A stretch of 64,000 nt of DNA. Source: Arthrobacter sp. Edens01. GTDB taxonomy: Bacteria; Actinomycetota; Actinomycetes; Actinomycetales; Micrococcaceae. A program made the translations under genes and the position numbers. Positions within the stretch are counted from its first letter, which is position 1, and every line of letters begins with the position of its first letter. Location: NCBI RefSeq assembly GCF_001307035.1, contig NZ_LKIU01000005.1, forward strand, positions 692,876 through 756,875, read 5' to 3'. The notes beneath the pieces were generated by a model. The model searched no databases. It worked only from the letters and a program-made list of their open reading frames with translations, and was not told the origin of the DNA. This document shows positions 1-64,000 of this stretch, in pieces.

Positions 1-305
1 TTGGGGGTTGGAAAGCGGGTTCGGGGTCATGGCCCGGGGGTTATCGTTTGGCACACTGTTGGGTCCTGAGGCAACAGGATCTGTTGTTTCTGGTTTTTCC
101 TGCGCATGCCGGAGGCCGGCTGGTGGTTCCCCTTGCGGGGTGCCTGGTCTGGTGGATGGGTGTGACGGGGTTGTTGTTTGAGAACTACATAGTGGACGCG
201 AGCATCTTAAAAATTATTAAGTGCAATTTCAGATAAACCTGGTGACCGGTCTTGTACTGGTTTTCCGTGGTTTTCTCGATAGCGATATTAATTGTTGATC
301 TTTGT
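1..305 (+). other. 16S-23S internal transcribed spacer (partial)
   Basis: This lies directly before the 23S gene and has no tRNA and no convincing ORF. The segment near 183-208 (AACTACATAGTGGACGCGAG) is complementary to 3496-3527, just after the 23S gene. The two would pair to form the stalk from which RNase III-type processing releases pre-23S. The 16S gene itself lies upstream of the window. Confidence 0.8.
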
Positions 306-3438
<3,133 letters not shown>

Positions 3439-3680
3439 CCACACATATCCTGGGCAGAACACGACTTCAAACGGTTCCGCCAAAGAAGGGGTATGAAGAT
3501 CATGCTGCTTGCGTCCACTATGTGGTTCCCAACCAACAACCCGCGTCGTTGTTGAGTGAGGGAACACCACAATTGAATACACGCCACCACCCTCATACCA
3601 GGGGACCGGTGGCGTCCGGTACCACGTACCCCACAATTTTACCCACCCCTGCTACTACAGAGGGGGTTCGGGTTGGAAGG

Positions 3681-3799
3681 GTTACGGCGGTCATTGCGCG
3701 GGGGAAACGCCCGGTCCCATTCCGAACCCGGAAGCTAAGACCCGCAGCGCCGATGGTACTGCACCCGGGAGGGTGTGGGAGAGTAGGTCACCGCCGGAC
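3681..3799 (+). rRNA. rrf: 5S ribosomal RNA (first copy)
   Basis: A 119-base 5S gene, starting GTTACGGCGGTCATTGCG and ending TAGGTCACCGCCGGAC, with the conserved CCATTCCGAACCCGGAAGCTAA internal region. Its ends pair as the terminal stem (GGCGGT/ACCGCC). It lies about 240 bases after the 23S gene, as in a standard rRNA operon. It differs from the second copy at 4584 at three positions. Confidence 0.95.
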
Positions 3800-3809
3800 A
3801 ACCATTAAT

Positions 3810-3844
3810 GTTTCAGGCCCCGCAACGCTGCGAGGGCCTGAAAC
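3810..3844 (+). terminator. Hairpin after first 5S gene
   Basis: A perfect 11-bp stem (GTTTCAGGCCC / GGGCCTGAAAC) begins 10 bases after the 5S gene, with a 13-base loop that can itself fold (CGCA/TGCG). The downstream sequence has only a weak T run (CTTTA). Its position right after the 5S gene makes an intrinsic terminator likely. Confidence 0.7.
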
Positions 3845-3868
3845 ACTTTAACAAGCAAAACAGTATTC

Positions 3869-3892
3869 GGGCCTGCACATGTGTGCGGGCCT
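3869..3892 (+). terminator. Second hairpin after the rRNA operon
   Basis: GGCCTGCACA and TGTGCGGGCC pair over about 10 bp with one G-U and a very tight loop, followed by TTCCGTGTCT. It is likely a back-up terminator for the rRNA operon. Confidence 0.45.
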
Positions 3893-4583
3893 TCCGTGTC
3901 TTACATCCCGCCCCTGGCATACCTCCAAGTGCCGGGCCCGGGGTTCCCACACTCTGTGACACCTGTCCACCTGGGGGACCACAGCAGATAACACGTGTCA
4001 CGACGGCTGGGAACGGCGGGCCGGCGTTCCCAGCCGGCGGCCCGCACCGCGGCCAAGCATGCCAACCCGGGCCTCGGCGGCCCGGCATTCCCACCTTCAG
4101 TTACACATGACCACTCGTGGGACCACACGGGTTAACAGGAGCACCACAGCGTGGGAACCACGGCCAGAAGGAGCCTAACCGCCCCCAAGCGGGTCTCCTG
4201 GGGAGCGACACCTCGTCCCTGCCCTGCCCTGCCCTGCCCTGCCCTGTCCCTGGCCCCGGCTCCCACCCGGCTCACGCCCCGCCCCGCCAGGGGCCCCCGC
4301 CCCGCCCAAGCCCCGGCCTACGGCTCCCGCCGGGACCCCCCGCCCCGCCCAAGCCCCGGCTCACGTCCCGCCCCGCCAGGGGGCCCCGCCCAAGCCCCGG
4401 CCTCCGGCCCCCGCCTGGCCCCGGCCTACGGCCCCCGCCCCCGGCACACGGAATCAGGGAGTGGTCAAAGCACCCCGCGAAACAGGGTAAGATAGTAGAG
4501 CATCACCGCCGCAGAGGGCTTCCGGAAACGGAAACAGGAAGCGGCGCGTGACCCAGGTTTTCCCGCGCAAGCGAGGACAAAGG
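3893..4583. repeat. GC-rich repeat-filled spacer between two 5S genes
   Basis: I see no gene here. The spacer contains a perfect 12-bp hairpin (4004-4015 with 4025-4036, CGGCTGGGAACG), a tandem run of the 5-mer GCCCT (five copies, 4221-4245), and imperfect C-rich repeats of the type CCCCGCCC-AAGCCCCGGC to about 4440. The plus strand is strongly cytosine-rich in the last part. Frames crossing it are Pro/Arg-rich artefacts. It is unusual for a spacer inside an rRNA locus. Confidence 0.7.
4462..4493 (+). promoter_or_regulatory. Possible promoter of the second 5S gene
   Basis: A TAAGAT hexamer at 4488-4493 resembles an actinobacterial -10 box. A weak -35-like TGGTCA lies at 4462-4467, so the spacing is long. 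It lies about 90 bases before the second 5S gene, on the far side of the C-rich repeat. The call rests on motif likeness only. Confidence 0.3.
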
Positions 4584-4702
4584 GTTACGGCGGTCATTGC
4601 GTGGGGGAAACGCCCGGTCCCATTCCGAACCCGGAAGCTAAGACCCACAGCGCCGATGGTACTGCACTCGGGAGGGTGTGGGAGAGTAGGTCACCGCCGG
4701 AC
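4584..4702 (+). rRNA. rrf: 5S ribosomal RNA (second, diverged copy)
   Basis: A full-length 119-base 5S gene that differs from the first copy at three positions (C to T near the start, G to A in the middle, C to T before GGGAGGG). The structure looks intact. It is separated from the rRNA operon by terminator-like hairpins and a repeat-filled spacer, so it is either transcribed alone or is the end of a rearranged rRNA unit. Confidence 0.95.
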
Positions 4703-4716
4703 ATACCGTAAAGAGA

Positions 4717-4745
4717 AGGATCCGTACAAAGACGTACGGGTCCTT
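4717..4745 (+). terminator. Terminator after second 5S gene
   Basis: AAGGATCCGTAC pairs with GTACGGGTCCTT over 12 bp (one T-G wobble) with a 5-base loop, followed by TTCTGTTTA. This is a classical intrinsic terminator 14 bases after the 5S gene. Confidence 0.8.
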
Positions 4746-4816
4746 TTCTGTTTATCCCCGCCCTCTGCGCAGGGGCAGGCTTACCGGGGCCCGGGTGGGT
4801 GGAACAGACTGTGTGA

Positions 4817-5464
4817 ATGACGGAGAACAGCGGCTCCCTCAAACGCGGGCTCGACTCCGGGCCGGACATTGAACGCACCATGTTCTTCAGCGATGCGGTG
4901 TTTGCTATCGCCATGACTCTGCTGGCCGTGGATATCAAGGCTCCGGACGTTCCTTCCGACCAGCTGGGCCAGGCCATCCTGGACCAGCGACCGGAATTCT
5001 TCGCCTACGCCCTCTCCTTCGCCGTTGCCGGAGCCTACTGGCTGAGCCACCACCGCCTGTTCCGCCTCCTGAAAGGCTTCACCGGCGGCCTGCAGCGGCT
5101 GAACCTGCTGCTGCTGTTCTTCGTGGCACTGCTGGCCTACGCCACGGACATGTTGGCGCTGCACGATGACACCAGCCTCGGCGTCGTTATTTACGCGGCG
5201 GCACTGGGGCTGATCGGGTCGGTAAACACGCTCATGTGGTCCTACTGCCGCCGGCATGGGCTCTTCCGGGACGACGTGAATCCCGGCCTGCTCCAATATG
5301 CCCGCGTCCGGGCGCCGATCACACCCGCCGTCTTCCTCCTGTCGATTCCCATTGCCCTGGTGAGCCCTTCTGCGGCGGAGTACTCCTGGTTGTCCATCCT
5401 CGTCATCAGCCTGGGACTGCGGCTGGCCGGGAGCCGACGCCGCAAAGCCGCCGCCGGCCCGTAA
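4817..5464 (+). CDS. TMEM175-family (DUF1211) membrane protein, putative potassium channel
   Basis: A 215-aa hydrophobic protein with about six membrane segments. The first segment carries FSDAVFAIAMTLL (residues 24-36), the signature of the TMEM175 family, whose bacterial members form tetrameric potassium-leak channels with one six-helix repeat per subunit. The length is normal for bacterial members. The ATG follows GTGTGAATG without a clear ribosome-binding site. It stands alone between the rRNA locus and a tRNA. The family assignment is secure; the physiological role is inferred. Confidence 0.85.
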   Translation: MTENSGSLKRGLDSGPDIERTMFFSDAVFAIAMTLLAVDIKAPDVPSDQLGQAILDQRPEFFAYALSFAVAGAYWLSHHRLFRLLKGFTGGLQRLNLLLLFFVALLAYATDMLALHDDTSLGVVIYAAALGLIGSVNTLMWSYCRRHGLFRDDVNPGLLQYARVRAPITPAVFLLSIPIALVSPSAAEYSWLSILVISLGLRLAGSRRRKAAAGP

Positions 5465-5530
5465 GGCAGCCGATTCGGTAATTGGTTCAAAGTCCGGTAG
5501 TCTTATATCTGCTCTTGACGAGCAAAGCCT

Positions 5531-5618
5531 GGAGGATTCGCCTAGCGGCCTATGGCGCACGCCTGGAACGCGTGTTGGGTTAACGCCCTCGGGGGTTCAA
5601 ATCCCCCATCCTCCGCCA
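5531..5618 (+). tRNA. tRNA-Ser (GGA anticodon)
   Basis: An 88-base class II tRNA with acceptor stem GGAGGAT/ATCCTCC, discriminator G and encoded CCA. The anticodon stem CACGC/GCGTG encloses loop CTGGAAC (anticodon GGA, serine). A long variable arm precedes the T arm with GGTTCAAATCC. Confidence 0.96.
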
Positions 5619-5635
5619 GATGAGAGATCATCACC

Positions 5636-5668
5636 AGAAACGCCCCGGTCCATGACCGGGGCGTTTCT
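5636..5668. terminator. Bidirectional terminator between tRNA-Ser and ABC permease
   Basis: A perfect 14-bp stem (AGAAACGCCCCGGT / ACCGGGGCGTTTCT) with a 5-base loop and T-rich flank (GTTTG). It serves the tRNA on the plus strand and the permease gene ending at 5684 on the minus strand. Confidence 0.85.
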
Positions 5669-5683
5669 GTTTGTCCGGGCAGA

Positions 5684-8152
5684 TCAGCTGTGCTCCGTCC
5701 GCAGGGCGAACCGGGTGGCCGCGGCAACTGCTCCTATCCCCAGCAGCGCAGTCCCTCCCGCCAGTGCCAGGTACACGAACGGCTGGATCGTAGGCACGGG
5801 CTGCCCCGAGACATTCAGGGCGATGCCCATCAGCGGCGGCAGCGGCAGGACAGTACCGACTACGACGGCGGCAGCCACCATCAGCGCCGACTCCGCGCCC
5901 GTCATGCGGCGCAGCTGCCCATCGGTGGCACCGAGCCTGCGCAGCAGCAGCATTTCGGGGCGCCGCCGTGCCGTGGACATTACCAGCGCGTTCCCCACGG
6001 AGACGGCCAGATAGCCCAGCAGAATCAGCATGGCAAGAACGTTGACCCATGATTCCGCACTGCGTTCAGCCGATCCTGCCGCGTCCAGCGCCTCGCGGTC
6101 CAGGACACTCAGGCCCAGGCCTTCGAGTGCCGAAACCAGCTCGGCAGGGTCGGCATTGGGCGCCGTGAGCAGCAGGTGGCTGTTCAGCCCGGTGGTGGTG
6201 TGCGGGAGGAGGGCTGCGTTGTCCATGGCCACGTCGCCGAAGCCGAGTCCGCGTTCGTAGGTTGCGACGACGACGGCATCCCCCCCGGCGCCGTCGCCGA
6301 AGTGGAATCCGAACGTGTCCCCGGGAGCCAGCCCGGATTCCCGTGCCAGGGCGGTGCTTACGGCCACCGTCCCGGGTTCGGACAGCCGGTCCAGCGAACC
6401 GTCCCGGACTCCCAGGTCCAGAGCCTTGTCCAGGTTTTCGGACGCAATGCCCTGCACACCGACGGGCTGCACGCCGTCGTCCATGCCCAGGAAACGTGTC
6501 TGGGCGAGGAGCGCGGAGCTGGCTACCGGCGTCGTTGTTTCGACTCCGGGCAGCGCGGCGACAGTGTCCGTTAGCTCCGGGGCGATCCCGCCGCCGGGGG
6601 CGCTGACCAGGTAGCCGGCCACGACGCCGTCGCGGGACTGCCGCTGCGCTTCGGCCTCGACGGTCGTGGGCAGGAAGAACTGCACGGACCCCAGTGACAG
6701 GGCAAGGGCGAGAGGGACGATTCCGGCTGCCAGCCGCCGCGGGAATGCCTCGGCACCGGCTCCCGCCAGGACCAGGGACGCGGAACGGCTGCGCCGCAGA
6801 AGCGGTGCCACCAGGTTCAGCGCCCCGGTCACAATCCAGGGTCCCAGCACGCCCGCGCCGATCACCAGCAGCAGGATGCTCGACGCCGCGGACGCCAGCC
6901 CGGCACTGCCGGGGACAGCAGCGGGCAGCAGCGCCGCAACCAGCCCGGCGCCGAGCAGCAAGAGTCCGGTAATAATGCGCCCGCGGCCCAGCCGGCCGGA
7001 CTCCGTAACGGCCTCACGCAGCGCCGTCACGGGGGCCGCCCGAACCGTGCCGCGGGCGGAGACCAGCGATGCGCCCACGGCAGCTGCAACACTGAGCAGC
7101 ACGGCACCGGCCGCCGGCAGCGGACTGAACGCCAACTGGAATCCTTCCGGAATCACACCGGCTGCGGTGAACTGTCCGCCAAGGAAGCCCGCAAGCCAGA
7201 ATCCGGGAATCGCCCCCAGCACGGCTGCGGCCGTGGCAACCAGCAGGACTTCACGGACCACCAGGCCCAGGGTCTGGCCTGCCCCCGCGCCGATGGCCCG
7301 CAGCATGGCGAACTCGCGCCGTCGGGAAAGGATTGAAAGCGAGAGGGTTCCGGCGGTCACGAAGACGGCTGTCATCGCGGCGATTCCGGCCATCGAACCG
7401 CTGAGCAGCAGCAGCATTGACCGGGCTCCGGCTCCGCCCAGGTTCTCCACATCGCCGCGCCCGTCGCCGGTGTAGCTGACGACGCCGGAGATTGCGGCTT
7501 CGATGTCCGCCGCCAGCTGTGCCGGGTTGACTCCGGGTTCGGCGAGCACACCGACCGTAGCCACCGAACCGGCGTGCGGCCACAGCACTGCCGCGCCGGT
7601 GGTGCTGAGGAAGACCGCCGGGTTGCTCCCGTCCACCGGCGCCGCGGTGCCGGACACGGTGTACTCGGTCGGAATACCTCCGTGGCTCAGCACGATGCGG
7701 CTGCCCGGGGCTGCGTTGAAGGACGCGTCAACTACTGCCTCATCCGGGGCCTGCGGGGGTTCCCCGGCCGTGAGGTCATAGGGAGCCAGGGCTGCTGATT
7801 CCCAGGCTGCAGCCACCACAGGGTCCCCTTCGGCAGTGGCCAGCGGGATCTCCATGTTGCCGACAGCGCTGCGGACGCCGGGGATTGCCTCGATCTCCTC
7901 CACTGTCGTGGTAGGCAGCAGGACCCGTTCGGGAAACACTGCCGGAAGGTCCTCCGGGACCGGGATGGACTGAGGTGCCCCAACTACGACGTCGGCGGCC
8001 TGCAGTCGCTGCGGAGAGGTGCCGCCGCGGAGCCCGGATTCGATCAGCACGCCCAGGGCAGTGATGAGTGCAGCGCACAGGAATACGGCAATGAACACAC
8101 CGGCGAAGCCGCCGCGGTGGTGCCGGATGGATGCTTTGGCGAGGGTCAGCAT
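5684..8152 (-). CDS. ABC transporter permease, FtsX/MacB type
   Basis: An 822-aa membrane subunit of an ABC exporter. A membrane segment near residues 15-35 precedes a large extracytoplasmic domain. The first FtsX membrane domain follows (around residues 255-370, with the REFAMLRAIGA motif), then a second block ending in another FtsX unit (RRRPEMLLLRRLGAT). This duplicated FtsX architecture is usual for actinobacterial lipoprotein or antibiotic-resistance exporters. The gene starts one base after the ATPase gene stop at 8154, so the two are co-transcribed. The divergent two-component system beyond the ATPase may control the pair. The substrate cannot be read from the sequence. Confidence 0.9.
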   Translation of the reverse strand: MLTLAKASIRHHRGGFAGVFIAVFLCAALITALGVLIESGLRGGTSPQRLQAADVVVGAPQSIPVPEDLPAVFPERVLLPTTTVEEIEAIPGVRSAVGNMEIPLATAEGDPVVAAAWESAALAPYDLTAGEPPQAPDEAVVDASFNAAPGSRIVLSHGGIPTEYTVSGTAAPVDGSNPAVFLSTTGAAVLWPHAGSVATVGVLAEPGVNPAQLAADIEAAISGVVSYTGDGRGDVENLGGAGARSMLLLLSGSMAGIAAMTAVFVTAGTLSLSILSRRREFAMLRAIGAGAGQTLGLVVREVLLVATAAAVLGAIPGFWLAGFLGGQFTAAGVIPEGFQLAFSPLPAAGAVLLSVAAAVGASLVSARGTVRAAPVTALREAVTESGRLGRGRIITGLLLLGAGLVAALLPAAVPGSAGLASAASSILLLVIGAGVLGPWIVTGALNLVAPLLRRSRSASLVLAGAGAEAFPRRLAAGIVPLALALSLGSVQFFLPTTVEAEAQRQSRDGVVAGYLVSAPGGGIAPELTDTVAALPGVETTTPVASSALLAQTRFLGMDDGVQPVGVQGIASENLDKALDLGVRDGSLDRLSEPGTVAVSTALARESGLAPGDTFGFHFGDGAGGDAVVVATYERGLGFGDVAMDNAALLPHTTTGLNSHLLLTAPNADPAELVSALEGLGLSVLDREALDAAGSAERSAESWVNVLAMLILLGYLAVSVGNALVMSTARRRPEMLLLRRLGATDGQLRRMTGAESALMVAAAVVVGTVLPLPPLMGIALNVSGQPVPTIQPFVYLALAGGTALLGIGAVAAATRFALRTEHS

Positions 8153-8153
8153 G

Positions 8154-8909
8154 TCAGTTTCCTCCGAGGTAGGCCATGCGGTCGGAGACGTCGCGGGCAG
8201 AGGCGCCGTCCATGCTGCCGTCGATGCGTCCGTCGGCGAGGAACACCACGGTGTCCGCGTAGCTGGCTGCCACCGGGTCGTGGGTTACCATCACCACGGT
8301 CTGGTTCAGGGCCGAGACTGTGTGCCGCAGCAGCTGCAGGACCTGGCGTGCCGTGCCGGAGTCCAGTGCCCCGGTTGGTTCATCAGCGAAGACCACGTCC
8401 GGGCGGGTGATCAGGGCCCGGGCAATGGCGGCGCGCTGCTGCTGGCCGCCGGAGAGTTCCTGCGGTTTCCGCTCGCCCAGGCCTGTCAGCCCGACGGCGT
8501 CGAGCACGTACTGCAGCCAGGCATTGTCCGTTCCGCGTCCGGCCAACAGCAGCGGCAGCGTCACATTCGCCGTTACTGAAAGCTGCGGAAGCAGGTTGTA
8601 CGACTGGAACACGAAGCCCACGTGGTCCCGCCGGAAGCGGGTAAGTGCCTTGCCCCGCAGCCGGGAAATCTCGGTGCCCCCTAACCGCACCTGACCGGCG
8701 TCGGGCACATCCAGGCCCGCCGCGGACTGCAGCAGCGTACTTTTGCCGGATCCGGACGGACCCATCACAGCGGTGAAGGTACCGGCCGGCACGGCCAGGG
8801 ACACCTCGCTGAGGGCTGCCACCGTGGTGCTGCCGGTGCGGTAGTCCTTCGAGACGCCGGTCAGCTCCAGGGCTGCCGGACCGGGAAATTGGGATGAGTC
8901 GGAGTACAT
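8154..8909 (-). CDS. ABC transporter ATP-binding protein (MacB/LolD type)
   Basis: A 251-aa nucleotide-binding subunit with Walker [10 protein letters not shown] (residues 50-58), signature [15 protein letters not shown], Walker [12 protein letters not shown] and an H-loop in [16 protein letters not shown] is typical of the MacB/LolD exporter branch that partners FtsX-type permeases. The ATG is preceded by AAAGGA at a normal distance. It is the first gene of a two-gene operon with the permease. A 143-base intergenic region separates it from the divergent kinase gene. Confidence 0.93.
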
Positions 8910-9052
8910 GGTGAGTGTCCTTTGAGTGGTGGCTGGGGAACTGCTTTCGACGCTACGCAGCGCCGGAGACGGTTCCGATACAGCCAGCAGCCCAGTTCAT
9001 GGTGTAGCTGGCTATACCGACAGGCGACGGCTGCTCGGGCATAATCGAGCAG

Positions 9053-10507
9053 ATGAGGCCATCCCAAGCCGGTCTGCGGACCCGTGCCGCAGACGCGGTG
9101 TTCCTGCTGCGAGAAGCCGCCTACTGGCTGGCTTCGCTGGGGATCCTGGTGGCCGGGATCGTACTGCTGCCCTTCCTGTCCCTGGGCATAGGTCTGTATG
9201 CGCTTCCCGGTGTGCTGGGAACGCTGGACCTGCTGGCGGCCCGTGCACAGGGGAGGTCCGCCGGGTTCGCCGGGGCCGTGATTCCCTTTGACCGCCGGCG
9301 CCTGCGCGGGCGGTATTCCTTTGGTGAACTCGCATCGCTCGTAACGGCGCCGGAAACGAAGCGCGACCTGTCCTGGCTGCTCTTCAATGCCGCGTTTGCA
9401 CTGGTCGCAGGTGTGCTGGCCCTGGCTTTGCCTCTCGGAGCGCTGCTGTACCTGGTGGTGTCTCCGTTGTGGCTGCTGTTTCCGGCGGATGCTCCGCTGG
9501 AAATGACGATCACCATTACCAGCTGGCCGGCTGCGTTCCTGGGCATGCTGCTTGGCGTCGCCTACGCCGTCCTGGCCTGGCTGCTGCTGCCGTGGATGGC
9601 CCGCCGGCTCAGCGAGGGAACACTCGCGATCCTCTCCCCGCGGCGCTACGACGAACTTTCCCGCCGGATCCAGGACCTCTCCGCAGCCCGCGCGAGTGCC
9701 CTCGCCGCCCATGCCGCCGAGCTGCGGAGGATTGAACGGGAACTGCACGACGGCGCACAGAACCGGCTGGTGGGAGTCGTCATGATGCTGGGGCTGGCAC
9801 AGCGTGCCGCCGAGACGGATCCAGCGGCGGCTGTGCCGTTTCTTGAGCGGGCGCAGGATGCTGCGTCGGAGGCCCTGGCCGGACTCCGTGCGGCCGTGCA
9901 TGACATTTATCCGCCCGTGCTGGACGAGCTAGGACTTGGCGGAGCGGCTTCGGCGCTGACCAGCCGGTCGCCCATTCCCTGCAGTCTGGACGTGGCCGGC
10001 CTGCTGCGGGCACCGGCTGCGGTGGAATCCGCCGCCTACTTTGTCCTGGCCGAAGCACTGACCAACGCGGCGAAGCATTCCGGTGCGTCGCGCATCGAGG
10101 TGGTGCTGCGCACCGAATCGACGTCCCGGGAGGATGTGCTGGTGGTCGAGGTGACCGACGACGGACGCGGCGGAGCTGCCGTGGCCCCGGCGGGCGGCGT
10201 CGGGGTGGCTGCGGCTGGGGCTGATACCGGTGCCGGTACTGGTGCCGGCGCAGCCCGGCGTGGCGCGGACGGCACTCTCCACACGGCTGGTGCCGGCAGT
10301 TTCGGTGCGGCCGGTGGCGACAGCGATCTGGGAACGGGCGCGGGTGCCGTGGCGGCCGCCGTCGACGTCGGCACTGGTGACGCCGGGTCCGGGACCGGGC
10401 TGGCCGGGATCGCGCGGCGTGCTGCCGCGTTTGGCGGCAGGCTGGTGCTTAGCAGTCCCCGCGGAGGACCGACGAAAGTTAGGGTGGAGCTGCCTTGCGC
10501 GTTCTGA
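9053..10507 (+). CDS. Sensor histidine kinase (HisKA_3 / NarL-family partner)
   Basis: A 484-aa kinase. The N-terminal half has about four membrane segments of the type seen in actinobacterial sensor kinases. The dimerisation/phosphoacceptor motif ERELHDGAQNR places the phosphorylated histidine at about residue 232. The HATPase region has the N box (EALTNAAKHSGA), the VTDDGRGG motif near residue 370 and GTGLAGIARRA near 447. Between these two motifs lies a 70-residue Gly/Ala/Asp/Thr-rich low-complexity insert; most relatives have only about ten residues there. The stop overlaps the next gene, so kinase and response regulator are translationally coupled. Confidence 0.9.
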   Translation: MRPSQAGLRTRAADAVFLLREAAYWLASLGILVAGIVLLPFLSLGIGLYALPGVLGTLDLLAARAQGRSAGFAGAVIPFDRRRLRGRYSFGELASLVTAPETKRDLSWLLFNAAFALVAGVLALALPLGALLYLVVSPLWLLFPADAPLEMTITITSWPAAFLGMLLGVAYAVLAWLLLPWMARRLSEGTLAILSPRRYDELSRRIQDLSAARASALAAHAAELRRIERELHDGAQNRLVGVVMMLGLAQRAAETDPAAAVPFLERAQDAASEALAGLRAAVHDIYPPVLDELGLGGAASALTSRSPIPCSLDVAGLLRAPAAVESAAYFVLAEALTNAAKHSGASRIEVVLRTESTSREDVLVVEVTDDGRGGAAVAPAGGVGVAAAGADTGAGTGAGAARRGADGTLHTAGAGSFGAAGGDSDLGTGAGAVAAAVDVGTGDAGSGTGLAGIARRAAAFGGRLVLSSPRGGPTKVRVELPCAF

Positions 10508-11139
10508 TTGCCGAAGATGACGCCCTGCTGCGCGCAGGCCTTGAACTGCTGCTGAAGGGCGAAGGGTTCGAGGTTGCCGGGTCCTGGAATAACGCCGATG
10601 ACCTTCTTGCGGCCTTTGAGCCGGGAACGGCCGACGCCGCGGTGCTGGATGTTCGCATGCCTCCCACCTTTACAAACGAAGGCCTGCGGGCTGCGCTCGA
10701 ACTCCGGTCCCGGGTACCGGACTTCCCCGTGCTGGTCCTTTCTGCCTATGTGGAGGACAGGTACGCCACCCGGCTGCTGGGATCCGGCGCCCAGGGCGTG
10801 GGATACCTGCTCAAGGAGCGCGTGGGAAAGGTGGGCGACTTCGTCGATGCCCTGCGCCGGGTGGCGGACGGCGGCACCGTGATGGACCCCGAGGTCATTG
10901 CGCAGCTCTTCAGCCGGCGCAGCAACCAGGACCCCATCCGCTCCCTGACCCCGCGCGAGTTCGAAGTCCTGGGGCTCGTGGCCGAGGGACTGGGGAACAC
11001 CGCGATAGCGCAGGCTATTTCCGTTTCGGAGACTGCGGTGAGCAAACACATTGGCAACATTTTCGCGAAACTGGGGCTCGCGCCGTCGGACACCGGGCAC
11101 CGCCGCGTCCTCGCGGCCCTGGCGTACCTGCGGTCCTGA
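10495..11139 (+). CDS. Response regulator, NarL/LuxR family
   Basis: A 214-aa regulator. The receiver domain has acidic residues EDD at 7-9, the phospho-acceptor Asp at about 52 (LDVRMPP) and a lysine in YLLKERVG. The C-terminal LuxR-type helix-turn-helix runs from LTPREFEVLGLVAEG to VSKHIGNIFAKLGL. I chose the TTG at 10495, which overlaps the kinase stop by 13 bases and gives the canonical N-terminus MRVLIAEDD. It is the cognate partner of the upstream kinase and may control the divergent ABC exporter (inference from position). Confidence 0.93.
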   Translation: MRVLIAEDDALLRAGLELLLKGEGFEVAGSWNNADDLLAAFEPGTADAAVLDVRMPPTFTNEGLRAALELRSRVPDFPVLVLSAYVEDRYATRLLGSGAQGVGYLLKERVGKVGDFVDALRRVADGGTVMDPEVIAQLFSRRSNQDPIRSLTPREFEVLGLVAEGLGNTAIAQAISVSETAVSKHIGNIFAKLGLAPSDTGHRRVLAALAYLRS

Positions 11140-11150
11140 TCCCCTTGTCC

Positions 11151-11210
11151 ATCGAGAAGACAGTTACGGCTCTTTTCAGCCCGCTAAAGAGCCGTAACTG
11201 TCCTCTCGAT
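11151..11210. terminator. Long palindrome between convergent genes
   Basis: Arms of 25 bases (11151-11175 and 11186-11210) pair with one mismatch around a 10-base loop. It lies between the response regulator and the convergent TetR gene, so it is probably a bidirectional terminator. The arm CGAGAAGACAGTTACGGCTC is identical at 15 of 20 positions to the arm of the palindrome at 16330. Confidence 0.75.
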
Positions 11211-11223
11211 GAGTGGGGGGCGG

Positions 11224-11856
11224 TTACGCCCTAACCGGCCTGAACAGCCGCTCGGCCAGCAAAACCGCACGGCGTTCGAGCAGCGCCGGGTCGTCCGGAA
11301 CCAGCGAGGACGCGATTTCGTACTCGTACCCGTCGAAGAAGGCCAGGAAGATCGCTACCAGATCGTCCACGGAGCCGGAACCAGAGCCGGCATCGGAGTC
11401 TAGGGCGAGCGATCCGTCCTGAACACCGCGCCCGACGGCGGCACGAACGTGCGCGTCCCACAGCACATATACGCTGTCCAGGCGCTCGCGGAGCTCGGGG
11501 TGCCGGCGGGCGAGGCTGGACATTTCAAGCCACAGCAGGCCCCGGCCGTGCAGGCTCGGCATCCCGCAGACCACGCCGATCATGCCGCGGAGCTCTTCCC
11601 ACGGGCTGAGGAGGGACGGGTCCAGGGACGCGAAATGCTCCACCAGCGCGCCGCTGGCATGGCCAAGCGCTTCGCCCAGAAGCTGCTCCCTGGTTCCGAA
11701 GTAGTGCTGAATAACACCGATGGAGACACCGGCCACTTCGCTGACGTCCCGCAGCCGGGTGGCCTCGTAACCGTGCCGGGAGATGCACTCGAGTGATGCC
11801 TCGAGGATCACCCGCCTCTTTTCTTCCTTGCCGCGGGCCATCCGCTCCTGCTCCAT
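11224..11856 (-). CDS. TetR-family transcriptional regulator
   Basis: A 210-aa protein with an N-terminal TetR helix-turn-helix. RRVILEASLECISRHGYEA leads into the recognition helix around VAGVSIGVIQHYFGTREQLL (to about residue 61). The C-terminal ligand-binding domain is of BetI/TetR_C type. The gene lies next to the cupin gene and is convergent with the response regulator. The palindrome at 12288 in front of the cupin gene is the best candidate for its operator (inference). The ATG follows a GGGATGGAG-like ribosome-binding region. Confidence 0.9.
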   Translation of the reverse strand: MEQERMARGKEEKRRVILEASLECISRHGYEATRLRDVSEVAGVSIGVIQHYFGTREQLLGEALGHASGALVEHFASLDPSLLSPWEELRGMIGVVCGMPSLHGRGLLWLEMSSLARRHPELRERLDSVYVLWDAHVRAAVGRGVQDGSLALDSDAGSGSGSVDDLVAIFLAFFDGYEYEIASSLVPDDPALLERRAVLLAERLFRPVRA

Positions 11857-11905
11857 CCCGGGACGGGAGCCGTCGTCCGTCCCTCCCCAACTCTACGTAC
11901 GCAGC

Positions 11906-12265
11906 CTAGCTGTACATGACGTAGACCTTGGACAGCCGTTCAGTGACGTTCCAGGTGCCGGTCCAGCCCTGCGGGAAAACAGCGAGGTCGCCCGGACCGA
12001 CTTCCTTGGGCTCTTCGCCGTCGCGCTGGACCGTCATCCGGCCGCCGAGCACGTAGATGACCTCGCCGCCGTCGGAGAAGTCCCACCGGGACAGGCCGGT
12101 TGCGGTTTCCCATGTGCCCGCGTGGATTGTTTCCTCCTCGGTGGAGAACAGGTTGTAGGTCTTGGTCTCGATCTCCGCGCCCAGCGGGTCCGCCAGCGGA
12201 AGCGCGAGGGGCTCCACTTCCTTCTCGGACTCTTCAACCTGGGCGATGCTGCGGACGATTGCCAT
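11906..12265 (-). CDS. Small cupin-domain protein (DUF861/EutQ-like)
   Basis: A 119-aa single-domain cupin. The barrel is visible from HAGTWETATG through GGEVIYVLGGRMTVQ to VGPGDLAVFPQGWTGTW, matching the cupin_3 (DUF861) pattern. The start was set at 12265, with CGAGGAGCCCGC directly before the ATG; a longer frame to 12379 has no such signal and would run over the palindromic operator. It is divergent from the FabL-like/ligase/ketosynthase genes. Members of this fold often bind a metal and a small acid, but the function here is unknown. Confidence 0.8.
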   Translation of the reverse strand: MAIVRSIAQVEESEKEVEPLALPLADPLGAEIETKTYNLFSTEEETIHAGTWETATGLSRWDFSDGGEVIYVLGGRMTVQRDGEEPKEVGPGDLAVFPQGWTGTWNVTERLSKVYVMYS

Positions 12266-12287
12266 GCGGGCTCCTCGGGTAGTCTCC

Positions 12288-12313
12288 AAAACCAATATTC
12301 CAATATTGGTTTT
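12288..12313. promoter_or_regulatory. Palindromic operator upstream of the cupin gene
   Basis: A perfect 12-2-12 inverted repeat: AAAACCAATATT, CC, AATATTGGTTTT. It is AT-rich in a GC-rich setting and sits 23-48 bases before the cupin start, within the divergent region that also precedes the reductase/ligase/ketosynthase genes. Size and symmetry fit a TetR-family dimer or dimer pair. The TetR at 11224 is the natural candidate. Confidence 0.75.
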
Positions 12314-12532
12314 CTCAAGGTAGTGAGTCGTTGCAGCACCGCCAACTTCATTACGTACCGTGCACCCTTGACGCAGCACCGGCGCGGGATAACGATTTAC
12401 GGACCAAGGGGGTCTGCTGACAGGCCGGATTACTCCGGAACAGGACTCCGCCCGGTTCCCGGATACCCGTTTGGGAACCGCAGCCCGAACTTCGAGACGC
12501 CGGCGCCGGGTTCACGGTGCGGAAGGTTGCCC

Positions 12533-13396
12533 GTGGAAGATCCCCAGGAGTCCGAAGACGTCCGGCAGCGCGTGCACGAAGGCAAAATCGCCCTGGTCAC
12601 CGGCGCGTCCCGGGGTATCGGAAGGCGGGTGGCTGAGCGGCTCGCAGCGCAGGGGGCGCAGGTGGTGATCGGCTACCGGAAGAACGCGGACCTGGCCAAG
12701 GAAACCGTGGCGGAGCTGCAGCGGGTGGGCGGCGGAGGGCTGGCGGTGCAGGCGGACATCGAAAACCCCGAGGACATTGTCCGGTTGTTCGACGCCGCAG
12801 CCGCCGAGTACGGACGCCTGGACTACTTCGTGAACAACGCCGCCGCGGCCGCGTTCAAGAAGGTGGTGGATCTCAAGACCCACCATCTGGATCGCGCCTA
12901 CGCCGTGAATGTGCGGCCCTTTGTGCTCGGCGCGCAGGAGGCAGTGAAACTGATGGACGACGGCGGCAGGATCGTGGCGCTGACTTCTTACGGGAGCGTG
13001 CGGGCCTTTCCTACCTACGCGGCACTGGGCTCCTACAAGGCCGCCGTCGAATCCTTTGTCCGGTTTATGGCCGTGGAGTTCGCCGGCTACGGGATCAACG
13101 TCAACGCCGTGAACGGCGGGCTGATCGACTCCGACTCGCTCGAGTACTTCTACACCATGGACGGCATGGCCCCGATGGACAGCGTGATTTCCCGCATCCC
13201 CAAGCGCCGCCCCGGCACCGTGGACGAAATGGCCGCCACCGTGGACTTCCTGCTCTCCCCGGGAGCCGAGTACATCACCGGGCAGTCCCTGGCCGTGGAC
13301 GGCGGCCTGTCCGTAATCGCCCCGCCGTTCTTCAGTGAAACCACACCCCCAGTAGCGCTTCCCGAGCGTCCACGGCGGCCGCATCCCGAAGACTGA
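12533..13396 (+). CDS. FabL-like enoyl-ACP reductase (short-chain dehydrogenase fold)
   Basis: A 287-aa SDR-fold protein. The NAD(P) motif TGASRGIG is at residues 23-30, VNNAA follows the fourth strand, and the active site reads YAALGSYK, a Tyr-X6-Lys spacing. This spacing is typical of enoyl-ACP reductases (FabI/FabL) rather than classical YX3K dehydrogenases. The C-terminus GQSLAVDGG also fits the FabL group. I chose GTG 12533, with GGAAGG just upstream; an open frame continues far upstream but has no coding character. It is followed after 18 bases by the adenylate-forming ligase and acts with it and the ketosynthase on an acyl chain (inference). Confidence 0.82.
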   Translation: MEDPQESEDVRQRVHEGKIALVTGASRGIGRRVAERLAAQGAQVVIGYRKNADLAKETVAELQRVGGGGLAVQADIENPEDIVRLFDAAAAEYGRLDYFVNNAAAAAFKKVVDLKTHHLDRAYAVNVRPFVLGAQEAVKLMDDGGRIVALTSYGSVRAFPTYAALGSYKAAVESFVRFMAVEFAGYGINVNAVNGGLIDSDSLEYFYTMDGMAPMDSVISRIPKRRPGTVDEMAATVDFLLSPGAEYITGQSLAVDGGLSVIAPPFFSETTPPVALPERPRRPHPED

Positions 13397-13414
13397 CGGA
13401 AAGGACAGAACCCA

Positions 13415-15073
13415 ATGCCATACGATGCAGGGCGGTTCAAGGACTACTTCGAATCCCAGATGACCTACGGCGCCGGATTCCGGCGCAACGTCGCCCGGTA
13501 CGGCAGCGCCGTCGCCATGATCGATCCACCCACCGGACGCCAGTGGACCTACGCCCGGCTGGGTGCCGACGTCGACCGCTGTGCCGCGATGCTGGCCGAA
13601 CACGGCGTGCGCGCAGGGGACCGGGTGATGTACCAGCTCTTCAACGGCGTCGAATTCGCGCTGCTTTACCTGGCCGCCCACAGGCTGGGCGCGATCAGCG
13701 TGCCCATCAACTACCGGCTCGCTCCGGGGGAAACCGCGCACATCCTGCGGGACAGTGAACCGTCGGTGTTTATTGTCGACGCCGAGTGCGCGGCGTCCGC
13801 GGCACAGGCGCTGGAGCTGTCCGGCGCCACACCGCACATCTTGGTGGTGGGCCAGGCTGACCTGCCGCAGGGCTGGGAGAACTTCGACGCCGCGCTGCAG
13901 GCTGCCTCCGGGTCGGTCCCGGAACTGCCGGCGGACTACTCCGCCTACGACGAGTCCACCCGGCTGTACACCTCGGGCACTACGGGCATGCCCAAGGGCG
14001 TGTCCCTGCCCTCGCTGGCGGAACTCATGAGCGCGCACGACGTGATCATGCACTTCCCGCTCAGCCCGCAGGACCGGACCCTGAACATGACCCCCTGGTT
14101 CCACCGTGGCGGGCTGCACTCGGGTGGACCGAATCCGTCCTTCTACATCGGTGCAGGAGTAGTGCCGCTGCGCAGCTTCAATCCCTCCACAGTGCTGGAC
14201 TGGGTGGGGGAGTACAGGCTGACGTTCCTGATCGGCGCGCCCACCACGCTGGAGATGATCGCCGCGGAGCAGGAGAAACAGCCGCGGGACATCTCCACGC
14301 TCAAGGGCATTGTGACCATGGGGGCGCCGCTGGACCGGGCGGCGGCGCTGCGGTACCAGGAGCTGCTGACCCCGCGGATCTTCAACGGCTACGGCACCAC
14401 CGAAGCCTTTTGGAACACCTTCCTGCGCCCCGAGGACCTGCCCGCCCGGGCCGGCACCGCAGGTCGGTCCTGCACGGATGACGACGTCGCCGTCGTCAAG
14501 GTCTTCCCGGACCGGCGCGGCCGGCCGGATGAGCTGGCCGCCCAGGATGGTACCGAGGCCGGGGAGGTGATCATGCGCTCGCCGAAGGCCGGGTACAGCT
14601 ACGTGAATCTGCCGGGTGTGGAGGAGGAGAAGTTCTTCGAGGGGTGGCTGTATCCCGGGGACATGGCCACCTGGGATGAGGACGGCTTTGTGACGATCCT
14701 GGGCCGCAAGGACGACATGATCATTTCCGGCGGCGAGAACATCCATCCGGTGCAGGTCGAGGGTGTGCTCGCGGAACACCCTGAGGTGCTGGATTCAGTG
14801 GTGGTGGGTGTCCCGGATTCGCAGTGGGGGCAGCGCGTGGTGGCGTATGTCGTGCCGCGCAGTGAGGATGCGACGGCGGATGCGCTGGAGGAGTTCTGCC
14901 TGTCCCATCCCGGCCTGGCCGACTATAAGCGCCCGCGCGCCTACCGGTTCGTGGACTCGGTGCCGCTGACCGCGACCGGCAAGAAGATGCACTTCAAACT
15001 GGCCGAAACAGCTGCGGAGGATCTGGGCGCCGGGCGGCTGATTGCTCCGGGCGCCGCGGTGGCGAGGGAGTGA
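13415..15073 (+). CDS. Adenylate-forming acyl-CoA/acyl-acid ligase
   Basis: A 552-aa ANL-superfamily enzyme that activates a carboxylic acid as acyl-AMP and usually transfers it to CoA or a carrier thiol. Motifs: P-loop YTSGTTGMPKG (about residue 187), NGYGTTEAFWNT, GWLYPGDMATWDEDG, GRKDDMI and the catalytic lysine in TGKKMHF near the C-terminus. The ATG is preceded by GGAAAGGAC. It sits in an operon between the FabL-like reductase and a ketosynthase. The substrate is unknown; the family includes medium/long-chain fatty-acid and aromatic-acid ligases. Confidence 0.88.
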   Translation: MPYDAGRFKDYFESQMTYGAGFRRNVARYGSAVAMIDPPTGRQWTYARLGADVDRCAAMLAEHGVRAGDRVMYQLFNGVEFALLYLAAHRLGAISVPINYRLAPGETAHILRDSEPSVFIVDAECAASAAQALELSGATPHILVVGQADLPQGWENFDAALQAASGSVPELPADYSAYDESTRLYTSGTTGMPKGVSLPSLAELMSAHDVIMHFPLSPQDRTLNMTPWFHRGGLHSGGPNPSFYIGAGVVPLRSFNPSTVLDWVGEYRLTFLIGAPTTLEMIAAEQEKQPRDISTLKGIVTMGAPLDRAAALRYQELLTPRIFNGYGTTEAFWNTFLRPEDLPARAGTAGRSCTDDDVAVVKVFPDRRGRPDELAAQDGTEAGEVIMRSPKAGYSYVNLPGVEEEKFFEGWLYPGDMATWDEDGFVTILGRKDDMIISGGENIHPVQVEGVLAEHPEVLDSVVVGVPDSQWGQRVVAYVVPRSEDATADALEEFCLSHPGLADYKRPRAYRFVDSVPLTATGKKMHFKLAETAAEDLGAGRLIAPGAAVARE

Positions 15074-15081
15074 GGGACGGG

Positions 15082-16314
15082 ATGAGCGAACGGGTGGTCA
15101 TCACCGGGATGGGGGCGCAGACTCCGCTCGGTGGGTCGTGGCCGCTGACCTGGGAGGCGCTCAAGGAAGGCAAGTCCGGCGTAGACCGGATTACCGCCTT
15201 CGACGCTTCCGAGTTCCCGACACGGATCGCTGCCGAGGTGAAGGGCTTCGACCCCGCGGCCTGGCTGCCGGTAAAGCGGATCAACCGGTCGTCGCGGGCG
15301 TCGCAGCTCGCCGTTGCGGCGGCCCGGGAAGCAGCGGCCGACGCCGGTTTCGGCACCACGCTGGAGGAGCTCGACGCCGCCGTCGTTATCAACAGCGCCG
15401 TCTCTGGATATCCGGAGGTGCAGGATGCCACCCGGCTGTTCGACGCCCAGGGCATCCGGCCGGTCAGCCCGAGTTTCGTGGCGTCGTCGCTCACCAATAT
15501 GCCGGCCTGCGAAGTCGCGATCGACCTCGCCGTACACGGTCCGGTGAATGCCAGCGCGCTCGCCTGCGCCAGCGGAACGCACGCCCTGTTGGAGGCGCGG
15601 CGCACGCTGCTGGCGGGGGACGCCGACGTCGTAATTGCCGGTGGAACGGATGCCGCGATCACGCCGGTGATGTTCGCAGGGCTGACCACCATGCGCGGCC
15701 TCTCGCGGAGCAATGACGTGCCGCAGGAGGCATCGCGCCCGTTCGACGTCGAGAGGGACGGGTTTGTGTTCGGCGAGGGTGCGGTGGTGTGTGTGATGGA
15801 GACGCTGGAGCACGCCCGTGCCCGCGGCGCCCGGGTGTACGCCGAGGTGCTCGGCGGGGCGATGACGTCCGACGCGTTCCACATTGTGGCGCCGGAGCCG
15901 AGCGGAAAGTATGCGGCCGAGGCGATTTCCCGGACGCTGGCGCAGGCCCGGTTGGACCCGGGGGAGGTGGATCTGGTCTGCGCGCACGGCACGTCAACGA
16001 AGGCCAATGACCGGACGGAAACGTTGGCGCTGCACTCCGTGTTCGGCGAGCATGCCGGGTCCCTGGCGGTGACGGCCCCGAAGTCGATGACCGGGCACCT
16101 GATTGGAGCCGCCGGAACGCTGGCGTCGCTGCTGTGTGCCATGTCGATCGTTGAAGGCGTGGTTCCGCCGACGATCAACTACACGACGCCGGACCCGGAA
16201 TGCGACCTGGACTATGTGCCCAACACTGCGCGGGAGCAGGAAGTGCAGTATGCCGTGACGAATGCGTTCGGGTTCGGCGGGCAGAACTGTGTGGTGGCGT
16301 TCGGGCGGGTTTAG
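15082..16314 (+). CDS. Beta-ketoacyl synthase (FabF/KAS II-like)
   Basis: A 410-aa condensing enzyme. The Cys-His-His triad is visible: Cys at about residue 162 in ALACASGTHALLEA, His in CAHGTSTKANDRTE and His in KSMTGHLIGAAG, with a C-terminal GGQNCVVAFG. Length and motifs fit FabF-type enzymes and PKS-II ketosynthases. ATG 15082 (MSERVVITGMG) is preceded by GAGGGAC; a GTG at 15070 overlapping the ligase stop is an alternative. No acyl carrier protein, malonyl transferase or dehydratase is nearby, so it would have to borrow these from primary fatty-acid synthesis. Confidence 0.88.
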   Translation: MSERVVITGMGAQTPLGGSWPLTWEALKEGKSGVDRITAFDASEFPTRIAAEVKGFDPAAWLPVKRINRSSRASQLAVAAAREAAADAGFGTTLEELDAAVVINSAVSGYPEVQDATRLFDAQGIRPVSPSFVASSLTNMPACEVAIDLAVHGPVNASALACASGTHALLEARRTLLAGDADVVIAGGTDAAITPVMFAGLTTMRGLSRSNDVPQEASRPFDVERDGFVFGEGAVVCVMETLEHARARGARVYAEVLGGAMTSDAFHIVAPEPSGKYAAEAISRTLAQARLDPGEVDLVCAHGTSTKANDRTETLALHSVFGEHAGSLAVTAPKSMTGHLIGAAGTLASLLCAMSIVEGVVPPTINYTTPDPECDLDYVPNTAREQEVQYAVTNAFGFGGQNCVVAFGRV

Positions 16315-16329
16315 GCCTTACCCCCTCCG

Positions 16330-16386
16330 CGAGATGACAGAAACTGCACGATAGAGGCCCTCTAACGTGCAGTTTCTGTCATCTCG
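16330..16386. terminator. Perfect 21-bp-arm palindrome between convergent genes
   Basis: Arms 16330-16350 (CGAGATGACAGAAACTGCACG) and 16366-16386 are perfectly complementary. The inner part (TAGAGG-C-CCTCTA) continues the stem. It lies between the ketosynthase and the convergent thioredoxin-like gene, so it is a likely bidirectional terminator. It is related in sequence to the palindrome at 11151. Confidence 0.8.
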
Positions 16387-16396
16387 GTGAAGGCTA

Positions 16397-17086
16397 TTAG
16401 CGGCCGAGGGCGGCGTCGAGCTGTTCCTGGATCTCGCTGTAGGCGCCTGTCGAAAGCTGGATTTCCTTACCGTCCAGCAGCAGCGTTGGGGTGTGCTGGA
16501 TCGAGAGGTCCTGGGCGTCCTGCAGGTCGCGGGCCACACGGTCCTTAATGGCGTCCGAGTTGTAGTCGGCTTCGAACTGCTCCATGTTCAGGCCGAGCTC
16601 TTCGGCGTAGCCGGCAAAGACATCGTCCACGCTGGACTCGGTCTTCCAGTCCTGCTGGTGCTCAAAGACCTTGGCGGCCATCTGCTCCATGGCACCCTGT
16701 TCGGCTGCGGCTTCCACGGCGCGGGCGGAGGGCTCGGCGTTCTGGTGCTTGGGCAGCGGGTAGTTCCGCACCACGATCTGCACCTGGTCGCCGTAGTCCG
16801 CCTTGGCCTGCTGGATCAGAGTGTCCATCATGGCGCAGTAGGGGCACTGGTAATCGGTGAACAAGACCAGCGTGGCCTGCGGGTCTGCAGGGTTGGTGAT
16901 GGTCCGGGCGTCGGCGGGGACCAGCTTGTCCTGCTGGTCTGCCGGGATCGAGAATTCCGCGGGGGCGCTGGTGGAGGTTGATGCTGAGGGGGACTCAGCG
17001 GGGGATTCTGCGGACGTGCCGCAGGAAACGATTCCGCCGCTAACCAGCAGCCCGGCAATGACTAGTGAGGGTACAACCCTGCGCAT
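16397..17086 (-). CDS. Secreted DsbA-like thiol-disulfide oxidoreductase, lipoprotein
   Basis: A 229-aa protein. The N-terminal signal peptide ends in a plausible lipobox (IVSC, lipid-modified Cys at residue 22), followed by a Ser/Pro/Thr-rich linker to about residue 45. A thioredoxin_4 domain carries the active site CPYC at residues 81-84 (TDYQCPYC) and the cis-proline in HTPTLLL. Such extracytoplasmic proteins form or shuffle disulfides in exported proteins. The ATG is preceded by GGAAAGGAAC. It is monocistronic, with long spacers on both sides. Confidence 0.88.
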   Translation of the reverse strand: MRRVVPSLVIAGLLVSGGIVSCGTSAESPAESPSASTSTSAPAEFSIPADQQDKLVPADARTITNPADPQATLVLFTDYQCPYCAMMDTLIQQAKADYGDQVQIVVRNYPLPKHQNAEPSARAVEAAAEQGAMEQMAAKVFEHQQDWKTESSVDDVFAGYAEELGLNMEQFEADYNSDAIKDRVARDLQDAQDLSIQHTPTLLLDGKEIQLSTGAYSEIQEQLDAALGR

Positions 17087-17429
17087 AGTTCCTTTCCTGG
17101 GTTGAGGAAGCGCGCAGCTCTAGGCGCGCAGGTAGTACGGAATGGGAAGTTTGTTTTCCCTTTAAATGTTTCCACCAGCCACAGGGGGACTGGAAGGCGG
17201 TTGCCGCGTGATCTTGCTCCACCGAGTTTGTGGCCGGGGCTACTGATGGTTCGTTTGGCCTGCAGACATTGCCCTCGGGCCTCTCTTTGTGAAGGGTTCC
17301 AACGCGGCCAACCGCTAGTTCTGCCGCCTCATGTGCCCAATTCCCGGAGTTGGAATGAAGGCCCCTCGAAAAAACTCCTTGTGGGACGCGAATCACGGTG
17401 CTAGGTTCTTGTCACTTCTAGAGGATCAG
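17087..17429. other. Intergenic region at the left edge of a low-GC operon
   Basis: No supported gene is seen. Base composition falls from strongly GC-rich to more balanced across this stretch. I see no tRNA, integrase or direct repeat that would mark an integration site. It must contain the promoter of the catabolic operon that starts at 17482. Confidence 0.5.
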
Positions 17430-17446
17430 GTCCTTGTATATAGGAC
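17430..17446. promoter_or_regulatory. Inverted repeat before the IclR-containing operon
   Basis: GTCCT-TGTATAT-AGGAC, a 5-7-5 inverted repeat, ends 35 bases before the first gene of the operon. The AT-rich centre and position suit an operator for the operon's own IclR regulator (inference). TATATAGGAC may overlap the -10 region. Confidence 0.4.
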
Positions 17447-17481
17447 ATTCACCTTCTTCGGACAACCAATCAAGGACGTTC

Positions 17482-19203
17482 ATGAGTGCCGCCGTTACAC
17501 AACAAAGACAAGCGCAACAGATTATGCATCCCCGGTGGCTAGGGGCCTTGCAGCCGAACAGGCTCAGTGCCGCCCGCAGCTTCGTAGCAAAGATGGTTCG
17601 GGAACATTGGGACATCCAGCTGGTCAATACCGAGGTGGATCGCCTGGGCAACGGCACCTTGATCTACAGGCTCGACACTCCGGGCGGTGTCATGTCATTT
17701 GTCGCATTCGTGTCTGAACCCCGTTCAGTCAATCGGACCTCCAGAATCATCGGGTCCAGTTGGGACATGTTGGGCAGCCTAATGGATGGCGAACCTGACT
17801 TGGACCGAATCGAACAGAACCGTCGCGAATTGCCCAAGCTCTATGCCGGCAGAGCTCCAGAAGGGACCCTGACATGGTTCCGCGCCAACCAAAGCACGCG
17901 CCTCTTCGAACATGTCCGTGAGTGCCTTGCCGCCGGGCGACAGCCGAGCAAAGAACTGGTTGCCGAAGTGGGCTACCTGATGCGTAACACAGGCCTCGAC
18001 GGAAATGGCACTTTTGGCACTCGAGACTTCCGGGAACTCGGCCCAGGCCACCCGCTTTCCACTCCCTATCACGCCCAAATGCTGTCCGCGTACCTGATGC
18101 GAGAGGTCTCCATTGACTTGGTACAGCACCTAGCAAAACTTGATCATGAAGGAGCGGCGCTACTCGCCCCAGATATCCGCCGGAGTATCGCCATTGGCAA
18201 CGGATCGGCATTGGGCCTGGTCCTATTTACCTTCAATCGGCCGCATCTGATCGGTACTCTCATTGAACGATACGAAAAGGCGCTGTCTCACGCTCTAGAC
18301 CTCCCGCTCGCAAGCGACGATCCCGCTTGGGATCGTCTGGAGGCTTTGGTCAACCGCTCAATTCTCTACCGTCAGCAGGATCTCGGTCGTTATGTGACGT
18401 TGCCTAGCGGCCCGCAGATATCCTCGGAACTCCGCTTTGTAAAGCGTCTTATTGACGCTGCACGTGGCGGGGGGTACCCTCTACCGCTCCGGGCGCTTGA
18501 GGAATCAATGGCCGGACGTGTCCTTCCGGAAACGATCGAGACCATTCACTCCATACTCTTGGAGCTGGACCCAGCGGCGACAGATAGGTTCATGGTCACT
18601 GCGGCGCTCGATGAGAGTCTTTTAACCGACGGTGCGCAGCGCATTGCGGCCCTCCGGCAAAGTATTCGACAGAATTTCTCTTGGGCAGTAGATATCCAAC
18701 TCGCTTCTGCAGATGAGGCCTCACGCGTTTGGTACAAGTCCAGGGATTCTGAGGAACCGCGGTGCGGGCCCTCAAATGAGGTCCCCGAAGGCACCATTGA
18801 CCTCTCCTTTGACATTCCACGAGAGATACAACGCCTGCTGCGAAGAATTGACCAAGATAGCCGACTCACGACTGTCGGCGCACTGTTAGTGGCAGACCCG
18901 ACCCTTGAGCAAATCGTTGCTCACGTGCAGAATTTGGCCGATCTTCCGTATGCCATCCCTCGTATGGACATTAAAGATGATTACCTGGTGCCCGTTCACC
19001 TCATCCACTTGCTCAACGGGTTTGCTTTCGGCGTAGATAAGACCGTCGACAGGCTCGAGCGTATCTTGCGCGGGGTCATCTTCGAGGGCGCACCCTACCG
19101 CGACGAACTGGGCTGTCCCGATGCCGCGGACTGGTACTGGGCTCCACACCACGATTCCTATGTCCTGCCCGTGGTTGAGACAGTCGAGTGGAGCGACAGG
19201 TAA
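17482..19203 (+). CDS. Uncharacterised 573-aa protein, first gene of the catabolic operon
   Basis: I do not recognise this family. It is a soluble protein without signal peptide or membrane segments, rich in charged helices, with a conserved-looking central part (EVGYLMRNTGLDGNGTFG at about residues 165-182) and a C-terminal DWYWAPHHDSYVLPVVE. ATG 17482 has AAGGAC four bases upstream; the frame is open back to a TTG at 17434, but that start would lie inside the inverted repeat. The stop is immediately followed by the IclR start, so the genes are co-transcribed. Codon use is less GC-biased than in neighbouring regions. Its place at the head of the operon suggests a catabolic enzyme, but no motif proves it. 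Confidence 0.75.
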   Translation: MSAAVTQQRQAQQIMHPRWLGALQPNRLSAARSFVAKMVREHWDIQLVNTEVDRLGNGTLIYRLDTPGGVMSFVAFVSEPRSVNRTSRIIGSSWDMLGSLMDGEPDLDRIEQNRRELPKLYAGRAPEGTLTWFRANQSTRLFEHVRECLAAGRQPSKELVAEVGYLMRNTGLDGNGTFGTRDFRELGPGHPLSTPYHAQMLSAYLMREVSIDLVQHLAKLDHEGAALLAPDIRRSIAIGNGSALGLVLFTFNRPHLIGTLIERYEKALSHALDLPLASDDPAWDRLEALVNRSILYRQQDLGRYVTLPSGPQISSELRFVKRLIDAARGGGYPLPLRALEESMAGRVLPETIETIHSILLELDPAATDRFMVTAALDESLLTDGAQRIAALRQSIRQNFSWAVDIQLASADEASRVWYKSRDSEEPRCGPSNEVPEGTIDLSFDIPREIQRLLRRIDQDSRLTTVGALLVADPTLEQIVAHVQNLADLPYAIPRMDIKDDYLVPVHLIHLLNGFAFGVDKTVDRLERILRGVIFEGAPYRDELGCPDAADWYWAPHHDSYVLPVVETVEWSDR

Positions 19204-19959
19204 ATGTCGATCGATAAGACATCAGCCGGGACCAAGCTACTGAGTACCGGTCTTAAAATGCTCCAGCTCATAGATGCGGTGGCTGACTACAAGAACGGCG
19301 TGGGAGTCTCCGAACTGGCGCGTCATCTTGGCTGGTCGCGCAACGTCACTCATCAGTACCTGACTAGCGGAGTCGCCGCAGATTGGTTGGTCCAGGGCGA
19401 GAATCAAAAATACTCTGTCGGCTTCCACGCCGCGGTAGTGGCTAGGAACGCCTCTCCTCACGGTAGGATCCGTCCACTGTTGCTGGCCGAGATGAACGAG
19501 CTAGTGCAGATCGTGAATGCGACGGTGTCTTACGCGGTGCTCGACAAGGAAACTCCGATCGTGATCGACCGCGTCGAACCCAACCGCGCAATCCAGATCA
19601 GGAGTGGACTGGAGTCACGTTTCTCACTTCGAACGTCGGCCTCCGGACAAGTGTTCCTAGCCCATGCGCCAGGACTTATTGAGTCTTCAGTTATAGACAG
19701 CGATGAGGAGGAACTGCAGGAGATCATCAGGCGTGTCAAGAGTCACGGCGCCTCCCGGGTGCACTCGCGTTGGCTTGGTGACGAGATCATCGCAATAGCG
19801 AGCCCTGTGTTCTTGCGGGGGCACTGTGTTGGCGCGTTGAGCGTCATCATGCCCGCCATTCGGAGCGATGCGGACGCTGTCGAGGCTGCTCTGGTTGCCT
19901 GCAGCAAATCGATCAACCATCAACTTCTGAACCAACAGAACGGAATGAGCCAGTGGTGA
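19204..19959 (+). CDS. IclR-family transcriptional regulator
   Basis: A 251-aa protein. The N-terminal winged helix (LKMLQLIDAVADYKNGVGVS, then ELARHLGWSRNVTHQYLTSG) is followed by an IclR-type effector domain (RIRPLLLAEMNELVQ, SLRTSASGQVFLAHAP, IASPVFLRGHCVGALSV). IclR proteins usually control catabolic operons in response to an aromatic or organic-acid ligand. Its ATG follows the upstream stop directly, and its own stop overlaps the next start (GTGA). It probably senses the substrate imported by the downstream transporter. Confidence 0.88.
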   Translation: MSIDKTSAGTKLLSTGLKMLQLIDAVADYKNGVGVSELARHLGWSRNVTHQYLTSGVAADWLVQGENQKYSVGFHAAVVARNASPHGRIRPLLLAEMNELVQIVNATVSYAVLDKETPIVIDRVEPNRAIQIRSGLESRFSLRTSASGQVFLAHAPGLIESSVIDSDEEELQEIIRRVKSHGASRVHSRWLGDEIIAIASPVFLRGHCVGALSVIMPAIRSDADAVEAALVACSKSINHQLLNQQNGMSQW

Positions 19960-20639
19960 ACTCAATCAATCCCGGCGAGGACCATCTCGACGTCGTTGAC
20001 CTCGAAGTAGTCAACAATGGACCCCTTCTGCTTAAGCGCCGCGAACTCACGCTTATCAGCGAGCGGGTGTTCCAACATTACGGGGTAGCCAACGGTGCTT
20101 GGGCCGCAGCCCGTAACAACTTCTTGGACGTTGTCGTGATCCTCAAGGAGGATGCCCTAACAGGCTTAGCAGAGCTCGCAGAATCGTCATCTCCGCTGCA
20201 CCCCGGTGGCCTGGGCGTTGAGGTTTCGAGTGATGGCCGACGGATCGATGCTCGCCACCAGCACGCGTTGGTCGTAGGAGCCATCGTCGGCAACGCCATT
20301 GAATCACAGCTGGCGGACTCCCACACAGTCTCGCTCTCTGTGGTTCATGTCGCTAGCCCCCGGTTCCTCGTCGGGATTGTGCATCGCCTGGCAAGAAGAG
20401 GCGTGCAGGTACGGATTGTCGAGGGTGAGAACTCGGCAACCTTCCTAGCCCAGGGGGCGATCCACAGTGCGCAACCATCCAGCCACGGCGATCTCGTGGA
20501 AGGGATCACTGCTGCTCCGTCGCTGTGGTGGCCCATCTATAACGCCTCGACCCGCGCGCTAAGCGACGTCACCGAGATATCCCGGTTTCACACTGGCAAC
20601 ACCCCCTCACCTACCGCTCGCCGCCTGGCGATCAAGTAA
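19956..20639 (+). CDS. Uncharacterised 227-aa protein of the catabolic operon
   Basis: I do not recognise a family. It is a soluble alpha/beta-looking protein without signal or membrane segments; notable stretches are GVANGAWAAARNNF, HALVVGAIVGNAIESQLAD and RLARRGVQVRIVEGEN. GTG 19956 overlaps the IclR stop by four bases (GTGA), which argues for true translation. It lies between IclR and the dipeptidase-like gene, nine bases before the latter. Membership of this unit suggests a role in the same pathway, but no catalytic motif can be claimed. Confidence 0.7.
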   Translation: MNSINPGEDHLDVVDLEVVNNGPLLLKRRELTLISERVFQHYGVANGAWAAARNNFLDVVVILKEDALTGLAELAESSSPLHPGGLGVEVSSDGRRIDARHQHALVVGAIVGNAIESQLADSHTVSLSVVHVASPRFLVGIVHRLARRGVQVRIVEGENSATFLAQGAIHSAQPSSHGDLVEGITAAPSLWWPIYNASTRALSDVTEISRFHTGNTPSPTARRLAIK

Positions 20640-20648
20640 GGAAACGGC

Positions 20649-21611
20649 ATGTATCTGGATAGCTTGATCTGTTCACGCCTAGACAGGGACGGTCTCAAAG
20701 GCCTGGTTGACGGCGGAGTCCGATGTGTCACTGTCACCTGTGGTTTTTGGGAAGACGCAACCGAGTCCATGGATTCGCTTGTCTCCTGGCACCGTCTCAT
20801 CGCCGACAACTCAGACCTAGCCGGACTAGTCGTTTCTCCAGCCGACGTCGACGCCATCGCTGGCCAGGGCAGGGTGGCCATCATCCTGGGGTTCCAGAAC
20901 AGTGCATTCCTGCAAGGGCGCCTAGGCTACGTCGAGATGTTCCACAAGATGGGAGTGCGTGTAGCCCAGCTGACTTACAACATCCAAAACGATGTCGGTA
21001 GCAGCTGTTATGACCCAGAGGATGCGGGACTGAGCCGGTTCGGCGAAGAAGTGGTGGGGGAAATGAACCGTGTCGGCATGGTGGTAGACCTGTCCCACGT
21101 CGGAAACCGCACTTCTCTTGATGCCATCCAGGCCTCGACGAAGCCCGTTGCGGTGACCCACGCTAACTGCTCGGATCTCGTTGATCACCCCCGCAACAAG
21201 CCAGCCCACATCCTAAAAGAACTTGCGGGACGCGGCGGCATGGTCGGGCTGACCGTTTATCACAACATCACGCGCGGTTATAACGGGTCCCCGGACCAGT
21301 GGGCATCCATGGTGGCCAAGACTGTTGACCTAATCGGTGTTGACCACGTCGGCATTGGCACCGACGACAACCAAGGAGGCGACCCGGCATTTTTGACATG
21401 GATGCGCAACGGCCGCTGGAGCTTCCGTGAGCAACTCGGTGCGAGCGTGGGCCCCACGTTTCCACGGAGTGGAAAGACAGATTGGTACAAGGGGCCTGAA
21501 GACTTTCATGTGTTTGGCTCAGCCTTGCGGGGGGTTGGGTTCAGTGAAGACGAAACCTGCAAGATCCTCTGGGGAAACTGGAACCGCTTTTATAAGGAGG
21601 CCATGAAATGA
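20649..21611 (+). CDS. Membrane-dipeptidase-like (peptidase M19) protein with altered metal site
   Basis: A 320-aa TIM-barrel amidohydrolase-like protein. M19 hallmarks are present: VVDLSHVGNRT (His about 150), PVAVTHAN (His about 171) and VDHVGIGTDD. Other ligands are missing: the N-terminal His-X-Asp is replaced (MYLDSLICSR), and the bridging glutamate is Gln83 in LGFQNS. It may therefore bind one metal or act on something other than a dipeptide. The start ATG has AAGGAAA upstream. Its stop overlaps the ABC ATPase start (ATGA), linking it to uptake. Family membership is confident, activity is not. Confidence 0.82.
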   Translation: MYLDSLICSRLDRDGLKGLVDGGVRCVTVTCGFWEDATESMDSLVSWHRLIADNSDLAGLVVSPADVDAIAGQGRVAIILGFQNSAFLQGRLGYVEMFHKMGVRVAQLTYNIQNDVGSSCYDPEDAGLSRFGEEVVGEMNRVGMVVDLSHVGNRTSLDAIQASTKPVAVTHANCSDLVDHPRNKPAHILKELAGRGGMVGLTVYHNITRGYNGSPDQWASMVAKTVDLIGVDHVGIGTDDNQGGDPAFLTWMRNGRWSFREQLGASVGPTFPRSGKTDWYKGPEDFHVFGSALRGVGFSEDETCKILWGNWNRFYKEAMK

Positions 21612-22441
21612 CAGCGCACACTACGGCATTGCCGGACACTAAAGCCACAAATGTCTCGATCCAGTCCGTCACAAAGCGATTTCACCGGGCAGGCAAGACC
21701 ATCCAGGCATTGGCAGAGACCTCGCTGGATTTCGAGACTGGGAAGTTCGTCTCACTCATAGGACCCAGCGGATGCGGCAAATCCACGCTGCTCAAAATCA
21801 TGGCGGGGTTAGAACCCGCCACCACTGGGCGTGTAGTTATCGATGGGAAGGTGCTAAGGGGCCCACAGGACGGTGTTAGTGTCGCTTTCCAGAAACCCAC
21901 CCTCCTTCCCTGGCGCAACGTCATGGACAACCTGCTCCTGCCCATTCAGATTTCCGGTAAGCGCATCGATTCTGACATTCAGGAGCGTGCCAAGCAACTT
22001 CTCACGGTAATGGGCTTAGAGGACTTCTCCAGCCATTATCCCCGGGAGCTCTCTGGCGGCATGGAACAACGGGCTGCTATCGCTCGGTCGCTGATATCGA
22101 GGCCATCCCTATTGCTCATGGACGAGCCGTTCGGCGCGCTAGACGAGTTTACGCGGGAAGACCTAAACGATGAGCTGCTCTCACTGTGGGCCAGGGAGCC
22201 CAAGACACTGGTCTTCGTCACGCACAGTATCTCCGAGGCCGTATACCTTTCCGACCAAATAGTGGTCATGAAGGCGCGTCCCGGAGTAGTCCACGAAGTC
22301 ATCGATGTGCCACTGGCACGTCCACGGCACAGAAAGATCCGCAACAGCCAGGAGTTTTACGACCTAATCCGCACAGTGCGGATCAGTCTCGAAGAAGCCA
22401 AATCGGGTAATAACGCAGAGCAGAAACGGAAGGCACTATGA
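21608..22441 (+). CDS. ABC transporter ATPase, nitrate/sulfonate/taurine (SsuB/TauB) type
   Basis: A 277-aa import ATPase. Walker A GPSGCGKST is at residues 52-60, the Q-loop is in VAFQKPTLLPWRNV, the signature is LSGGMEQRAAIARSL and Walker B LLLMDEPFGALDEFTRE. PTLLPWRNV and GALDEFTRE are typical of the SsuB/TauB/ThiZ branch. Start and stop both overlap neighbouring genes by four bases (ATGA). It energises the permease and THI5-like binding protein that follow. Confidence 0.92.
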   Translation: MTAHTTALPDTKATNVSIQSVTKRFHRAGKTIQALAETSLDFETGKFVSLIGPSGCGKSTLLKIMAGLEPATTGRVVIDGKVLRGPQDGVSVAFQKPTLLPWRNVMDNLLLPIQISGKRIDSDIQERAKQLLTVMGLEDFSSHYPRELSGGMEQRAAIARSLISRPSLLLMDEPFGALDEFTREDLNDELLSLWAREPKTLVFVTHSISEAVYLSDQIVVMKARPGVVHEVIDVPLARPRHRKIRNSQEFYDLIRTVRISLEEAKSGNNAEQKRKAL

Positions 22442-23289
22442 GCATTCTCGAGAAGCCCTCGCAACCCGCCAGCTCGGGAGCGGTTATGACGACCGCTGTT
22501 GATGAAGTGCCTAACCGGCTGGCGCTTACCCTAAGGTCGACATCGCTCCGTGCAGGCATCATCGCGGTGGCCCTGTTAGTCGGTGGGTTCACTCTTTGGA
22601 CTATTGCGACTGAGAACGAATGGGTGTCCCCGCTAGTGGTTGCTCCGCCCGACGAGGTTGGCAAGGCCCTCGGAGACATGTTTGTCACTGGCGCGGTCTG
22701 GAAGAACTTGGGTGCTACCGCATACGTCACACTTATCGGGTTCAGCGTGGCAACCGCAACTGCGCTTCTAGTCAGTTTCGTGTTTGTGTTCTCGGAGTCT
22801 CTGCAGAAGGCGATCTACCCGTTTCTAGTCATCATCCAGACCTTCCCAAAGGTAGCCATCGCACCGTTGATCATTGCATCTTTCGGGTACGGACTACTGC
22901 CCAAGGTCATCTTGGCAGCTCTGATGGCCTTTTTCCCGATCCTTGTTAACTCCATGGTCGGCTTGACCAACATCAACGCGGACCAGCTCAACCTGTTCAA
23001 GTCAATGCGTGCAAATACCTGGCAGGTGCTGTTCAAGCTTAGGATCCCGAATGCCATCAGCTATATCCTGCCGGCCCTGAATACGGCTTTGGTTCTGTCA
23101 CTCATTGGCACGATCGTCGCGGAGTTCGTCTCCGCCAGACAGGGCCTCGGGTTCGCTATCCAGTCGGCAACCCAAACCGGCAGTGTAGCCACCGTTTATG
23201 CGTTGCTCGTCGTGCTCGGAGGCTTCGGCGCGATGATCTGGGTCGTCATGGCCATCCTTAACCGCGTTTTTAGAAACTATAAGCAGTAG
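22438..23289 (+). CDS. ABC transporter permease (SsuC/TauC type)
   Basis: A 283-aa membrane protein with about six helices and the cytoplasmic coupling motif around ANTWQVLFKLRIPNAISYI (residues 195-213), as in the BPD_transp_1 family of sulfonate/nitrate/pyrimidine-precursor importers. The start overlaps the ATPase stop. A long N-terminal cytoplasmic stretch (about 40 residues) precedes the first helix. Confidence 0.92.
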   Translation: MSILEKPSQPASSGAVMTTAVDEVPNRLALTLRSTSLRAGIIAVALLVGGFTLWTIATENEWVSPLVVAPPDEVGKALGDMFVTGAVWKNLGATAYVTLIGFSVATATALLVSFVFVFSESLQKAIYPFLVIIQTFPKVAIAPLIIASFGYGLLPKVILAALMAFFPILVNSMVGLTNINADQLNLFKSMRANTWQVLFKLRIPNAISYILPALNTALVLSLIGTIVAEFVSARQGLGFAIQSATQTGSVATVYALLVVLGGFGAMIWVVMAILNRVFRNYKQ

Positions 23290-23301
23290 GAAGGTCACAT
23301 C

Positions 23302-24396
23302 ATGAAAACTAGGAATCTCGCTATGCCGTTGGCTGTGCTCGCGGTGAGCGTAGGGCTCACCGGTTGCGGAGACTCAGCCTCTGAAACCGCGGGACTGAGC
23401 CGAGTCACTTTCGCGGTCGCGGATCAGTCGTTGAGTGCCACATCAGCCAGCTATGCCACAGTTCCGGGCGCCATGGGCTACTTCGAGGAAGCCGGCCTTG
23501 AGGTTGAGATGCAACCGGTCGAAACGGCCCTGGCCGCCATCCAGTCTGTCGCCTCAGGGAACTCGTTTTGCACATACGCGTCGACTTACAGCGCTCTATC
23601 CGCCATTAAGGACGACCCGAACCTAGTCATCGTCGGAACAACTACTGGCAATATCTTTAGAGTCATTGCTCCTGAATCGCTGGATATCAAGTCCGCCGGT
23701 GATCTCGCCGGCAAGAGCATCGGCGTTTCTTCGTTGACCGGTATAGCCGCCGACATCGCCAGCATTGGCATGCGGAAGGACGGTGTGGAGCCTGAAGAGG
23801 ACCAGTTTCTGGCAGTAGGATATGGGGCCCAGACGGCACAGGCCTTCAAGAACAACGACATCCAAGCTTACTCCGGATTTGACGGACCAAACATGGTGAT
23901 CGAATCCCTGCTCGGTGAACCTATGGTAGACGTGGCATCCGAGGCGGATTCGATGACCGGTACCTCGTCCCTGGTTTGCCGTGCTGAGGATGTGGCCGAA
24001 AAACCGGACATGGTGACAGGACTGTGGACGGCGTTCTTCAAGGCTTTGGTCTTTTCTAAGGAGAACCCCGAGGCAGCCATAAAAATGCACTGGGAAAAGT
24101 TTCCTTCAAGCAAACCCACGCAGGGCGACGAATCAGCAAACCTAGAGCTCGCAACAGGTCAACTGGGTTTGCGCATGGAAACGACTGCGCAGGTGGGATC
24201 GGCCGGGTTTTACGGCGAACAGACTCCAGCAGACATGCAGCGCTTGATCGATGAGGGGGTTGAGGGAGGAATCCTCCACGGTTCAACGTCAGACTTTGCA
24301 TTGAAAAAGATGTTTAACTACGACCTCGTCGAGGGATATAACGATTTCGACGCAGATGCGGTGATTCAGCAGGCGCGAGATTGGGCGGACGAGTGA
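23302..24396 (+). CDS. Substrate-binding lipoprotein (SsuA/NMT1-THI5-like)
   Basis: A 364-aa extracytoplasmic binding protein with a lipobox (VGLTGC, Cys 22). Two-lobed NMT1/THI5 features include FEEAGLEVEMQPVE, DLAGKSIGVSS and a region of paired lobes to about residue 340. Relatives bind sulfonates, taurine, nitrate or pyrimidine-type thiamine precursors. The start has AGGAAGG nine bases upstream. The stop overlaps the GTG start of the RidA gene. The true ligand is probably the compound hydrolysed by this operon. Confidence 0.9.
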   Translation: MKTRNLAMPLAVLAVSVGLTGCGDSASETAGLSRVTFAVADQSLSATSASYATVPGAMGYFEEAGLEVEMQPVETALAAIQSVASGNSFCTYASTYSALSAIKDDPNLVIVGTTTGNIFRVIAPESLDIKSAGDLAGKSIGVSSLTGIAADIASIGMRKDGVEPEEDQFLAVGYGAQTAQAFKNNDIQAYSGFDGPNMVIESLLGEPMVDVASEADSMTGTSSLVCRAEDVAEKPDMVTGLWTAFFKALVFSKENPEAAIKMHWEKFPSSKPTQGDESANLELATGQLGLRMETTAQVGSAGFYGEQTPADMQRLIDEGVEGGILHGSTSDFALKKMFNYDLVEGYNDFDADAVIQQARDWADE

Positions 24397-24746
24397 CTAA
24401 TGCAGTACCGACCCCACCCATGTTCTCTCGTATCGGGGAGATCGTATGGACAGGTGGGCATCTTCCCCGACTTCCCGACGGCACAATCCCGGAGTCTTTC
24501 GCGGATCAAGCAAGGTTAGTGCTCGAGAAGATCGCACGGACACTTGAGACGGCCGGTTCCGGTATCGACCGGCTGGTTAAGGTTAATGCCTACCTGTCCG
24601 ATCTTGATGACCTACCAGAGTTCAACGACATCTATATCAGGTTCCTGAAAGGCTGCCGGCTGCCGGTGAGGACGTCAGTGGAGGTGACCCGTTTCAGGGA
24701 CGCGTCGAAGCTAGAGATCGAAGTTATCGCGAGTTCCCGCGCATGA
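24393..24746 (+). CDS. RidA/YjgF-family protein
   Basis: A 117-aa Rid-family protein; members hydrolyse reactive enamines/imines and often sit in amino-acid or pyrimidine degradation operons. The motif region LPVRTSVEVTRFRDASKLEIEVIA contains the arginine that contacts the substrate carboxylate in RidA. I chose GTG 24393, which overlaps the binding-protein stop (GTGA). It is the last gene of the operon. A RidA protein here suggests that the pathway produces an imine or enamine intermediate. Confidence 0.85.
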   Translation: MTNAVPTPPMFSRIGEIVWTGGHLPRLPDGTIPESFADQARLVLEKIARTLETAGSGIDRLVKVNAYLSDLDDLPEFNDIYIRFLKGCRLPVRTSVEVTRFRDASKLEIEVIASSRA

Positions 24747-24858
24747 GCATGCCTGAGTTTGATGCAGGGCTACTCCTCCAACTGAGGTTCGGAGAGCCTG
24801 AAGAGGCGGGTTCAACCTGTCAGGGGCTAACGCTCTAGAGTTACGCAGACTTGGCAAG

Positions 24859-24913
24859 GTTTGGGGAGGTAATGTCGGTCCAAACGTGTGTATCCGACGT
24901 TACCTCCCCAAAC
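24859..24913. terminator. 20-bp-arm palindrome between convergent genes
   Basis: GTTTGGGGAGGTAATGTCGG (24859-24878) pairs with 24894-24913 with a single T-G wobble and a 15-base loop. It lies between the RidA gene and the convergent MpaB-like gene, so it is a probable bidirectional terminator. Confidence 0.75.
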
Positions 24914-24931
24914 GTCCGTGAGGGGGCGAAA

Positions 24932-25858
24932 TCAGACGTCCGAACGAGTTTCCCCTGGTTCCTGAGCCAACCGGGCAATGCGCTCGCGGGCGGACCGTTC
25001 CGACGGGCCCATATCCCCAAGCCCGAACCGGATAACCCGCAGCACGAGTTTCACCGGGCCGTGCACCGGCAGCTTGAAAGGACCGAGATGCGGTTCGCGG
25101 AGGCCGAGCATTTCGCGGTGCCGGGGTTCCAGGGAAGCGACGGCGCCGGCGAAGAGGACACGGTAGCCGATCATCTGATTGCGGGGCAGGGGAGGGCGGC
25201 GCAGGAAGCGCACCACTTCCTCGACGGTCGGGCTGGATCGCAGTTCGGGGTCGAACGCGGCCATCTGTTTGCGCAGCCCGGCCAGGTCCCGTGGCGGGTT
25301 GTCTATCTGCATCAGTTCACCTGCGGTCGCCCACTCGGCGACGTATTGGTCCGGTCCGCCCGGGATTGGTCCGCCGAACTCGATGTGGGAGGCCAGGAAG
25401 GCATCCGTGAAGGCGAGATGCACCCAGCGGGCGAGCTCGGGATCGTTCGCTGAGTACGGCCGTTCCATCCCGGAAGCGTCCTCATAGGTGCCTTGAACCC
25501 GTTCGTGCAGGCGCAGCACCCAGTTCGAGGCGCTGCGTGCCGCCGTCGTATCCCCGTAGGTGACGGTGAAGATCCAGCGGATGGTTCCGGCGAGCCGGCC
25601 TAGCGGGTCTTCCTTGTAGTTGGAGTAGTCGCGGACGCCGGCCATCGCGCCGGGGTGCAGTGCCTGCAGCAGCAGGGCCCGGATGCCGGCGATGATGGTG
25701 GTCATGGATCCGTGGACCGCCCACACTGCGGATCCCGGTCCGTAGTAACCGCGGTCGGTGCCATTGGCGAGCTCCAGTTCCCACTCTGGAATGGTCTCTG
25801 AGTTGTTGCTGAACGTGCCGACCAGCTGCCGGCGCCAGGATTCAAGAAGCTTGCCCAT
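24932..25858 (-). CDS. Oxygenase MpaB-family / DUF2236 protein
   Basis: A 308-aa protein of the DUF2236 family (rubber oxygenase Lcp/MpaB-like fold). Family-typical stretches: GPGSAVWAVHGSMTTIIAGIR, LLLQALHPGAMAGVRDYSNY, DPLGRLAGTIRWIFTVTYGD, with candidate heme or metal histidines at HGS, HPG and VHLAFTDAFLASH. Actinobacteria carry many such genes of unknown substrate. It is monocistronic and convergent with the catabolic operon. Confidence 0.85.
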   Translation of the reverse strand: MGKLLESWRRQLVGTFSNNSETIPEWELELANGTDRGYYGPGSAVWAVHGSMTTIIAGIRALLLQALHPGAMAGVRDYSNYKEDPLGRLAGTIRWIFTVTYGDTTAARSASNWVLRLHERVQGTYEDASGMERPYSANDPELARWVHLAFTDAFLASHIEFGGPIPGGPDQYVAEWATAGELMQIDNPPRDLAGLRKQMAAFDPELRSSPTVEEVVRFLRRPPLPRNQMIGYRVLFAGAVASLEPRHREMLGLREPHLGPFKLPVHGPVKLVLRVIRFGLGDMGPSERSARERIARLAQEPGETRSDV

Positions 25859-26255
25859 CGTCCCAGTATGAGCCTGTCGGCTGGGAGGAGTCAGGACGGG
25901 CGGGCAGACGAATGACTAGTTGATCAGTGCGATGAGCAGCGGGACGTTTGCATCTGAATTCCCCCGAGACTGTTCCCAAAGCTCCTGCCCCGGGTGCCCA
26001 GAACGATAAGCCGCGGAGCCGTCGTTTGTCAGTAGTAGTCGGGCCGAAGATCCCTGTGTCGCAATAACGCTGCTTTGGCGGGCAGGGACAATCTTGTGTC
26101 GCAGTACCGTCCTTGCGAGCCCTTCATAGCGATCGTTATTGCCACACAGGATTTTTTGGAGCCTGCCGGAAGGACGTTATTGCCCCACAGGATAACGACG
26201 GCGGTACGGGCCGCGTGTGCCCGGCCCACCGAAACGATTCCCCTAGGGTGGGGCC
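25859..26255. repeat. Intergenic region with four related inverted repeat copies
   Basis: There is no gene between these divergent genes. Four copies of one motif occur: 26049-26069 (ATCCCTGTGTCGCAATAACG), 26091-26110 (ATCTTGTGTCGCAGTACCG), and two in opposite orientation at 26133-26152 (TCGTTATTGCCACACAGGAT) and 26173-26192 (ACGTTATTGCCCCACAGGAT). The two orientations can form nested stems; a T run (ATTTTTT) follows the third copy. The segment 25859-26040 shows nothing I can name. Confidence 0.65.
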
Positions 26256-27218
26256 ATGACAACAGCTACAGCAGCAGGCTACGAACGGTTCGCGGCAGTC
26301 GAAGCGCGGGGCGTCTCGCCGCTCTACGAGGAGTGGGCGGCGTCCATTGCAGACGACGACGCCGTCCTGGCGCTGATCGATTCACTTCCGCGGCCCAAAC
26401 GCCAGCCCAACCTGGTCTTCGCCGCAGCACGCCTGGCCGGTGCTCCGCTGGCCCGGTATCCAGGGTTCCGGGACTGGCTGCTGGAGAACTGGCCCGTAGT
26501 CGAACCTGTCATCCAGGCGCGGATGACGCAGACCAACGAGGCGGGCCGGTGCGCAGTCCTGCTGCCGCTGCTGAGCCGGATCGAAGGGCCGGTGGTGCTG
26601 ATCGAAGCCGGGGCCTCGGCCGGGTTCTGTCTCTATCCCGACCGGTACAGCTACCGCTACCAGCACGACGGCGGTGAGACCGTTCTGGATCCCGTGTCCG
26701 GTCCCAGCGCGGTTCAGCTGACTTGCGCGCTTGCCGGCATGGAGCCTCCCAAGCGCCTGCCCGACGTCGTATGGCGGGCCGGTATCGACCTAAACCCTTT
26801 GGATGTCCAAGACTTCGAGGACATGGCCTGGCTGGAAGCCTTGGTCTGGCCGGAACACAGCGAACGCCGCGACCGTCTGAGCGCCGTCGCAAAGGTTGCT
26901 GCCGAAGACCCGCCGCACCTGGTCCGGGGCGACATCGTGGAGGAAATCCCGCAGCTGGTGGACAAGGCGCCCAAGGACGCGACCGTCGTCGTCTTCCACA
27001 GCGCGGTGCTCCCGTACCTCGAACCCGACCACCGGCAGCGGTTCGTGGACCTGGTGAAGGGACTCGACGTCACCTGGATCAGCAACGAGGGTGAAGCCGC
27101 CCTCCCCGAGATCAAGGACCAGCTGCCCAGGAGCGCCGAAGGACGGCTGGTCCTGTCCTTGGCCGGCGTTCCCCAAGCCTTCACCGGGCCACACGGCCAG
27201 AGCTACGAAGCGCTCTGA
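26256..27218 (+). CDS. DUF2332 family protein
   Basis: A 320-aa soluble protein of the DUF2332 family, common in actinobacteria and without known function. Family stretches seen: SPLYEEWAASIADDD, RPKRQPNLVFAAARL, VVLIEAGASAGFCLYPDRY, GIDLNPLDVQD, VVVFHSAVLPYL. GASAG followed by a Leu-rich strand recalls a Rossmann-like, possibly SAM-binding fold (inference). The stop is only 17 bases from the end of the convergent jetC-like gene, the place where a jetD gene would be expected. Confidence 0.85.
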   Translation: MTTATAAGYERFAAVEARGVSPLYEEWAASIADDDAVLALIDSLPRPKRQPNLVFAAARLAGAPLARYPGFRDWLLENWPVVEPVIQARMTQTNEAGRCAVLLPLLSRIEGPVVLIEAGASAGFCLYPDRYSYRYQHDGGETVLDPVSGPSAVQLTCALAGMEPPKRLPDVVWRAGIDLNPLDVQDFEDMAWLEALVWPEHSERRDRLSAVAKVAAEDPPHLVRGDIVEEIPQLVDKAPKDATVVVFHSAVLPYLEPDHRQRFVDLVKGLDVTWISNEGEAALPEIKDQLPRSAEGRLVLSLAGVPQAFTGPHGQSYEAL

Positions 27219-27235
27219 CCGTGACCTAAAACCAC

Positions 27236-30200
27236 CTACCGCAGCAGAATATCCACAGCCCGCGACCCGCCAGAAGACCCCACCGGAACCCGCTCCAGCG
27301 TGCCCGACCGGTTGGCGGCGTCGTCGCGCAGGATCTCGGTGACCGAACCCAGGAACCGGGACAGATCCACCTTGTCCTCCGGAGCGGCGAGCAGCAGCTG
27401 GAAGCCGAACTCGTGCAGGGCGTTGATGGACGCCTCGGCAAAGGACAGCGACGACTTCACAAACGCCTCATCCATCATCACCGTGCCGTAGGTGCTGAAG
27501 CCCTGGGACACGATGCCCAGCTGGTACGCCAGCGCCGAGGCCATGATGAACGCCGTGAACCGCTGCCCCTCGCCGCCGGACATCAGCGACGCCTGCAGGT
27601 TGGTGAACGACTGCCCGTTCGCGAGCTTGTTGGTGCAGGTGATGGTCACATGCGCGCGGACGTCCAGGACCTCGGCCCGCCAGCGGCGCTCCTGCGGGTC
27701 CTTCAGCTTCTCCACCAGACCCTCAAGCGCGGCGTACCGGGCGTCCATGTCCGCCTTGTCCTGCCGCACGCCCATCATCGGCAGCGCGTTCTTCAGCTCC
27801 ATGCGGAACTTGTGCGCGTCGTCCGGGACGGTGGTCTTGACCTCGATCTCCAGGTGGCTGTCCACGTGGTACGGCACGCGGCGCAGCACCGAGTTCAGGG
27901 GCAGCAGGCGCGCGGAGATGCTGCGGCGTTCCTCGTCGAGCAGCTGCAGCAGGTCGCTGAACCGCTCGTAGGTGCGGTTGTTGAAGTACTCGCGGAACTC
28001 CGACTCGTGCTGCGGCAGGCCCTCGGTGACAATGTCCTCGTACCGGTGCACGTACTCCTCGGCCGAGTCCACGCCCGTGCCGAAGTCCGAACCCCACTTC
28101 TCGCTGTACGTTTCGAAGGTGCGCTCCAGCCGGGTGCGGGTTTCCAGCAGCGTCTTATCCAGCCGCGCGGCATCGGTGAGCAGGTTCCGCTCCACCTGCC
28201 CGGCGGCGTCGTTCAGGTGCACGACGTCGGTGATCTCGCCGAAGGGGGCGAACAGCTCATCGAGCTGCGCACGCAGGTCCTCGGCCAGGGCATCCGGGCC
28301 GCGGCCGGCCAGGGTGTCCCGGCGTTCGGTGGCGGCAGTCAGCTCGGCCTCGAGCCGGGCCAGGTCGCCCTTGAGCACACCGATCTTCTCCGTCGCAGCG
28401 GTGAGGTCCAGCTCGGCGGTGTCCAGCTCGAAGCGGATCTGCTCCAGGTCCGCGTTGGCGTCGCGCGCGGATTCAAGGCGTTCGACGGCGGCAGTCACCG
28501 CGGCGCGGTGCTCCTCGGCGCTGATCTCCTCGAACTCGCGGGTGTCCGCGGCGACCTTGCGGACGGCGGCGAGCCGGCGGATCAAGTCGTCCTGCTCCGA
28601 GGCGTGCTTGCGGGAGACGACGTCGGCCTCTTCGAAACTGGCGCGCAGGGCCAGCAGCTCACCGGCGAGGGCGGCGATCTTGTCCTTGTTGTCGAAGCCC
28701 AGCACGTTGTCCGAAGCCTTGGTGTGCCGGTCGTCCTTCTCCGTGGTGGAGGAGTTCCGCTTCACGGCACCGCCCAGGCTGACGCCGCGGGAGACCTTGG
28801 CGAGCTCGTCCGGGTTCTCGACGCACTCGAAGTCGTAGTGCGCGGTAATCTTCCGGGCTACCCAGTCGCCCATGGCGGAGTCGTAGGTGCTGAGCTTGGT
28901 GATCAGGTCACGCGGTCCGGGCTCGGACGGACCGTCCACGGGAATGCTGACGTCGATGCAGCGCAGGAAACCGCGCAGGTTGGTTTCGCTGAGGTAGCGG
29001 GTGACGGCGGGCATGTGCTCGCCGGGAACCAGCAGGGCGGTGGAGAGCGGGCGGAGCACCCGTTCGGCGGCGGCGCGCCACTGCGCGTGTTCAGCCGGGA
29101 CATCGATCAGTTCGCCGGCGAAGGGCATCTCGGCCTCGTCGATGCCGGTGGCTTCGCAGATCCGGGCGCGCTGTTCCAAGCTTTCCGGGCGGATGTTGCT
29201 GCGCCGGCGGCGGAAGGACGCGATCTCGGTTTCCAGCTTCGCGATGGAACCCTTCAGCGCCCACGCCTCACCGTGCGCGTCGGAGCTGCGCTCCCGGGCG
29301 GCGTCGACGTCGGCGTTCAGGGTCTTGATCAGCTCATTGGCGCGGCTGCGGGCGGTGACCAGCCCGGCGGGGGAGAGGTCCGTGTCGATGCCGGCGGCAC
29401 ACAGGTCGGCGCGGAACGCGTTCTCCACGGTTTCACGGGAAACCAGCTGAGCCTGCGCGGCCGCGACTTCGCGTTCCAGGGTGGCGATCGCGCCGCCGCC
29501 CTCCTGCGTGTAGCGGGCGGTGAGCTCGGCGACCTGCTTCTTCAGCTTGGTGCGCTGCTTCTCGGCGGCCTTCAGCGCTTCGCGGCCGGTGGCGGCGGCG
29601 GAAGTGAGGCGGTCGACGTCGCGCTCGTGGCTGGCCAGCGCCAGACGACGGCGGTAGGCGGGCAGGCCGTCGGCGGTGAGGGCGCGGACGCGGTCCAGTT
29701 CGGCCTTCGTGGTGAGGAACAGGCGGTGCTGGTCCGGGACGTTGGCCAGGTGGTCGCGCTGCTGGCGGGCGCGTTCGAGCTGGCGGCGGATGCTGCGCAG
29801 GTGGCTGAAGTCCTCCACAGCCTCGTCGGCGGCGGTGAGGGTCTTAGGGGTGTCCAGGACGTGGTTGCGGAAGAAGTCGTTGACCGTTCCGCCCAGGCCC
29901 TTGCCGGTCTGCAGGATGCGCAGCAGGCCGAACGCCTTCTCGTCCTCCACGCCCAGGGCGGTGCGGTACCGCTCGGCGAAGAGTTTGTGCGAATCGAAGA
30001 TCTGCGCGCCCGGCAGCAGCGATTCAAGGGCACCCTTGGTGAACCGGCCGCGCATGCCGGTTTCGAGGGAGGTGATGTCCAGTGGACGGTTGTGCACGGC
30101 GTAGAACCGGCCCACGTGGTGTTCGGTGCCGGTCGCGGGCAGGTCCATCAGCACGGAGAGGCTGGTGATTTGGCCCAGTCCGTTGTCGAAGGTGAGGCAG

Positions 30201-30559
30201 ACGGCGGACCAGGTGGCACCGGGGCGCTGGTAGGCGGTGCCATCGCCGGCTTCCATGCCCTGGGTGCCGAGCCGGCCGCGCATGTAGGAGAACGCGGTGC
30301 GCTTTTCCTCTGCGGCGGTGCCGCCGTTGTTCTGCGCGGCTTCGTTCATCTTCGGGCGGGCGTCCATGACCTGCAGGATCGCGTCGAAGATGGTTGACTT
30401 GCCGACGCCGGAGTCACCGGTGAGCAGCGTGCCGGCGCGGTCCACGTGGATGGTGTGCGCGCCGTCGAACGTTCCCCAGTTCACGATCTGGATCCGGGAG
30501 AGCCGGTTCTGGCCGGGGTTGATCAGGTCCCCCATGGGAAGGGTGGTTTCGATGCTCAT
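27236..30559 (-). CDS. jetC: Wadjet JetC / MukB-like SMC ATPase
   Basis: A 1107-aa SMC-type ATPase. N-terminal Walker A GDSGVGKST (about residues 49-57) follows RIQIVNWGTFDGAHTIHVD. Long coiled-coil segments make up the centre (heptad-rich regions about 290-480 and 630-800). The C-terminal head has the signature SLMSGGEGQRF and Walker B VMMDEAF. This is the COG4913 architecture of JetC, the motor of Wadjet plasmid-defence complexes and relative of MukB/MksB. It overlaps jetB by four bases (ATGA). No jetD follows it. Confidence 0.9.
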   Translation of the reverse strand: MSIETTLPMGDLINPGQNRLSRIQIVNWGTFDGAHTIHVDRAGTLLTGDSGVGKSTIFDAILQVMDARPKMNEAAQNNGGTAAEEKRTAFSYMRGRLGTQGMEAGDGTAYQRPGATWSAVCLTFDNGLGQITSLSVLMDLPATGTEHHVGRFYAVHNRPLDITSLETGMRGRFTKGALESLLPGAQIFDSHKLFAERYRTALGVEDEKAFGLLRILQTGKGLGGTVNDFFRNHVLDTPKTLTAADEAVEDFSHLRSIRRQLERARQQRDHLANVPDQHRLFLTTKAELDRVRALTADGLPAYRRRLALASHERDVDRLTSAAATGREALKAAEKQRTKLKKQVAELTARYTQEGGGAIATLEREVAAAQAQLVSRETVENAFRADLCAAGIDTDLSPAGLVTARSRANELIKTLNADVDAARERSSDAHGEAWALKGSIAKLETEIASFRRRRSNIRPESLEQRARICEATGIDEAEMPFAGELIDVPAEHAQWRAAAERVLRPLSTALLVPGEHMPAVTRYLSETNLRGFLRCIDVSIPVDGPSEPGPRDLITKLSTYDSAMGDWVARKITAHYDFECVENPDELAKVSRGVSLGGAVKRNSSTTEKDDRHTKASDNVLGFDNKDKIAALAGELLALRASFEEADVVSRKHASEQDDLIRRLAAVRKVAADTREFEEISAEEHRAAVTAAVERLESARDANADLEQIRFELDTAELDLTAATEKIGVLKGDLARLEAELTAATERRDTLAGRGPDALAEDLRAQLDELFAPFGEITDVVHLNDAAGQVERNLLTDAARLDKTLLETRTRLERTFETYSEKWGSDFGTGVDSAEEYVHRYEDIVTEGLPQHESEFREYFNNRTYERFSDLLQLLDEERRSISARLLPLNSVLRRVPYHVDSHLEIEVKTTVPDDAHKFRMELKNALPMMGVRQDKADMDARYAALEGLVEKLKDPQERRWRAEVLDVRAHVTITCTNKLANGQSFTNLQASLMSGGEGQRFTAFIMASALAYQLGIVSQGFSTYGTVMMDEAFVKSSLSFAEASINALHEFGFQLLLAAPEDKVDLSRFLGSVTEILRDDAANRSGTLERVPVGSSGGSRAVDILLR

Positions 30560-31323
30560 GCCGGCTCCTCGCCGTCGTGCTGTGTTTCAGTGACCGCTTC
30601 TTCGGCGGGCGCTTCGTCAGCCGTGTCCGGCTCCGCCGGGGCCTCGGTCAGCGAGTTCATGTAGGTGATGATGTCGCCGATGTGCTCGTACGGCAGGGCC
30701 AGCGGCAGGGCGTTGGAGATGACCCAGACGTCGTCCAGCTCGGTGGGCAGCAGCAGGCGGCGTTCGGTGACGAGCTTGCGGATGGCGGCGTCGGCGAGGT
30801 CTTCCACGCCCTTGGCGTCGTGCGCCTGCGGGTCCACGTACTGCTCCAGGACGTCGATGATGTCCTGCCGGGCGATGGTGGCTTCGTTGCCGGTGCCCGA
30901 GTGGCGGTCCAGGACCAGGCGCATGCGCAGCAGCAGCAGGGTTTCCTCGCGGGTCATTTCGCGCTGGCGCTGCAGGGCGGTGGTGTGCGGTTCGGCCATT
31001 TCCACCGGGCGCAGCAGGGCGACCTTGTGGTCCTCGTCCACTACCAGTTCCAGGAACAGTTCACTGAGCCGGACGCGCAGCTGCTCCTGGTTATCCACCA
31101 CGGTGTTGTAGACGTTGTCCGAGGAATTGGCGTCCAGGTAGGGGCCGCGCAGCAGCCGGATCAGGGCCTGGCGCAGCTTCAGCGGCAGGGTACCGGTGTC
31201 GCCGGGGAACAGTTCCGGGCCGTCGATCAGGACGTCGCGGGCGGGCTGGGGGTAGTCGTCAAACTGAGCGTCCTCGTCCAGCTCGTCGTACTCTTCGGTT
31301 TCGGCGGTGGGGTTTTCGGTCAT
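30556..31323 (-). CDS. jetB: Wadjet JetB / MukE-like subunit (DUF4194)
   Basis: A 255-aa protein of the DUF4194 family, equivalent to MukE/MksE. Family stretches: FPGDTGTLPLKLRQALIRLLRGPYLDA, VVDNQEQLRVRLSELFLELVVDEDHKVAL and ETLLLLRMRLVLDRH. The N- and C-termini are acidic. Start and stop overlap its neighbours by four bases, showing translational coupling in a jetA-jetB-jetC operon. JetB bridges the kleisin-like JetA and the DNA/SMC heads. Confidence 0.9.
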   Translation of the reverse strand: MTENPTAETEEYDELDEDAQFDDYPQPARDVLIDGPELFPGDTGTLPLKLRQALIRLLRGPYLDANSSDNVYNTVVDNQEQLRVRLSELFLELVVDEDHKVALLRPVEMAEPHTTALQRQREMTREETLLLLRMRLVLDRHSGTGNEATIARQDIIDVLEQYVDPQAHDAKGVEDLADAAIRKLVTERRLLLPTELDDVWVISNALPLALPYEHIGDIITYMNSLTEAPAEPDTADEAPAEEAVTETQHDGEEPA

Positions 31324-32780
31324 GACTGGCTTTCGGCGACGGTGAGGACGGGCAGCACAGCGGTGCGGGAACTGCCGTCGATCTGGAGGAAGGGAATGGA
31401 CTCGCTTGCCGCCGTCGTTGTTCCGCTGTCCCCGGTGGGGGCGGCGGAGGCGAGGAGCGCGCGGATGCTGTTGAGGTGGCGGTGCTCGGCGGGCAGTTCG
31501 GCGAAGATTTCCGCGACGGTGGCGCGGCCGCGGCGGCTGCCGGCCCGTGTGATCGCGTCGCGCAGGACGCGGCGGTCGGCCTTGGGGGTGCGGGCGGCGC
31601 GGTGGATGTCCGCTTCGGTGAACGACGGCGGTTCGGGCAGCTTCCGCGGGGCGGCGTGCTCGGCGGGGTCGTAGCTGCGGACCATGCTGAGCGATTCGAA
31701 CGCGGACGCGTAGAGCTTCGGTGCGGGAACGACGGCGGCGCGGCGGCGGCCGCGCGGGGCCTTGTGGATGGCGGTTTCGGCGGCGCGGATGAGTTTGCGC
31801 AGCTGGACCGATTCGCGGTATTCGTCGCTCTGGACGTAGGTGTGCAGGGATTCGGAGAGCCGGCCGTAGATCCGCTGGATTTCGGCGGCCTGCTCACGCA
31901 TGTCGCTGATCATCCGGTACAGGGCCTGCCGGTCGCCGGGCGTCATGGCGTCGGCGAAGTCGCGTTCCAGGACCTGCGCGATGGCGTGCCGGAAGCGTCC
32001 CTGCTGGTCGGCGTCGTTCAGGAAAGCGGTGAAGCCTTCATAGGTGCGGCCTTCGCTGGTGCTGCGCAGGCGCTTGTCCGCTTCGAGGATTTCGCCCATG
32101 GTCAGGCCCTTGGAGGCCTGCGATTCGACCATTTCCTGGCGCAGGGTGTGCAGCATCTTCTCGAGGCCGTCGCGCATGCGCTTGAAGTCGGCGGGCAGTG
32201 CGGCGGCGAGGTCCAGGATGTCGCGGGCGGCTTCGACGGCGGTGTCGTCGTCCAGTGGTGGGGGAGCGTCGCCGGCGCGGAGGGACCGGATGAGGTCTTC
32301 GCGGCGGGCGATCTCTTCTTCGAGGACGGCGATGCGTGCTTCGGGGTCCGGGTTGGATTCGTGCGCCAGGGTTTCCACGCTGGAGAGCAGGGTGTTCAGG
32401 CGGGAGGAGTTCAGGCTGGTGGTGTCCCCGGTGAAGCCGTCCAGGTAGGAGAGGAACCGGACGGCGGGTTCGGTGAGTTCGTAGACGAAGCGTCCGTCAG
32501 CGCGGGGGCGGGCCAGGAAGCGGCGGGCCACCCAGTCATCGGCGTAGTTCTTGCCTGTCCAGTCTTCGCGCAGGCTCTGCCCGTTGAGCCTGAGCTGCTG
32601 CAGGAAGGAGTCGGTGAGGCTGTGGAATTCGTCCAGGGGAATGCGCGGGCGGGTGCGCGTGAAGGCCTCGCGGAACAGGGCCAGGACCCAGGGGTTCGCG
32701 TTGGTAAGTTTCCAGCCGGGCGAGGCCTGTAGCCGCTGCAGCTCCGCCCAGCGGGCTACGGCGTTTTCTGTGAAGGACAT
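31320..32780 (-). CDS. jetA: Wadjet JetA / MukF-like kleisin subunit (DUF3375)
   Basis: A 486-aa DUF3375 protein, equivalent to the kleisin MukF/MksF. It has an N-terminal winged-helix region (residues 1-110, with WVLALFREAFTRTRPRIPLDEFH), a coiled middle (ARIAVLEEEIARREDLIRSL, then MREQAAEIQRIYGRL) and a C-terminal winged-helix part (RVLRDAITRAGSRRGRATV). It is the first gene of the operon. A 570-base region holding a decayed gene lies upstream. Confidence 0.9.
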   Translation of the reverse strand: MSFTENAVARWAELQRLQASPGWKLTNANPWVLALFREAFTRTRPRIPLDEFHSLTDSFLQQLRLNGQSLREDWTGKNYADDWVARRFLARPRADGRFVYELTEPAVRFLSYLDGFTGDTTSLNSSRLNTLLSSVETLAHESNPDPEARIAVLEEEIARREDLIRSLRAGDAPPPLDDDTAVEAARDILDLAAALPADFKRMRDGLEKMLHTLRQEMVESQASKGLTMGEILEADKRLRSTSEGRTYEGFTAFLNDADQQGRFRHAIAQVLERDFADAMTPGDRQALYRMISDMREQAAEIQRIYGRLSESLHTYVQSDEYRESVQLRKLIRAAETAIHKAPRGRRRAAVVPAPKLYASAFESLSMVRSYDPAEHAAPRKLPEPPSFTEADIHRAARTPKADRRVLRDAITRAGSRRGRATVAEIFAELPAEHRHLNSIRALLASAAPTGDSGTTTAASESIPFLQIDGSSRTAVLPVLTVAESQS

Positions 32781-32929
32781 GCTGCGCTTTCCGCCCGGAA
32801 CGAAGGGGTAAAACGGGCCTCCCTGATTTTAGCTGAGGCGCGGGACCAACCAGCTCAGCGGTAAGACGGGCGGAGACGAGGCTAGGCAGTAGCCCACGGG
32901 GCCACGAGGACACACATGACCAGTTGTCA

Positions 32930-33330
32930 TATGCGCTGTTATCGGCGTGAATTTTAGACATAAGGCCGTGGAGGTGGGTTTCGCTGAAGTTCTTAGAATT
33001 GTGGCAGTGGTACTCGTACTCCAGACATCCTGCGGGGTCAGCGGCCCATTTTTCTTGGGATGCCATTGAAAAGCGGCGTCAGTGTGAGTCGTTTGCAGAT
33101 CATTGATGCCTGGTTCAATTCTCTTCCCCGAACAGACTGGACACCCATTCGCCCCGTGCGTCCGGTCCATGATTCTTGCCGTCCATTCGTGGTTAAGTTG
33201 GCAGATCCACCAAACTGACTTCGTGCTGCCGGGGGAAAGCGAGTCCGGTTGGATCTCTCCGTTCCTGGTTTAGTGCCATTCGTTGACGACCTCCGGAAAC
33301 GACTCCTCCTGGATAAGGTTGCAGGCGCAC
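32930..33330 (-). pseudogene. Decayed treble-clef zinc-ribbon gene (DUF4379-like)
   Basis: On the minus strand one frame reads FPEVVNEWH, then an in-frame TAA at about 33270, then TRNGEIQPDSLSPGSTKSVWW, CQLNHEWTARIMDRTHGANG, CPVCSGKR and FQWHPKKNGPLTPQDV before losing similarity. EWHxxKNG ... HEW ... CPxCSG are the repeat hallmarks of DUF4379 zinc-ribbon proteins, often nuclease-linked. The stop codon, lack of a start and loss of frame show that only about two repeats survive. It lies directly upstream of the Jet operon and may be a relic of an accessory or defence gene. Confidence 0.75.
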
Positions 33331-33349
33331 AACGGAGACAACATCTTCC

Positions 33350-34015
33350 TTATTCTGCGTCGTGAAATTCCATCGGTACCGCATCGGGATCGCCGTCTGG
33401 AGCTAGAAAAACGTGCATATGGCCGCCCCCAGAATCTATGGTCAGAGTATCCAATTGGGCCGCTCCAGCCTGCCAAAGACGAACTGCAGCGTCGCGTCGC
33501 TCAGCAACACTGCCAAGCAAAAGGTTCCGATCCTCGGCAGGGCTTGATGAGAGTCGGTTGTAGTCCTGGACCGCCGTTAGAAGTAACTGGGCCGCACCGA
33601 CGAAGGCTTCCTGCGCAACCGACTGATCGCTCGTTCCCACTTTAACAGTCTCGAAAGCCGTCGCCGCAGCCCTGAGGTCGCGCATCCATGCGTCGACATC
33701 ACCTGTATCAGCAAACGGGGGGCTATCAGCTTGCTCCACGGGTACTGCAGTTGCTAGCCCCTCCAAAGCGCGTGCCATGCGTCCATGTGCCGTTTCTGCT
33801 GCCAATCCAAGGTCTTTGGTGATCTCAGCCTTTTCAAGAGCCTGACCTTTAGAAAGCTCTTTGGCGATAGCTTCGACTGACCCGGCGGCGGGCGCGATCT
33901 CAGCAGTCGTTGCTCGCATACTCATGGATGCAGCGACCGCTCCTACAAAGATGACTGCAATGGTTATTAGAACAATCATCCATGTAAGAGAAAACGTGCG
34001 CGTCTTGCGGTTCAA
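33350..34015 (-). CDS. Membrane-anchored protein of unknown function
   Basis: A 221-aa protein with one N-terminal membrane segment (about residues 10-32, SLTWMIVLITIAVIFVGAVA) and a helical extracytoplasmic part rich in Ala, Glu and Asp. It has no Cys lipobox and no enzyme motif, and I do not recognise a family. The C-terminus ends HMHVFLAPDGDPDAV. Signal-anchor topology and location next to the secreted ThuA-FIMAH protein suggest a cell-surface role. Base composition is less GC-rich than flanking housekeeping genes. Confidence 0.65.
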   Translation of the reverse strand: MNRKTRTFSLTWMIVLITIAVIFVGAVAASMSMRATTAEIAPAAGSVEAIAKELSKGQALEKAEITKDLGLAAETAHGRMARALEGLATAVPVEQADSPPFADTGDVDAWMRDLRAAATAFETVKVGTSDQSVAQEAFVGAAQLLLTAVQDYNRLSSSPAEDRNLLLGSVAERRDAAVRLWQAGAAQLDTLTIDSGGGHMHVFLAPDGDPDAVPMEFHDAE

Positions 34016-34120
34016 AAGATGAGGCCACCTTTGTGGAGGATGGTGTTCTGGAGCTAGGCGGTTTTGTCGCGATACACGGCTTATACATCGCGAATGTGTG
34101 CAGTAGTTTCCGTAAGGCCA

Positions 34121-34160
34121 TGCCGTACTACGTCCCGCGGTGGCAGTACGCAGTACGGCA
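34121..34160. terminator. Hairpin downstream of the ThuA gene
   Basis: TGCCGTACTACGT (34121-34133) pairs with ACGCAGTACGGCA (34148-34160) with one mismatch and a 14-base loop. It begins 12 bases after the ThuA-like gene stop on the minus strand and before the membrane protein gene. It is a probable terminator. Confidence 0.55.
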
Positions 34161-34171
34161 GGCTCTTGCAG

Positions 34172-35314
34172 CTAGTTATGCTCTTCTTGCCAAATCTGTA
34201 AGTCACGAACTTTCTCAGTCAGCAGAACCTGCGCCTGAGATCCACGGGCGACGTGAGCCTTAACCTGAGCCGCGGCTGCATTGAGCTTATCTGCCGAATC
34301 AGCGTGCCGACCAGCCTCCGCGAGGTCCTTTGCCTTATCCAATTGTTTGGTCACCTGTGCCGCCGCTTTCGCAGAGACCGTTCCTTCGGCAACCAGGTCA
34401 CCAATCAATGATTCGACTTCGTGCCACGTGACGCAGTCGCCACCTCCACTGACTGCGCCAGCGGACCAGGAGATACCCCCTAGAAGGTGCTGTAGGAAGG
34501 CAGGGTCTGTGTAAGATGCTTCGGTGTGTCCTCCGCCGGTGTACCACGAACGAGATGACTCGAAGTTATGGCACCAAGCTATCGGATGATCGGAACCCAT
34601 CGCACCACGACGAGCGTTGTAGGTTGTCTCGTCGAGATTTATGAGAACACGAACAGCGTCGCGCGGACTCTGATTGAAGTTGTACCACTCATCAAAACGC
34701 GTCCATGTTTCGGGGAGATGCTCTGTTGAAGGATGGGTCCGGTCCTCAACCAGCTGAGAAGCAGTCTGCTGCTCTGGATGGCTGATGAATCGAGCACCAC
34801 CGCCGGTCAACTGGCCATACCACGGGACAGTGTGCATAGAATCTGTCGCCGCGTGAACACCTGCAAAACCACCACCGGAACGGATATATCCCTGAAAAGC
34901 GGCCAACTCAGTTTCATTTAGAAGCGTCGGCGTTGCAGGGTCGAGGGAATTGGTTCCATCAACCGTGGAGACGAAGACAATGGTTTCGTATTTGGCAAGA
35001 TCAGAGGAGGTCGTAAAGGGTGTGCTGGGTAGGGTCCGGTCGGGCTGTCCCTGATTACCCGGTGACGTTGCAGGATCCCACACGTCAACACTGAACCCAT
35101 TGGCGTTACCAAGTGCCATGATGGCGGTAGTGGCTTCATCAATACTGCTGTGACGAAAGCCCGTCGTTTTTCCTACGACGAGCACATCGTAAGGTTCCGC
35201 CATTCCAATCTGATCGGAACTGGCTTCAGCTTGAGCGGGAGTCGTTGCTAACACGGGCACGACAAGCGCTACCCCACATGCTCCGAGGGCTGCCTGACTG
35301 ATAAATCGCTTCAT
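34172..35314 (-). CDS. Secreted ThuA-domain protein with C-terminal FIMAH domain
   Basis: A 380-aa exported protein. The signal peptide (MKRFISQAALGACGVALVV..., cleavage probably after TPAQA at about 29) precedes a ThuA/trehalose-utilisation-like domain. That domain runs over residues 43-280, with LVVGKTTGFRHSSIDEA, IRSGGGFAGVHAATDS, WYGQLTGGGARFISHPE and HPIAWCHNFESSRSWYTGGGHT. The last 80 residues form a helical FIMAH domain (WHEVESLIGDLVAEGTVS, QLDKAKDLAEAGRHADSADK). In secreted actinobacterial proteins this pairing is usually linked to glycan degradation or binding. The catalytic residues of ThuA domains are not settled. Confidence 0.87.
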   Translation of the reverse strand: MKRFISQAALGACGVALVVPVLATTPAQAEASSDQIGMAEPYDVLVVGKTTGFRHSSIDEATTAIMALGNANGFSVDVWDPATSPGNQGQPDRTLPSTPFTTSSDLAKYETIVFVSTVDGTNSLDPATPTLLNETELAAFQGYIRSGGGFAGVHAATDSMHTVPWYGQLTGGGARFISHPEQQTASQLVEDRTHPSTEHLPETWTRFDEWYNFNQSPRDAVRVLINLDETTYNARRGAMGSDHPIAWCHNFESSRSWYTGGGHTEASYTDPAFLQHLLGGISWSAGAVSGGGDCVTWHEVESLIGDLVAEGTVSAKAAAQVTKQLDKAKDLAEAGRHADSADKLNAAAAQVKAHVARGSQAQVLLTEKVRDLQIWQEEHN

Positions 35315-36200
35315 TGCGCTCCTTAGTCATTCAATCGACAATGCCCCTGGATCGGCGATTACCGAACTGGGCACACGATCTGAAGCCGTCGAAGCAGCAC
35401 CCAGCGCACCTCACGAGGAATAAGTGCTGGTCGACAACATATTCAGCAGGTTAGCTTCTAACCTGCTGAAAGGTCTAGGTAAAAGTGATTTTTAGATTTT
35501 CCCAGACCAGAGCGATCGTATGACTTTCATGTCGGGCAGCACTCACTAGCGAGATGTCTTTTCAGACGATCCCGCCGTTTGGTTGAATAGGCCCGGTTGA
35601 ATAGGCCCGGCCAACAGCATTCCAGCGCTCAGGCTTCCTGGCTGAAGGCGGCATCGAAAGAGGTGTCCGATGGCGCGAAGCCGAAGCGTTTCATGACGTC
35701 AGCGCCCGGAAGCTGTCCTCCCAGGGAACGTCGCCGCCGCCAACGCCGAAACGGAACGGCGCAGTTGTTGTGTCAGGAGCGGAGCACCCCGAAATCGGTG
35801 GAAGCCGCGGGAACGCTTCCAGCGTTCGTTCGCGGAACAAGTTATGGACTTAGGTCCCCCCAATTCGCCCCGACGGGCAAGCCGGTGAAAACCAGTGCGG
35901 CAAACGGTGGATAGGGAAGAGCAGGCTCCTGGCTTCGCGGTAAACGAGTTCCTTGGTGTCCAGCTCCCGCAGGAGGCCGGGACGCTCTGTTCGCCGCTAT
36001 GTTCCTGTTGGACCGCAGCCGTCCCGGGACCGCCAAATGGTGCTCTATGGCCACCTGCGGGAACAGGTCCAAGGCGCGTGCGCACCAGGAACGCAGACGC
36101 GGCGCTCCAGCGTCCTAGGGAAGCGTAAGAGCATCCGCCGACGCCGGTCAGGGACGTCCGGTCCTATCCGGCGGGCCGCTCGGCGGTTAGCGTGGAAAGT
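35315..36200. other. Non-coding and decayed stretch
   Basis: No intact gene is convincing. 35581-35608 is a perfect tandem duplication of a 14-mer (GGTTGAATAGGCCC). Between about 35629 and 36075 the minus strand gives protein-like pieces in shifting frames, such as RALDLFPQVAIEHHLAVPG, LRELDTKELVYREARSLLF and GADVMKRFGFAPSDTSFD ending at 35629. These are interrupted by stops and look like one degraded gene of unknown family. The rest (35315-35580) is AT-richer and empty apart from a hairpin. Confidence 0.45.
35442..35470. terminator. Hairpin upstream of ThuA gene
   Basis: A perfect 12-bp stem (TTCAGCAGGTTA / TAACCTGCTGAA) with a 5-base loop, 128 bases upstream of the ThuA gene start. It is either the terminator of the decayed gene upstream on the minus strand or an operator; neither strand has a long T run directly after it. 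Confidence 0.5.
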
Positions 36201-36659
36201 ATGACGGACATCCAGATCGCGGAGCACTCCGAGCAAGCGACGGCGGCAGTCCGCGCGCAGGTGCCGATGGCCGAACTCGCCGACTTCTTCTCACAGGCGT
36301 TCTCGGACGTCATGGCCGCACTGCAGGAGCAGGGTGTGCAGCCGGTGGGCCCGCCGTTCGGCAAATACTACGGCCAGCCCGGCGCCTTGGTCGACGTCGA
36401 AGCTGGATTCCCGGTCCCTGGCGTCATCGCGCCTGACGGCAACGTAGTTCCGGGAAGTCTTCCCGCCGGCAGGATCGTCGAAGCGACGCACACTGGGTCC
36501 TTCGACACGCTGGCAAACACATACGCGGATATTGAGAACTTCTTCTCCGAAAACAAGCTCAAGCCGAGCGAGGTCATGTGGGAGAACTACCTCGCCGATC
36601 CCGAGACCGAGCAGAGCCCCGAGCATGCACGCACCCAGATCTGCTGGCCGGTCGACTGA
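36201..36659 (+). CDS. GyrI-like small-molecule-binding domain protein
   Basis: A 152-aa stand-alone GyrI-like/AraC-effector-binding domain (SOUL-like fold). Typical stretches: QATAAVRAQVPMAELADFFSQ, FGKYYGQPGALVDVEAGFPV, PAGRIVEATHTGSFDTL and a final W-EN-YLADPE region. Such proteins bind hydrophobic or cationic small molecules, and some hydrolyse them. ATG 36201 has GGAAAG just upstream; the GTG at 36192 is less likely. It is monocistronic. Confidence 0.82.
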   Translation: MTDIQIAEHSEQATAAVRAQVPMAELADFFSQAFSDVMAALQEQGVQPVGPPFGKYYGQPGALVDVEAGFPVPGVIAPDGNVVPGSLPAGRIVEATHTGSFDTLANTYADIENFFSENKLKPSEVMWENYLADPETEQSPEHARTQICWPVD

Positions 36660-36686
36660 ATCAGGAGCCCTGCGGTCGGGTGCCGG

Positions 36687-36893
36687 CTAGGCGCCGTTGC
36701 CCCGGCGCTGCGGCCGGAGGAGCAGAACGGCCGTTCCCAGCGCAGCAGTGAGGATGCCCAGTACTGCGGCGAGCCAGAGCTGACCTGGGACGGGCGAGTC
36801 GAAAAGTGTGGGAATGCTCAGGATGAGAGCTGCTGCTGCCAGCGACATTGCGAGCAATAAGCTGATGAATACCCGGTTAGATTTCTTGTGCAT
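36687..36893 (-). CDS. Small two-helix membrane protein
   Basis: A 68-aa protein with two predicted membrane segments (about residues 8-28 and 37-58), a basic N-terminus (MHKKSNR) and a basic tail (RPQRRGNG). The ATG at 36893 has AGGAAAGG eight bases upstream, which supports translation. I recognise no family; such small proteins are common in Micrococcaceae genomes. Confidence 0.6.
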   Translation of the reverse strand: MHKKSNRVFISLLLAMSLAAAALILSIPTLFDSPVPGQLWLAAVLGILTAALGTAVLLLRPQRRGNGA

Positions 36894-37028
36894 CAATGAA
36901 CCTTTCCTGAGCCGGTGGACTTCATTGCTTCCACCTGGCCGGTGGTGGCTGTCCGGCCACCCTAGACGCCGGAGGTGCAGACCTCAAACAATCCTGTTTT
37001 CGGTCTGTCCGTTTTGGGATGGCATCGT

Positions 37029-37271
37029 TTAAGGGAGGGGCTCGTCAGTCGTGTACCGGTACTCGTGCCGGAGACCCTTAACCATTCTTTCTCCGAGGTA
37101 AATGGTGAGCCCGGCCCCGGCAGTGCATGCGACGGCGCCGATGATGCTCCACCCCGTGGGGTCGCGCAGCAGCAGGATGCCGATACCAGTGAGCAGTATC
37201 GCCAGGGCCCAGGACCGGCGCCGCCACCAGCTGGTTCCACGCCGCACAGTGGGATGATTCCTCGGGTCCAT
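37029..37271 (-). CDS. Small two-helix membrane protein
   Basis: An 80-aa protein with an Arg-rich N-terminus (RRGTSWWRRRSW), two membrane segments (about 22-35 and 40-58) and a charged tail. No clear ribosome-binding site is seen before the ATG. It is divergent from the SRPBCC-like gene. I recognise no family. Confidence 0.5.
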   Translation of the reverse strand: MDPRNHPTVRRGTSWWRRRSWALAILLTGIGILLLRDPTGWSIIGAVACTAGAGLTIYLGERMVKGLRHEYRYTTDEPLP

Positions 37272-37310
37272 GCGGCTGGATTAAACACGAAGACGCAGTG
37301 GCGGAACAGC

Positions 37311-37835
37311 GTGCGCAATGGAAGCGTGCCGCCCGCCCTGCCTGCTAGCTGCAATACTCCACAGATTGCCGTTTCCTTCGAATGCGCCACCCGGACCACC
37401 ATGCCCAAAGCCGAGTTGTTCGACCGTGCGCGGAGCATAGATGCCCATAAGGACTCGATGGCCCGGTCCCGCGAAGAGGCGGTCGCGGGTGTGACTACGG
37501 GCCTCATATCCCTGGGCAAGGACGTCACCTGGCGGGCCTGGCACTTCGGCGTCCCGTTCAGGATGACGAGCCGCATCACCGGCATGGAAGCCCCCGACTA
37601 CTTCGTCGATGAGCAGGTCAATGGACCGTTCAAGCGGTTCCGGCATGAGCACGAATTCAAAGAGGATTCGGCTGGCACGGTCATGATCGACCGCATCGAA
37701 TTTGAAGCTCCCTTCGGCCCGCTTGGCCGGTTGGTGGAGAAACTGGTGCTGGCGCGTTACCTGCGGAACCTCATAGAAACCCGGAACAGGTTCCTCGTCA
37801 TGGACTCAGCTCAAGGCCCAACTCCGGACCCATAG
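37311..37835 (+). CDS. SRPBCC-family (polyketide cyclase/START-like) protein
   Basis: About 174 aa. The conserved part reads VSFECATRTTMPKAELFDRAR, then SREEAVAGVTTGLISLGKDV, TWRAWHFGVPFRMTSRIT, FVDEQVNGPFKRFRHEHEF and PFGPLGRLVEKLVLARYL. This is the usual SRPBCC/CoxG-like ligand-binding fold found as a stand-alone protein in actinobacteria. The open frame runs to 36975, but coding character begins near 37311, where I place a GTG start; the start is uncertain. The ligand is unknown. Confidence 0.75.
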   Translation: MRNGSVPPALPASCNTPQIAVSFECATRTTMPKAELFDRARSIDAHKDSMARSREEAVAGVTTGLISLGKDVTWRAWHFGVPFRMTSRITGMEAPDYFVDEQVNGPFKRFRHEHEFKEDSAGTVMIDRIEFEAPFGPLGRLVEKLVLARYLRNLIETRNRFLVMDSAQGPTPDP

Positions 37836-37968
37836 GTGCGGGCTGATCCCGATTCCGATGTTCATTGATGGACTCCTCTGGACACGGGCGGTGCGGAACG
37901 ATCTGCGGTCTTTGAAGTTTGCAACTTCATGGAGACAACCTAACCGCTCAGATTTGAGTCGTCATTAC

Positions 37969-38736
37969 CTAGAACAGCGGCCAGGGCACAGCAGGCATCC
38001 CGCCACTCGGACCCGGGAACACCGCCGTCGTGCGCAGCCGGGCACAGCGCGAGGCAAGCGCCTCGACCTCCTCGGCGGTCAGCAGCTCAGCCAGCTTTTC
38101 GCCGAGATCGCCATCCAGCCCAGCAAGAACGCGATCAATGCCCGCGAGCTCCTCACTGCTCAAAGACTCGCCAATCCAGCCCCACAACACCGTCCGCAGT
38201 TTGTGCTCGGCGTGGAGCGTGACCCCGTGGTCCACGCCGTACCGGTGCCCGCCGGGCATCGCCAGGACATGGTTGCCTTTGCGGTCGGCGTTGTTGACGA
38301 CGACGTCGAACACCGCCATCCGCCGCAGCGCCGCCGTGTCTTCATGAATGAGTGCGACGATCTGCCCGGCCTGGTCCTCACCCTCGAGCACGAGCTTAAA
38401 CCCTGACTCCGGCACCTCACCAAGTGGCACCAGATCCACCGCGTCCTGCTCCGGATCGGCGTCCTGCCAAAGCTGGACCATGCCTTCGCCCAGCGGCCCG
38501 TCGCGCAGCCAGGTGCGCGGCACGATGTTCCAGCCCAAGGCTTCAGACACCAGGTAGGCGGCGACTTCGCGGTGAGCCAGGCAGCCGTCGGGGAAATCCC
38601 ACAGCGGCTTCTCGCCCGCGATGGGTTTGTAGACGACTTCCGCGTCGCCGATGCTGCCCAGGTACGTGGCGTTGGACGCCGTCGTAATCCGTCCGGTGAG
38701 GGTCAGCTCATCGGTGAGCAGGTCCGGCTCCGGCAT
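37969..38736 (-). CDS. SCO1664-family protein (kinase-like fold)
   Basis: A 255-aa protein of the actinobacterial SCO1664 family, distantly like PI3/4-kinases. Typical stretches: LTGRITTASNATYLGSI, VVYKPIAGEKPLWDFPDG, REVAAYLVSEALGWNIVP, VVVNNADRKGNHVL and GVDHGVTLHAEHKLRTVLWG; the last two resemble catalytic-loop and metal-loop motifs. The start overlaps the DUF3090 stop by one base (TAATG), and the three-gene order phosphatase - DUF3090 - SCO1664 is conserved in actinobacteria. The function is unknown. Confidence 0.9.
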   Translation of the reverse strand: MPEPDLLTDELTLTGRITTASNATYLGSIGDAEVVYKPIAGEKPLWDFPDGCLAHREVAAYLVSEALGWNIVPRTWLRDGPLGEGMVQLWQDADPEQDAVDLVPLGEVPESGFKLVLEGEDQAGQIVALIHEDTAALRRMAVFDVVVNNADRKGNHVLAMPGGHRYGVDHGVTLHAEHKLRTVLWGWIGESLSSEELAGIDRVLAGLDGDLGEKLAELLTAEEVEALASRCARLRTTAVFPGPSGGMPAVPWPLF

Positions 38737-39290
38737 TAGTTTTCGGGGAGGGCGCAGATGTGGCCGTCGTCGTCGATCGGCTGACCGCAGATCACGCAGA
38801 TCGGACGCCCGGCGCCCACCACTTCCCGGGTGCGCTTCGCGAAGGCTCGGGCGGTGCCCACGGGCATCCGCACCCGCAGCACCTCGGCGGCATCGGCGTC
38901 GTCCTCGTCCTCGACGAGTCCGTCGTCATCCTCATCAACTTCTTCGATGGGGTAGGCCTCAATGACGACCTGCGCCGTTGTCGGGTCCCAGCCCAGGCTC
39001 ATCACGCCCGCACGGAACTGTTCCTCCACCTCATCCAGATCGTCATTGTCCACGAGCTCCAGGGGAGTGTTCGCGGGAACGTGGAAGGGGTTGCCGTCGA
39101 CGGTCATGAGCTGGTCGAGGATCTCGTCGATCTTCTCCGCAAGCTGGTCCGCCTGCAGCTTTTCCATGGCAATGCTGATGAGCTGCTTGCCCGCCCGCGC
39201 CTGCAGGTAGAACGTGCGCTGACCGGGGACGCCGACGGTGCCGACTACTACGCGGTCCGGCCAGTCGAAATCGTGAACGGTTGTAGGCAT
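38736..39290 (-). CDS. DUF3090 family protein
   Basis: A 184-aa protein of the DUF3090 family. The N-terminus is DFDWPDRVVVGTVGVPGQRTF, the middle is acidic (EEVDEDDDGLVEDEDD) and the end is a putative zinc knuckle: RPICVICGQPIDDDGHICALPEN with three cysteines and a histidine. It lies nine bases after the phosphatase gene and one base before SCO1664, in a conserved actinobacterial operon. The function is unknown. Confidence 0.9.
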   Translation of the reverse strand: MPTTVHDFDWPDRVVVGTVGVPGQRTFYLQARAGKQLISIAMEKLQADQLAEKIDEILDQLMTVDGNPFHVPANTPLELVDNDDLDEVEEQFRAGVMSLGWDPTTAQVVIEAYPIEEVDEDDDGLVEDEDDADAAEVLRVRMPVGTARAFAKRTREVVGAGRPICVICGQPIDDDGHICALPEN

Positions 39291-39299
39291 AGGACTACT

Positions 39300-40007
39300 C
39301 TAGGCTCCTTGGGCGGGCGGCGCTGCGTGTCCCGCACCACCGCCAACCGGCGCATCGTCCTGCCCGTGGACAGCTGCCAGCCACGAAAGGTCCCCGGTGT
39401 CGGTATTGGTGGCATGGACAGTGGGACGCCCCGGGCCGTAACGCACGATCGACAGCGAGGCCGGCCCGACGTCGATGCGCTGGAACATGTCCAGGTGCAT
39501 GCCGAGCGCGTCCGCGAGGACCGACTTGATGATGTCCCCGTGACTCACCGCAGCCCACACTGCTCCCGGACCGTGCTCGGCTTCGAACGCCGCATCGTGG
39601 CGGCGGATCGCAGCGACCGAGCGGGCCTGCATCCCGGCCATGGACTCACCGCCGGGAAAGGTGACGGCCGACGGCTGCGACTGCACCACCTTCCACAGTT
39701 CCTCCTTCGCGAGGTCTGCGAGGGCGCCGCCCTGCCACTGGCCGTAGTCGCATTCGGTGAGATCGTCGTCGACCGGTGCGTGCGGAGTGCCCTTCTGGCT
39801 ATCGAGGATGAACTGCGCGGTTTGCCGGCACCGCTCCAGCGGGCTGGACACCACGCCCACCAGGGGAACGACGGCGAGCCGCTCACCCGTGGCGGCGGCC
39901 TGGGCCCGGCCCGTGTCATCCAGGCTGACGCCGGGGGTGCGGCCGGCCAGCAGACCCGAGGCATTCGCTGTGGTGCGGCCGTGCCGCACGAGAATTACTG
40001 TCGCCAT
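39300..40007 (-). CDS. Histidine phosphatase / phosphomutase, MSMEG_4193 family
   Basis: A 235-aa enzyme of the histidine-phosphatase superfamily. The catalytic motif LVRHGRTTAN (residues 6-15) contains the phospho-accepting His; further residues are in SPLERCRQTAQ, the acid ECDYGQW and the second His in VSHGDIIKSVLADAL. This matches the MSMEG_4193 subfamily that leads the operon with DUF3090 and SCO1664. The substrate is unknown. Start ATG at 40007. Confidence 0.92.
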   Translation of the reverse strand: MATVILVRHGRTTANASGLLAGRTPGVSLDDTGRAQAAATGERLAVVPLVGVVSSPLERCRQTAQFILDSQKGTPHAPVDDDLTECDYGQWQGGALADLAKEELWKVVQSQPSAVTFPGGESMAGMQARSVAAIRRHDAAFEAEHGPGAVWAAVSHGDIIKSVLADALGMHLDMFQRIDVGPASLSIVRYGPGRPTVHATNTDTGDLSWLAAVHGQDDAPVGGGAGHAAPPAQGA

Positions 40008-40232
40008 GCCCCCAGCCTAGTTCCCTGTAGCCGGCAGCCAGCAGATGTACCTTCCGAACCGGGTTTCGTATGAAATCCTCCGACGGCGTCTCGACGGGAC
40101 AGCTGAGCCGGTGACGGAAGCGGCTGCGCAGTCTCTGGCTCCGGTGCCGCCGGCTGACTAGGGTGGGCGCATGGCAGCACAACTCACCCGCCTGCTGACG
40201 GCGTCCACCGTGGTTCTGCTGAGTGTCGTCGC

Positions 40233-41252
40233 CTATAGGCGCCGGTACTCCGTCGCGTACACGTTCTGCGTGAGGGCAGCGAACAGCTCGGTGATGTAGA
40301 TGGCGGTATCCGCATATTGTGCAATCAGGTCCGCACCGTTTCCAAGCGCGGCCCGGACAGGATCCAATGCCGGAGAAGTTGGGCCGGCGGACGCAGCGCG
40401 CAACAGGCCAAGCCGTGCTTCCCCGGAGATATAGCCGAGTTCGAATAACGTCCAGTGGAACAGGTGCATCAGGGCGGAATCACGGTCGAAGCCGTCATGG
40501 GTACGCATGCCCCATGCTTCCTCCGGCGTCAGTTCGAAATCCTGGTGCAGCGCCAGACCGAAGTCGGTGTAAAGCAGCCTGCCGTCCTGGACAAGGATGT
40601 TGCCGGGATGCACGTCAAAATGCTGAAATCCCTGACCGTTCATCCATGCAGTGGCTTCCAGGAGCTGGTCCACGATGCCGGGAAAAACCTCGGCCCCGAA
40701 TCCCTCTTTCAAGCTTCGGCGGATCAAGTCGCCCAAGGTAACGGGCACGTACTCAAGGAAGAGCGCCATGGTCTTGCGTGCGGCCTTCATGGCGGAGAGT
40801 TTGCCCTGGACTTCAGGCCAGTGGGGTCCCCACTGGCGGGGAGGGGTATCGCCGTCGAACTCGCTGAGGTCTGCCTCGCTTTTTACATCCAGGACCCGCC
40901 AACCGAGCAGGAGCGGAAAGAAGTCCGCCAGACCCGATTGAACCCACTGGGTGGTGACCTGATGTGCTGCAAGTTCCCGCCCGACTGCGTTGGCAGGGGT
41001 TCCTATCCCGTAGTGGGAAACGAAGGGAAGCCGGAGACGGCTGGCGGTGGAGCATGGATCTGCTTCTTCAGCGCTTGTCAGCGGCAGCTGTTTGATGAAG
41101 ATTGTGGTTTCGCCCAAGCGCGCAGTCTTCGTGGTTCCCCCAATGCCTATGCCCGCCTGCTCAGCATCATCGATAAGCGCACGCACACCGGCATCATCCA
41201 GCCCGGCGAGAGCCGAAGAGATGGCGTTGGCCTCGCGTACCCGTACCGTCAT
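40233..41252 (-). CDS. Protein-kinase/aminoglycoside-phosphotransferase-like protein
   Basis: A 339-aa kinase-fold protein. N-lobe lysine in TTIFIKQLPL and partner acid region GRELAAHQ; catalytic loop HFDVHPGNILV with catalytic Asp and Asn; metal-binding motif YTDFGLAL. It is closer to small-molecule or spore-coat kinases (APH/choline kinase clan) than to Ser/Thr regulators. Its start lies two bases after the stop of the EamA gene, so they form an operon. The target is unknown; a coupled exporter hints at resistance or metabolite handling (inference). Confidence 0.82.
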   Translation of the reverse strand: MTVRVREANAISSALAGLDDAGVRALIDDAEQAGIGIGGTTKTARLGETTIFIKQLPLTSAEEADPCSTASRLRLPFVSHYGIGTPANAVGRELAAHQVTTQWVQSGLADFFPLLLGWRVLDVKSEADLSEFDGDTPPRQWGPHWPEVQGKLSAMKAARKTMALFLEYVPVTLGDLIRRSLKEGFGAEVFPGIVDQLLEATAWMNGQGFQHFDVHPGNILVQDGRLLYTDFGLALHQDFELTPEEAWGMRTHDGFDRDSALMHLFHWTLFELGYISGEARLGLLRAASAGPTSPALDPVRAALGNGADLIAQYADTAIYITELFAALTQNVYATEYRRL

Positions 41253-41254
41253 CC

Positions 41255-42280
41255 CTACACCCTAGGGGAGGGTGCATGAACTACTGGGCCCGACTGGCCA
41301 AACGATTCGCTGCCGCCCGCCCGCAGTCGATCTGCGGCGGTTCGGTGGCGAGCTTCCGCCCTCAAGCCCAGATACGTGCCGGCGATGATGAGGGCAGCGC
41401 CGACGAAGCCCAGCAGGGCAAGCGATTCCTGGCCGATGGTGATTCCAATGAGGACAGCCCAGATGGGTTCGGTTCCCATCAGGAGGCTCGCCCGGGATCC
41501 TGATGTTTGCTGGATGGCCCAGGTCTGGACGAGGAACGCGAAGACACTGCACACCAGTCCGAGGTAGAGCACGCCAATCCATTCAGCTGCGCCGAAGCCG
41601 TCCACGGCCCGGAGCACGCCCGGGTAATCGGCGGCGGTGTAGAGGAAAGCGCAGACCGCACCCTGGATCAGCGTCAGATTCAGGGCGCTAAAGCTGCGGC
41701 CCCGCGTAAGCGCGGACACCGCCGTGACATGAATGGAGCGCACGGCAGCTGCGGCAAGCATAAGCAGGTCCCCGGCTCCGGGGGCCGCAAATCCGTCTGC
41801 CGAGACGAGCAAACAGACCCCCACGACGGCGATGACACCGGCGACGAAAACCATCCGCGGCAGCTTCACCCGGAAGGCAATGCTCTCGGTAACGGGCGTG
41901 AACACAACGACCAGGCTGATGATCAGTCCGGCGTTCGTAGCGCTCGTGCCCGCAATTCCGTGGGTTTCAAGGATGAGCACGGCCGCTTGGGTTAAACCCA
42001 GTACGACGCCGGTGACCGCCTCCCGGCGCGACGTCCGGCGGCGGTTCCAAATCAGCCAGATCACTGCCAATGCCAGAGCGGTGATGAGGAACCGCAGGGA
42101 CAGGATGACCGTCACGCCGACCGTGCCGGTGAGGGTTTTCGCCGCTAGATAGCTGCTGCCCCAGACCATTGCGACGAGGAGAAGCAGCAGATCCACTCTG
42201 CGTGCAGTGAGAAGCGCGGCAAGCCGGCGGCGCCGTTCGCGGGGCTCGGGCGGGGCTGGAGTCAGTATCGGGGAGGGCAC
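41255..42280 (-). CDS. EamA-family (DMT superfamily) transporter
   Basis: About 341 aa with ten membrane helices in two EamA repeats (first from LLLLVAMVWGSSYLAAKTL, second from GDLLMLAAAAVRSIHVTAVSAL). This is the usual DMT metabolite-exporter architecture. The open frame extends to 42880, but that part is antisense to the LysR gene. I placed the start at GTG 42280; a GTG at 42196 just before helix 1 is an alternative. It is divergent from the LysR gene, which probably controls it. Confidence 0.85.
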   Translation of the reverse strand: MPSPILTPAPPEPRERRRRLAALLTARRVDLLLLLVAMVWGSSYLAAKTLTGTVGVTVILSLRFLITALALAVIWLIWNRRRTSRREAVTGVVLGLTQAAVLILETHGIAGTSATNAGLIISLVVVFTPVTESIAFRVKLPRMVFVAGVIAVVGVCLLVSADGFAAPGAGDLLMLAAAAVRSIHVTAVSALTRGRSFSALNLTLIQGAVCAFLYTAADYPGVLRAVDGFGAAEWIGVLYLGLVCSVFAFLVQTWAIQQTSGSRASLLMGTEPIWAVLIGITIGQESLALLGFVGAALIIAGTYLGLRAEARHRTAADRLRAGGSESFGQSGPVVHAPSPRV

Positions 42281-42298
42281 TCCTTGAGTCTGATGAGG

Positions 42299-42308
42299 AC
42301 GAATTCGT
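42299..42308. promoter_or_regulatory. Short palindrome in the EamA-LysR divergent region
   Basis: ACGAATTCGT is a perfect 10-base palindrome midway between the divergent EamA and LysR starts. It is a candidate part of the LysR binding region; the evidence is position and symmetry only. Confidence 0.3.
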
Positions 42309-42352
42309 AAGACCAGAGGCCAAATCCTGAAGTAACGGTTTAGCCTGTGCTT

Positions 42353-43312
42353 ATGGATCTTCATCAGCTGCGGCTGCTGCGGGAGCTTGGCGAGCGGGGA
42401 AGCCTCGCCGCCGTCGCCCGCGCATCCCACATCTCGGCGTCGGCGGTCTCCCAGCAGCTGACCGCACTGCAGCGTCGTGTGGAGGTTCCGCTGACCGAAC
42501 GCCGGGGACGGAACCTCGTCCTGACGGAGGCCGGGCAGGCCCTGGCCCGGGCCGCCGTGGACATCAGCGTTGCCATGAGTTCCGCGGAGCAGGCCGTGAG
42601 CCGGTACCTGCAGGACCCCCGTGCGACAGTAAGCATTGCCGCATTCAGCAGCGCGGGCCTCGCCTGGTTCCGTCCGCTGCTGCAGGCAATGACGGGCGAG
42701 GGAAACCCCAAGCTGGTCTGCTCTGACCGGGATGTGGGGCAGGAAGCCTTCCCGGCGCTCGCTGCCGACTATGACCTGGTGATCGCGCACCGCCTGGAGC
42801 ACAGCAAACCCTGGCCCGAATCGATCAGCGTTCGTCCGCTGATCCGGGAGCCGCTGGACGTCGCTATGTCCGGGAGGCACCGCCTCGCCCGGCAGCCCGA
42901 CGTCAGTGTGGACGACCTCGCGGACGAAGAATGGGTGTCAGTCCAGGACGGTTTCCCGCTGATGCCGGCTCTGCAGGCCATCGCCGTTCACGCGGGACAG
43001 CCTCTGAATATCACGCATCAAATAAATGAATTCTTTATCGCTGCCGAAATTGTCGCCGCGGGTTCCGCCGTCGCGCTGATGCCGCGGCGCACTGCGTCCC
43101 CGCCGGAGGGCAGTGGCCTGGTCCTCAAGCCGATCCGCGGCCTTCCGCTGGCCCGGCACGTCGACGTGCTCTGCCGGCCCGAGGCGCTCCACCGGGCTGC
43201 GGTTCAGCAGGTCGTCACGGCGCTCCGGGAAATTGTGGTGCGCCCTGAACCCGGGAAAGGGCACACGCACAGCGCCATTCGCAGCGTAGGAAGTCCCGAT
43301 CGTACCTATTGA
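42353..43312 (+). CDS. LysR-family transcriptional regulator
   Basis: A 319-aa LysR protein. The N-terminal winged helix runs from MDLHQLRLLRELGERGSLAA to SASAVSQQLTALQRRVEVPL. The effector domain starts near VSIAAFSSAGLAWFRPLLQAM. ATG 42353 gives the canonical N-terminus. It is divergent from the EamA transporter, the classical layout for a LysR-controlled exporter. Confidence 0.9.
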   Translation: MDLHQLRLLRELGERGSLAAVARASHISASAVSQQLTALQRRVEVPLTERRGRNLVLTEAGQALARAAVDISVAMSSAEQAVSRYLQDPRATVSIAAFSSAGLAWFRPLLQAMTGEGNPKLVCSDRDVGQEAFPALAADYDLVIAHRLEHSKPWPESISVRPLIREPLDVAMSGRHRLARQPDVSVDDLADEEWVSVQDGFPLMPALQAIAVHAGQPLNITHQINEFFIAAEIVAAGSAVALMPRRTASPPEGSGLVLKPIRGLPLARHVDVLCRPEALHRAAVQQVVTALREIVVRPEPGKGHTHSAIRSVGSPDRTY

Positions 43313-43344
43313 CTTGCGATCGATTGATAATCGATTATCCGGGC
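43309..43344 (+). promoter_or_regulatory. Leaderless promoter with ATCGATT-type palindrome, cassette 1
   Basis: TTGACT (43309-43314), an 18-base spacer, GATTAT (43333-43338), then six bases to the ATG: the transcript probably starts at the ATG. The palindrome ATCGATT-GAT-AATCGAT (43319-43335) fills the spacer and overlaps the -10. The same arrangement precedes cassette 2 at 47388. It is a likely autoregulatory operator for the cassette's HTH protein. Confidence 0.7.
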
Positions 43345-43827
43345 ATGACCACTTCGACGCCGCATGCCGGTTCAGCCGTCATCACCCTGACGCGTGCAGC
43401 CCTGGGGCTGCTTTTTCTTGCGGTGATTGGCGGGCAGATCGCTGCAGTCTTCAGCGCCCAGGCGGTGGTGGACAGCTATCCCGAGTTCGCCGACCTGCAA
43501 GGCCCGCTGGTCACTGCAGCCATCGCTTTTGGGATGTGTGTGCAGACGGTTCTGGTCATCACCGGCATCCTCGCCGGACATACCCGGGACGGCCGGATCT
43601 TCGGGCCTCAGGCTCTTCGGCTGGTGGACGTCACGGCCGGGGTGCTGGTGACTGCCACGCTTCTGATTCTGGGCACCCTTTTCTTCATTCCGGGACCGCC
43701 CGCCCTCGGCCTGCTGATTCTGGGCTGCGCGCTGGTAGCTGCAACGATCACGCTGGTCCTGCTGGTGCTCCGAGCACTCCTGCACAGGGCGGCATTTATG
43801 CGGGTAGAGCTGGACGAGGTCATCTGA
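43345..43827 (+). CDS. DUF2975 membrane protein (cassette 1)
   Basis: A 160-aa membrane protein with four predicted helices of the DUF2975 family: helix 1 around LGLLFLAVIGGQIAAVFS, a conserved YPEFADLQGPLV, and FFIPGPPALGLLILG. DUF2975 proteins are typically followed by a small Cro/C1-type regulator, as here (one-base overlap, TGATG). It has a close paralogue at 47423. There is no ribosome-binding site before the ATG, in line with a leaderless transcript. Confidence 0.85.
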   Translation: MTTSTPHAGSAVITLTRAALGLLFLAVIGGQIAAVFSAQAVVDSYPEFADLQGPLVTAAIAFGMCVQTVLVITGILAGHTRDGRIFGPQALRLVDVTAGVLVTATLLILGTLFFIPGPPALGLLILGCALVAATITLVLLVLRALLHRAAFMRVELDEVI

Positions 43828-44033
43828 TGCCCATTCGAGTGGCAATCGACCGGCTGCTGGACGAACGTGGATTATCCGTTGGGGAATTCGCGGACCGGGT
43901 TGGCATCACTCCCGCCAATGTGGCTGTCCTCAAAAACGGGCGGGCAAGAGCAGTTCGGTTCTCCACGCTGGACGCGATCTGCCGGGTGCTCGAATGCCAG
44001 CCGGGGGACATTCTGATTTGGGAAAAGGACTAA
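43827..44033 (+). CDS. Small HTH regulator (YozG/Cro-C1-type), cassette 1
   Basis: A 68-aa helix-turn-helix protein: MPIRVAIDRLLDERGLSVG, EFADRVGITPANVAVLKNGR, then ARAVRFSTLDAICRVLECQPGD. It is almost identical to the protein at 47905 (the HTH core differs at only a few positions). The start overlaps the DUF2975 stop by one base. It probably binds the ATCGAT palindrome in its own promoter. Confidence 0.88.
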   Translation: MPIRVAIDRLLDERGLSVGEFADRVGITPANVAVLKNGRARAVRFSTLDAICRVLECQPGDILIWEKD

Positions 44034-44065
44034 GCGCCGGACATATCTGCCGGAGCCGGCTGTTC

Positions 44066-44731
44066 TTATCCGCTTTCAAACTTCTTCCAGAGCCCTTCGG
44101 AAACTACTTCGACCGTGCCGTCCAGCACCTGGATGGCCGTCTGTTCGTCGATCGCATAGGACGGAACGCCCAGGTCAGCGGCCCACCGCTCGGCGTCGGC
44201 CGGGGTATTGGTCGGAAAAGCGTTGAGGTGCGGGAAGATCGAAAAGTCCACCACGCCCAGCGTGCGGTCGTTCGCCGCGGCCGGCCATTCCACGAAATAG
44301 TCGCCGATGCGCGGCGTCAGGACCATGCTTCCCGCGCTGACCCCAACCCACACGGTATCGGGCAGGGAGGGCAGCAGGTCGGCAAGCCCGGACGCGTGCA
44401 TCCAATGGTTCAGGTAGGTGGCGTCGCCGCCGTCGACCAGCAGCACATCAGTCTTTCTTACCCAGCGGACCCAGCGCTCGACGCCGATGGATGGCAGGGC
44501 GGTGAGCTCGAGGACACCGAGCGACGCCCATCCCAGGCCTGTCAGGTGAGGAGAGCCCGGGCCGGCGGCAACCAGCCTGCCCACTGACGCCGGCCCGCAC
44601 GCCGGGTGGCCCCACTGCGCCGTCGGTATCACCAGGACGTGGGACTCGGCGATGGACTTGCCGAGTAGGCTGACCAGCGCGGATTCAATGCTGGGGTTTG
44701 TCACGCCGCCGGACGTCAGCAGGAGTTTCAT
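44066..44731 (-). CDS. Peptidase E-like (S51) / class I GATase-like protein
   Basis: A 221-aa protein of the peptidase S51 family. The nucleophile Ser lies in WVGVSAGSMVL, preceded by VLLVDGGDATYLNHWM; the N-terminus is KLLLTSGGVTNP. Family enzymes cleave Asp-X dipeptides or, in relatives, cyanophycin. It is convergent with the HTH gene of cassette 1. Confidence 0.85.
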   Translation of the reverse strand: MKLLLTSGGVTNPSIESALVSLLGKSIAESHVLVIPTAQWGHPACGPASVGRLVAAGPGSPHLTGLGWASLGVLELTALPSIGVERWVRWVRKTDVLLVDGGDATYLNHWMHASGLADLLPSLPDTVWVGVSAGSMVLTPRIGDYFVEWPAAANDRTLGVVDFSIFPHLNAFPTNTPADAERWAADLGVPSYAIDEQTAIQVLDGTVEVVSEGLWKKFESG

Positions 44732-44828
44732 GATGCCCCCGGGTGTTCGTGCAGGAATGGATGTTTCCCATGGCTACACACCCGGCAGGGCCTTGTCTAT
44801 GGTTCGTTCCGGTTACGGCAGGGCGGAA

Positions 44829-45428
44829 TCAGAGGGGGCAGGACCGCGCCCAGTTCTGCAACGCGGCCGGATCTCCGGCCTGAGCCGGTGTGATCACGTT
44901 GGCCTCAAAGACTTCCGGGTCCACATGCCACGCCTGGACCGCCGGGAGCTGTGTGTATTTGGCCAGGTAGCCCATCCCCTGTTCCTGACCCTGGAAGTCA
45001 TTGTTCTCCACGGACTGGAGATAGGAATCCGCCCATGCGCAGAGCCAGTAGTGAGCCACCATCGTGTCCTGGTTGCCGTCCATGATTGCAGGCATTTCCA
45101 GTGACGGGTTCTCTTCCGGGTTGGAGTAATCCACGGACTCGAACTTCCATTCAACGCCTGGCGGCAGCGGCTCCGTGAATTCCTGCGTAGCTTCGAGCAG
45201 GGCCTGGTCCATGCAATCCGGCTTGATGGTCTGCATGGTTCCACTGGGGTCCGACTGCAGGATCTCACCGCCGAGACACGGTCGGGGCTCCCACGGGGTT
45301 GGCGCTGGGTCGGCTTTCACTTCAGCTATCGCCTGCGCCTCGTTGACTTCCGCGTCCGTCGGTCCGCAGCCTGCGAGCAGAGCGCCTAGCAGCAGCGCCG
45401 CCGCGGCGCCCGCAATTCGTTTCCGCAT
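44829..45428 (-). CDS. Putative lipoprotein of unknown function
   Basis: A 199-aa protein with a clear lipobox (LLAGC, Cys 21) after a signal peptide, then an acidic extracytoplasmic domain with several Trp residues (ending in LQNWARSCPL). I recognise no family. Monocistronic; about 80 bases separate it from the small membrane protein gene upstream. Confidence 0.7.
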   Translation of the reverse strand: MRKRIAGAAAALLLGALLAGCGPTDAEVNEAQAIAEVKADPAPTPWEPRPCLGGEILQSDPSGTMQTIKPDCMDQALLEATQEFTEPLPPGVEWKFESVDYSNPEENPSLEMPAIMDGNQDTMVAHYWLCAWADSYLQSVENNDFQGQEQGMGYLAKYTQLPAVQAWHVDPEVFEANVITPAQAGDPAALQNWARSCPL

Positions 45429-45510
45429 GTGCTTTTATCCCCCGTTGGTCAGCTAGTTAGACATTAGACGGAGGCAGACGGCGTGAACAGGGCGGGCTAT
45501 CAGCGGCACT

Positions 45511-45717
45511 TTAGGGATCGACGGCGTTTCCCGGCCACCGGGGCAAATTGGCGGCGACAGCAAAAACGACGACGCCTGCCAGCAAAACCAAAACCGCGAT
45601 AAGCCGGCCGGTTCTGAATTCAGCAAACAGCCCTGGTATCAGCACGACGGCTATCGCACCAAACAGTCCCACGCCAGCAATGAACACGGCTTTGCGGTAC
45701 TTCTGAGTTCTGTTCAT
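45511..45717 (-). CDS. Small two-helix membrane protein
   Basis: A 68-aa protein with two membrane segments (about residues 11-31 and 39-58), a basic N-terminus (MNRTQKYRKA) and a short tail. It has protein-like composition but no family; it could be co-transcribed with the lipoprotein gene downstream on the minus strand. Confidence 0.55.
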   Translation of the reverse strand: MNRTQKYRKAVFIAGVGLFGAIAVVLIPGLFAEFRTGRLIAVLVLLAGVVVFAVAANLPRWPGNAVDP

Positions 45718-45772
45718 CGGCCCACCCTACTGGTAGCCCGGATACGTGCTGCAGGCCTGACATCATGGCTTG

Positions 45773-46321
45773 GTGGAATCTGACCCGGTAAGCCCGATTG
45801 ACCAGGACGCAGCAATCCGAATGTGGCAGGCATACAGCGCCGCGCACCCGGAAGCAGTAGCCGTGTCCCCGGAGTACACCGTTGAACACTTTGGGGATAC
45901 ACGGCGGCTGGCGGACGAACTCCTCACCCATGTGCTCAGCGGACGGAAACGCGCGACGTCGGAACTCGCCGCTGATTTCCTGGCCAGAGGAGACGCGGTC
46001 CCCCGGATCGGTTCCCACTGGATAGCGTGCGACGGGACGGGGACGCCGCGGCTCATCCTGCGCAGCATCGAGCTGCGGCTGGGGCCCTTCGGCACGGCGG
46101 ACGAGGCCTTTGCACGGGACGAAGGCGAAGACGATCTGAGCCTGGCGAGCTGGCAGCGTGAACACCGCCGCTACTGGACACGGGTATCAGCAGCCCAGGG
46201 GCGTGAGTGGTCTGAAACTGACGAGATCGTTTTCGAACGGTTCACGGTTGTCTGGCCCCCTGCGCACGCAGACAAAGTGAGCACGGTGCACGGCAGCGGT
46301 CGCGTCCCCGGGAGCCCGTAG
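45773..46321 (+). CDS. ASCH-domain protein
   Basis: A 182-aa ASCH-domain protein (PUA-like fold, possible RNA- or nucleoside-binding). Typical stretches: ELLTHVLSGRKRATSELAADF, PRIGSHWIACDGTGTPRLIL, DLSLASWQREHRRYW and EIVFERFTVVW. Related small proteins include an N4-acetylcytidine amidohydrolase. I chose GTG 45773; TTG at 45770 is an alternative. Confidence 0.8.
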   Translation: MESDPVSPIDQDAAIRMWQAYSAAHPEAVAVSPEYTVEHFGDTRRLADELLTHVLSGRKRATSELAADFLARGDAVPRIGSHWIACDGTGTPRLILRSIELRLGPFGTADEAFARDEGEDDLSLASWQREHRRYWTRVSAAQGREWSETDEIVFERFTVVWPPAHADKVSTVHGSGRVPGSP

Positions 46322-46437
46322 AACTTCCTCTTGTTCTGTGGTCGACTGAATTTGCGGCCCGGGCGTAAAGACGTTCGCGAAGCCCACCCCTCGGACCGCC
46401 GGTTTGGCAAACTCGGCCCGATCCGAAGGAGACGACC

Positions 46438-47268
46438 ATGTGTCGTTGGCTAGCGTATTCAGGTTCCCCCGTCCGCTTGGATGACCTTCTCTATAAACCT
46501 GTGAACTCACTGGTCATGCAAAGCAAACACGCCCGCATGGGCGCGGAGACCACCAACGGGGACGGCTTTGGCATCGGCTGGTACGGCACGGAACCGACTC
46601 CCGGCCTGTTCCACAGCACGGAGCCCGCCTGGCATGACCGCAACCTGCGCGAGCTGGGACGGCAGGCATCGGCCAGCCGCGTCTTCGCGCACATCCGCGC
46701 CACAACAGGTACGGCCATCCAGCAGACAAACTGCCATCCGTTCCGGCACGGCAAATGGCTCTGGATGCATAACGGGGCGCTCGCGGACTTCCCGAAGGTC
46801 AAACGCGATATGGCCATGGCTGTCGAGCCGGGGCTGTATCCGGAGATCGAAGGATCAACGGACTCCGAGATGTTCTTCTACCTCGCACTGACCTTTGGGC
46901 TCGAGGAAGACCCCCGCACAGCGGTCGCCGAGGCCGTGGGATTCATCGAGGATGCAGGACGGCGCCGCGGCGTCGAGCATCCCGTCCAGATGACAGTCGC
47001 AACCACCGACGGCGACACCACCTGGGCGTTCCGCTACTCCAGCCAAGGCAAGTCGCGGTCCCTCTTCACCAGCAGGGACATAACGCCCCTTCAGGCCCTG
47101 TATCCGGAGAACGTGCTGCTGAATAAACTCTCGGACGACTCCCGGCTGGTGGTCTCCGAACCACTGGGCGATCTGCACGGGGCATGGCAGGAGGTGCCGG
47201 AATCCACGTGCGTCGTTGTCCACGGAGGCGAGCAGCAACAGTATTCGTTTGCGCCTGCGGCCCGGTGA
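46438..47268 (+). CDS. Class II glutamine amidotransferase (YafJ/EgtC-like)
   Basis: A 276-aa Ntn-type amidotransferase domain with the catalytic Cys2 exposed after Met removal (MCRWLAYSG). Typical residues: GDGFGIGWYG, RVFAHIRATTGTAIQQTNCHPF, WMHNGALADF, STDSEMFFYL. It is a stand-alone domain like YafJ; EgtC of ergothioneine synthesis is related, but no egt genes are nearby. AAGGAGACGACC precedes the ATG. Confidence 0.9.
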   Translation: MCRWLAYSGSPVRLDDLLYKPVNSLVMQSKHARMGAETTNGDGFGIGWYGTEPTPGLFHSTEPAWHDRNLRELGRQASASRVFAHIRATTGTAIQQTNCHPFRHGKWLWMHNGALADFPKVKRDMAMAVEPGLYPEIEGSTDSEMFFYLALTFGLEEDPRTAVAEAVGFIEDAGRRRGVEHPVQMTVATTDGDTTWAFRYSSQGKSRSLFTSRDITPLQALYPENVLLNKLSDDSRLVVSEPLGDLHGAWQEVPESTCVVVHGGEQQQYSFAPAAR

Positions 47269-47387
47269 AGTGATGCCCGACGGCGGTGTGAACCGGGGCG
47301 GGCGGCTGTCAGTCAGGTGCGCTCAGGGGAGGGCCTGCGTTCGGCACGATCCCGGATACCCGGCAGCATCCGCCCGCCGCGGATCTA

Positions 47388-47422
47388 TTGACAATCAATC
47401 GATCGAATATCGATCATGAGGC
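47388..47422 (+). promoter_or_regulatory. Leaderless promoter with ATCGAT-type palindrome, cassette 2
   Basis: TTGACA (47388-47393), an 18-base spacer, GATCAT (47412-47417), five bases, then the ATG. The palindrome GATCGA-ATA-TCGATC (47401-47415) covers the spacer end and -10. Same geometry as at 43309. Confidence 0.7.
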
Positions 47423-47905
47423 ATGGAAAAACTCCCGCAGAAAATTAGCCTCCAGATGGTGCTCGCGACACGTGCGGCACTTACTCTGCTCCTCCTTGCG
47501 ACTGTCGCCGCGCAGATCGGCGTCGTGAGTACCGGTCGGTCGATGGCATCGGCCTATCCGGAGTTTGCCGATCTGGAAGCGCCGCTGGTTGGGGCGGCCA
47601 TTCTGTTCGGAATCTGCGTTGAGGTGGTACTCGTCATTACAGCAATCCTGGTTGGCTACATTCGGGACGAACGTATTTTCGGCTCAACATCACGCAAGCT
47701 CATTGACATCATGGCGGCGGCTCTCGCTGCGGCAACTGCCATTGTGCTGGGAACCCTGTTCCTCATTCCCGGCCCCCCGGCGCTTGGCCTGCTGGTGATA
47801 GGCGGCGCGCTGGTTGGAGCGACACTGACCATGGTCCTGCTGGTGCTTCGTTCCCTGTTGCGCAAGACGGCGTTCATGCGGGCTGAGCTTGATGGAGTTG
47901 TCTGA
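47423..47905 (+). CDS. DUF2975 membrane protein (cassette 2)
   Basis: A 160-aa four-helix membrane protein, paralogue of the one at 43345 and of exactly the same length; AYPEFADLEAPLVGAAI and FLIPGPPALGLLVIG are the shared signatures. It overlaps the HTH gene by one base. It probably functions with that regulator; the molecular role of DUF2975 is not known. Confidence 0.85.
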   Translation: MEKLPQKISLQMVLATRAALTLLLLATVAAQIGVVSTGRSMASAYPEFADLEAPLVGAAILFGICVEVVLVITAILVGYIRDERIFGSTSRKLIDIMAAALAAATAIVLGTLFLIPGPPALGLLVIGGALVGATLTMVLLVLRSLLRKTAFMRAELDGVV

Positions 47906-48111
47906 TGCCTATTCGCGTGGTGATCGACTCGCTCCTGGCTGAGCGCGGGCTCTCCGTGGGCGAATTTGCAGACCGGATAGGGATTACACCCGCAAACGTT
48001 GCTGTCCTGAAAAACGGGCGGGCAAGAGCTGTTCGATTCTCCACGCTTGACGCAATCTGCCGTGTCCTCGACTGCCAACCCGGAGAGATCCTGGTCTGGG
48101 AGGAGGACTGA
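47905..48111 (+). CDS. Small HTH regulator (YozG/Cro-C1-type), cassette 2
   Basis: A 68-aa HTH protein with the same core as the cassette 1 copy (EFADRIGITPANVAVLKNGR, then ARAVRFSTLDAICRVLDCQP). The conserved recognition region implies that both regulators may recognise both promoters, giving cross-regulation between the cassettes. Confidence 0.88.
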   Translation: MPIRVVIDSLLAERGLSVGEFADRIGITPANVAVLKNGRARAVRFSTLDAICRVLDCQPGEILVWEED

Positions 48112-48243
48112 TTCCCCACTATGCCCGAGCCCCGAAGCCTGCACGGCGCGGGGTACTGTCAGCACCCACTCGCGGACGGCGCCGCTGAGCAGTTCTAATG
48201 GTCGGGACACGGAACGGTCAGCGCACGCACCGAAGGGAACGGC

Positions 48244-49083
48244 ATGAGCGAAGAACGCCCCAGGGAAATCGGGGAATCTGAAGCTCCCGTCGAGGACGAG
48301 CTGCAGGAGTCCTTTGAGAACACCATTACCGAGGGGGCGGAGCGGCTGCACCGCACCTTCCGCAATGTTCTGGTGACCGGGGTTTTTGGCGGCCTTGAGG
48401 TGGGGCTGGGCGTCATGGCTTACCTCGCCGTGATGTACCAAACCGGAGATCATCTGCTGGCCGGAATTGCGTTCAGCGTGGGACTAATTGCCCTGTTCCT
48501 CGCACACAGCGAGCTCTTTACCGAGAATTTCCTGATGCCGATCGCCGCCGTGGTTGCCAAGGAGGCAAGCCTGCGGCAACTCGGTAAACTCTGGGGCGGG
48601 ACGCTTCTGGGCAACCTTGCCGGCGGCTGGGTCATTATGTGGTTCGTCATGCAGGCCTTTCCGCAGTGGGAGGACACCATTGCCGAATCTGCACGGCACT
48701 TCACCGACGCACCGTTCTCCCTTCAGACCGTTGCGCTCGCGGTCCTGGGCGGAAGCACCATCACGCTGATGAGCCGCATGCAGCAGGGTACGTCCTCCGA
48801 CCCGGCCAAGATCGTAGCCACAGTGATCGGGGGATTTCTTCTCGCCGGGCTCCAAATGTTCCATTCAATCCTGGATTCCCTGCTGGTCTTCGGCGCCATT
48901 CAGTCCGGTGCCGGCATTACCTACCTGGAGTGGCTGACCTGGTTTAGCTATACGCTGCTCTTCAACGTGCTTGGGGGACTGGTGCTGGTTACGGCCCTCC
49001 GACTGGTCCGGAGCAAGGAACTGCTGAAGGAACGCCGTGCAGGAGCTCCCGCAGACCCGGATGCCTCCCGCCGGAACGGCTAG
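48244..49083 (+). CDS. Formate/nitrite transporter (FNT) family protein, YfdC-like
   Basis: A 279-aa membrane protein with six main helices. An acidic N-terminal tail (about 45 residues) precedes VLVTGVFGGLEVGLGVMAYL; further FNT features are HSELFTENFLMPI, LWGGTLLGNLAGGWV and GLQMFHSILDSLLVFGAI. The YfdC-like branch has this longer N-terminus; its substrate is uncertain. The start is preceded by GAAGGGAACGGC. Confidence 0.88.
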   Translation: MSEERPREIGESEAPVEDELQESFENTITEGAERLHRTFRNVLVTGVFGGLEVGLGVMAYLAVMYQTGDHLLAGIAFSVGLIALFLAHSELFTENFLMPIAAVVAKEASLRQLGKLWGGTLLGNLAGGWVIMWFVMQAFPQWEDTIAESARHFTDAPFSLQTVALAVLGGSTITLMSRMQQGTSSDPAKIVATVIGGFLLAGLQMFHSILDSLLVFGAIQSGAGITYLEWLTWFSYTLLFNVLGGLVLVTALRLVRSKELLKERRAGAPADPDASRRNG

Positions 49084-49100
49084 GCCAGTGGCGAGCCAGC

Positions 49101-49880
49101 CTACGGTTCCTCAGTGCCGGGCCGGACGCCTGACCACGACGCCGTGCCACCGGAACCGGGGAAAACGGCTTGTTTCATGGCACTGTCTCCGGCGACCGCC
49201 GTGGAGACGTAGTAAAGCGAAAGATCAGGCACATCCGGGTTGTAGGGCCCGTACAGGCCCGGCGCGAGCGCCACGAGCCGGCCGTCCATAAGACTGCCGC
49301 TGAACCAGGCTGCGACGCGGTAGTCCACCGACGAGGCATTCACGACCATTGGGTAACCCGGGTACGCGGCACTGGCGCCCTCGGCGGCCGGCTTTGCCAG
49401 GCCGACCTCGTAGCGGGCACAGACAGAGAGGATGTCCCCGATGGTGTCCGTCCAAGCGAAGGGGTCGAAGGTTACGGCAGCCCCGGTCGAGGGTTCGGCC
49501 AGCGCGAGAACGCCCCCCATCGCCTGGGTCAGCTCTGCCAGCTGTGGTTCCAATACGGGCGGCGCATCCGCCGCGAGGCCCCGGAGCGTTTCGTCGACGG
49601 AACCGGCGGCATCCGGCGATCCAACAAAACCGAAGGTCCCGTCCTCGATCCGCATGAGGGAAATCGCCTGGTAGAGAGGCCCCTTGCCGTCGGCCCCGAG
49701 CAGTTCGGAGCAGATTTGCTCTTCTGTTGCCTCGGTCGCCGCTTCGTCAGCTTCAGCGGGCTGCTCGGCGGACGACGACTCAGACGGTGATGCGGTCTGT
49801 GGAGAAGCCGCGGACCCGGCATTCGTGCACCCGGTCAGGAGCAGCAGAGCAAGGACAGGGACGGCAGCGGTTTTTCTCAT
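49101..49880 (-). CDS. Putative lipoprotein of unknown function
   Basis: A 259-aa protein with a lipobox (LLLLTGC, Cys 18), a Ser/Ala/Glu-rich linker to about residue 50 and a C-terminal extracytoplasmic domain. Start at ATG 49880, with GGGGGAACC upstream; the open frame continues but lacks coding character. I recognise no family. It is convergent with the FNT gene. Confidence 0.75.
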   Translation of the reverse strand: MRKTAAVPVLALLLLTGCTNAGSAASPQTASPSESSSAEQPAEADEAATEATEEQICSELLGADGKGPLYQAISLMRIEDGTFGFVGSPDAAGSVDETLRGLAADAPPVLEPQLAELTQAMGGVLALAEPSTGAAVTFDPFAWTDTIGDILSVCARYEVGLAKPAAEGASAAYPGYPMVVNASSVDYRVAAWFSGSLMDGRLVALAPGLYGPYNPDVPDLSLYYVSTAVAGDSAMKQAVFPGSGGTASWSGVRPGTEEP

Positions 49881-49914
49881 GGTTCCCCCGGGGATCGCAG
49901 ACAGTTGGATCATC

Positions 49915-50934
49915 CTAGCTGTCCGGCGGCCGGAGTTCTGCCGGACCGCGGGGAGCACGCCCGGCGTGTGAGGTGCGGGAAGTTCCCGGGCGGGGGCGGG
50001 CAGCGCTGATTCGGTCCGCGAAGCCGGAGAGGGAATCAATCAACGCCTCAGGGCCCAGTACAGAGAAAGGAGCGTCGAAGCGCAGGACCCAGGACATCAG
50101 CCCTGCCCAGGACCACGACCCGGCCCGCACCCGGCAGGCGCTCTCCGAGACCGGCTCGAGTTCACCGTCTCCCAGCCACGGTGCAACGGAGGCTGCGGGC
50201 AGCTCGAGGAGGAATTCGCCGTAACACGGCCACACGGCGTCGGACTCCGATCCCTTTCGCCGGGCGGCCAGGAACGCTGCCGCGTTCCCGCCCGGAAGAG
50301 GGCGCCGGGTGAAGGTGCCGCCGGCAGGGAACCTCGGCGTCAGCCGGTCCAGCCGAAAAATGCGCCAGTCCGTTTTGTCCAGGTCCCAGGCCACCAAGTA
50401 CCAGCGGCCATTACGGGCGACGACGGCGTGCGGCTCCGCACGGCGGGCCGGGCCCGAGGTGTTCCCGCCGTAGTCGAAGCGGACAATCCGCCGGTCCCGA
50501 ACTGCGGTGCTGAGAGCTTCGAGAACGCTCGGATCCACCTGTACAGGGGATCCGGCGTCGGTAAAGCGGATGGCATCGATCCGGTGCCGCAGCCGTGAGG
50601 GCATCACCTGCCGCACTGTGGTTAGTGCGCGGTTAGCGGCGTCCCCCGTATCCACGCCGCTGGAGGGCGCGGTCTGCAGTGCGACGGCGATTGCCACCGC
50701 CTGCTCGTCATCGAACAGGAGGGGCGGCAGGTCTGCCCCGGCAGCCAGCCGGTAGCCGCCGTCCGGGCCTTTGACCGCAGTGATGGAGTAGCCGAGCCCG
50801 CGGAGCCGGTCCACGTCGCGGCGGACCGTCCGCGGGGCCACGTCAAGGCGCTCGGCCAGCACCTTCCCCGGCCAGTCCCGCCGGGACTGCAGCAGTGAAA
50901 GCAGTGCGAGCATGCGTGCTGAGGTCCCGGACAT
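49915..50934 (-). CDS. WYL-domain transcriptional regulator (YafY-like)
   Basis: A 339-aa protein: N-terminal DeoR-type winged helix (residues 5-60, MLALLSLLQSRRDWPGKVLA, VAPRTVRRDVDRLRGLGY), then a WYL domain (VARNGRWYLVAWDLDKTDWR) and a C-terminal extension. It is divergent from a VOC-family gene, an arrangement often seen for this regulator group, which it probably represses. Confidence 0.9.
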   Translation of the reverse strand: MSGTSARMLALLSLLQSRRDWPGKVLAERLDVAPRTVRRDVDRLRGLGYSITAVKGPDGGYRLAAGADLPPLLFDDEQAVAIAVALQTAPSSGVDTGDAANRALTTVRQVMPSRLRHRIDAIRFTDAGSPVQVDPSVLEALSTAVRDRRIVRFDYGGNTSGPARRAEPHAVVARNGRWYLVAWDLDKTDWRIFRLDRLTPRFPAGGTFTRRPLPGGNAAAFLAARRKGSESDAVWPCYGEFLLELPAASVAPWLGDGELEPVSESACRVRAGSWSWAGLMSWVLRFDAPFSVLGPEALIDSLSGFADRISAARPRPGTSRTSHAGRAPRGPAELRPPDS

Positions 50935-51033
50935 TCTTCGAGTATGCCTGCAGAAGAGGACACATCCTGTCCGCTACCAGGTCCAGGCTGGTTTCAACGG
51001 CACAAACCGTGCCGAAACGAGAGGACAGATTCG

Positions 51034-51501
51034 ATGAGCATCACCACCACTACCCACCTGAACTTCCGCGGCACAGCCGGCCCGGCCCTGGAGTTCTACC
51101 AGTCGGTGTTCGGCGGCATCCTCACCCGTGCCACCTACGGCGACTTCGGTATGCCAAAGGAGGTTCCGGGCGCGGACAAGATCGTCTTCGGACAGCTGGA
51201 AACCGGGAACGGCTTCCGCGTTATGGCCTACGACATCCCCGGCAAGGACAGCACCGACGTCACCGAGACCGCCGGAACCACCCGGCGCGAAAACGGCACC
51301 ACGGTCACCGACCGCACGTTTTTTCAGTCCCTGCGCGGCCAGAGCCTGGCGGAGGTCACCCCGCTCTGGGACGGACTGGCCGACGGCGCGGACATCATCG
51401 AGCCCTTTGCCGCCTCTGCGTGGAGCCCCGGGTTCGGCATGCTGACCGACCGCTTCGGCGTCACCTGGGTGATCGACGTCGAGGCCCCCTACAACGGCTG
51501 A
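51034..51501 (+). CDS. VOC-family (PhnB-like glyoxalase fold) protein
   Basis: A 155-aa protein with the PhnB/3-demethylubiquinone-like glyoxalase fold: THLNFRGTAGPALEFYQSVF, FFQSLRGQSLAEVTPLWDGL and GMLTDRFGVTWVIDV. ATG 51034 is preceded by GAGAGGAC. Its 3' end overlaps the convergent SARP gene by 13 bases. The substrate is unknown. Confidence 0.88.
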   Translation: MSITTTTHLNFRGTAGPALEFYQSVFGGILTRATYGDFGMPKEVPGADKIVFGQLETGNGFRVMAYDIPGKDSTDVTETAGTTRRENGTTVTDRTFFQSLRGQSLAEVTPLWDGLADGADIIEPFAASAWSPGFGMLTDRFGVTWVIDVEAPYNG

Positions 51502-53384
51502 TCCACATCCCCCGTGAGCTGTCGCAGAGCATCAATCAGCCGTTGGACCGGGCCCACGTCCACGGCACCGCTGCCGGCAGCACGTTCACCGGCGGCCGGC
51601 AGCAGGGCGCGAGACGCCCGGCGGCCGGCGGGCCGGTGACGGCTTTCAACCGCAGCAAGCCCGGTAAGGAACCACAGCACTTCCAGCAGCAGATCACGCG
51701 GCGGGTCGGGAAGGGTGTCCAAGGCGGAACGTGCTTCCTCCCGGAGCCCCGCCCGGACCAGCAGCAGCGGACGCACCCACTGCTCGTACGGCCCGAAGCC
51801 GCCGTCGGGCAGATCCGTGCCACTCCGGACGGCACGGGTCAGCTCGGCCAAAGCCGGAAGGCCAGTGTGGAAGCCCGGCATCTCCGTCCCGTCAGGCGGC
51901 GGCGGACCGTCCGTGAAGGTCCACCGGAACCAGCCGGTAAAGACTGTGGCCAAAGAGCGGTCGAACCGGGCCGCGAGGCCGTCGATCCGGTCAGCTTCCC
52001 GAGACGCAGCGGCGACATCGTCGAGGGCACACAGTGCCTGCATCCGGAGCAGTCGTCCCTGAATTTCGAAGGTTGGCAGCTCCGCCTCCAATGCGACGGC
52101 GACGATCTCAGCTCCAAGCGCTTCGCGTGCGGACGCCAGCCCGGCAGTCTCAAAGCTCTGCTGGTACCGGGCGCTGAGGGCAAAACACATCAGGGACGGA
52201 TCATTCAAATCCCGGGCGATCTGTTCAGCCTCGCGGGCTTCGGCCATCCGGGATGCGGTCCCGCGCGATTCCATCGCCACCGTGGCCAGCAGCCGCGCCC
52301 GTACCCGGGCCGAGGTTCCGGGCGGCAGGACGTTCAGCGTCCGTACCGCAGCGTCCACAATCGCGGCCGACTGAACCGGATCATCCGACCGGGTCCAGCT
52401 CCCCGGTACCTCGAAGCCGCCGATCACCCGGGCTGCCAGCTCCGGATCACCGAACTGCTCCGCGGCGGTGATGGCAGCCAGGCGCTGCTCCGCTGCCAGC
52501 CGGACCGAGCCTGACACCGCCAGCACCGGAAGCAGGCATGCCACTCCTTCAAGCTGCGCCCGTTTCCCGGTTTGTCCCGCGGCCGCGACAGCCTGCCACA
52601 GGAGCGAGCTGCCGCCGTCGGGCACCAAATCCAGCGAAGGATCCTGGCGCAGAATCCGCTGTTCAAGGTCAGCCAGCCGGTGTCCGGGATCCAGTCCCAG
52701 GTCATGCCGCAGGGTGGAGCGGGCGTTGGCCAGGAGAGCCAGCGCGTCGCCCTGCCGGGCACAACGGTAAAGCGCCAGGGCAAGCAGCCGCCAGCCTTCC
52801 TCACGCCAGGGATGTTCGCTGACGTGACCATCGAGCAGCGTGAGGACATCCCCGGGGCGGCCCAGGCCCAGCCGGGTTTCCGCGAGTTGCTCAACTGTAG
52901 AGGCGCGGAGTTCAGCGGTCCTTGCCCGCTCCGCCCTGGCCCAGCGGCGGGTGCTGAATTCCTGGAACGCGGCACCGCGCCACTCATCCAGAGCCGAAGC
53001 CAGCAACTCCTTCCGGGCCGCCAAATCCAGCCCGGCAGCGGCCTGGACTGCATGCTCCGCACGCCAAAGGTCGACGTCGGCCATTTGCGGCGCGAGGGCA
53101 TACCCGCCGGCGGTAGTCAGCAGAACTGCAGGGGGAGTGCGCGCAGGGCGGTCCGGTTCGAGGATGCGGCGCAGCTCTCCGATGAAGGTACGGACGGCGC
53201 CCACCGCACCGGGCGGGGCATCCTCCCACAACTCCTCGATGAGGTACTGGGTGGAAACGGACCTGCCGCGGGCCGCCGCCAGGATCCCCAGGACCTCGCG
53301 CTGGCGCGGCTTCGAGAGCCGGAGCGGGGTGTGCTCGATCTCCGCGCAGATTGGTCCAAGGACGCGGATTCGAAGCTTGCTCAC
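51489..53384 (-). CDS. SARP/BTAD-family transcriptional regulator
   Basis: A 631-aa protein. The N-terminal OmpR-like DNA-binding domain (LRIRVLGPICAEIEHTPLRL, then RQREVLGILAAARGRSVS) is followed by a bacterial transcriptional activator domain (about 95-245, with HPWREEGWRLLALALYRCAR). A long helical-repeat C-terminal half follows, without an NB-ARC P-loop. It is similar to AfsR/SARP proteins, but larger than a minimal SARP. It is divergent from the SDR gene, a plausible target. No biosynthetic cluster is adjacent. Confidence 0.87.
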   Translation of the reverse strand: MSKLRIRVLGPICAEIEHTPLRLSKPRQREVLGILAAARGRSVSTQYLIEELWEDAPPGAVGAVRTFIGELRRILEPDRPARTPPAVLLTTAGGYALAPQMADVDLWRAEHAVQAAAGLDLAARKELLASALDEWRGAAFQEFSTRRWARAERARTAELRASTVEQLAETRLGLGRPGDVLTLLDGHVSEHPWREEGWRLLALALYRCARQGDALALLANARSTLRHDLGLDPGHRLADLEQRILRQDPSLDLVPDGGSSLLWQAVAAAGQTGKRAQLEGVACLLPVLAVSGSVRLAAEQRLAAITAAEQFGDPELAARVIGGFEVPGSWTRSDDPVQSAAIVDAAVRTLNVLPPGTSARVRARLLATVAMESRGTASRMAEAREAEQIARDLNDPSLMCFALSARYQQSFETAGLASAREALGAEIVAVALEAELPTFEIQGRLLRMQALCALDDVAAASREADRIDGLAARFDRSLATVFTGWFRWTFTDGPPPPDGTEMPGFHTGLPALAELTRAVRSGTDLPDGGFGPYEQWVRPLLLVRAGLREEARSALDTLPDPPRDLLLEVLWFLTGLAAVESRHRPAGRRASRALLPAAGERAAGSGAVDVGPVQRLIDALRQLTGDVDQPL

Positions 53385-53515
53385 CCGCTGATTCTAGTTC
53401 GCGTGCTCCCGCTGATCCGGCGCTGATTCAGCCGTGCGAACCTCACCCTAGGGCCGCAGAGGACGAACCGGCGGCCGCATACTCCGCGCTTTGCCAGCGC
53501 CAGGAAGGGATAACG

Positions 53516-54307
53516 ATGGATCTGCAGCTTAGAGACAAAACGGCGTTCATCAGCGGTTCCACGCAGGGAATCGGCTACGCCATTGCCAAGACACTGGCCG
53601 GTGAGGGAGCGCGCGTGACGCTCAACGGCCGCGACCAGGGGAAAGTCACAGCCGCGGTCGAGGCACTGCGGCGGGAGATCCCGGGTGCATCGGTGGACGG
53701 ACTCGCCGCCGACTTTTCCGATCCGATCCAGGTGGAGCGGCTCTGCACGGAACTCTCCGACACCGACATCCTGATCAACAACGTGGGCCTGTTCGACCTC
53801 AAACCGTTCGCGGACATTTCCGCCGACGAATGGCGGCGCTATTTCGAGGTGAATACCCTGAGCGGCGCACTGCTGTCCCGACGTCTGCTGCCGGGCATGC
53901 TGGAGCGCGGATGGGGCCGCATCGTCTTCATCGGCAGCGAATCGGGAGTGAACGTACCGGCTGACATGATCCATTACGGCGCGTCCAAAGCCGCGATGCT
54001 GGCCTTGGGAAACGGCCTGGCGAAGCTCACCAAGGGAACCGGCGTAACGGTGAACTCGGTCCTGGGCGGACCCACCTATTCCGACGGCGTTGCCGGCACA
54101 GTCGAAGCGCTCGCCGCCCAGACCGGGCTAGCGGCCGCGGAAATGAAACAGGCGATCATCGGGACGAACCAGACCACCCTGCTTCAGCGGTTCATCGAGC
54201 CCGAAGAGATCGCAGCCATGGTGACATTCTTGGCCAGCCCGCTGGCCTCCGCGACGAACGGGTCTGCGGTGCGGGTCGACGGCGGTGTGCTCACGGCGAT
54301 GCTTTAG
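53516..54307 (+). CDS. SDR-family oxidoreductase
   Basis: A 263-aa classical short-chain dehydrogenase: NAD(P) motif GSTQGIGYAIA, NNVG motif, catalytic Tyr and Lys in YGASKAAML, and C-terminal VDGG. ATG 53516 follows GGAAGGGA; the upstream frame extension overlaps the regulatory region and is not coding. It is divergent from the SARP gene and convergent (17-base overlap) with the pentapeptide-repeat gene. Confidence 0.92.
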   Translation: MDLQLRDKTAFISGSTQGIGYAIAKTLAGEGARVTLNGRDQGKVTAAVEALRREIPGASVDGLAADFSDPIQVERLCTELSDTDILINNVGLFDLKPFADISADEWRRYFEVNTLSGALLSRRLLPGMLERGWGRIVFIGSESGVNVPADMIHYGASKAAMLALGNGLAKLTKGTGVTVNSVLGGPTYSDGVAGTVEALAAQTGLAAAEMKQAIIGTNQTTLLQRFIEPEEIAAMVTFLASPLASATNGSAVRVDGGVLTAML

Positions 54308-55205
54308 CTCGGGAAAGCGGGACGCAGCCCGGGTCCCTGCGGCTGAGCCAATGGGACGGGCGGACAAGTTCGACGGGCAGGAGCGTCTGGGCATTACCGC
54401 TGGCGGAGTTCAGCTGCGCCTGCGTCAGGTAGAGGGTTTGAGAGAGATCGGCCCCTTCGAGGCGCGCATCTCTGAAGTCAGCTCCGAGGACGTCCGTGCC
54501 CGAAAGGTTGCAGCCTCTAAGATCGGCGGCAATCAAATACGCCCCGCGCAAATCCGCTCCGCACAGCGACGCCCCTTTCATTTGCATGCCCATGAGGTCT
54601 GCTCCCGGGACAAGAGTGCCGTCCAGGTGATCGTCGCCGGTCGCGAGGTATGCGGAGCGGACTTCCTCACTGACTTCCATCAGCACAGCCCGGACCCGGG
54701 CGTGCATATCGCTAAGGTCGACGGAAAGTACCCCGCGCGCATCCGCCGTCACCTCCTCAATTTCCATCCTGATGCTGTCGACCACGTGCGCCGTGTCCGG
54801 GTCGAAGGTTCTGCTGGACGCTTCCGTGAGGTACCAGAGCATTTCATGAAGCTGCCGGACAACTTTGAACGCCGCGAACATGTGTTTGGCTGTTTCCGGC
54901 TTGGCTTTCCAACTGATTCCGTGGAAGAGGTCTTGGGCTACATATTGGCCGGCACCGAAGCAGTCGAAGGTGATGCATCCACGAAAGCCCCGCGGAGTCA
55001 GGCTGTCATGGATGGTGCATGAGAAGTCGGGACCAAGGTTCCGGCAAGGAGTTCCTGCGGGTTTGTCGATAGCGAAATCCGCGGTGCGGGAAAAACCCAG
55101 TGCGGTACAGCAGAGCGCGAAACAGTTGCCGCAATCAGGGCGCAGTGATTCCCGGTCAGTGGCAGGTGAGAAAGGCGTGGTGGGGTCGTTCGATGTGACG
55201 GGCAT
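54291..55205 (-). CDS. YkgJ-like cysteine-cluster protein fused to pentapeptide repeats
   Basis: A 304-aa protein. The N-terminal third has a cysteine pattern DCGNCFALCC with later Cys in TPCRNLGPDFSC and FRGCITFDC, as in YkgJ-type metal-binding proteins. A helical middle follows, then about 12 pentapeptide repeats (A(D/N)LXX, residues about 190-255: GADLMG, GADLRG, AADLRG, GADFRD, GADLSQ). The fusion is uncommon, and both domains are of unknown function together. Its 3' end overlaps the convergent SDR gene. Confidence 0.8.
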   Translation of the reverse strand: MPVTSNDPTTPFSPATDRESLRPDCGNCFALCCTALGFSRTADFAIDKPAGTPCRNLGPDFSCTIHDSLTPRGFRGCITFDCFGAGQYVAQDLFHGISWKAKPETAKHMFAAFKVVRQLHEMLWYLTEASSRTFDPDTAHVVDSIRMEIEEVTADARGVLSVDLSDMHARVRAVLMEVSEEVRSAYLATGDDHLDGTLVPGADLMGMQMKGASLCGADLRGAYLIAADLRGCNLSGTDVLGADFRDARLEGADLSQTLYLTQAQLNSASGNAQTLLPVELVRPSHWLSRRDPGCVPLSRAKASP

Positions 55206-55245
55206 GTGGTCTTCTCTGGATGGGTTCGGTGAGGGTCCGGGTGCC

Positions 55246-55271
55246 AGGGGAACTCATGGAGGAGCTCCCCT
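55246..55271. terminator. Hairpin between quinone-reductase pseudogene and pentapeptide gene
   Basis: AGGGGAACTC (55246-55255) and GAGCTCCCCT (55262-55271) pair with one mismatch around a 6-base loop. It may end the minus-strand unit that stops at 55474, but no T run follows. Confidence 0.35.
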
Positions 55272-55473
55272 GGAGGGCGCACAGAATCACCGCTCCGAAT
55301 GGAAGCGGACGGGAACCGCTGCATCGACTCTGGTTCACAGAGAAAGTAAGAATGTCACTGCGGAGAAATCTAGCATCAGTCCGGCTGCCCGTCAGCCCGT
55401 CCCGGGGAAGCGCAAGGACTCCGATGGATTCGTCCCCGTGTTGAACGGATCAGCCGTGGCGCTCGGCAGCGGG

Positions 55474-56270
55474 TTAGTCCGCCAGATGAATCCCCAAATC
55501 GGTGCGGCCGGGCAGGATGTCCGACTGCAGGGCACGGGTGCTGCGGTAATCGCCGTCGCGCAGGCTCCGGAACCGGTGGGGAGCCTCTTTGTCCAGTGAA
55601 TCCAGCCGCTCCCGCAGCCGCTTCACCTCCTGGTCCACCTGCGTGGAATCCAGGGCATCGGCGTCGTACACCACATGCAGATCCAGCACCTCGATCCCCG
55701 TGTACCAGAGCACCCCGTGGTAAGAGGGAAGAGCAGGGAGTCAAGGTCGCCGCTGATGCCGCGGGGGCCAATCGACCGTTCGTCTTCCCCGGCCGTCACG
55801 ATGACGAGCGCCCGGCGCCCGGCCAGTCCGCCGTCGCCGTAACGCCGAGGAACACCAAGCTCCGGATCCAGGTCCCCGTAGGCGAACTGGTCGGTGAGCA
55901 CGCGGTCGAACCAGCCCTTCAGGATCGCCGGGGGGCCGTACCACCAGAGCGGGAACTGCAGGACGAGCAGCTCCGCCGCGGCGAGCTTGGCCTGCTCCGC
56001 CTGCACGTCAGCCGGCAGCTGGCCGGCGGCATAGGATTCCCCGGCCTGGACTGCGAGGTTGCCCGGTACGCCCGCAAGGTCGCCGAGATCGCCGTCGCCC
56101 AGAACGGCGTTAAATCCCTGGGCATAGAGGTCCGACGTCGCCACCTGGTAGTAGCGGGTCGACAGCGCGTCAACCCCCTCAAGGAACAGCCGTCCGTTGA
56201 GGGACGCGGCGCGGGGATGGGCGGTTACCCACAGTACGTTGCCCGGCGTCGGGGGATGGGTGATTGGCAC
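55474..56270 (-). pseudogene. NAD(P)H quinone oxidoreductase (flavodoxin-like fold), frameshifted
   Basis: The N-terminal part (VLWVTAHPRAASLNGRLF, LLVLQFPLWWYGPPAILKGW, FDRVLTDQFAYGDL) is a KefF/YwrO/NQO1-type flavoprotein. The frame then shifts at about 55714-55720: after LDSLLFPLTTG the continuation LWYTGIEVLDLHVVYDADAL lies in another frame. A single-base loss next to a GGGG run explains it. About 265 aa if repaired. GTG 56270 has AAGGAGGAC upstream and starts two bases after the TetR stop, so the two form an operon. Either a recent mutation or a sequencing error. Confidence 0.85.
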
Positions 56271-56271
56271 G

Positions 56272-56877
56272 TCAGTCCTCCTTGAAGCCGTTGCCGCCGA
56301 CGACGGCGAGAACAACCGTGGTGAGTGTGCTGCGGGCCTGGGCGGCACTGATTCTGCCGTCAAGTGCGGTCCGGGCCAGGGCGTCTCCGGCACCGGTGAC
56401 GGCCTGGAGCCCGGCGAGGCCGAGCGGTCCCATGAACGGTTCCAGCGCGGTCCGGCACATGGCCAGGTAGGCATCCTCGGCTTCCTGCCGAACGCCGCCC
56501 AGGGTGGAGAAACCCGCTAGGGCGGCAACGACGTCGGCCAGCTCCCTGCCTTCGGCAAGGCAGCAGTCGATGTAGGCGCCGGCGACCAGCCCCGCCACCA
56601 CGGAAAGCTCAGGCTCCGCGTCGGCGAGGGCATCAGCAAGGGTCTTCCGCTGCTGTTCCTCGAACTCGCGGTACAGCTCAGCGAAGACTCCGGCCCGGTC
56701 GCCGAAGTGGTCATACACCAGCGGCTTAGTCACGCCGGCGCGTTCGGCTAGCCGCCCGAGGGTGAATTCGTAGGTCCCAGCATCGCGGATCAGTCCGCGG
56801 GCCACTTCCAACAGCTGGGTACGGCGCTCCTGCTTGGAAAGGCGCCGTCGTGGTGCTGCGCTGGACACTTCGCTCAT
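56272..56877 (-). CDS. TetR-family transcriptional regulator
   Basis: A 201-aa TetR protein: RRTQLLEVARGLIRDAGTYE, then the recognition helix in AGVTKPLVYDHFGDRAGVF. It is first in an operon with the quinone reductase pseudogene. Two 13-bp TTACnNNNnGTAA palindromes lie 24-50 bases upstream, consistent with autoregulation. Confidence 0.9.
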   Translation of the reverse strand: MSEVSSAAPRRRLSKQERRTQLLEVARGLIRDAGTYEFTLGRLAERAGVTKPLVYDHFGDRAGVFAELYREFEEQQRKTLADALADAEPELSVVAGLVAGAYIDCCLAEGRELADVVAALAGFSTLGGVRQEAEDAYLAMCRTALEPFMGPLGLAGLQAVTGAGDALARTALDGRISAAQARSTLTTVVLAVVGGNGFKED

Positions 56878-56900
56878 GCTGGTTCCCGGGAATCGGTAAC

Positions 56901-56927
56901 TTACTAGCAGTAACTTACCGTTGGTAA
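56901..56927. promoter_or_regulatory. Twin TetR operators
   Basis: TTACT-AGC-AGTAA (56901-56913) and TTACC-GTT-GGTAA (56915-56927), both perfect 13-bp palindromes one base apart, in front of the TetR gene. The TTAC-N5-GTAA pattern is a well-known TetR-type operator. Confidence 0.75.
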
Positions 56928-57027
56928 CCGGGAGTGTCCAGGGGTGGCCGCAGTATGGCCGACAGCCAACAAGCTAATGGCCGCGGGCGGATTGCTCCGA
57001 CCGCGGCCACCAAAACACCGGTTGAGT

Positions 57028-58509
57028 TTAGAACGGGTACGGCGCAATGTCCGGACGCACGGTGAGCCACTGGGTCTCGGTGAAGGCCTCGATGTTGGCG
57101 GTGTATCCACCGAACCGGGAACCTGTCCCTGAAGCGCCGACACCGCCGAACGGGGCATTGGATTCGTCCATAACGGTCTGCTCGTTGATGTGGACCTTGC
57201 CCGAGTGGACCATGTCCGCGAGCTTCATGGCCTCACCGACGTCACCGAGGATGCTTACCGACAGGCCGTACTCTGACGAGTTCACGATTTCGGCTGCCTC
57301 CTCCAACGTGGAAAAGCCCATCACGGGCGCCACCGGACCGAAGATTTCCTCGGCCCAGGCAGGGTTTTCCTTGTCCAGGCCGGTGAGCACGGTGGGGGAG
57401 TAGAACAGGTTGTCGTAGGTTCCCCCGGCCTCAACCGTGGCACCCGCCGCCTTCGCTTCCTCCACAATCCGGTGGATGTTGTCCCGCTGGCGGTCATCGA
57501 TGATCGGACCCAGGGCCACCTGCCCGCTCATCGGATCACCGACGGGCAGGTGCTCGGCCTTCTCGCGAAGGGCAGAAACGTAACCGTTCGTGAGCGATTC
57601 GTGGACCAAATGCCGTCCTGCGGTCATGCAGATCTGGCCCTGGTGAAGGAAGGAACCGAACGCACCGGCACTGGCAGCCTTGGCCAGGTCGGCTCCCGGC
57701 AGGACGATCAGGGCGTTGTTGCCGCCAAGTTCCAGATGGGCACGCTTGAGATTACGTCCGGCAGCCTCGCCCACCTTGCGGCCGGCGGCGGTTGAACCGG
57801 TGAAGGAGATGATGCGGACTTCCGGTGCCTCCGTCAGTGCCGCGCCCGTCTCCGCGCCGCCGTTGAGCAGCTGCAGGACGCCGGCCGGGAGCCCCGCCTC
57901 TTCGAAGGCGCGCATGATCATCACGCCGCCGGAAACCGGAGTCCGCGGGTCCGGCTTGAGGATGACGGTGTTGCCCAGGGCCAGTGCGGGAGCAACGGAG
58001 CGGATGGAAAGGATTAGGGGGAAGTTGAACGGTGAGATGACTGCGACCACACCGGCGGGGGTGCGCCGTGCGAAGGACCAGTGATCGGCATTCGAGGTGA
58101 GTACGTCACCGGCCGGGTGGTGCGGCAGGCCGGCGGCATCGAAGCACTCGTTGGCAGCTACGTGCGTCTCCAGGGCAGCCTTGGCTCCGATGGCGCCTGT
58201 CTCGCGCTGAACCCATTCACCGAGCTCGGCTGCGTGGGTGACGAAGAAATCTCCGGCCCGGCGCAGTATCGCGGCACGATCCTCGGGCTTAGTGGCTGCC
58301 CATTCCTTTTGTGCTTTTGCGGCCCGGGTGGCTGCCGCGAATGCGTCGGCGGCGGAGGCCATACCGACGGTGGCCAGAACAGAACCAGTCGCCGGCTCTT
58401 TGACCTCGATTGGTTCTGCAGATCCGGCGGTCCAGCCGGTGGTGTAGATTTTTCCGTCCCACAGCGACGGGTTCAGGATGGAGGTCTGCTCAGATTCGGT
58501 GGCGGTCAT
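57028..58509 (-). CDS. Benzaldehyde dehydrogenase-like aldehyde dehydrogenase
   Basis: A 493-aa NAD(P)-dependent aldehyde dehydrogenase. Features: PFNFPLILSIRSVAPALALG, cofactor motif FTGSTAAGRKVG, catalytic Glu in HLELGGNNALIV and catalytic Cys in HQGQICMTAGR. The overall sequence resembles the XylC/benzaldehyde dehydrogenase branch (PYPF at the C-terminus). ATG 58509 has GGGAGC upstream. Placed 80 bases after the benzoylformate decarboxylase gene, it would oxidise the benzaldehyde made there to benzoate. Confidence 0.88.
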   Translation of the reverse strand: MTATESEQTSILNPSLWDGKIYTTGWTAGSAEPIEVKEPATGSVLATVGMASAADAFAAATRAAKAQKEWAATKPEDRAAILRRAGDFFVTHAAELGEWVQRETGAIGAKAALETHVAANECFDAAGLPHHPAGDVLTSNADHWSFARRTPAGVVAVISPFNFPLILSIRSVAPALALGNTVILKPDPRTPVSGGVMIMRAFEEAGLPAGVLQLLNGGAETGAALTEAPEVRIISFTGSTAAGRKVGEAAGRNLKRAHLELGGNNALIVLPGADLAKAASAGAFGSFLHQGQICMTAGRHLVHESLTNGYVSALREKAEHLPVGDPMSGQVALGPIIDDRQRDNIHRIVEEAKAAGATVEAGGTYDNLFYSPTVLTGLDKENPAWAEEIFGPVAPVMGFSTLEEAAEIVNSSEYGLSVSILGDVGEAMKLADMVHSGKVHINEQTVMDESNAPFGGVGASGTGSRFGGYTANIEAFTETQWLTVRPDIAPYPF

Positions 58510-58589
58510 GATGCTCCCTTGCATTGTTGGTGGGTTGCGCGTTCTGACTGTCTGTGTGGATGACTAACCGTGCCGGTCCAGCCGTCCGG

Positions 58590-60188
58590 TTAGTCATTGA
58601 CGATTCGGGCGTCGATCAGCACCGGGCCCTCGGAGGCCAGGGCCTGCCGGTAAGCCTCTTCGAATTCCTGCCGGGTGGTCGTTGCGCTGGCGGGGACACC
58701 GTATCCGCGGGCCAGGGCCACGAAGTCGATGCCGCCCAGGGTCAGCCCGGGAACGTCGGGCACGCCCATTCGCTTGGCGAATCCGGCCAACGCGCCGTAT
58801 CCCGAGTTATTGACGATGACGAAGACGGTACGGGTCTGCCGCTGGGCCGCTGTGTACAGGGCGGTGATGCCGTAGTTGGCTGACCCGTCTCCCACCGTGG
58901 CCACCACAGTTGCCCCCGGGTCTCCCAGCGAGAAGCCGACGGCGGCCGGCAGTCCGAAGCCCAGGCCACCCGACGCGGGGAAGTGGTAGCGGCCCGGTTT
59001 GTCGATGCTGATCCGTTCCAGGTAGTCCAGGTCCAAGGTTGTCGTCTCGTTGATGTAGACGACCTGCTCGGTGACATGTTCATTCAGCACTTCAAGGATT
59101 TCGGTGCCTGTCATCCCTTCAGCGGAGGTCTTGGCCTGGGGCAGCTCGCGTTCGGGGCGGCGGACACCGCGGTCAGTCACACGCTTTGCCAGCGTAGTGA
59201 TGGCCCGGGCCACATCGGCGACGACGGCAGTGCCGAACGGAGCCCGCGTCGCCTCTGACGGATCCTGGGTCAGCTGCCAAACCTGGGTTCCTTCCTCCAG
59301 GTATTCCGCCGGCTCCCATCGGTGATACCGGAACACGGGTGCGCCCACCACCAGCACCAGGTCATGCTCCGAAAGCCGCCGGCGAACCGAGTCGATACCG
59401 GGGACGATCACTCCGGCGAAGTTTGCATGCGTGGTCGGGAACGGGCCGCGGGCAGGTGACGGGGCAACATAGACGCTGGCGTCGGTGTGCTCTGCCAGCT
59501 CTATCACCGCGTCCCATACGGATGAGTCGGAGACGGCAGCTGCATCGACCTGCGGGCCCAGCACCAGTGCCACGCTCCGGGCGCCGTCAACGGCGGAAAC
59601 CAGCTCAGCGGCGATTTCCTCCGACAGCACTCCCGCGGTGCGCACGGAGCGCTGGGTGAGCAGCCTGTCGGCAGGAAGGGCCGGCTCGTTCCAGTCATCC
59701 AGCGGAACCGACACGTAAACCGGGCCCGCCGGCTGTGTTGAAGCCTCCAGGATTGCCTGGGACAGGGTCCGCGGCACATCGGCGGCGGCAAGGGGCTCGT
59801 GCGCGTACTTGGTCAGCGGGTAAGTCAGCATGCCCGCATTCACATTTGCGAGCATCGTCTCCTGGCCCACGGTGCGCCGAACCTGCTGGCCGGCGAGGAT
59901 CACCAGGGGGATGTTCGCGTACCTGGCATTGGTCAGTGCTCCCATGGCGTTGCCGGTGCCCGACGCCGCATGCAGGTTCACCAAAACAGGCTTGCCAGTG
60001 GCGCGGGCGTATCCCTCGGCCATCCCCACCACAGCCTGCTCATGCAAACCGAGCACAAAATCGAAATCCTTGCCCAGGCCGGCCAGGAACGGCAGCTCAT
60101 TGGATCCTGGATTGCCAAAAATCGTCGTCATGCCATGGGCACGGAATACCTCAGCTGAGGCGTCTAGAACGGTCGGACCCTCCGACAT
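58590..60188 (-). CDS. mdlC: Benzoylformate decarboxylase-like ThDP enzyme
   Basis: A 532-aa thiamine-diphosphate enzyme. Features: GNPGSNELPFL, catalytic Glu region, LVLVVGAPVFRYH in the central domain and the ThDP motif VGDGSANYGITALY followed by IVNNSGYGAL. The sequence fits MdlC rather than acetolactate synthase. ATG 60188 has AGGAGAC upstream; frames open further up are not used. With the aldehyde dehydrogenase it forms the benzoylformate to benzaldehyde to benzoate step of the mandelate pathway. Confidence 0.87.
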   Translation of the reverse strand: MSEGPTVLDASAEVFRAHGMTTIFGNPGSNELPFLAGLGKDFDFVLGLHEQAVVGMAEGYARATGKPVLVNLHAASGTGNAMGALTNARYANIPLVILAGQQVRRTVGQETMLANVNAGMLTYPLTKYAHEPLAAADVPRTLSQAILEASTQPAGPVYVSVPLDDWNEPALPADRLLTQRSVRTAGVLSEEIAAELVSAVDGARSVALVLGPQVDAAAVSDSSVWDAVIELAEHTDASVYVAPSPARGPFPTTHANFAGVIVPGIDSVRRRLSEHDLVLVVGAPVFRYHRWEPAEYLEEGTQVWQLTQDPSEATRAPFGTAVVADVARAITTLAKRVTDRGVRRPERELPQAKTSAEGMTGTEILEVLNEHVTEQVVYINETTTLDLDYLERISIDKPGRYHFPASGGLGFGLPAAVGFSLGDPGATVVATVGDGSANYGITALYTAAQRQTRTVFVIVNNSGYGALAGFAKRMGVPDVPGLTLGGIDFVALARGYGVPASATTTRQEFEEAYRQALASEGPVLIDARIVND

Positions 60189-60339
60189 TATGTGTCTCCT
60201 ATCGTCGATACGGGTCATGCCCGCCACCGCAAGGTCGCAGTGCCTCGAATGCGGCACTTGAAGCCCTGTTGTCCTCCCCGGGCCTGCCTCGCTGCGGCTG
60301 CAGGGGATAGTCAGGCGGCGGATCAAGCAGGGCAGCTAG

Positions 60340-60355
60340 TGTGATTCAGATCATA
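60340..60355. promoter_or_regulatory. CRP/GlxR-like site upstream of mdlC
   Basis: TGTGATTCAGATCATA resembles the actinobacterial GlxR/CRP site TGTGA-N6-TCACA, with one mismatch. It lies about 150 bases upstream of the decarboxylase gene, in the region that carries its promoter. Suggests cAMP-type catabolite control (inference). Confidence 0.4.
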
Positions 60356-60449
60356 CGTGCCCGGCGGTATGCCGCGCGAAAACCGTTCAGATCCGAACGT
60401 CACGCAGTGTCTCGCATCGATGTGCCGGAGGAGTCGTTACCTGCCGCCG

Positions 60450-61730
60450 CTACGCCCGCGGCGAGACCCCGCACCAGTCGGCAATGAACAGCGCGATCGA
60501 CTTGGTCACCCTGCGCACGGACTCGAGGTGGACGCGCTCGTCGAAACCATGGATGTCTTCGCTGCGCGGCCCGTAGACCAGTGAGGGGATGCCTGCGTAC
60601 AAGGTGAAGACCCGCGCATCCAGGTATCCCGGGGTAGTGAACGACTCCAAGTCCGTCCCGAAGGCAGTCTGGTGGGCCTCGGCCAGGGTGCGTTCGGCGT
60701 CGCTGCCGGGCTCCAGCACATAACCTTCGGCGTTGAACCCGGTGCGTTGGGCCGCCGGAACCGTCCCGGCCAGTTCGGGGCGTCTGGCTGCGGACCGCAG
60801 CGTCTCTTCAATCTCGGCCCAGGCTTCATCGACCCCCTGTCCGGGGTAGATGGAGACGCGCATCTGCAGCTCGCACCACGCAGGTACGCTGGACGGCCAG
60901 TCGCCGCCCGCGATGCCGCCCACGTTGAAGTTGATCGGATGGTCCAGGTCGGAAAAGTACTCGTGCCTGCCCCGCTCTGCGTTCCAGCGTTCCTCCAGTT
61001 CACGAAGTTCGGCGATGACGGCATAGGCGGCGTCAACAGCGTTGAATCCCTTGGCCATTTCCCGCGGGTGCGTGGGCTGCCCGGCTACCCGGACGGTGAA
61101 CCAGATAACCCCGACGTTGGCACGGACCAGCATGTTCTCTTCCGGTTCCGGGATGAGCACCGCGTCGGCGGTGTAGCCGCGCATCAGGGCCGAAAGCGAA
61201 CCGTTCCCCGTGCTTTCCTCCTCAACCACGGACTGGAAATGGATGCGGCCGGCGGGGTCGAAACCGGCGGCACGAACGGCGTCGAAGGCAAAGAGCGCCG
61301 CAGCGTGGCCGGCCTTCATGTCACCGGCGCCGCGGCCGTGCATCCACCCGTCGACCACGGCCGGATCCCATGGCGACCGGGACCAGTTCTCCAGCGGTCC
61401 GGTGGGCACCACGTCCACGTGTCCATTCAGGATGAGCGACCGGCCGCCGGGCCCCGCCGGTTCATACGTCCCAACGACGTTGTCCGCTTCCGCATAGGAG
61501 ACCGTCACCGGACCGAACCCGGGATGGGAACTCAGCTCATCGACGTCGAGCGTCCACCTGTCCATGGCCAAACCGCGTTCCTCCATGGCGGAGTACATCA
61601 GGTCCTGGGCGGACCTTTCCTGGCCCCGGAGGGATGGAACAGCCACCAGTTCGGCGGTGAACGCAAGCTGCTTCTCGAACGCCGTGTCGACGGCATCGAG
61701 GATCTGCCGCCGGATATTCGGCTCCAACAT
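60450..61730 (-). CDS. M20-family metallohydrolase (ArgE/DapE-like)
   Basis: A 426-aa di-zinc amidohydrolase. Ligands: H and D in LNGHVDVVP, D in GRGAGDMKAG, catalytic EE in VVEEESTGNG, and a C-terminal H in EDIHGFDERV. ATG 61730 has GAGAGGCAG upstream. In this neighbourhood it could remove an N-acyl or amide group from a substrate before the decarboxylase step, or serve ordinary N-acyl-amino-acid hydrolysis. Divergent from the transporter gene. Confidence 0.88.
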   Translation of the reverse strand: MLEPNIRRQILDAVDTAFEKQLAFTAELVAVPSLRGQERSAQDLMYSAMEERGLAMDRWTLDVDELSSHPGFGPVTVSYAEADNVVGTYEPAGPGGRSLILNGHVDVVPTGPLENWSRSPWDPAVVDGWMHGRGAGDMKAGHAAALFAFDAVRAAGFDPAGRIHFQSVVEEESTGNGSLSALMRGYTADAVLIPEPEENMLVRANVGVIWFTVRVAGQPTHPREMAKGFNAVDAAYAVIAELRELEERWNAERGRHEYFSDLDHPINFNVGGIAGGDWPSSVPAWCELQMRVSIYPGQGVDEAWAEIEETLRSAARRPELAGTVPAAQRTGFNAEGYVLEPGSDAERTLAEAHQTAFGTDLESFTTPGYLDARVFTLYAGIPSLVYGPRSEDIHGFDERVHLESVRRVTKSIALFIADWCGVSPRA

Positions 61731-61925
61731 TGTTCTGCCTCTCGGTAGGGTCCCCGGATGTGAAGTGCCCGGCGCTGCCCGGGCCCGTGCATTTGTTCGC
61801 CAACCTAAGCACGAACCATGTATTTCAAGCACGGATTCGGGAAAGATACACGCAGGTGGAGGACGAAGAGTCCCAGTATGCGTTACCAACAGGAGCTTTT
61901 CCGCAGCGAACCAGGAGAGACGATC

Positions 61926-63323
61926 ATGGACTCACGCAAGGTTCCCGACGACGCCGGTGCCCCGCCTTCACGGAGGACCTCCAGGGAACTGAACGACGCC
62001 GGCGCGCCCGCGGAATTCAGTCCTGAACAGGAGAAACAGGCCCGCCGTGCAGTCGTCAGCTCCTACGTCGGCACATCCCTGGAGTGGTACGACTTCTTCC
62101 TCTTCGGAACCACGGCATCGATTGTTTTTGCGCCCCTGTTCTTCGGCGGAGATGATCCTGCCCTGCAAACGATCCAGTCCTTTTTGACCTTCGGTGTGGG
62201 GTTCATCGGCCGCCCGCTTGGCGCTCTGGTTTTTGGCCACTTCGGGGACCGGCTGGGCAGGAAGGGCATCCTCGTCCTCACCATCGTCCTGATGGGCGTG
62301 GCGTCCACGCTGATTGGTGTGCTGCCCACGTTCGAGACCGCGGGCATTGTGGCCCCGATCCTGCTGACCATCCTGCGTTTTGTGCAGGGCATCGCGGCAG
62401 GCGGCGAATGGGGCGGAGCGACCCTGATGGCCGTCGAATCCGCGCCGGCGCACAAGCGGGGCTTTTACGGCGCCGTCGTGCAGCTCGGTTCACCCACCGG
62501 AACCCTGCTGTCCACGCTCATCGTTGCCGCCGTCGTCGCTTTGACCGGACCGCAGTTCCTTGAATGGGGCTGGCGCATTCCCTACCTGGTGTCGATCGTC
62601 CTTGTGGGGGTGGGCGTCTGGCTGCGCCTGCGGGTGAACGAGACCATCGACTACCGGGCCGCGTCAGGCACGGCAGCTGCCCACGAGAAAGTACCGTTCC
62701 TGCGGCTGCTTGCCGAGGCTCCGGCCCGGCTAATCGTCGGAATCTGCGCCTACCTGATGAACAATGCCGGGTTCTTCCTGCTCACCACATTCATGATCAG
62801 CTACGTCACCGGAACGCTGGAGCTGGAGGCGACCGTGATCCTGACGTCCATTTCCTGGGGTGCTGTTGCCCAGCTCATCGTCACGACGATCATCGGGAAG
62901 ATCTCTGACCGCTTCACCCCGTCGAGGATGCTCATCATCGGGTACGCAGTCAGCGTGGTGACGGCCTTCCCGATTTTCTGGCTCGTGGATACCCGGCAGT
63001 CACTGGCGATCAGCGCAGCAATGTTCCTGGCCCTGGGCCTGGGATCCATTTCCTACGCAGCCCTCGGCACAACCCTGACGCAGCTGTTCCCGGTTCGGCT
63101 GCGCTATTCCGGCATTGCACTCTCGGCGAACATCGCCGGGATCATTGCCGGTTTTATGCCGGCGCTGGCGGCCTGGATCCTCACCCTGACGGGCGGATCC
63201 TCCATCGGTCCCGCCCTCCTGCTGCTGACCGTCGCCCTGATCTCGCTCGTCGGATCGATCATCGCCCGGCGCATGATCCTCGCCGACCAGCGCACCGGGC
63301 TTCCGGGCGGCGCTCCGGCCTGA
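61926..63323 (+). CDS. MHS-family MFS transporter (shikimate/proline-type)
   Basis: A 465-aa twelve-helix major-facilitator protein of the metabolite:H+ symporter group: SSYVGTSLEWYDFFLFGTTA at the first helix, FGHFGDRLGRKGILVLT after helix 2-3, GIAAGGEWGGATLMAVE and the RLRV linker. ATG 61926 has AGGAGAGACG upstream. It is divergent from the M20 gene and probably imports the aromatic or acidic substrate of the cluster. Confidence 0.9.
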   Translation: MDSRKVPDDAGAPPSRRTSRELNDAGAPAEFSPEQEKQARRAVVSSYVGTSLEWYDFFLFGTTASIVFAPLFFGGDDPALQTIQSFLTFGVGFIGRPLGALVFGHFGDRLGRKGILVLTIVLMGVASTLIGVLPTFETAGIVAPILLTILRFVQGIAAGGEWGGATLMAVESAPAHKRGFYGAVVQLGSPTGTLLSTLIVAAVVALTGPQFLEWGWRIPYLVSIVLVGVGVWLRLRVNETIDYRAASGTAAAHEKVPFLRLLAEAPARLIVGICAYLMNNAGFFLLTTFMISYVTGTLELEATVILTSISWGAVAQLIVTTIIGKISDRFTPSRMLIIGYAVSVVTAFPIFWLVDTRQSLAISAAMFLALGLGSISYAALGTTLTQLFPVRLRYSGIALSANIAGIIAGFMPALAAWILTLTGGSSIGPALLLLTVALISLVGSIIARRMILADQRTGLPGGAPA

Positions 63324-63335
63324 GCCGGTGCTTTC

Positions 63336-64000
63336 CTAGCCCAGCGGCAAATGCGGGTAGGCGGCCCCGCGCTGCTGGAACTGCAGCACATCCTTGTTCC
63401 GGATGACGCCGTCCTGGATTTCGATGGCTTTCCGGATGGTCTCATTGCCCTGCCATGCCTCCGGTCCGGAAAGAACAGTCTCCAGGAACGGAAGCAGCGC
63501 CTCACTGATTTCCCAGCTGGCGGAGTTCCAGAGGTAGGACGGACTGTGGTCAACCGCGTAGTAGTTGATGCGCTCCCCGACCTCAAACATCGGCTCCGCG
63601 AAGCTGGTGGATTTTGCCCACTCGAAGCCCATGCCCTCGTCGCAGGAGACGTCCACGATCAGGCTTCCGGCCCGAAAAGCCGCCAGGTCCCCGGTACTCA
63701 GGTACGTCAGCGGTGCGTTGGGATCCTGAAGGGTGCAGTTGACCACAATGTCGCTTTCGGCGAGGAACGGGGCCAGCGGCACCCGGCCGTCTTCGGTAAT
63801 GACTTCACTGAGGAACGGTGCCTGCGGATCATGGTCGAACTGGATGATCCGCGCCGAGTGGATCGGGGAGCCAACAGCAGCGACATCGCGGTTGGTCAGC
63901 ACCTGGACGTCGTGGATGCCGTGGGCGTTCAGGGCGGTGACGGCGCCGCGGGCGGTGGCACCGAAACCGATGACGACGGCGCTCAGCCGCCGCCCGTAGT
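63336..64000 (-). CDS. N5-(carboxyethyl)ornithine synthase / alanine dehydrogenase-like protein (partial)
   Basis: C-terminal part only; the gene runs off the window. On the minus strand it begins VVIGFGATARGAVTALNAHG (Rossmann glycine motif), then VQVLTNRDVAAV, SLIVDVSCDEGMGFEWAKST, YYAVDHSPSYLWNSASWEIS. This is the alanine dehydrogenase/saccharopine-dehydrogenase-like fold and best fits the N5-(carboxyethyl)ornithine synthase group. Convergent with the MFS gene, 12 bases apart. Confidence 0.82.
   Translation of the reverse strand, partial: YGRRLSAVVIGFGATARGAVTALNAHGIHDVQVLTNRDVAAVGSPIHSARIIQFDHDPQAPFLSEVITEDGRVPLAPFLAESDIVVNCTLQDPNAPLTYLSTGDLAAFRAGSLIVDVSCDEGMGFEWAKSTSFAEPMFEVGERINYYAVDHSPSYLWNSASWEISEALLPFLETVLSGPEAWQGNETIRKAIEIQDGVIRNKDVLQFQQRGAAYPHLPLG

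Follow-up and report, generated by a model that had tools for sequence, protein, structure and literature searches.

An actinobacterial gene block that looks made for the uptake and breakdown of a small nitrogen compound

Which kind of compound is handled by the eight-gene operon at positions 17482-24746 of this window (the whole 64,000-nucleotide stretch of Arthrobacter sp. Edens01 that was analysed), and what could its two proteins without an assigned function contribute? According to open reading frame and domain calls, the operon comprises, all on the + strand, protein A (17482..19203; 573 aa), an IclR-family regulator (19204..19959; Pfam IclR_C 41 bits, HTH_IclR 29.2 bits), protein B (19956..20639; 227 aa, GTG start), a homologue of M19 "membrane dipeptidases" from a non-canonical subfamily (20649..21611; Peptidase_M19 222.8 bits, cut-off 26), an Ssu-type ABC importer and a RidA-family imine/enamine deaminase (24381..24746; TTG start at 24381 or GTG start at 24393; Ribonuc_L-PSP 73.7 bits, cut-off 27.3). 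The importer consists of an SsuB/TauB/NrtD-like ATPase (21608..22441; ABC_tran 108.7 bits), an SsuC-like permease (22438..23289; BPD_transp_1 84.7 bits) and an NMT1/THI5-like substrate-binding protein (23302..24396; NMT1 65.9 bits, cut-off 20.5), a probable lipoprotein with its signal judged by eye. All genes named in the initial annotation were found here. The four-base overlaps it described exist at the IclR/B, M19/ATPase and ATPase/permease junctions and were not confirmed as a rule for the remaining ones: A and IclR abut without a gap, 9 bases separate B from M19 and 12 bases the permease from the binding protein, while the binding protein and RidA overlap by 4 bases with the GTG start and by 16 bases with the TTG start.

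The operon is a horizontally acquired insertion, since protein A was present in one of 29 genus genomes and 12 of 24 relatives' loci had both flanks without the operon. The inserted segment extends approximately over 17246..24958, as delimited by flank matches to genus relatives and GC content. Relatives that lack it align with the left flank as far as 17245-17249 and with the right flank starting at 24950-24978; in one of them (L106), window position 17245 corresponds to 2464 and position 24972 to 2387. At the empty site, nine relatives have no more than ~350 bases separating the flanks and three (L105, L112, L119) have ~650-830 bases; for each of the other 12 loci, about 1.5 kb of sequence was examined and did not contain the left flank. 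GC content is 0.569 for 17246-24958 vs. 0.672 for the nearby flanks, and both the lower GC and the transfer suggested at the outset were thereby borne out. A long hairpin 3' of the operon (24859..24913, + strand; -46.3 kcal/mol, z -5.51, none of 200 shuffles as stable) probably represents a terminator or a feature of the border; it was rejected as a repeated mobile-element end, as it is single copy: a genome-wide search allowing up to 2 mismatches gave just one pair of arms.

Protein A is the central conserved component. It had no Pfam family with an E-value up to 1 and no significant NCBIfam family, and sequence searches against Pfam, NCBIfam and PDB gave nothing convincing. Its predicted structure, based on an alignment of 69 out of 81 sequences (the window and L013-L092), is confident (pTM 0.89), and Foldseek, the only tool used here, found no PDB match for it; the best one (E 0.16, TM about 0.1) was dismissed as chance. 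The stretch CAAGGACGTTCATGAGT at the start of A is common to L013 and L014. Conservation across the 69 rows reaches at least 97% at 44 positions with polar or aromatic residues (letters DEHRKNQSTYCW). S29, R88, N136, S138, Y165, R168, R207, N240, W417, S420, E425 and R427 are invariant in 45 sister-clade rows as well.

The genes A, B, M19 and IclR occurred together in 86/86 loci of the window clade (hereafter A1), i.e., the window, the best 80 of 244 genome relatives and five plasmid loci. Several of these loci are close kin, and the 80 cover 41 named genera; L008 is the same record as L037 and was excluded. Plasmid records with A numbered 168 among those listed, 12 neighbourhoods of which were examined as annotated regions (L008 had no annotation). 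A, B and M19 lie on the same strand in all 72 unfused loci, and M19 is within 3 kb in 85/86 (7 kb away in L059); one further locus (L135) had A without an M19 gene within 21.6 kb. The neighbourhood comparison called for initially thus showed co-conservation, and of the two proteins presented as unknown, A indeed belongs to no recognised family, but neither is an orphan. The available parts of PMC3691474 and PMC4744692 held nothing on this core.

The A-B pair travels together in many bacteria, and in 14/86 loci the two are one polypeptide. The only Pfam match of B was PLDc_2 (E 0.17), with none to Ldh_2 or DUF3726. A model of the fusion (pTM 0.90) resembled malate/lactate-type dehydrogenases in Foldseek (probability up to 1.00, no E-value below 0.03), and hhalign linked A1 B proteins to the DUF3726-type partners found in the sister clade (probability 84.2, E 7.4e-6, 184 columns). 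Two of these partners scored 103.2 (L132) and 54.3 bits (L168) against DUF3726 (PF12525; gathering score 22.1), while the B-type ORF of L094 reached 31 bits against Ldh_2 (PF02615), under its gathering score of 38.8. B is therefore a candidate distant relative of DUF3726 and type-II malate dehydrogenases, the likeness lying in its N-terminal region by profile and in its fold as part of the fusion model; the Ldh_2 model has 333 positions and B is about 100 aa shorter. No paper on DUF3726 was found by literature search. As B diverges fast, a tblastn search of plasmids with it gave no match, and a profile search recovered it. Among 396 phylum genomes, the profile matched strongly in two, both with A, and missed three of the five A-positive ones (G129, G151 and G263, all of the sister type); two further matches, in genomes lacking A, were weak (E about 4e-4).

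Canonical M19 renal dipeptidases are two-metal enzymes with a bridging Glu, N-terminal His-x-Asp ligands and a catalytic His, as well as further His ligands, a substrate Arg and a catalytic Asp. Residues of the window protein were placed by alignment with 2i5g and 3id7 and columns were counted in the 86 loci. The protein is an M19 family member without the canonical bridging Glu or N-terminal His-x-Asp: Gln83 aligns with the Glu of 3id7 and Tyr110 takes the place of the catalytic His (each 86/86), the N-terminus reads D4-x-L6-x-C8 (placed by eye, as the 3id7 alignment begins later; L6 86/86, C8 85/86), and there is no conserved His before residue 150, while H150, H171, R182 and D239 were retained in 86/86. 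On these residues, the interpretation as an ordinary dipeptidase was rejected, and the name of dipeptidase, like the initial reading as a barrel hydrolase, is unproven because bridging Glu and catalytic His are missing. The same subfamily includes 2i5g, which we take to be P. aeruginosa PA5396, and an M19 copy of Pseudomonas sp. 10-1B, sharing Gln, Asn and Tyr; no paper naming two of PA5396, PA5397 and dgcA was found. A pepD-type M19 of this subfamily lies beside the dimethylglycine catabolism genes dgcAB; PMC12093977 reports that pepD and a hypothetical gene precede them. In the locus of this type in Pseudomonas sp. 10-1B, no A or B was found beside M19 in the 14 kb examined, and its 686-aa neighbour is an OYE/FadH-family flavoenzyme.

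The importer was initially described as of sulfonate/pyrimidine type, but this type is not constant: five carrier types accompany the same core. The window proteins also missed the NCBIfam SsuABC cut-offs (SsuA_fam 50.8 of 163.5, SsuC 80.3 of 347, sulfonate ATPase 180.3 of 395), the ATPase stayed below threshold for all 25 models listed out of 198, and RidA scored 64.4 bits against TIGR00004 (cut-off 106.25). Carriers of the window and other actinobacterial loci are NMT1-, SBP_bac_3- or MFS-type, the amino-acid-type binding protein SBP_bac_3 occurring in one locus typed, and a PotD-like binding protein was found in 51/86 loci. The general theme of nitrogen compound catabolism found support in the A1 neighbours RidA (37/86), a TPP-dependent enzyme (32/86), aldehyde dehydrogenase (24/86) and class III aminotransferase (23/86), and in a recurrent PuuR-like regulator; some neighbours are GABA-transaminase-like or SSADH-like. 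The window operon itself lacks genes for an aminotransferase, a TPP enzyme and an aldehyde dehydrogenase. For S. meliloti SMb20379-20388, possibly an A-B-M19 locus, a literature search found none of the tags but smb20383. This gene is named as spermidine/putrescine transport in PMC4960864.

Sequences of A split cleanly into A1 and a sister clade (A2), whose A proteins are 28-33% identical to that of the window. A2 hosts are Roseobacters, Rhizobiales and small SAR11-sized genomes; A, mostly in the sister form, was present in 53/385 genomes of the alphaproteobacterial class, seven of them only 1.2-1.6 Mb. The 45 A2 rows represent 42 different genes (L139/L172, L140/L173 and L155/L171 are duplicated), and neighbourhood counts come from the 17 loci of at least 12 kb, as 28/45 are short (about 4.6 kb). 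M19 was found in 38/45 loci, and B in 12/45, the A1-trained model being unable to recognise the more divergent B proteins of A2. The core of A, B and M19 is homologous between the clades, mostly adjacent where the locus is long enough, and invariant residues of A and M19 are shared between them. In contrast, the IclR model matched 86/86 A1 and 0/17 A2 loci, a single LysR query matched 9/17 A2 loci, betaine carriers (searched with one BCCT and one OpuAC query at E 1e-8) were detected in 0/86 A1 vs. 8/17 A2 loci, and A2 loci have aldehyde dehydrogenase and Ldh oxidoreductase nearby, while SoxA and purU were found in 0/86 and Ldh oxidoreductase in 1/86 A1 loci. Protein A itself switches at positions invariant in A1 (Y121E, D173Y, T177K, Q199E, N512K, D523P). 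The window operon would match the hom (homarine) operon, whose composition we assume from A2 loci, in its core of A, DUF3726-type B and M19; no LysR, aldehyde dehydrogenase or Ldh oxidoreductase was found in it with Pfam. The A2 cassette LysR-ALDH-M19-A-DUF3726(-Ldh) probably corresponds to the operon for homarine described in 2026 (Ferrer-Gonzalez et al., Nat Microbiol), a pathway paper cited in PMC13390433. The initial statement that no known pathway fits is hence only partly true, as the sister clade seems to match one. Given its different carriers, regulator, accessory genes and residues, the window clade probably acts on another substrate, a non-quaternary nitrogen compound.

We propose, with about even confidence, a cassette with a fixed A-B pair and M19-fold partner, an IclR regulator and an exchangeable importer that catabolises a small nitrogen compound. 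Protein A, lacking a recognised fold and rich in invariant polar residues, would most likely catalyse the first step after import, and B, whose fold would descend from one like that of type-II malate dehydrogenases, would be its obligate partner. The product of A-B, which may be an N-acyl, N-formyl or imine intermediate, could then be processed by M19 with its altered metal site, and RidA may hydrolyse the released enamine or imine; in other hosts, class III aminotransferase, TPP-dependent decarboxylase-like and succinate-semialdehyde-dehydrogenase-like enzymes would feed central metabolism. A small carboxylate, either amino-acid-like or N-heterocyclic but no quaternary betaine, is the probable substrate, though the five carrier types do not point to one substrate class. 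A bolder and more doubtful version sees A-B as an enzyme of a type not yet described, with a fold not represented in PDB, in which a novel catalytic chain works with a partner of dehydrogenase descent to open or cleave a ring or C-N bond in N-heterocyclic acids, A2 serving betaines such as homarine and A1 as yet unrecognised non-quaternary nitrogen compounds in rhizobia, Azospirillum, Pseudomonas and actinobacteria.

It seems improbable that the window operon itself serves homarine (N-methylpicolinate) or another betaine by the same reaction as in A2. The shared core and invariant residues, the betaine carriers and SoxA/SoxB-family genes adjoining A2 loci, and the homarine citation noted above would fit this, but the carrier and accessory counts in A1, the IclR/LysR exchange and the residue switches all speak against it, and Pseudomonas sp. 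10-1B carries both clades, which suggests different jobs for them. Equally hard to credit is the use of dipeptides or cyclic peptides, with small-peptide import, hydrolysis by M19 and A and B as accessories: however well the M19 score and the one SBP_bac_3 locus agree with it, the Gln83 and Tyr110 replacements and the lack of an early conserved His contradict it, and a dipeptidase alone leaves the fixed A-B pair without explanation. Somewhat less remote, yet still unlikely, is a polyamine/GABA-type pathway, where the core would strip a substituent from a polyamine- or GABA-like compound ahead of GABA transaminase and succinate semialdehyde dehydrogenase. The PotD-like proteins and the GABA-transaminase-like, SSADH-like and PuuR-like neighbours point that way, whereas the window and other actinobacterial loci have different carriers and the aminotransferase is confined to 23/86 loci.

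The cassette with a fixed core and an exchangeable importer is widespread: the 80 top-ranking of 244 genome relatives, all with the four genes, span 41 named genera. Proteins annotated as "membrane dipeptidase" in such operons lack several of the canonical catalytic residues, which is a warning for annotation. If A2 is the homarine operon, the window clade would use this machinery for a different compound, and its substrate could be tested directly by way of the residue switches and the exchanged importers.

The eight genes of the operon, all on the forward strand between 17482 and 24746 in a 3.64-Mb genome that its nearest relatives mark as actinobacterial, form a tight unit in which Pfam assigns an IclR regulator, an M19 'membrane dipeptidase' homologue, an ABC ATPase, an ABC permease, an NMT1-type binding protein, and RidA. 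The initial annotation described the genes as coupled by 4-base overlaps, which is true of three junctions, possibly a fourth, and not of the remaining ones. No Pfam family was found for the 573-aa protein A and none with an E-value below 0.17 for the 227-aa protein B; their sole NCBIfam matches had E-values of 0.21 and 0.091. The operon is followed, ahead of the next gene, by a hairpin (24859–24913; 20-base arms, −46.3 kcal/mol, z −5.51), single-copy in a search of the genome.

The lower GC content proposed for the operon was confirmed (0.569 at 17246–24958 vs. 0.672 in nearby flanks). A was found in 1/29 genomes of the genus, its own alone, and the right-hand neighbour gene (24932–25858) in 28/29, its own included. 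The left flank (within 15850–17249) was located in 12 of 24 loci from relatives, where it lies on the opposite side of this gene and the operon is absent; the two flank matches are at most ~350 bases apart in nine of them and ~650–830 bases in three (L105, L112, L119). The remaining 12 loci showed no left flank within the stretch covered. Given the joined flanks in relatives, the restriction of A to one of the 29 genomes and the GC contrast, the operon is an insertion, and the suspected transfer is supported. Paeniglutamicibacter (L013) and Arthrobacter sp. C2 (L014) hold the nearest cassettes, which are 77.8–77.9% identical to the window's over ~7.4 kb and have a GC content of 0.642–0.645. 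The insertion is probably not a recent one from these two, and the window copy may have passed through a lower-GC host. Two more low-GC stretches in the window (1–4000 and 33001–36000; 0.54–0.58 vs. mostly ~0.61–0.71) are possibly further islands.

Of 284 pattern matches from the named genome collection, a profile of A recognised 244 as relatives, and the window's clade (A1) was examined in 86 loci: the window, the best 80 of the 244 relatives, and five plasmid loci, close kin included. Genes were counted by profile models from clustered ORFs, in loci spanning up to ~10 kb per side, some shorter. A, B, M19, and IclR were present in 86/86 A1 loci, which upholds the expected co-conservation of operon genes. 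The other models matched fewer loci: RidA (37), TPP enzyme (32), aldehyde dehydrogenase (24), class III aminotransferase (23), and XRE-cupin regulator (19). As a control, 17 loci of at least 12 kb from the sister clade (A2) gave no matches to the IclR, TPP, aminotransferase, or XRE-cupin models, and matched RidA in three, aldehyde dehydrogenase in 12 and M19 in 16. M19 lies within 3 kb in 85/86 A1 loci, IclR sits at the operon's far end in six, and in all 72 unfused loci A, B, and M19 have the same orientation. The other 14 carry an A-B fusion (some Leucobacter, Labedella, Galactobacter, Sediminivirga, Brevibacterium, Microbacterium, and Pedococcus). Leucobacter sp. L43 has two A1 cassettes (L015, L062), one fused and the other unfused, with different carriers. 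A was detected in five of 396 phylum genomes; the B profile matched strongly in two of these, found nothing in the other three, and gave two matches near E 4e−4 in A-negative genomes.

The AlphaFold2 model of A (69 aligned sequences; pLDDT 86.0, pTM 0.89) had no PDB match at E ≤ 0.001 in Foldseek (best E 0.16, TM ~0.1). For a natural A-B fusion (L042; pLDDT 86.3, pTM 0.90) the match list was headed by 3i0p, a malate dehydrogenase (E 0.031, probability 1.00). Among the 50 matches listed out of 164, 26 were Ldh_2-family enzymes of the malate/lactate, sulfolactate, ureidoglycolate, diketogulonate, or piperideine-carboxylate type; none of the dehydrogenase-type matches fell below E 0.001. We place these predicted fold matches in the B part, since they are missing from the match list for A alone. 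Independent profile evidence comes from B-type ORFs of distant loci, which score for Ldh_2 or DUF3726. In hhalign, B aligned with DUF3726 members (prob 84.2, E 7.4e−6, 184 columns) and with Ldh_2 (prob 38.6, E 3.2e−4), while DUF3726 members reached Ldh_2 at only prob 5.0 and E 0.008, which weakens a simple claim of common ancestry. Of the two proteins initially left unassigned, A remains without a family and B is probably a distant DUF3726/Ldh_2 relative.

In A2, A is 28–33% identical to the window's protein and forms a separate clade: FastTree (131 sequences) split the 86 A1 from 45 A2 sequences (42 different genes) (supports 0.942 and 1.0; separating branch 0.49). Several A1-invariant positions are switched in the 45 A2 sequences, namely Y121E (42), D173Y (42), T177K (42), Q199E (39), S242T (42), N512K (41), and D523P (45). 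Cassettes of Aminobacter pAA01, Phaeobacter (two), Shinella, and Sulfitobacter share the order LysR, aldehyde dehydrogenase, M19, A, DUF3726, followed by an Ldh oxidoreductase in 3/5; a BCCT or glycine-betaine ABC carrier is present in 4/5, with sarcosine-oxidase genes nearby in two, purU in one, and a DMSP demethylase in one. The Mesorhizobium ciceri plasmid locus (L135:10019–12420) differs, with A and a B-sized gene in an ABC-transporter/aldehyde dehydrogenase operon where M19 was not found; it groups with L139/L172 on a long side branch of A2. A occurs in 53/385 genomes of Mesobaculum's class (presumably Alphaproteobacteria), only two of them matching over the full length with A1-range scores and seven being 1.2–1.6 Mb in size. 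Four small-genome A2 loci, each with M19, A, and B, have a GC content of 0.28–0.32 (L169, L170, L171) or 0.36 (L168), and from genome size and GC we infer that they belong to SAR11. Pseudomonas sp. 10-1B carries both A1 and A2 copies of A.

M19 Gln83, Asn84, and Tyr110 are present in 86/86 A1 loci, and in 38 A2 rows Gln83 and Asn84 are invariant and Tyr110 is found in 36 (two gaps). H150, H171, R182, and D239 are retained in both clades, and the alignment with 3id7 makes Glu to Gln and His to Tyr replacements visible; the roles of the Gln83, Tyr110, H150, H171, R182, and D239 positions are assumed from canonical dipeptidases. Pseudomonas sp. 10-1B has a third M19 of the Gln/Tyr type (L178:2720–3832), adjoining a 686-aa OYE/FadH-family ORF and a 176-aa ORF, an arrangement resembling the gene order that PMC12093977 reports before dgcAB. 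The Gln/Tyr subfamily could be linked with catabolism of N-methyl compounds or amines.

The published homarine (N-methylpicolinate) operon, homABCDER, is reportedly found in Rhodobacterales and SAR11 and yields N-methylglutamate and glutamate. The A2 cassettes are consistent with it in having five enzymes and a LysR regulator, betaine carriers, SoxA/B-family neighbours, and an aldehyde dehydrogenase nearest to 2,5-dioxovalerate dehydrogenase (below the cut-off), and we consider it fairly probable that they are this operon. PMC13390433 cites the homarine pathway publication of 2026. Searches with one query each (E 1e−8; 86 A1 vs. 17 A2 loci) counted BCCT (0 vs. 5), OpuAC (0 vs. 3; eight A2 loci with either), SoxA (0 vs. 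5), Ldh (1 vs. 5), purU (0 vs. 1), LysR (4 vs. 9), and PotD-like proteins (51 vs. 1). A1 carriers vary by host (NMT1, PotD (SBP_bac_8), SBP_bac_3, TctC, or MFS types; one or two loci per kind typed), and this variety, together with the lack of betaine carriers, suggests a small non-quaternary nitrogen carboxylate as the A1 substrate. A-B would act as the first-step enzyme and M19 on its product, after which RidA and accessory enzymes would clear an imine and pass semialdehydes into central metabolism.
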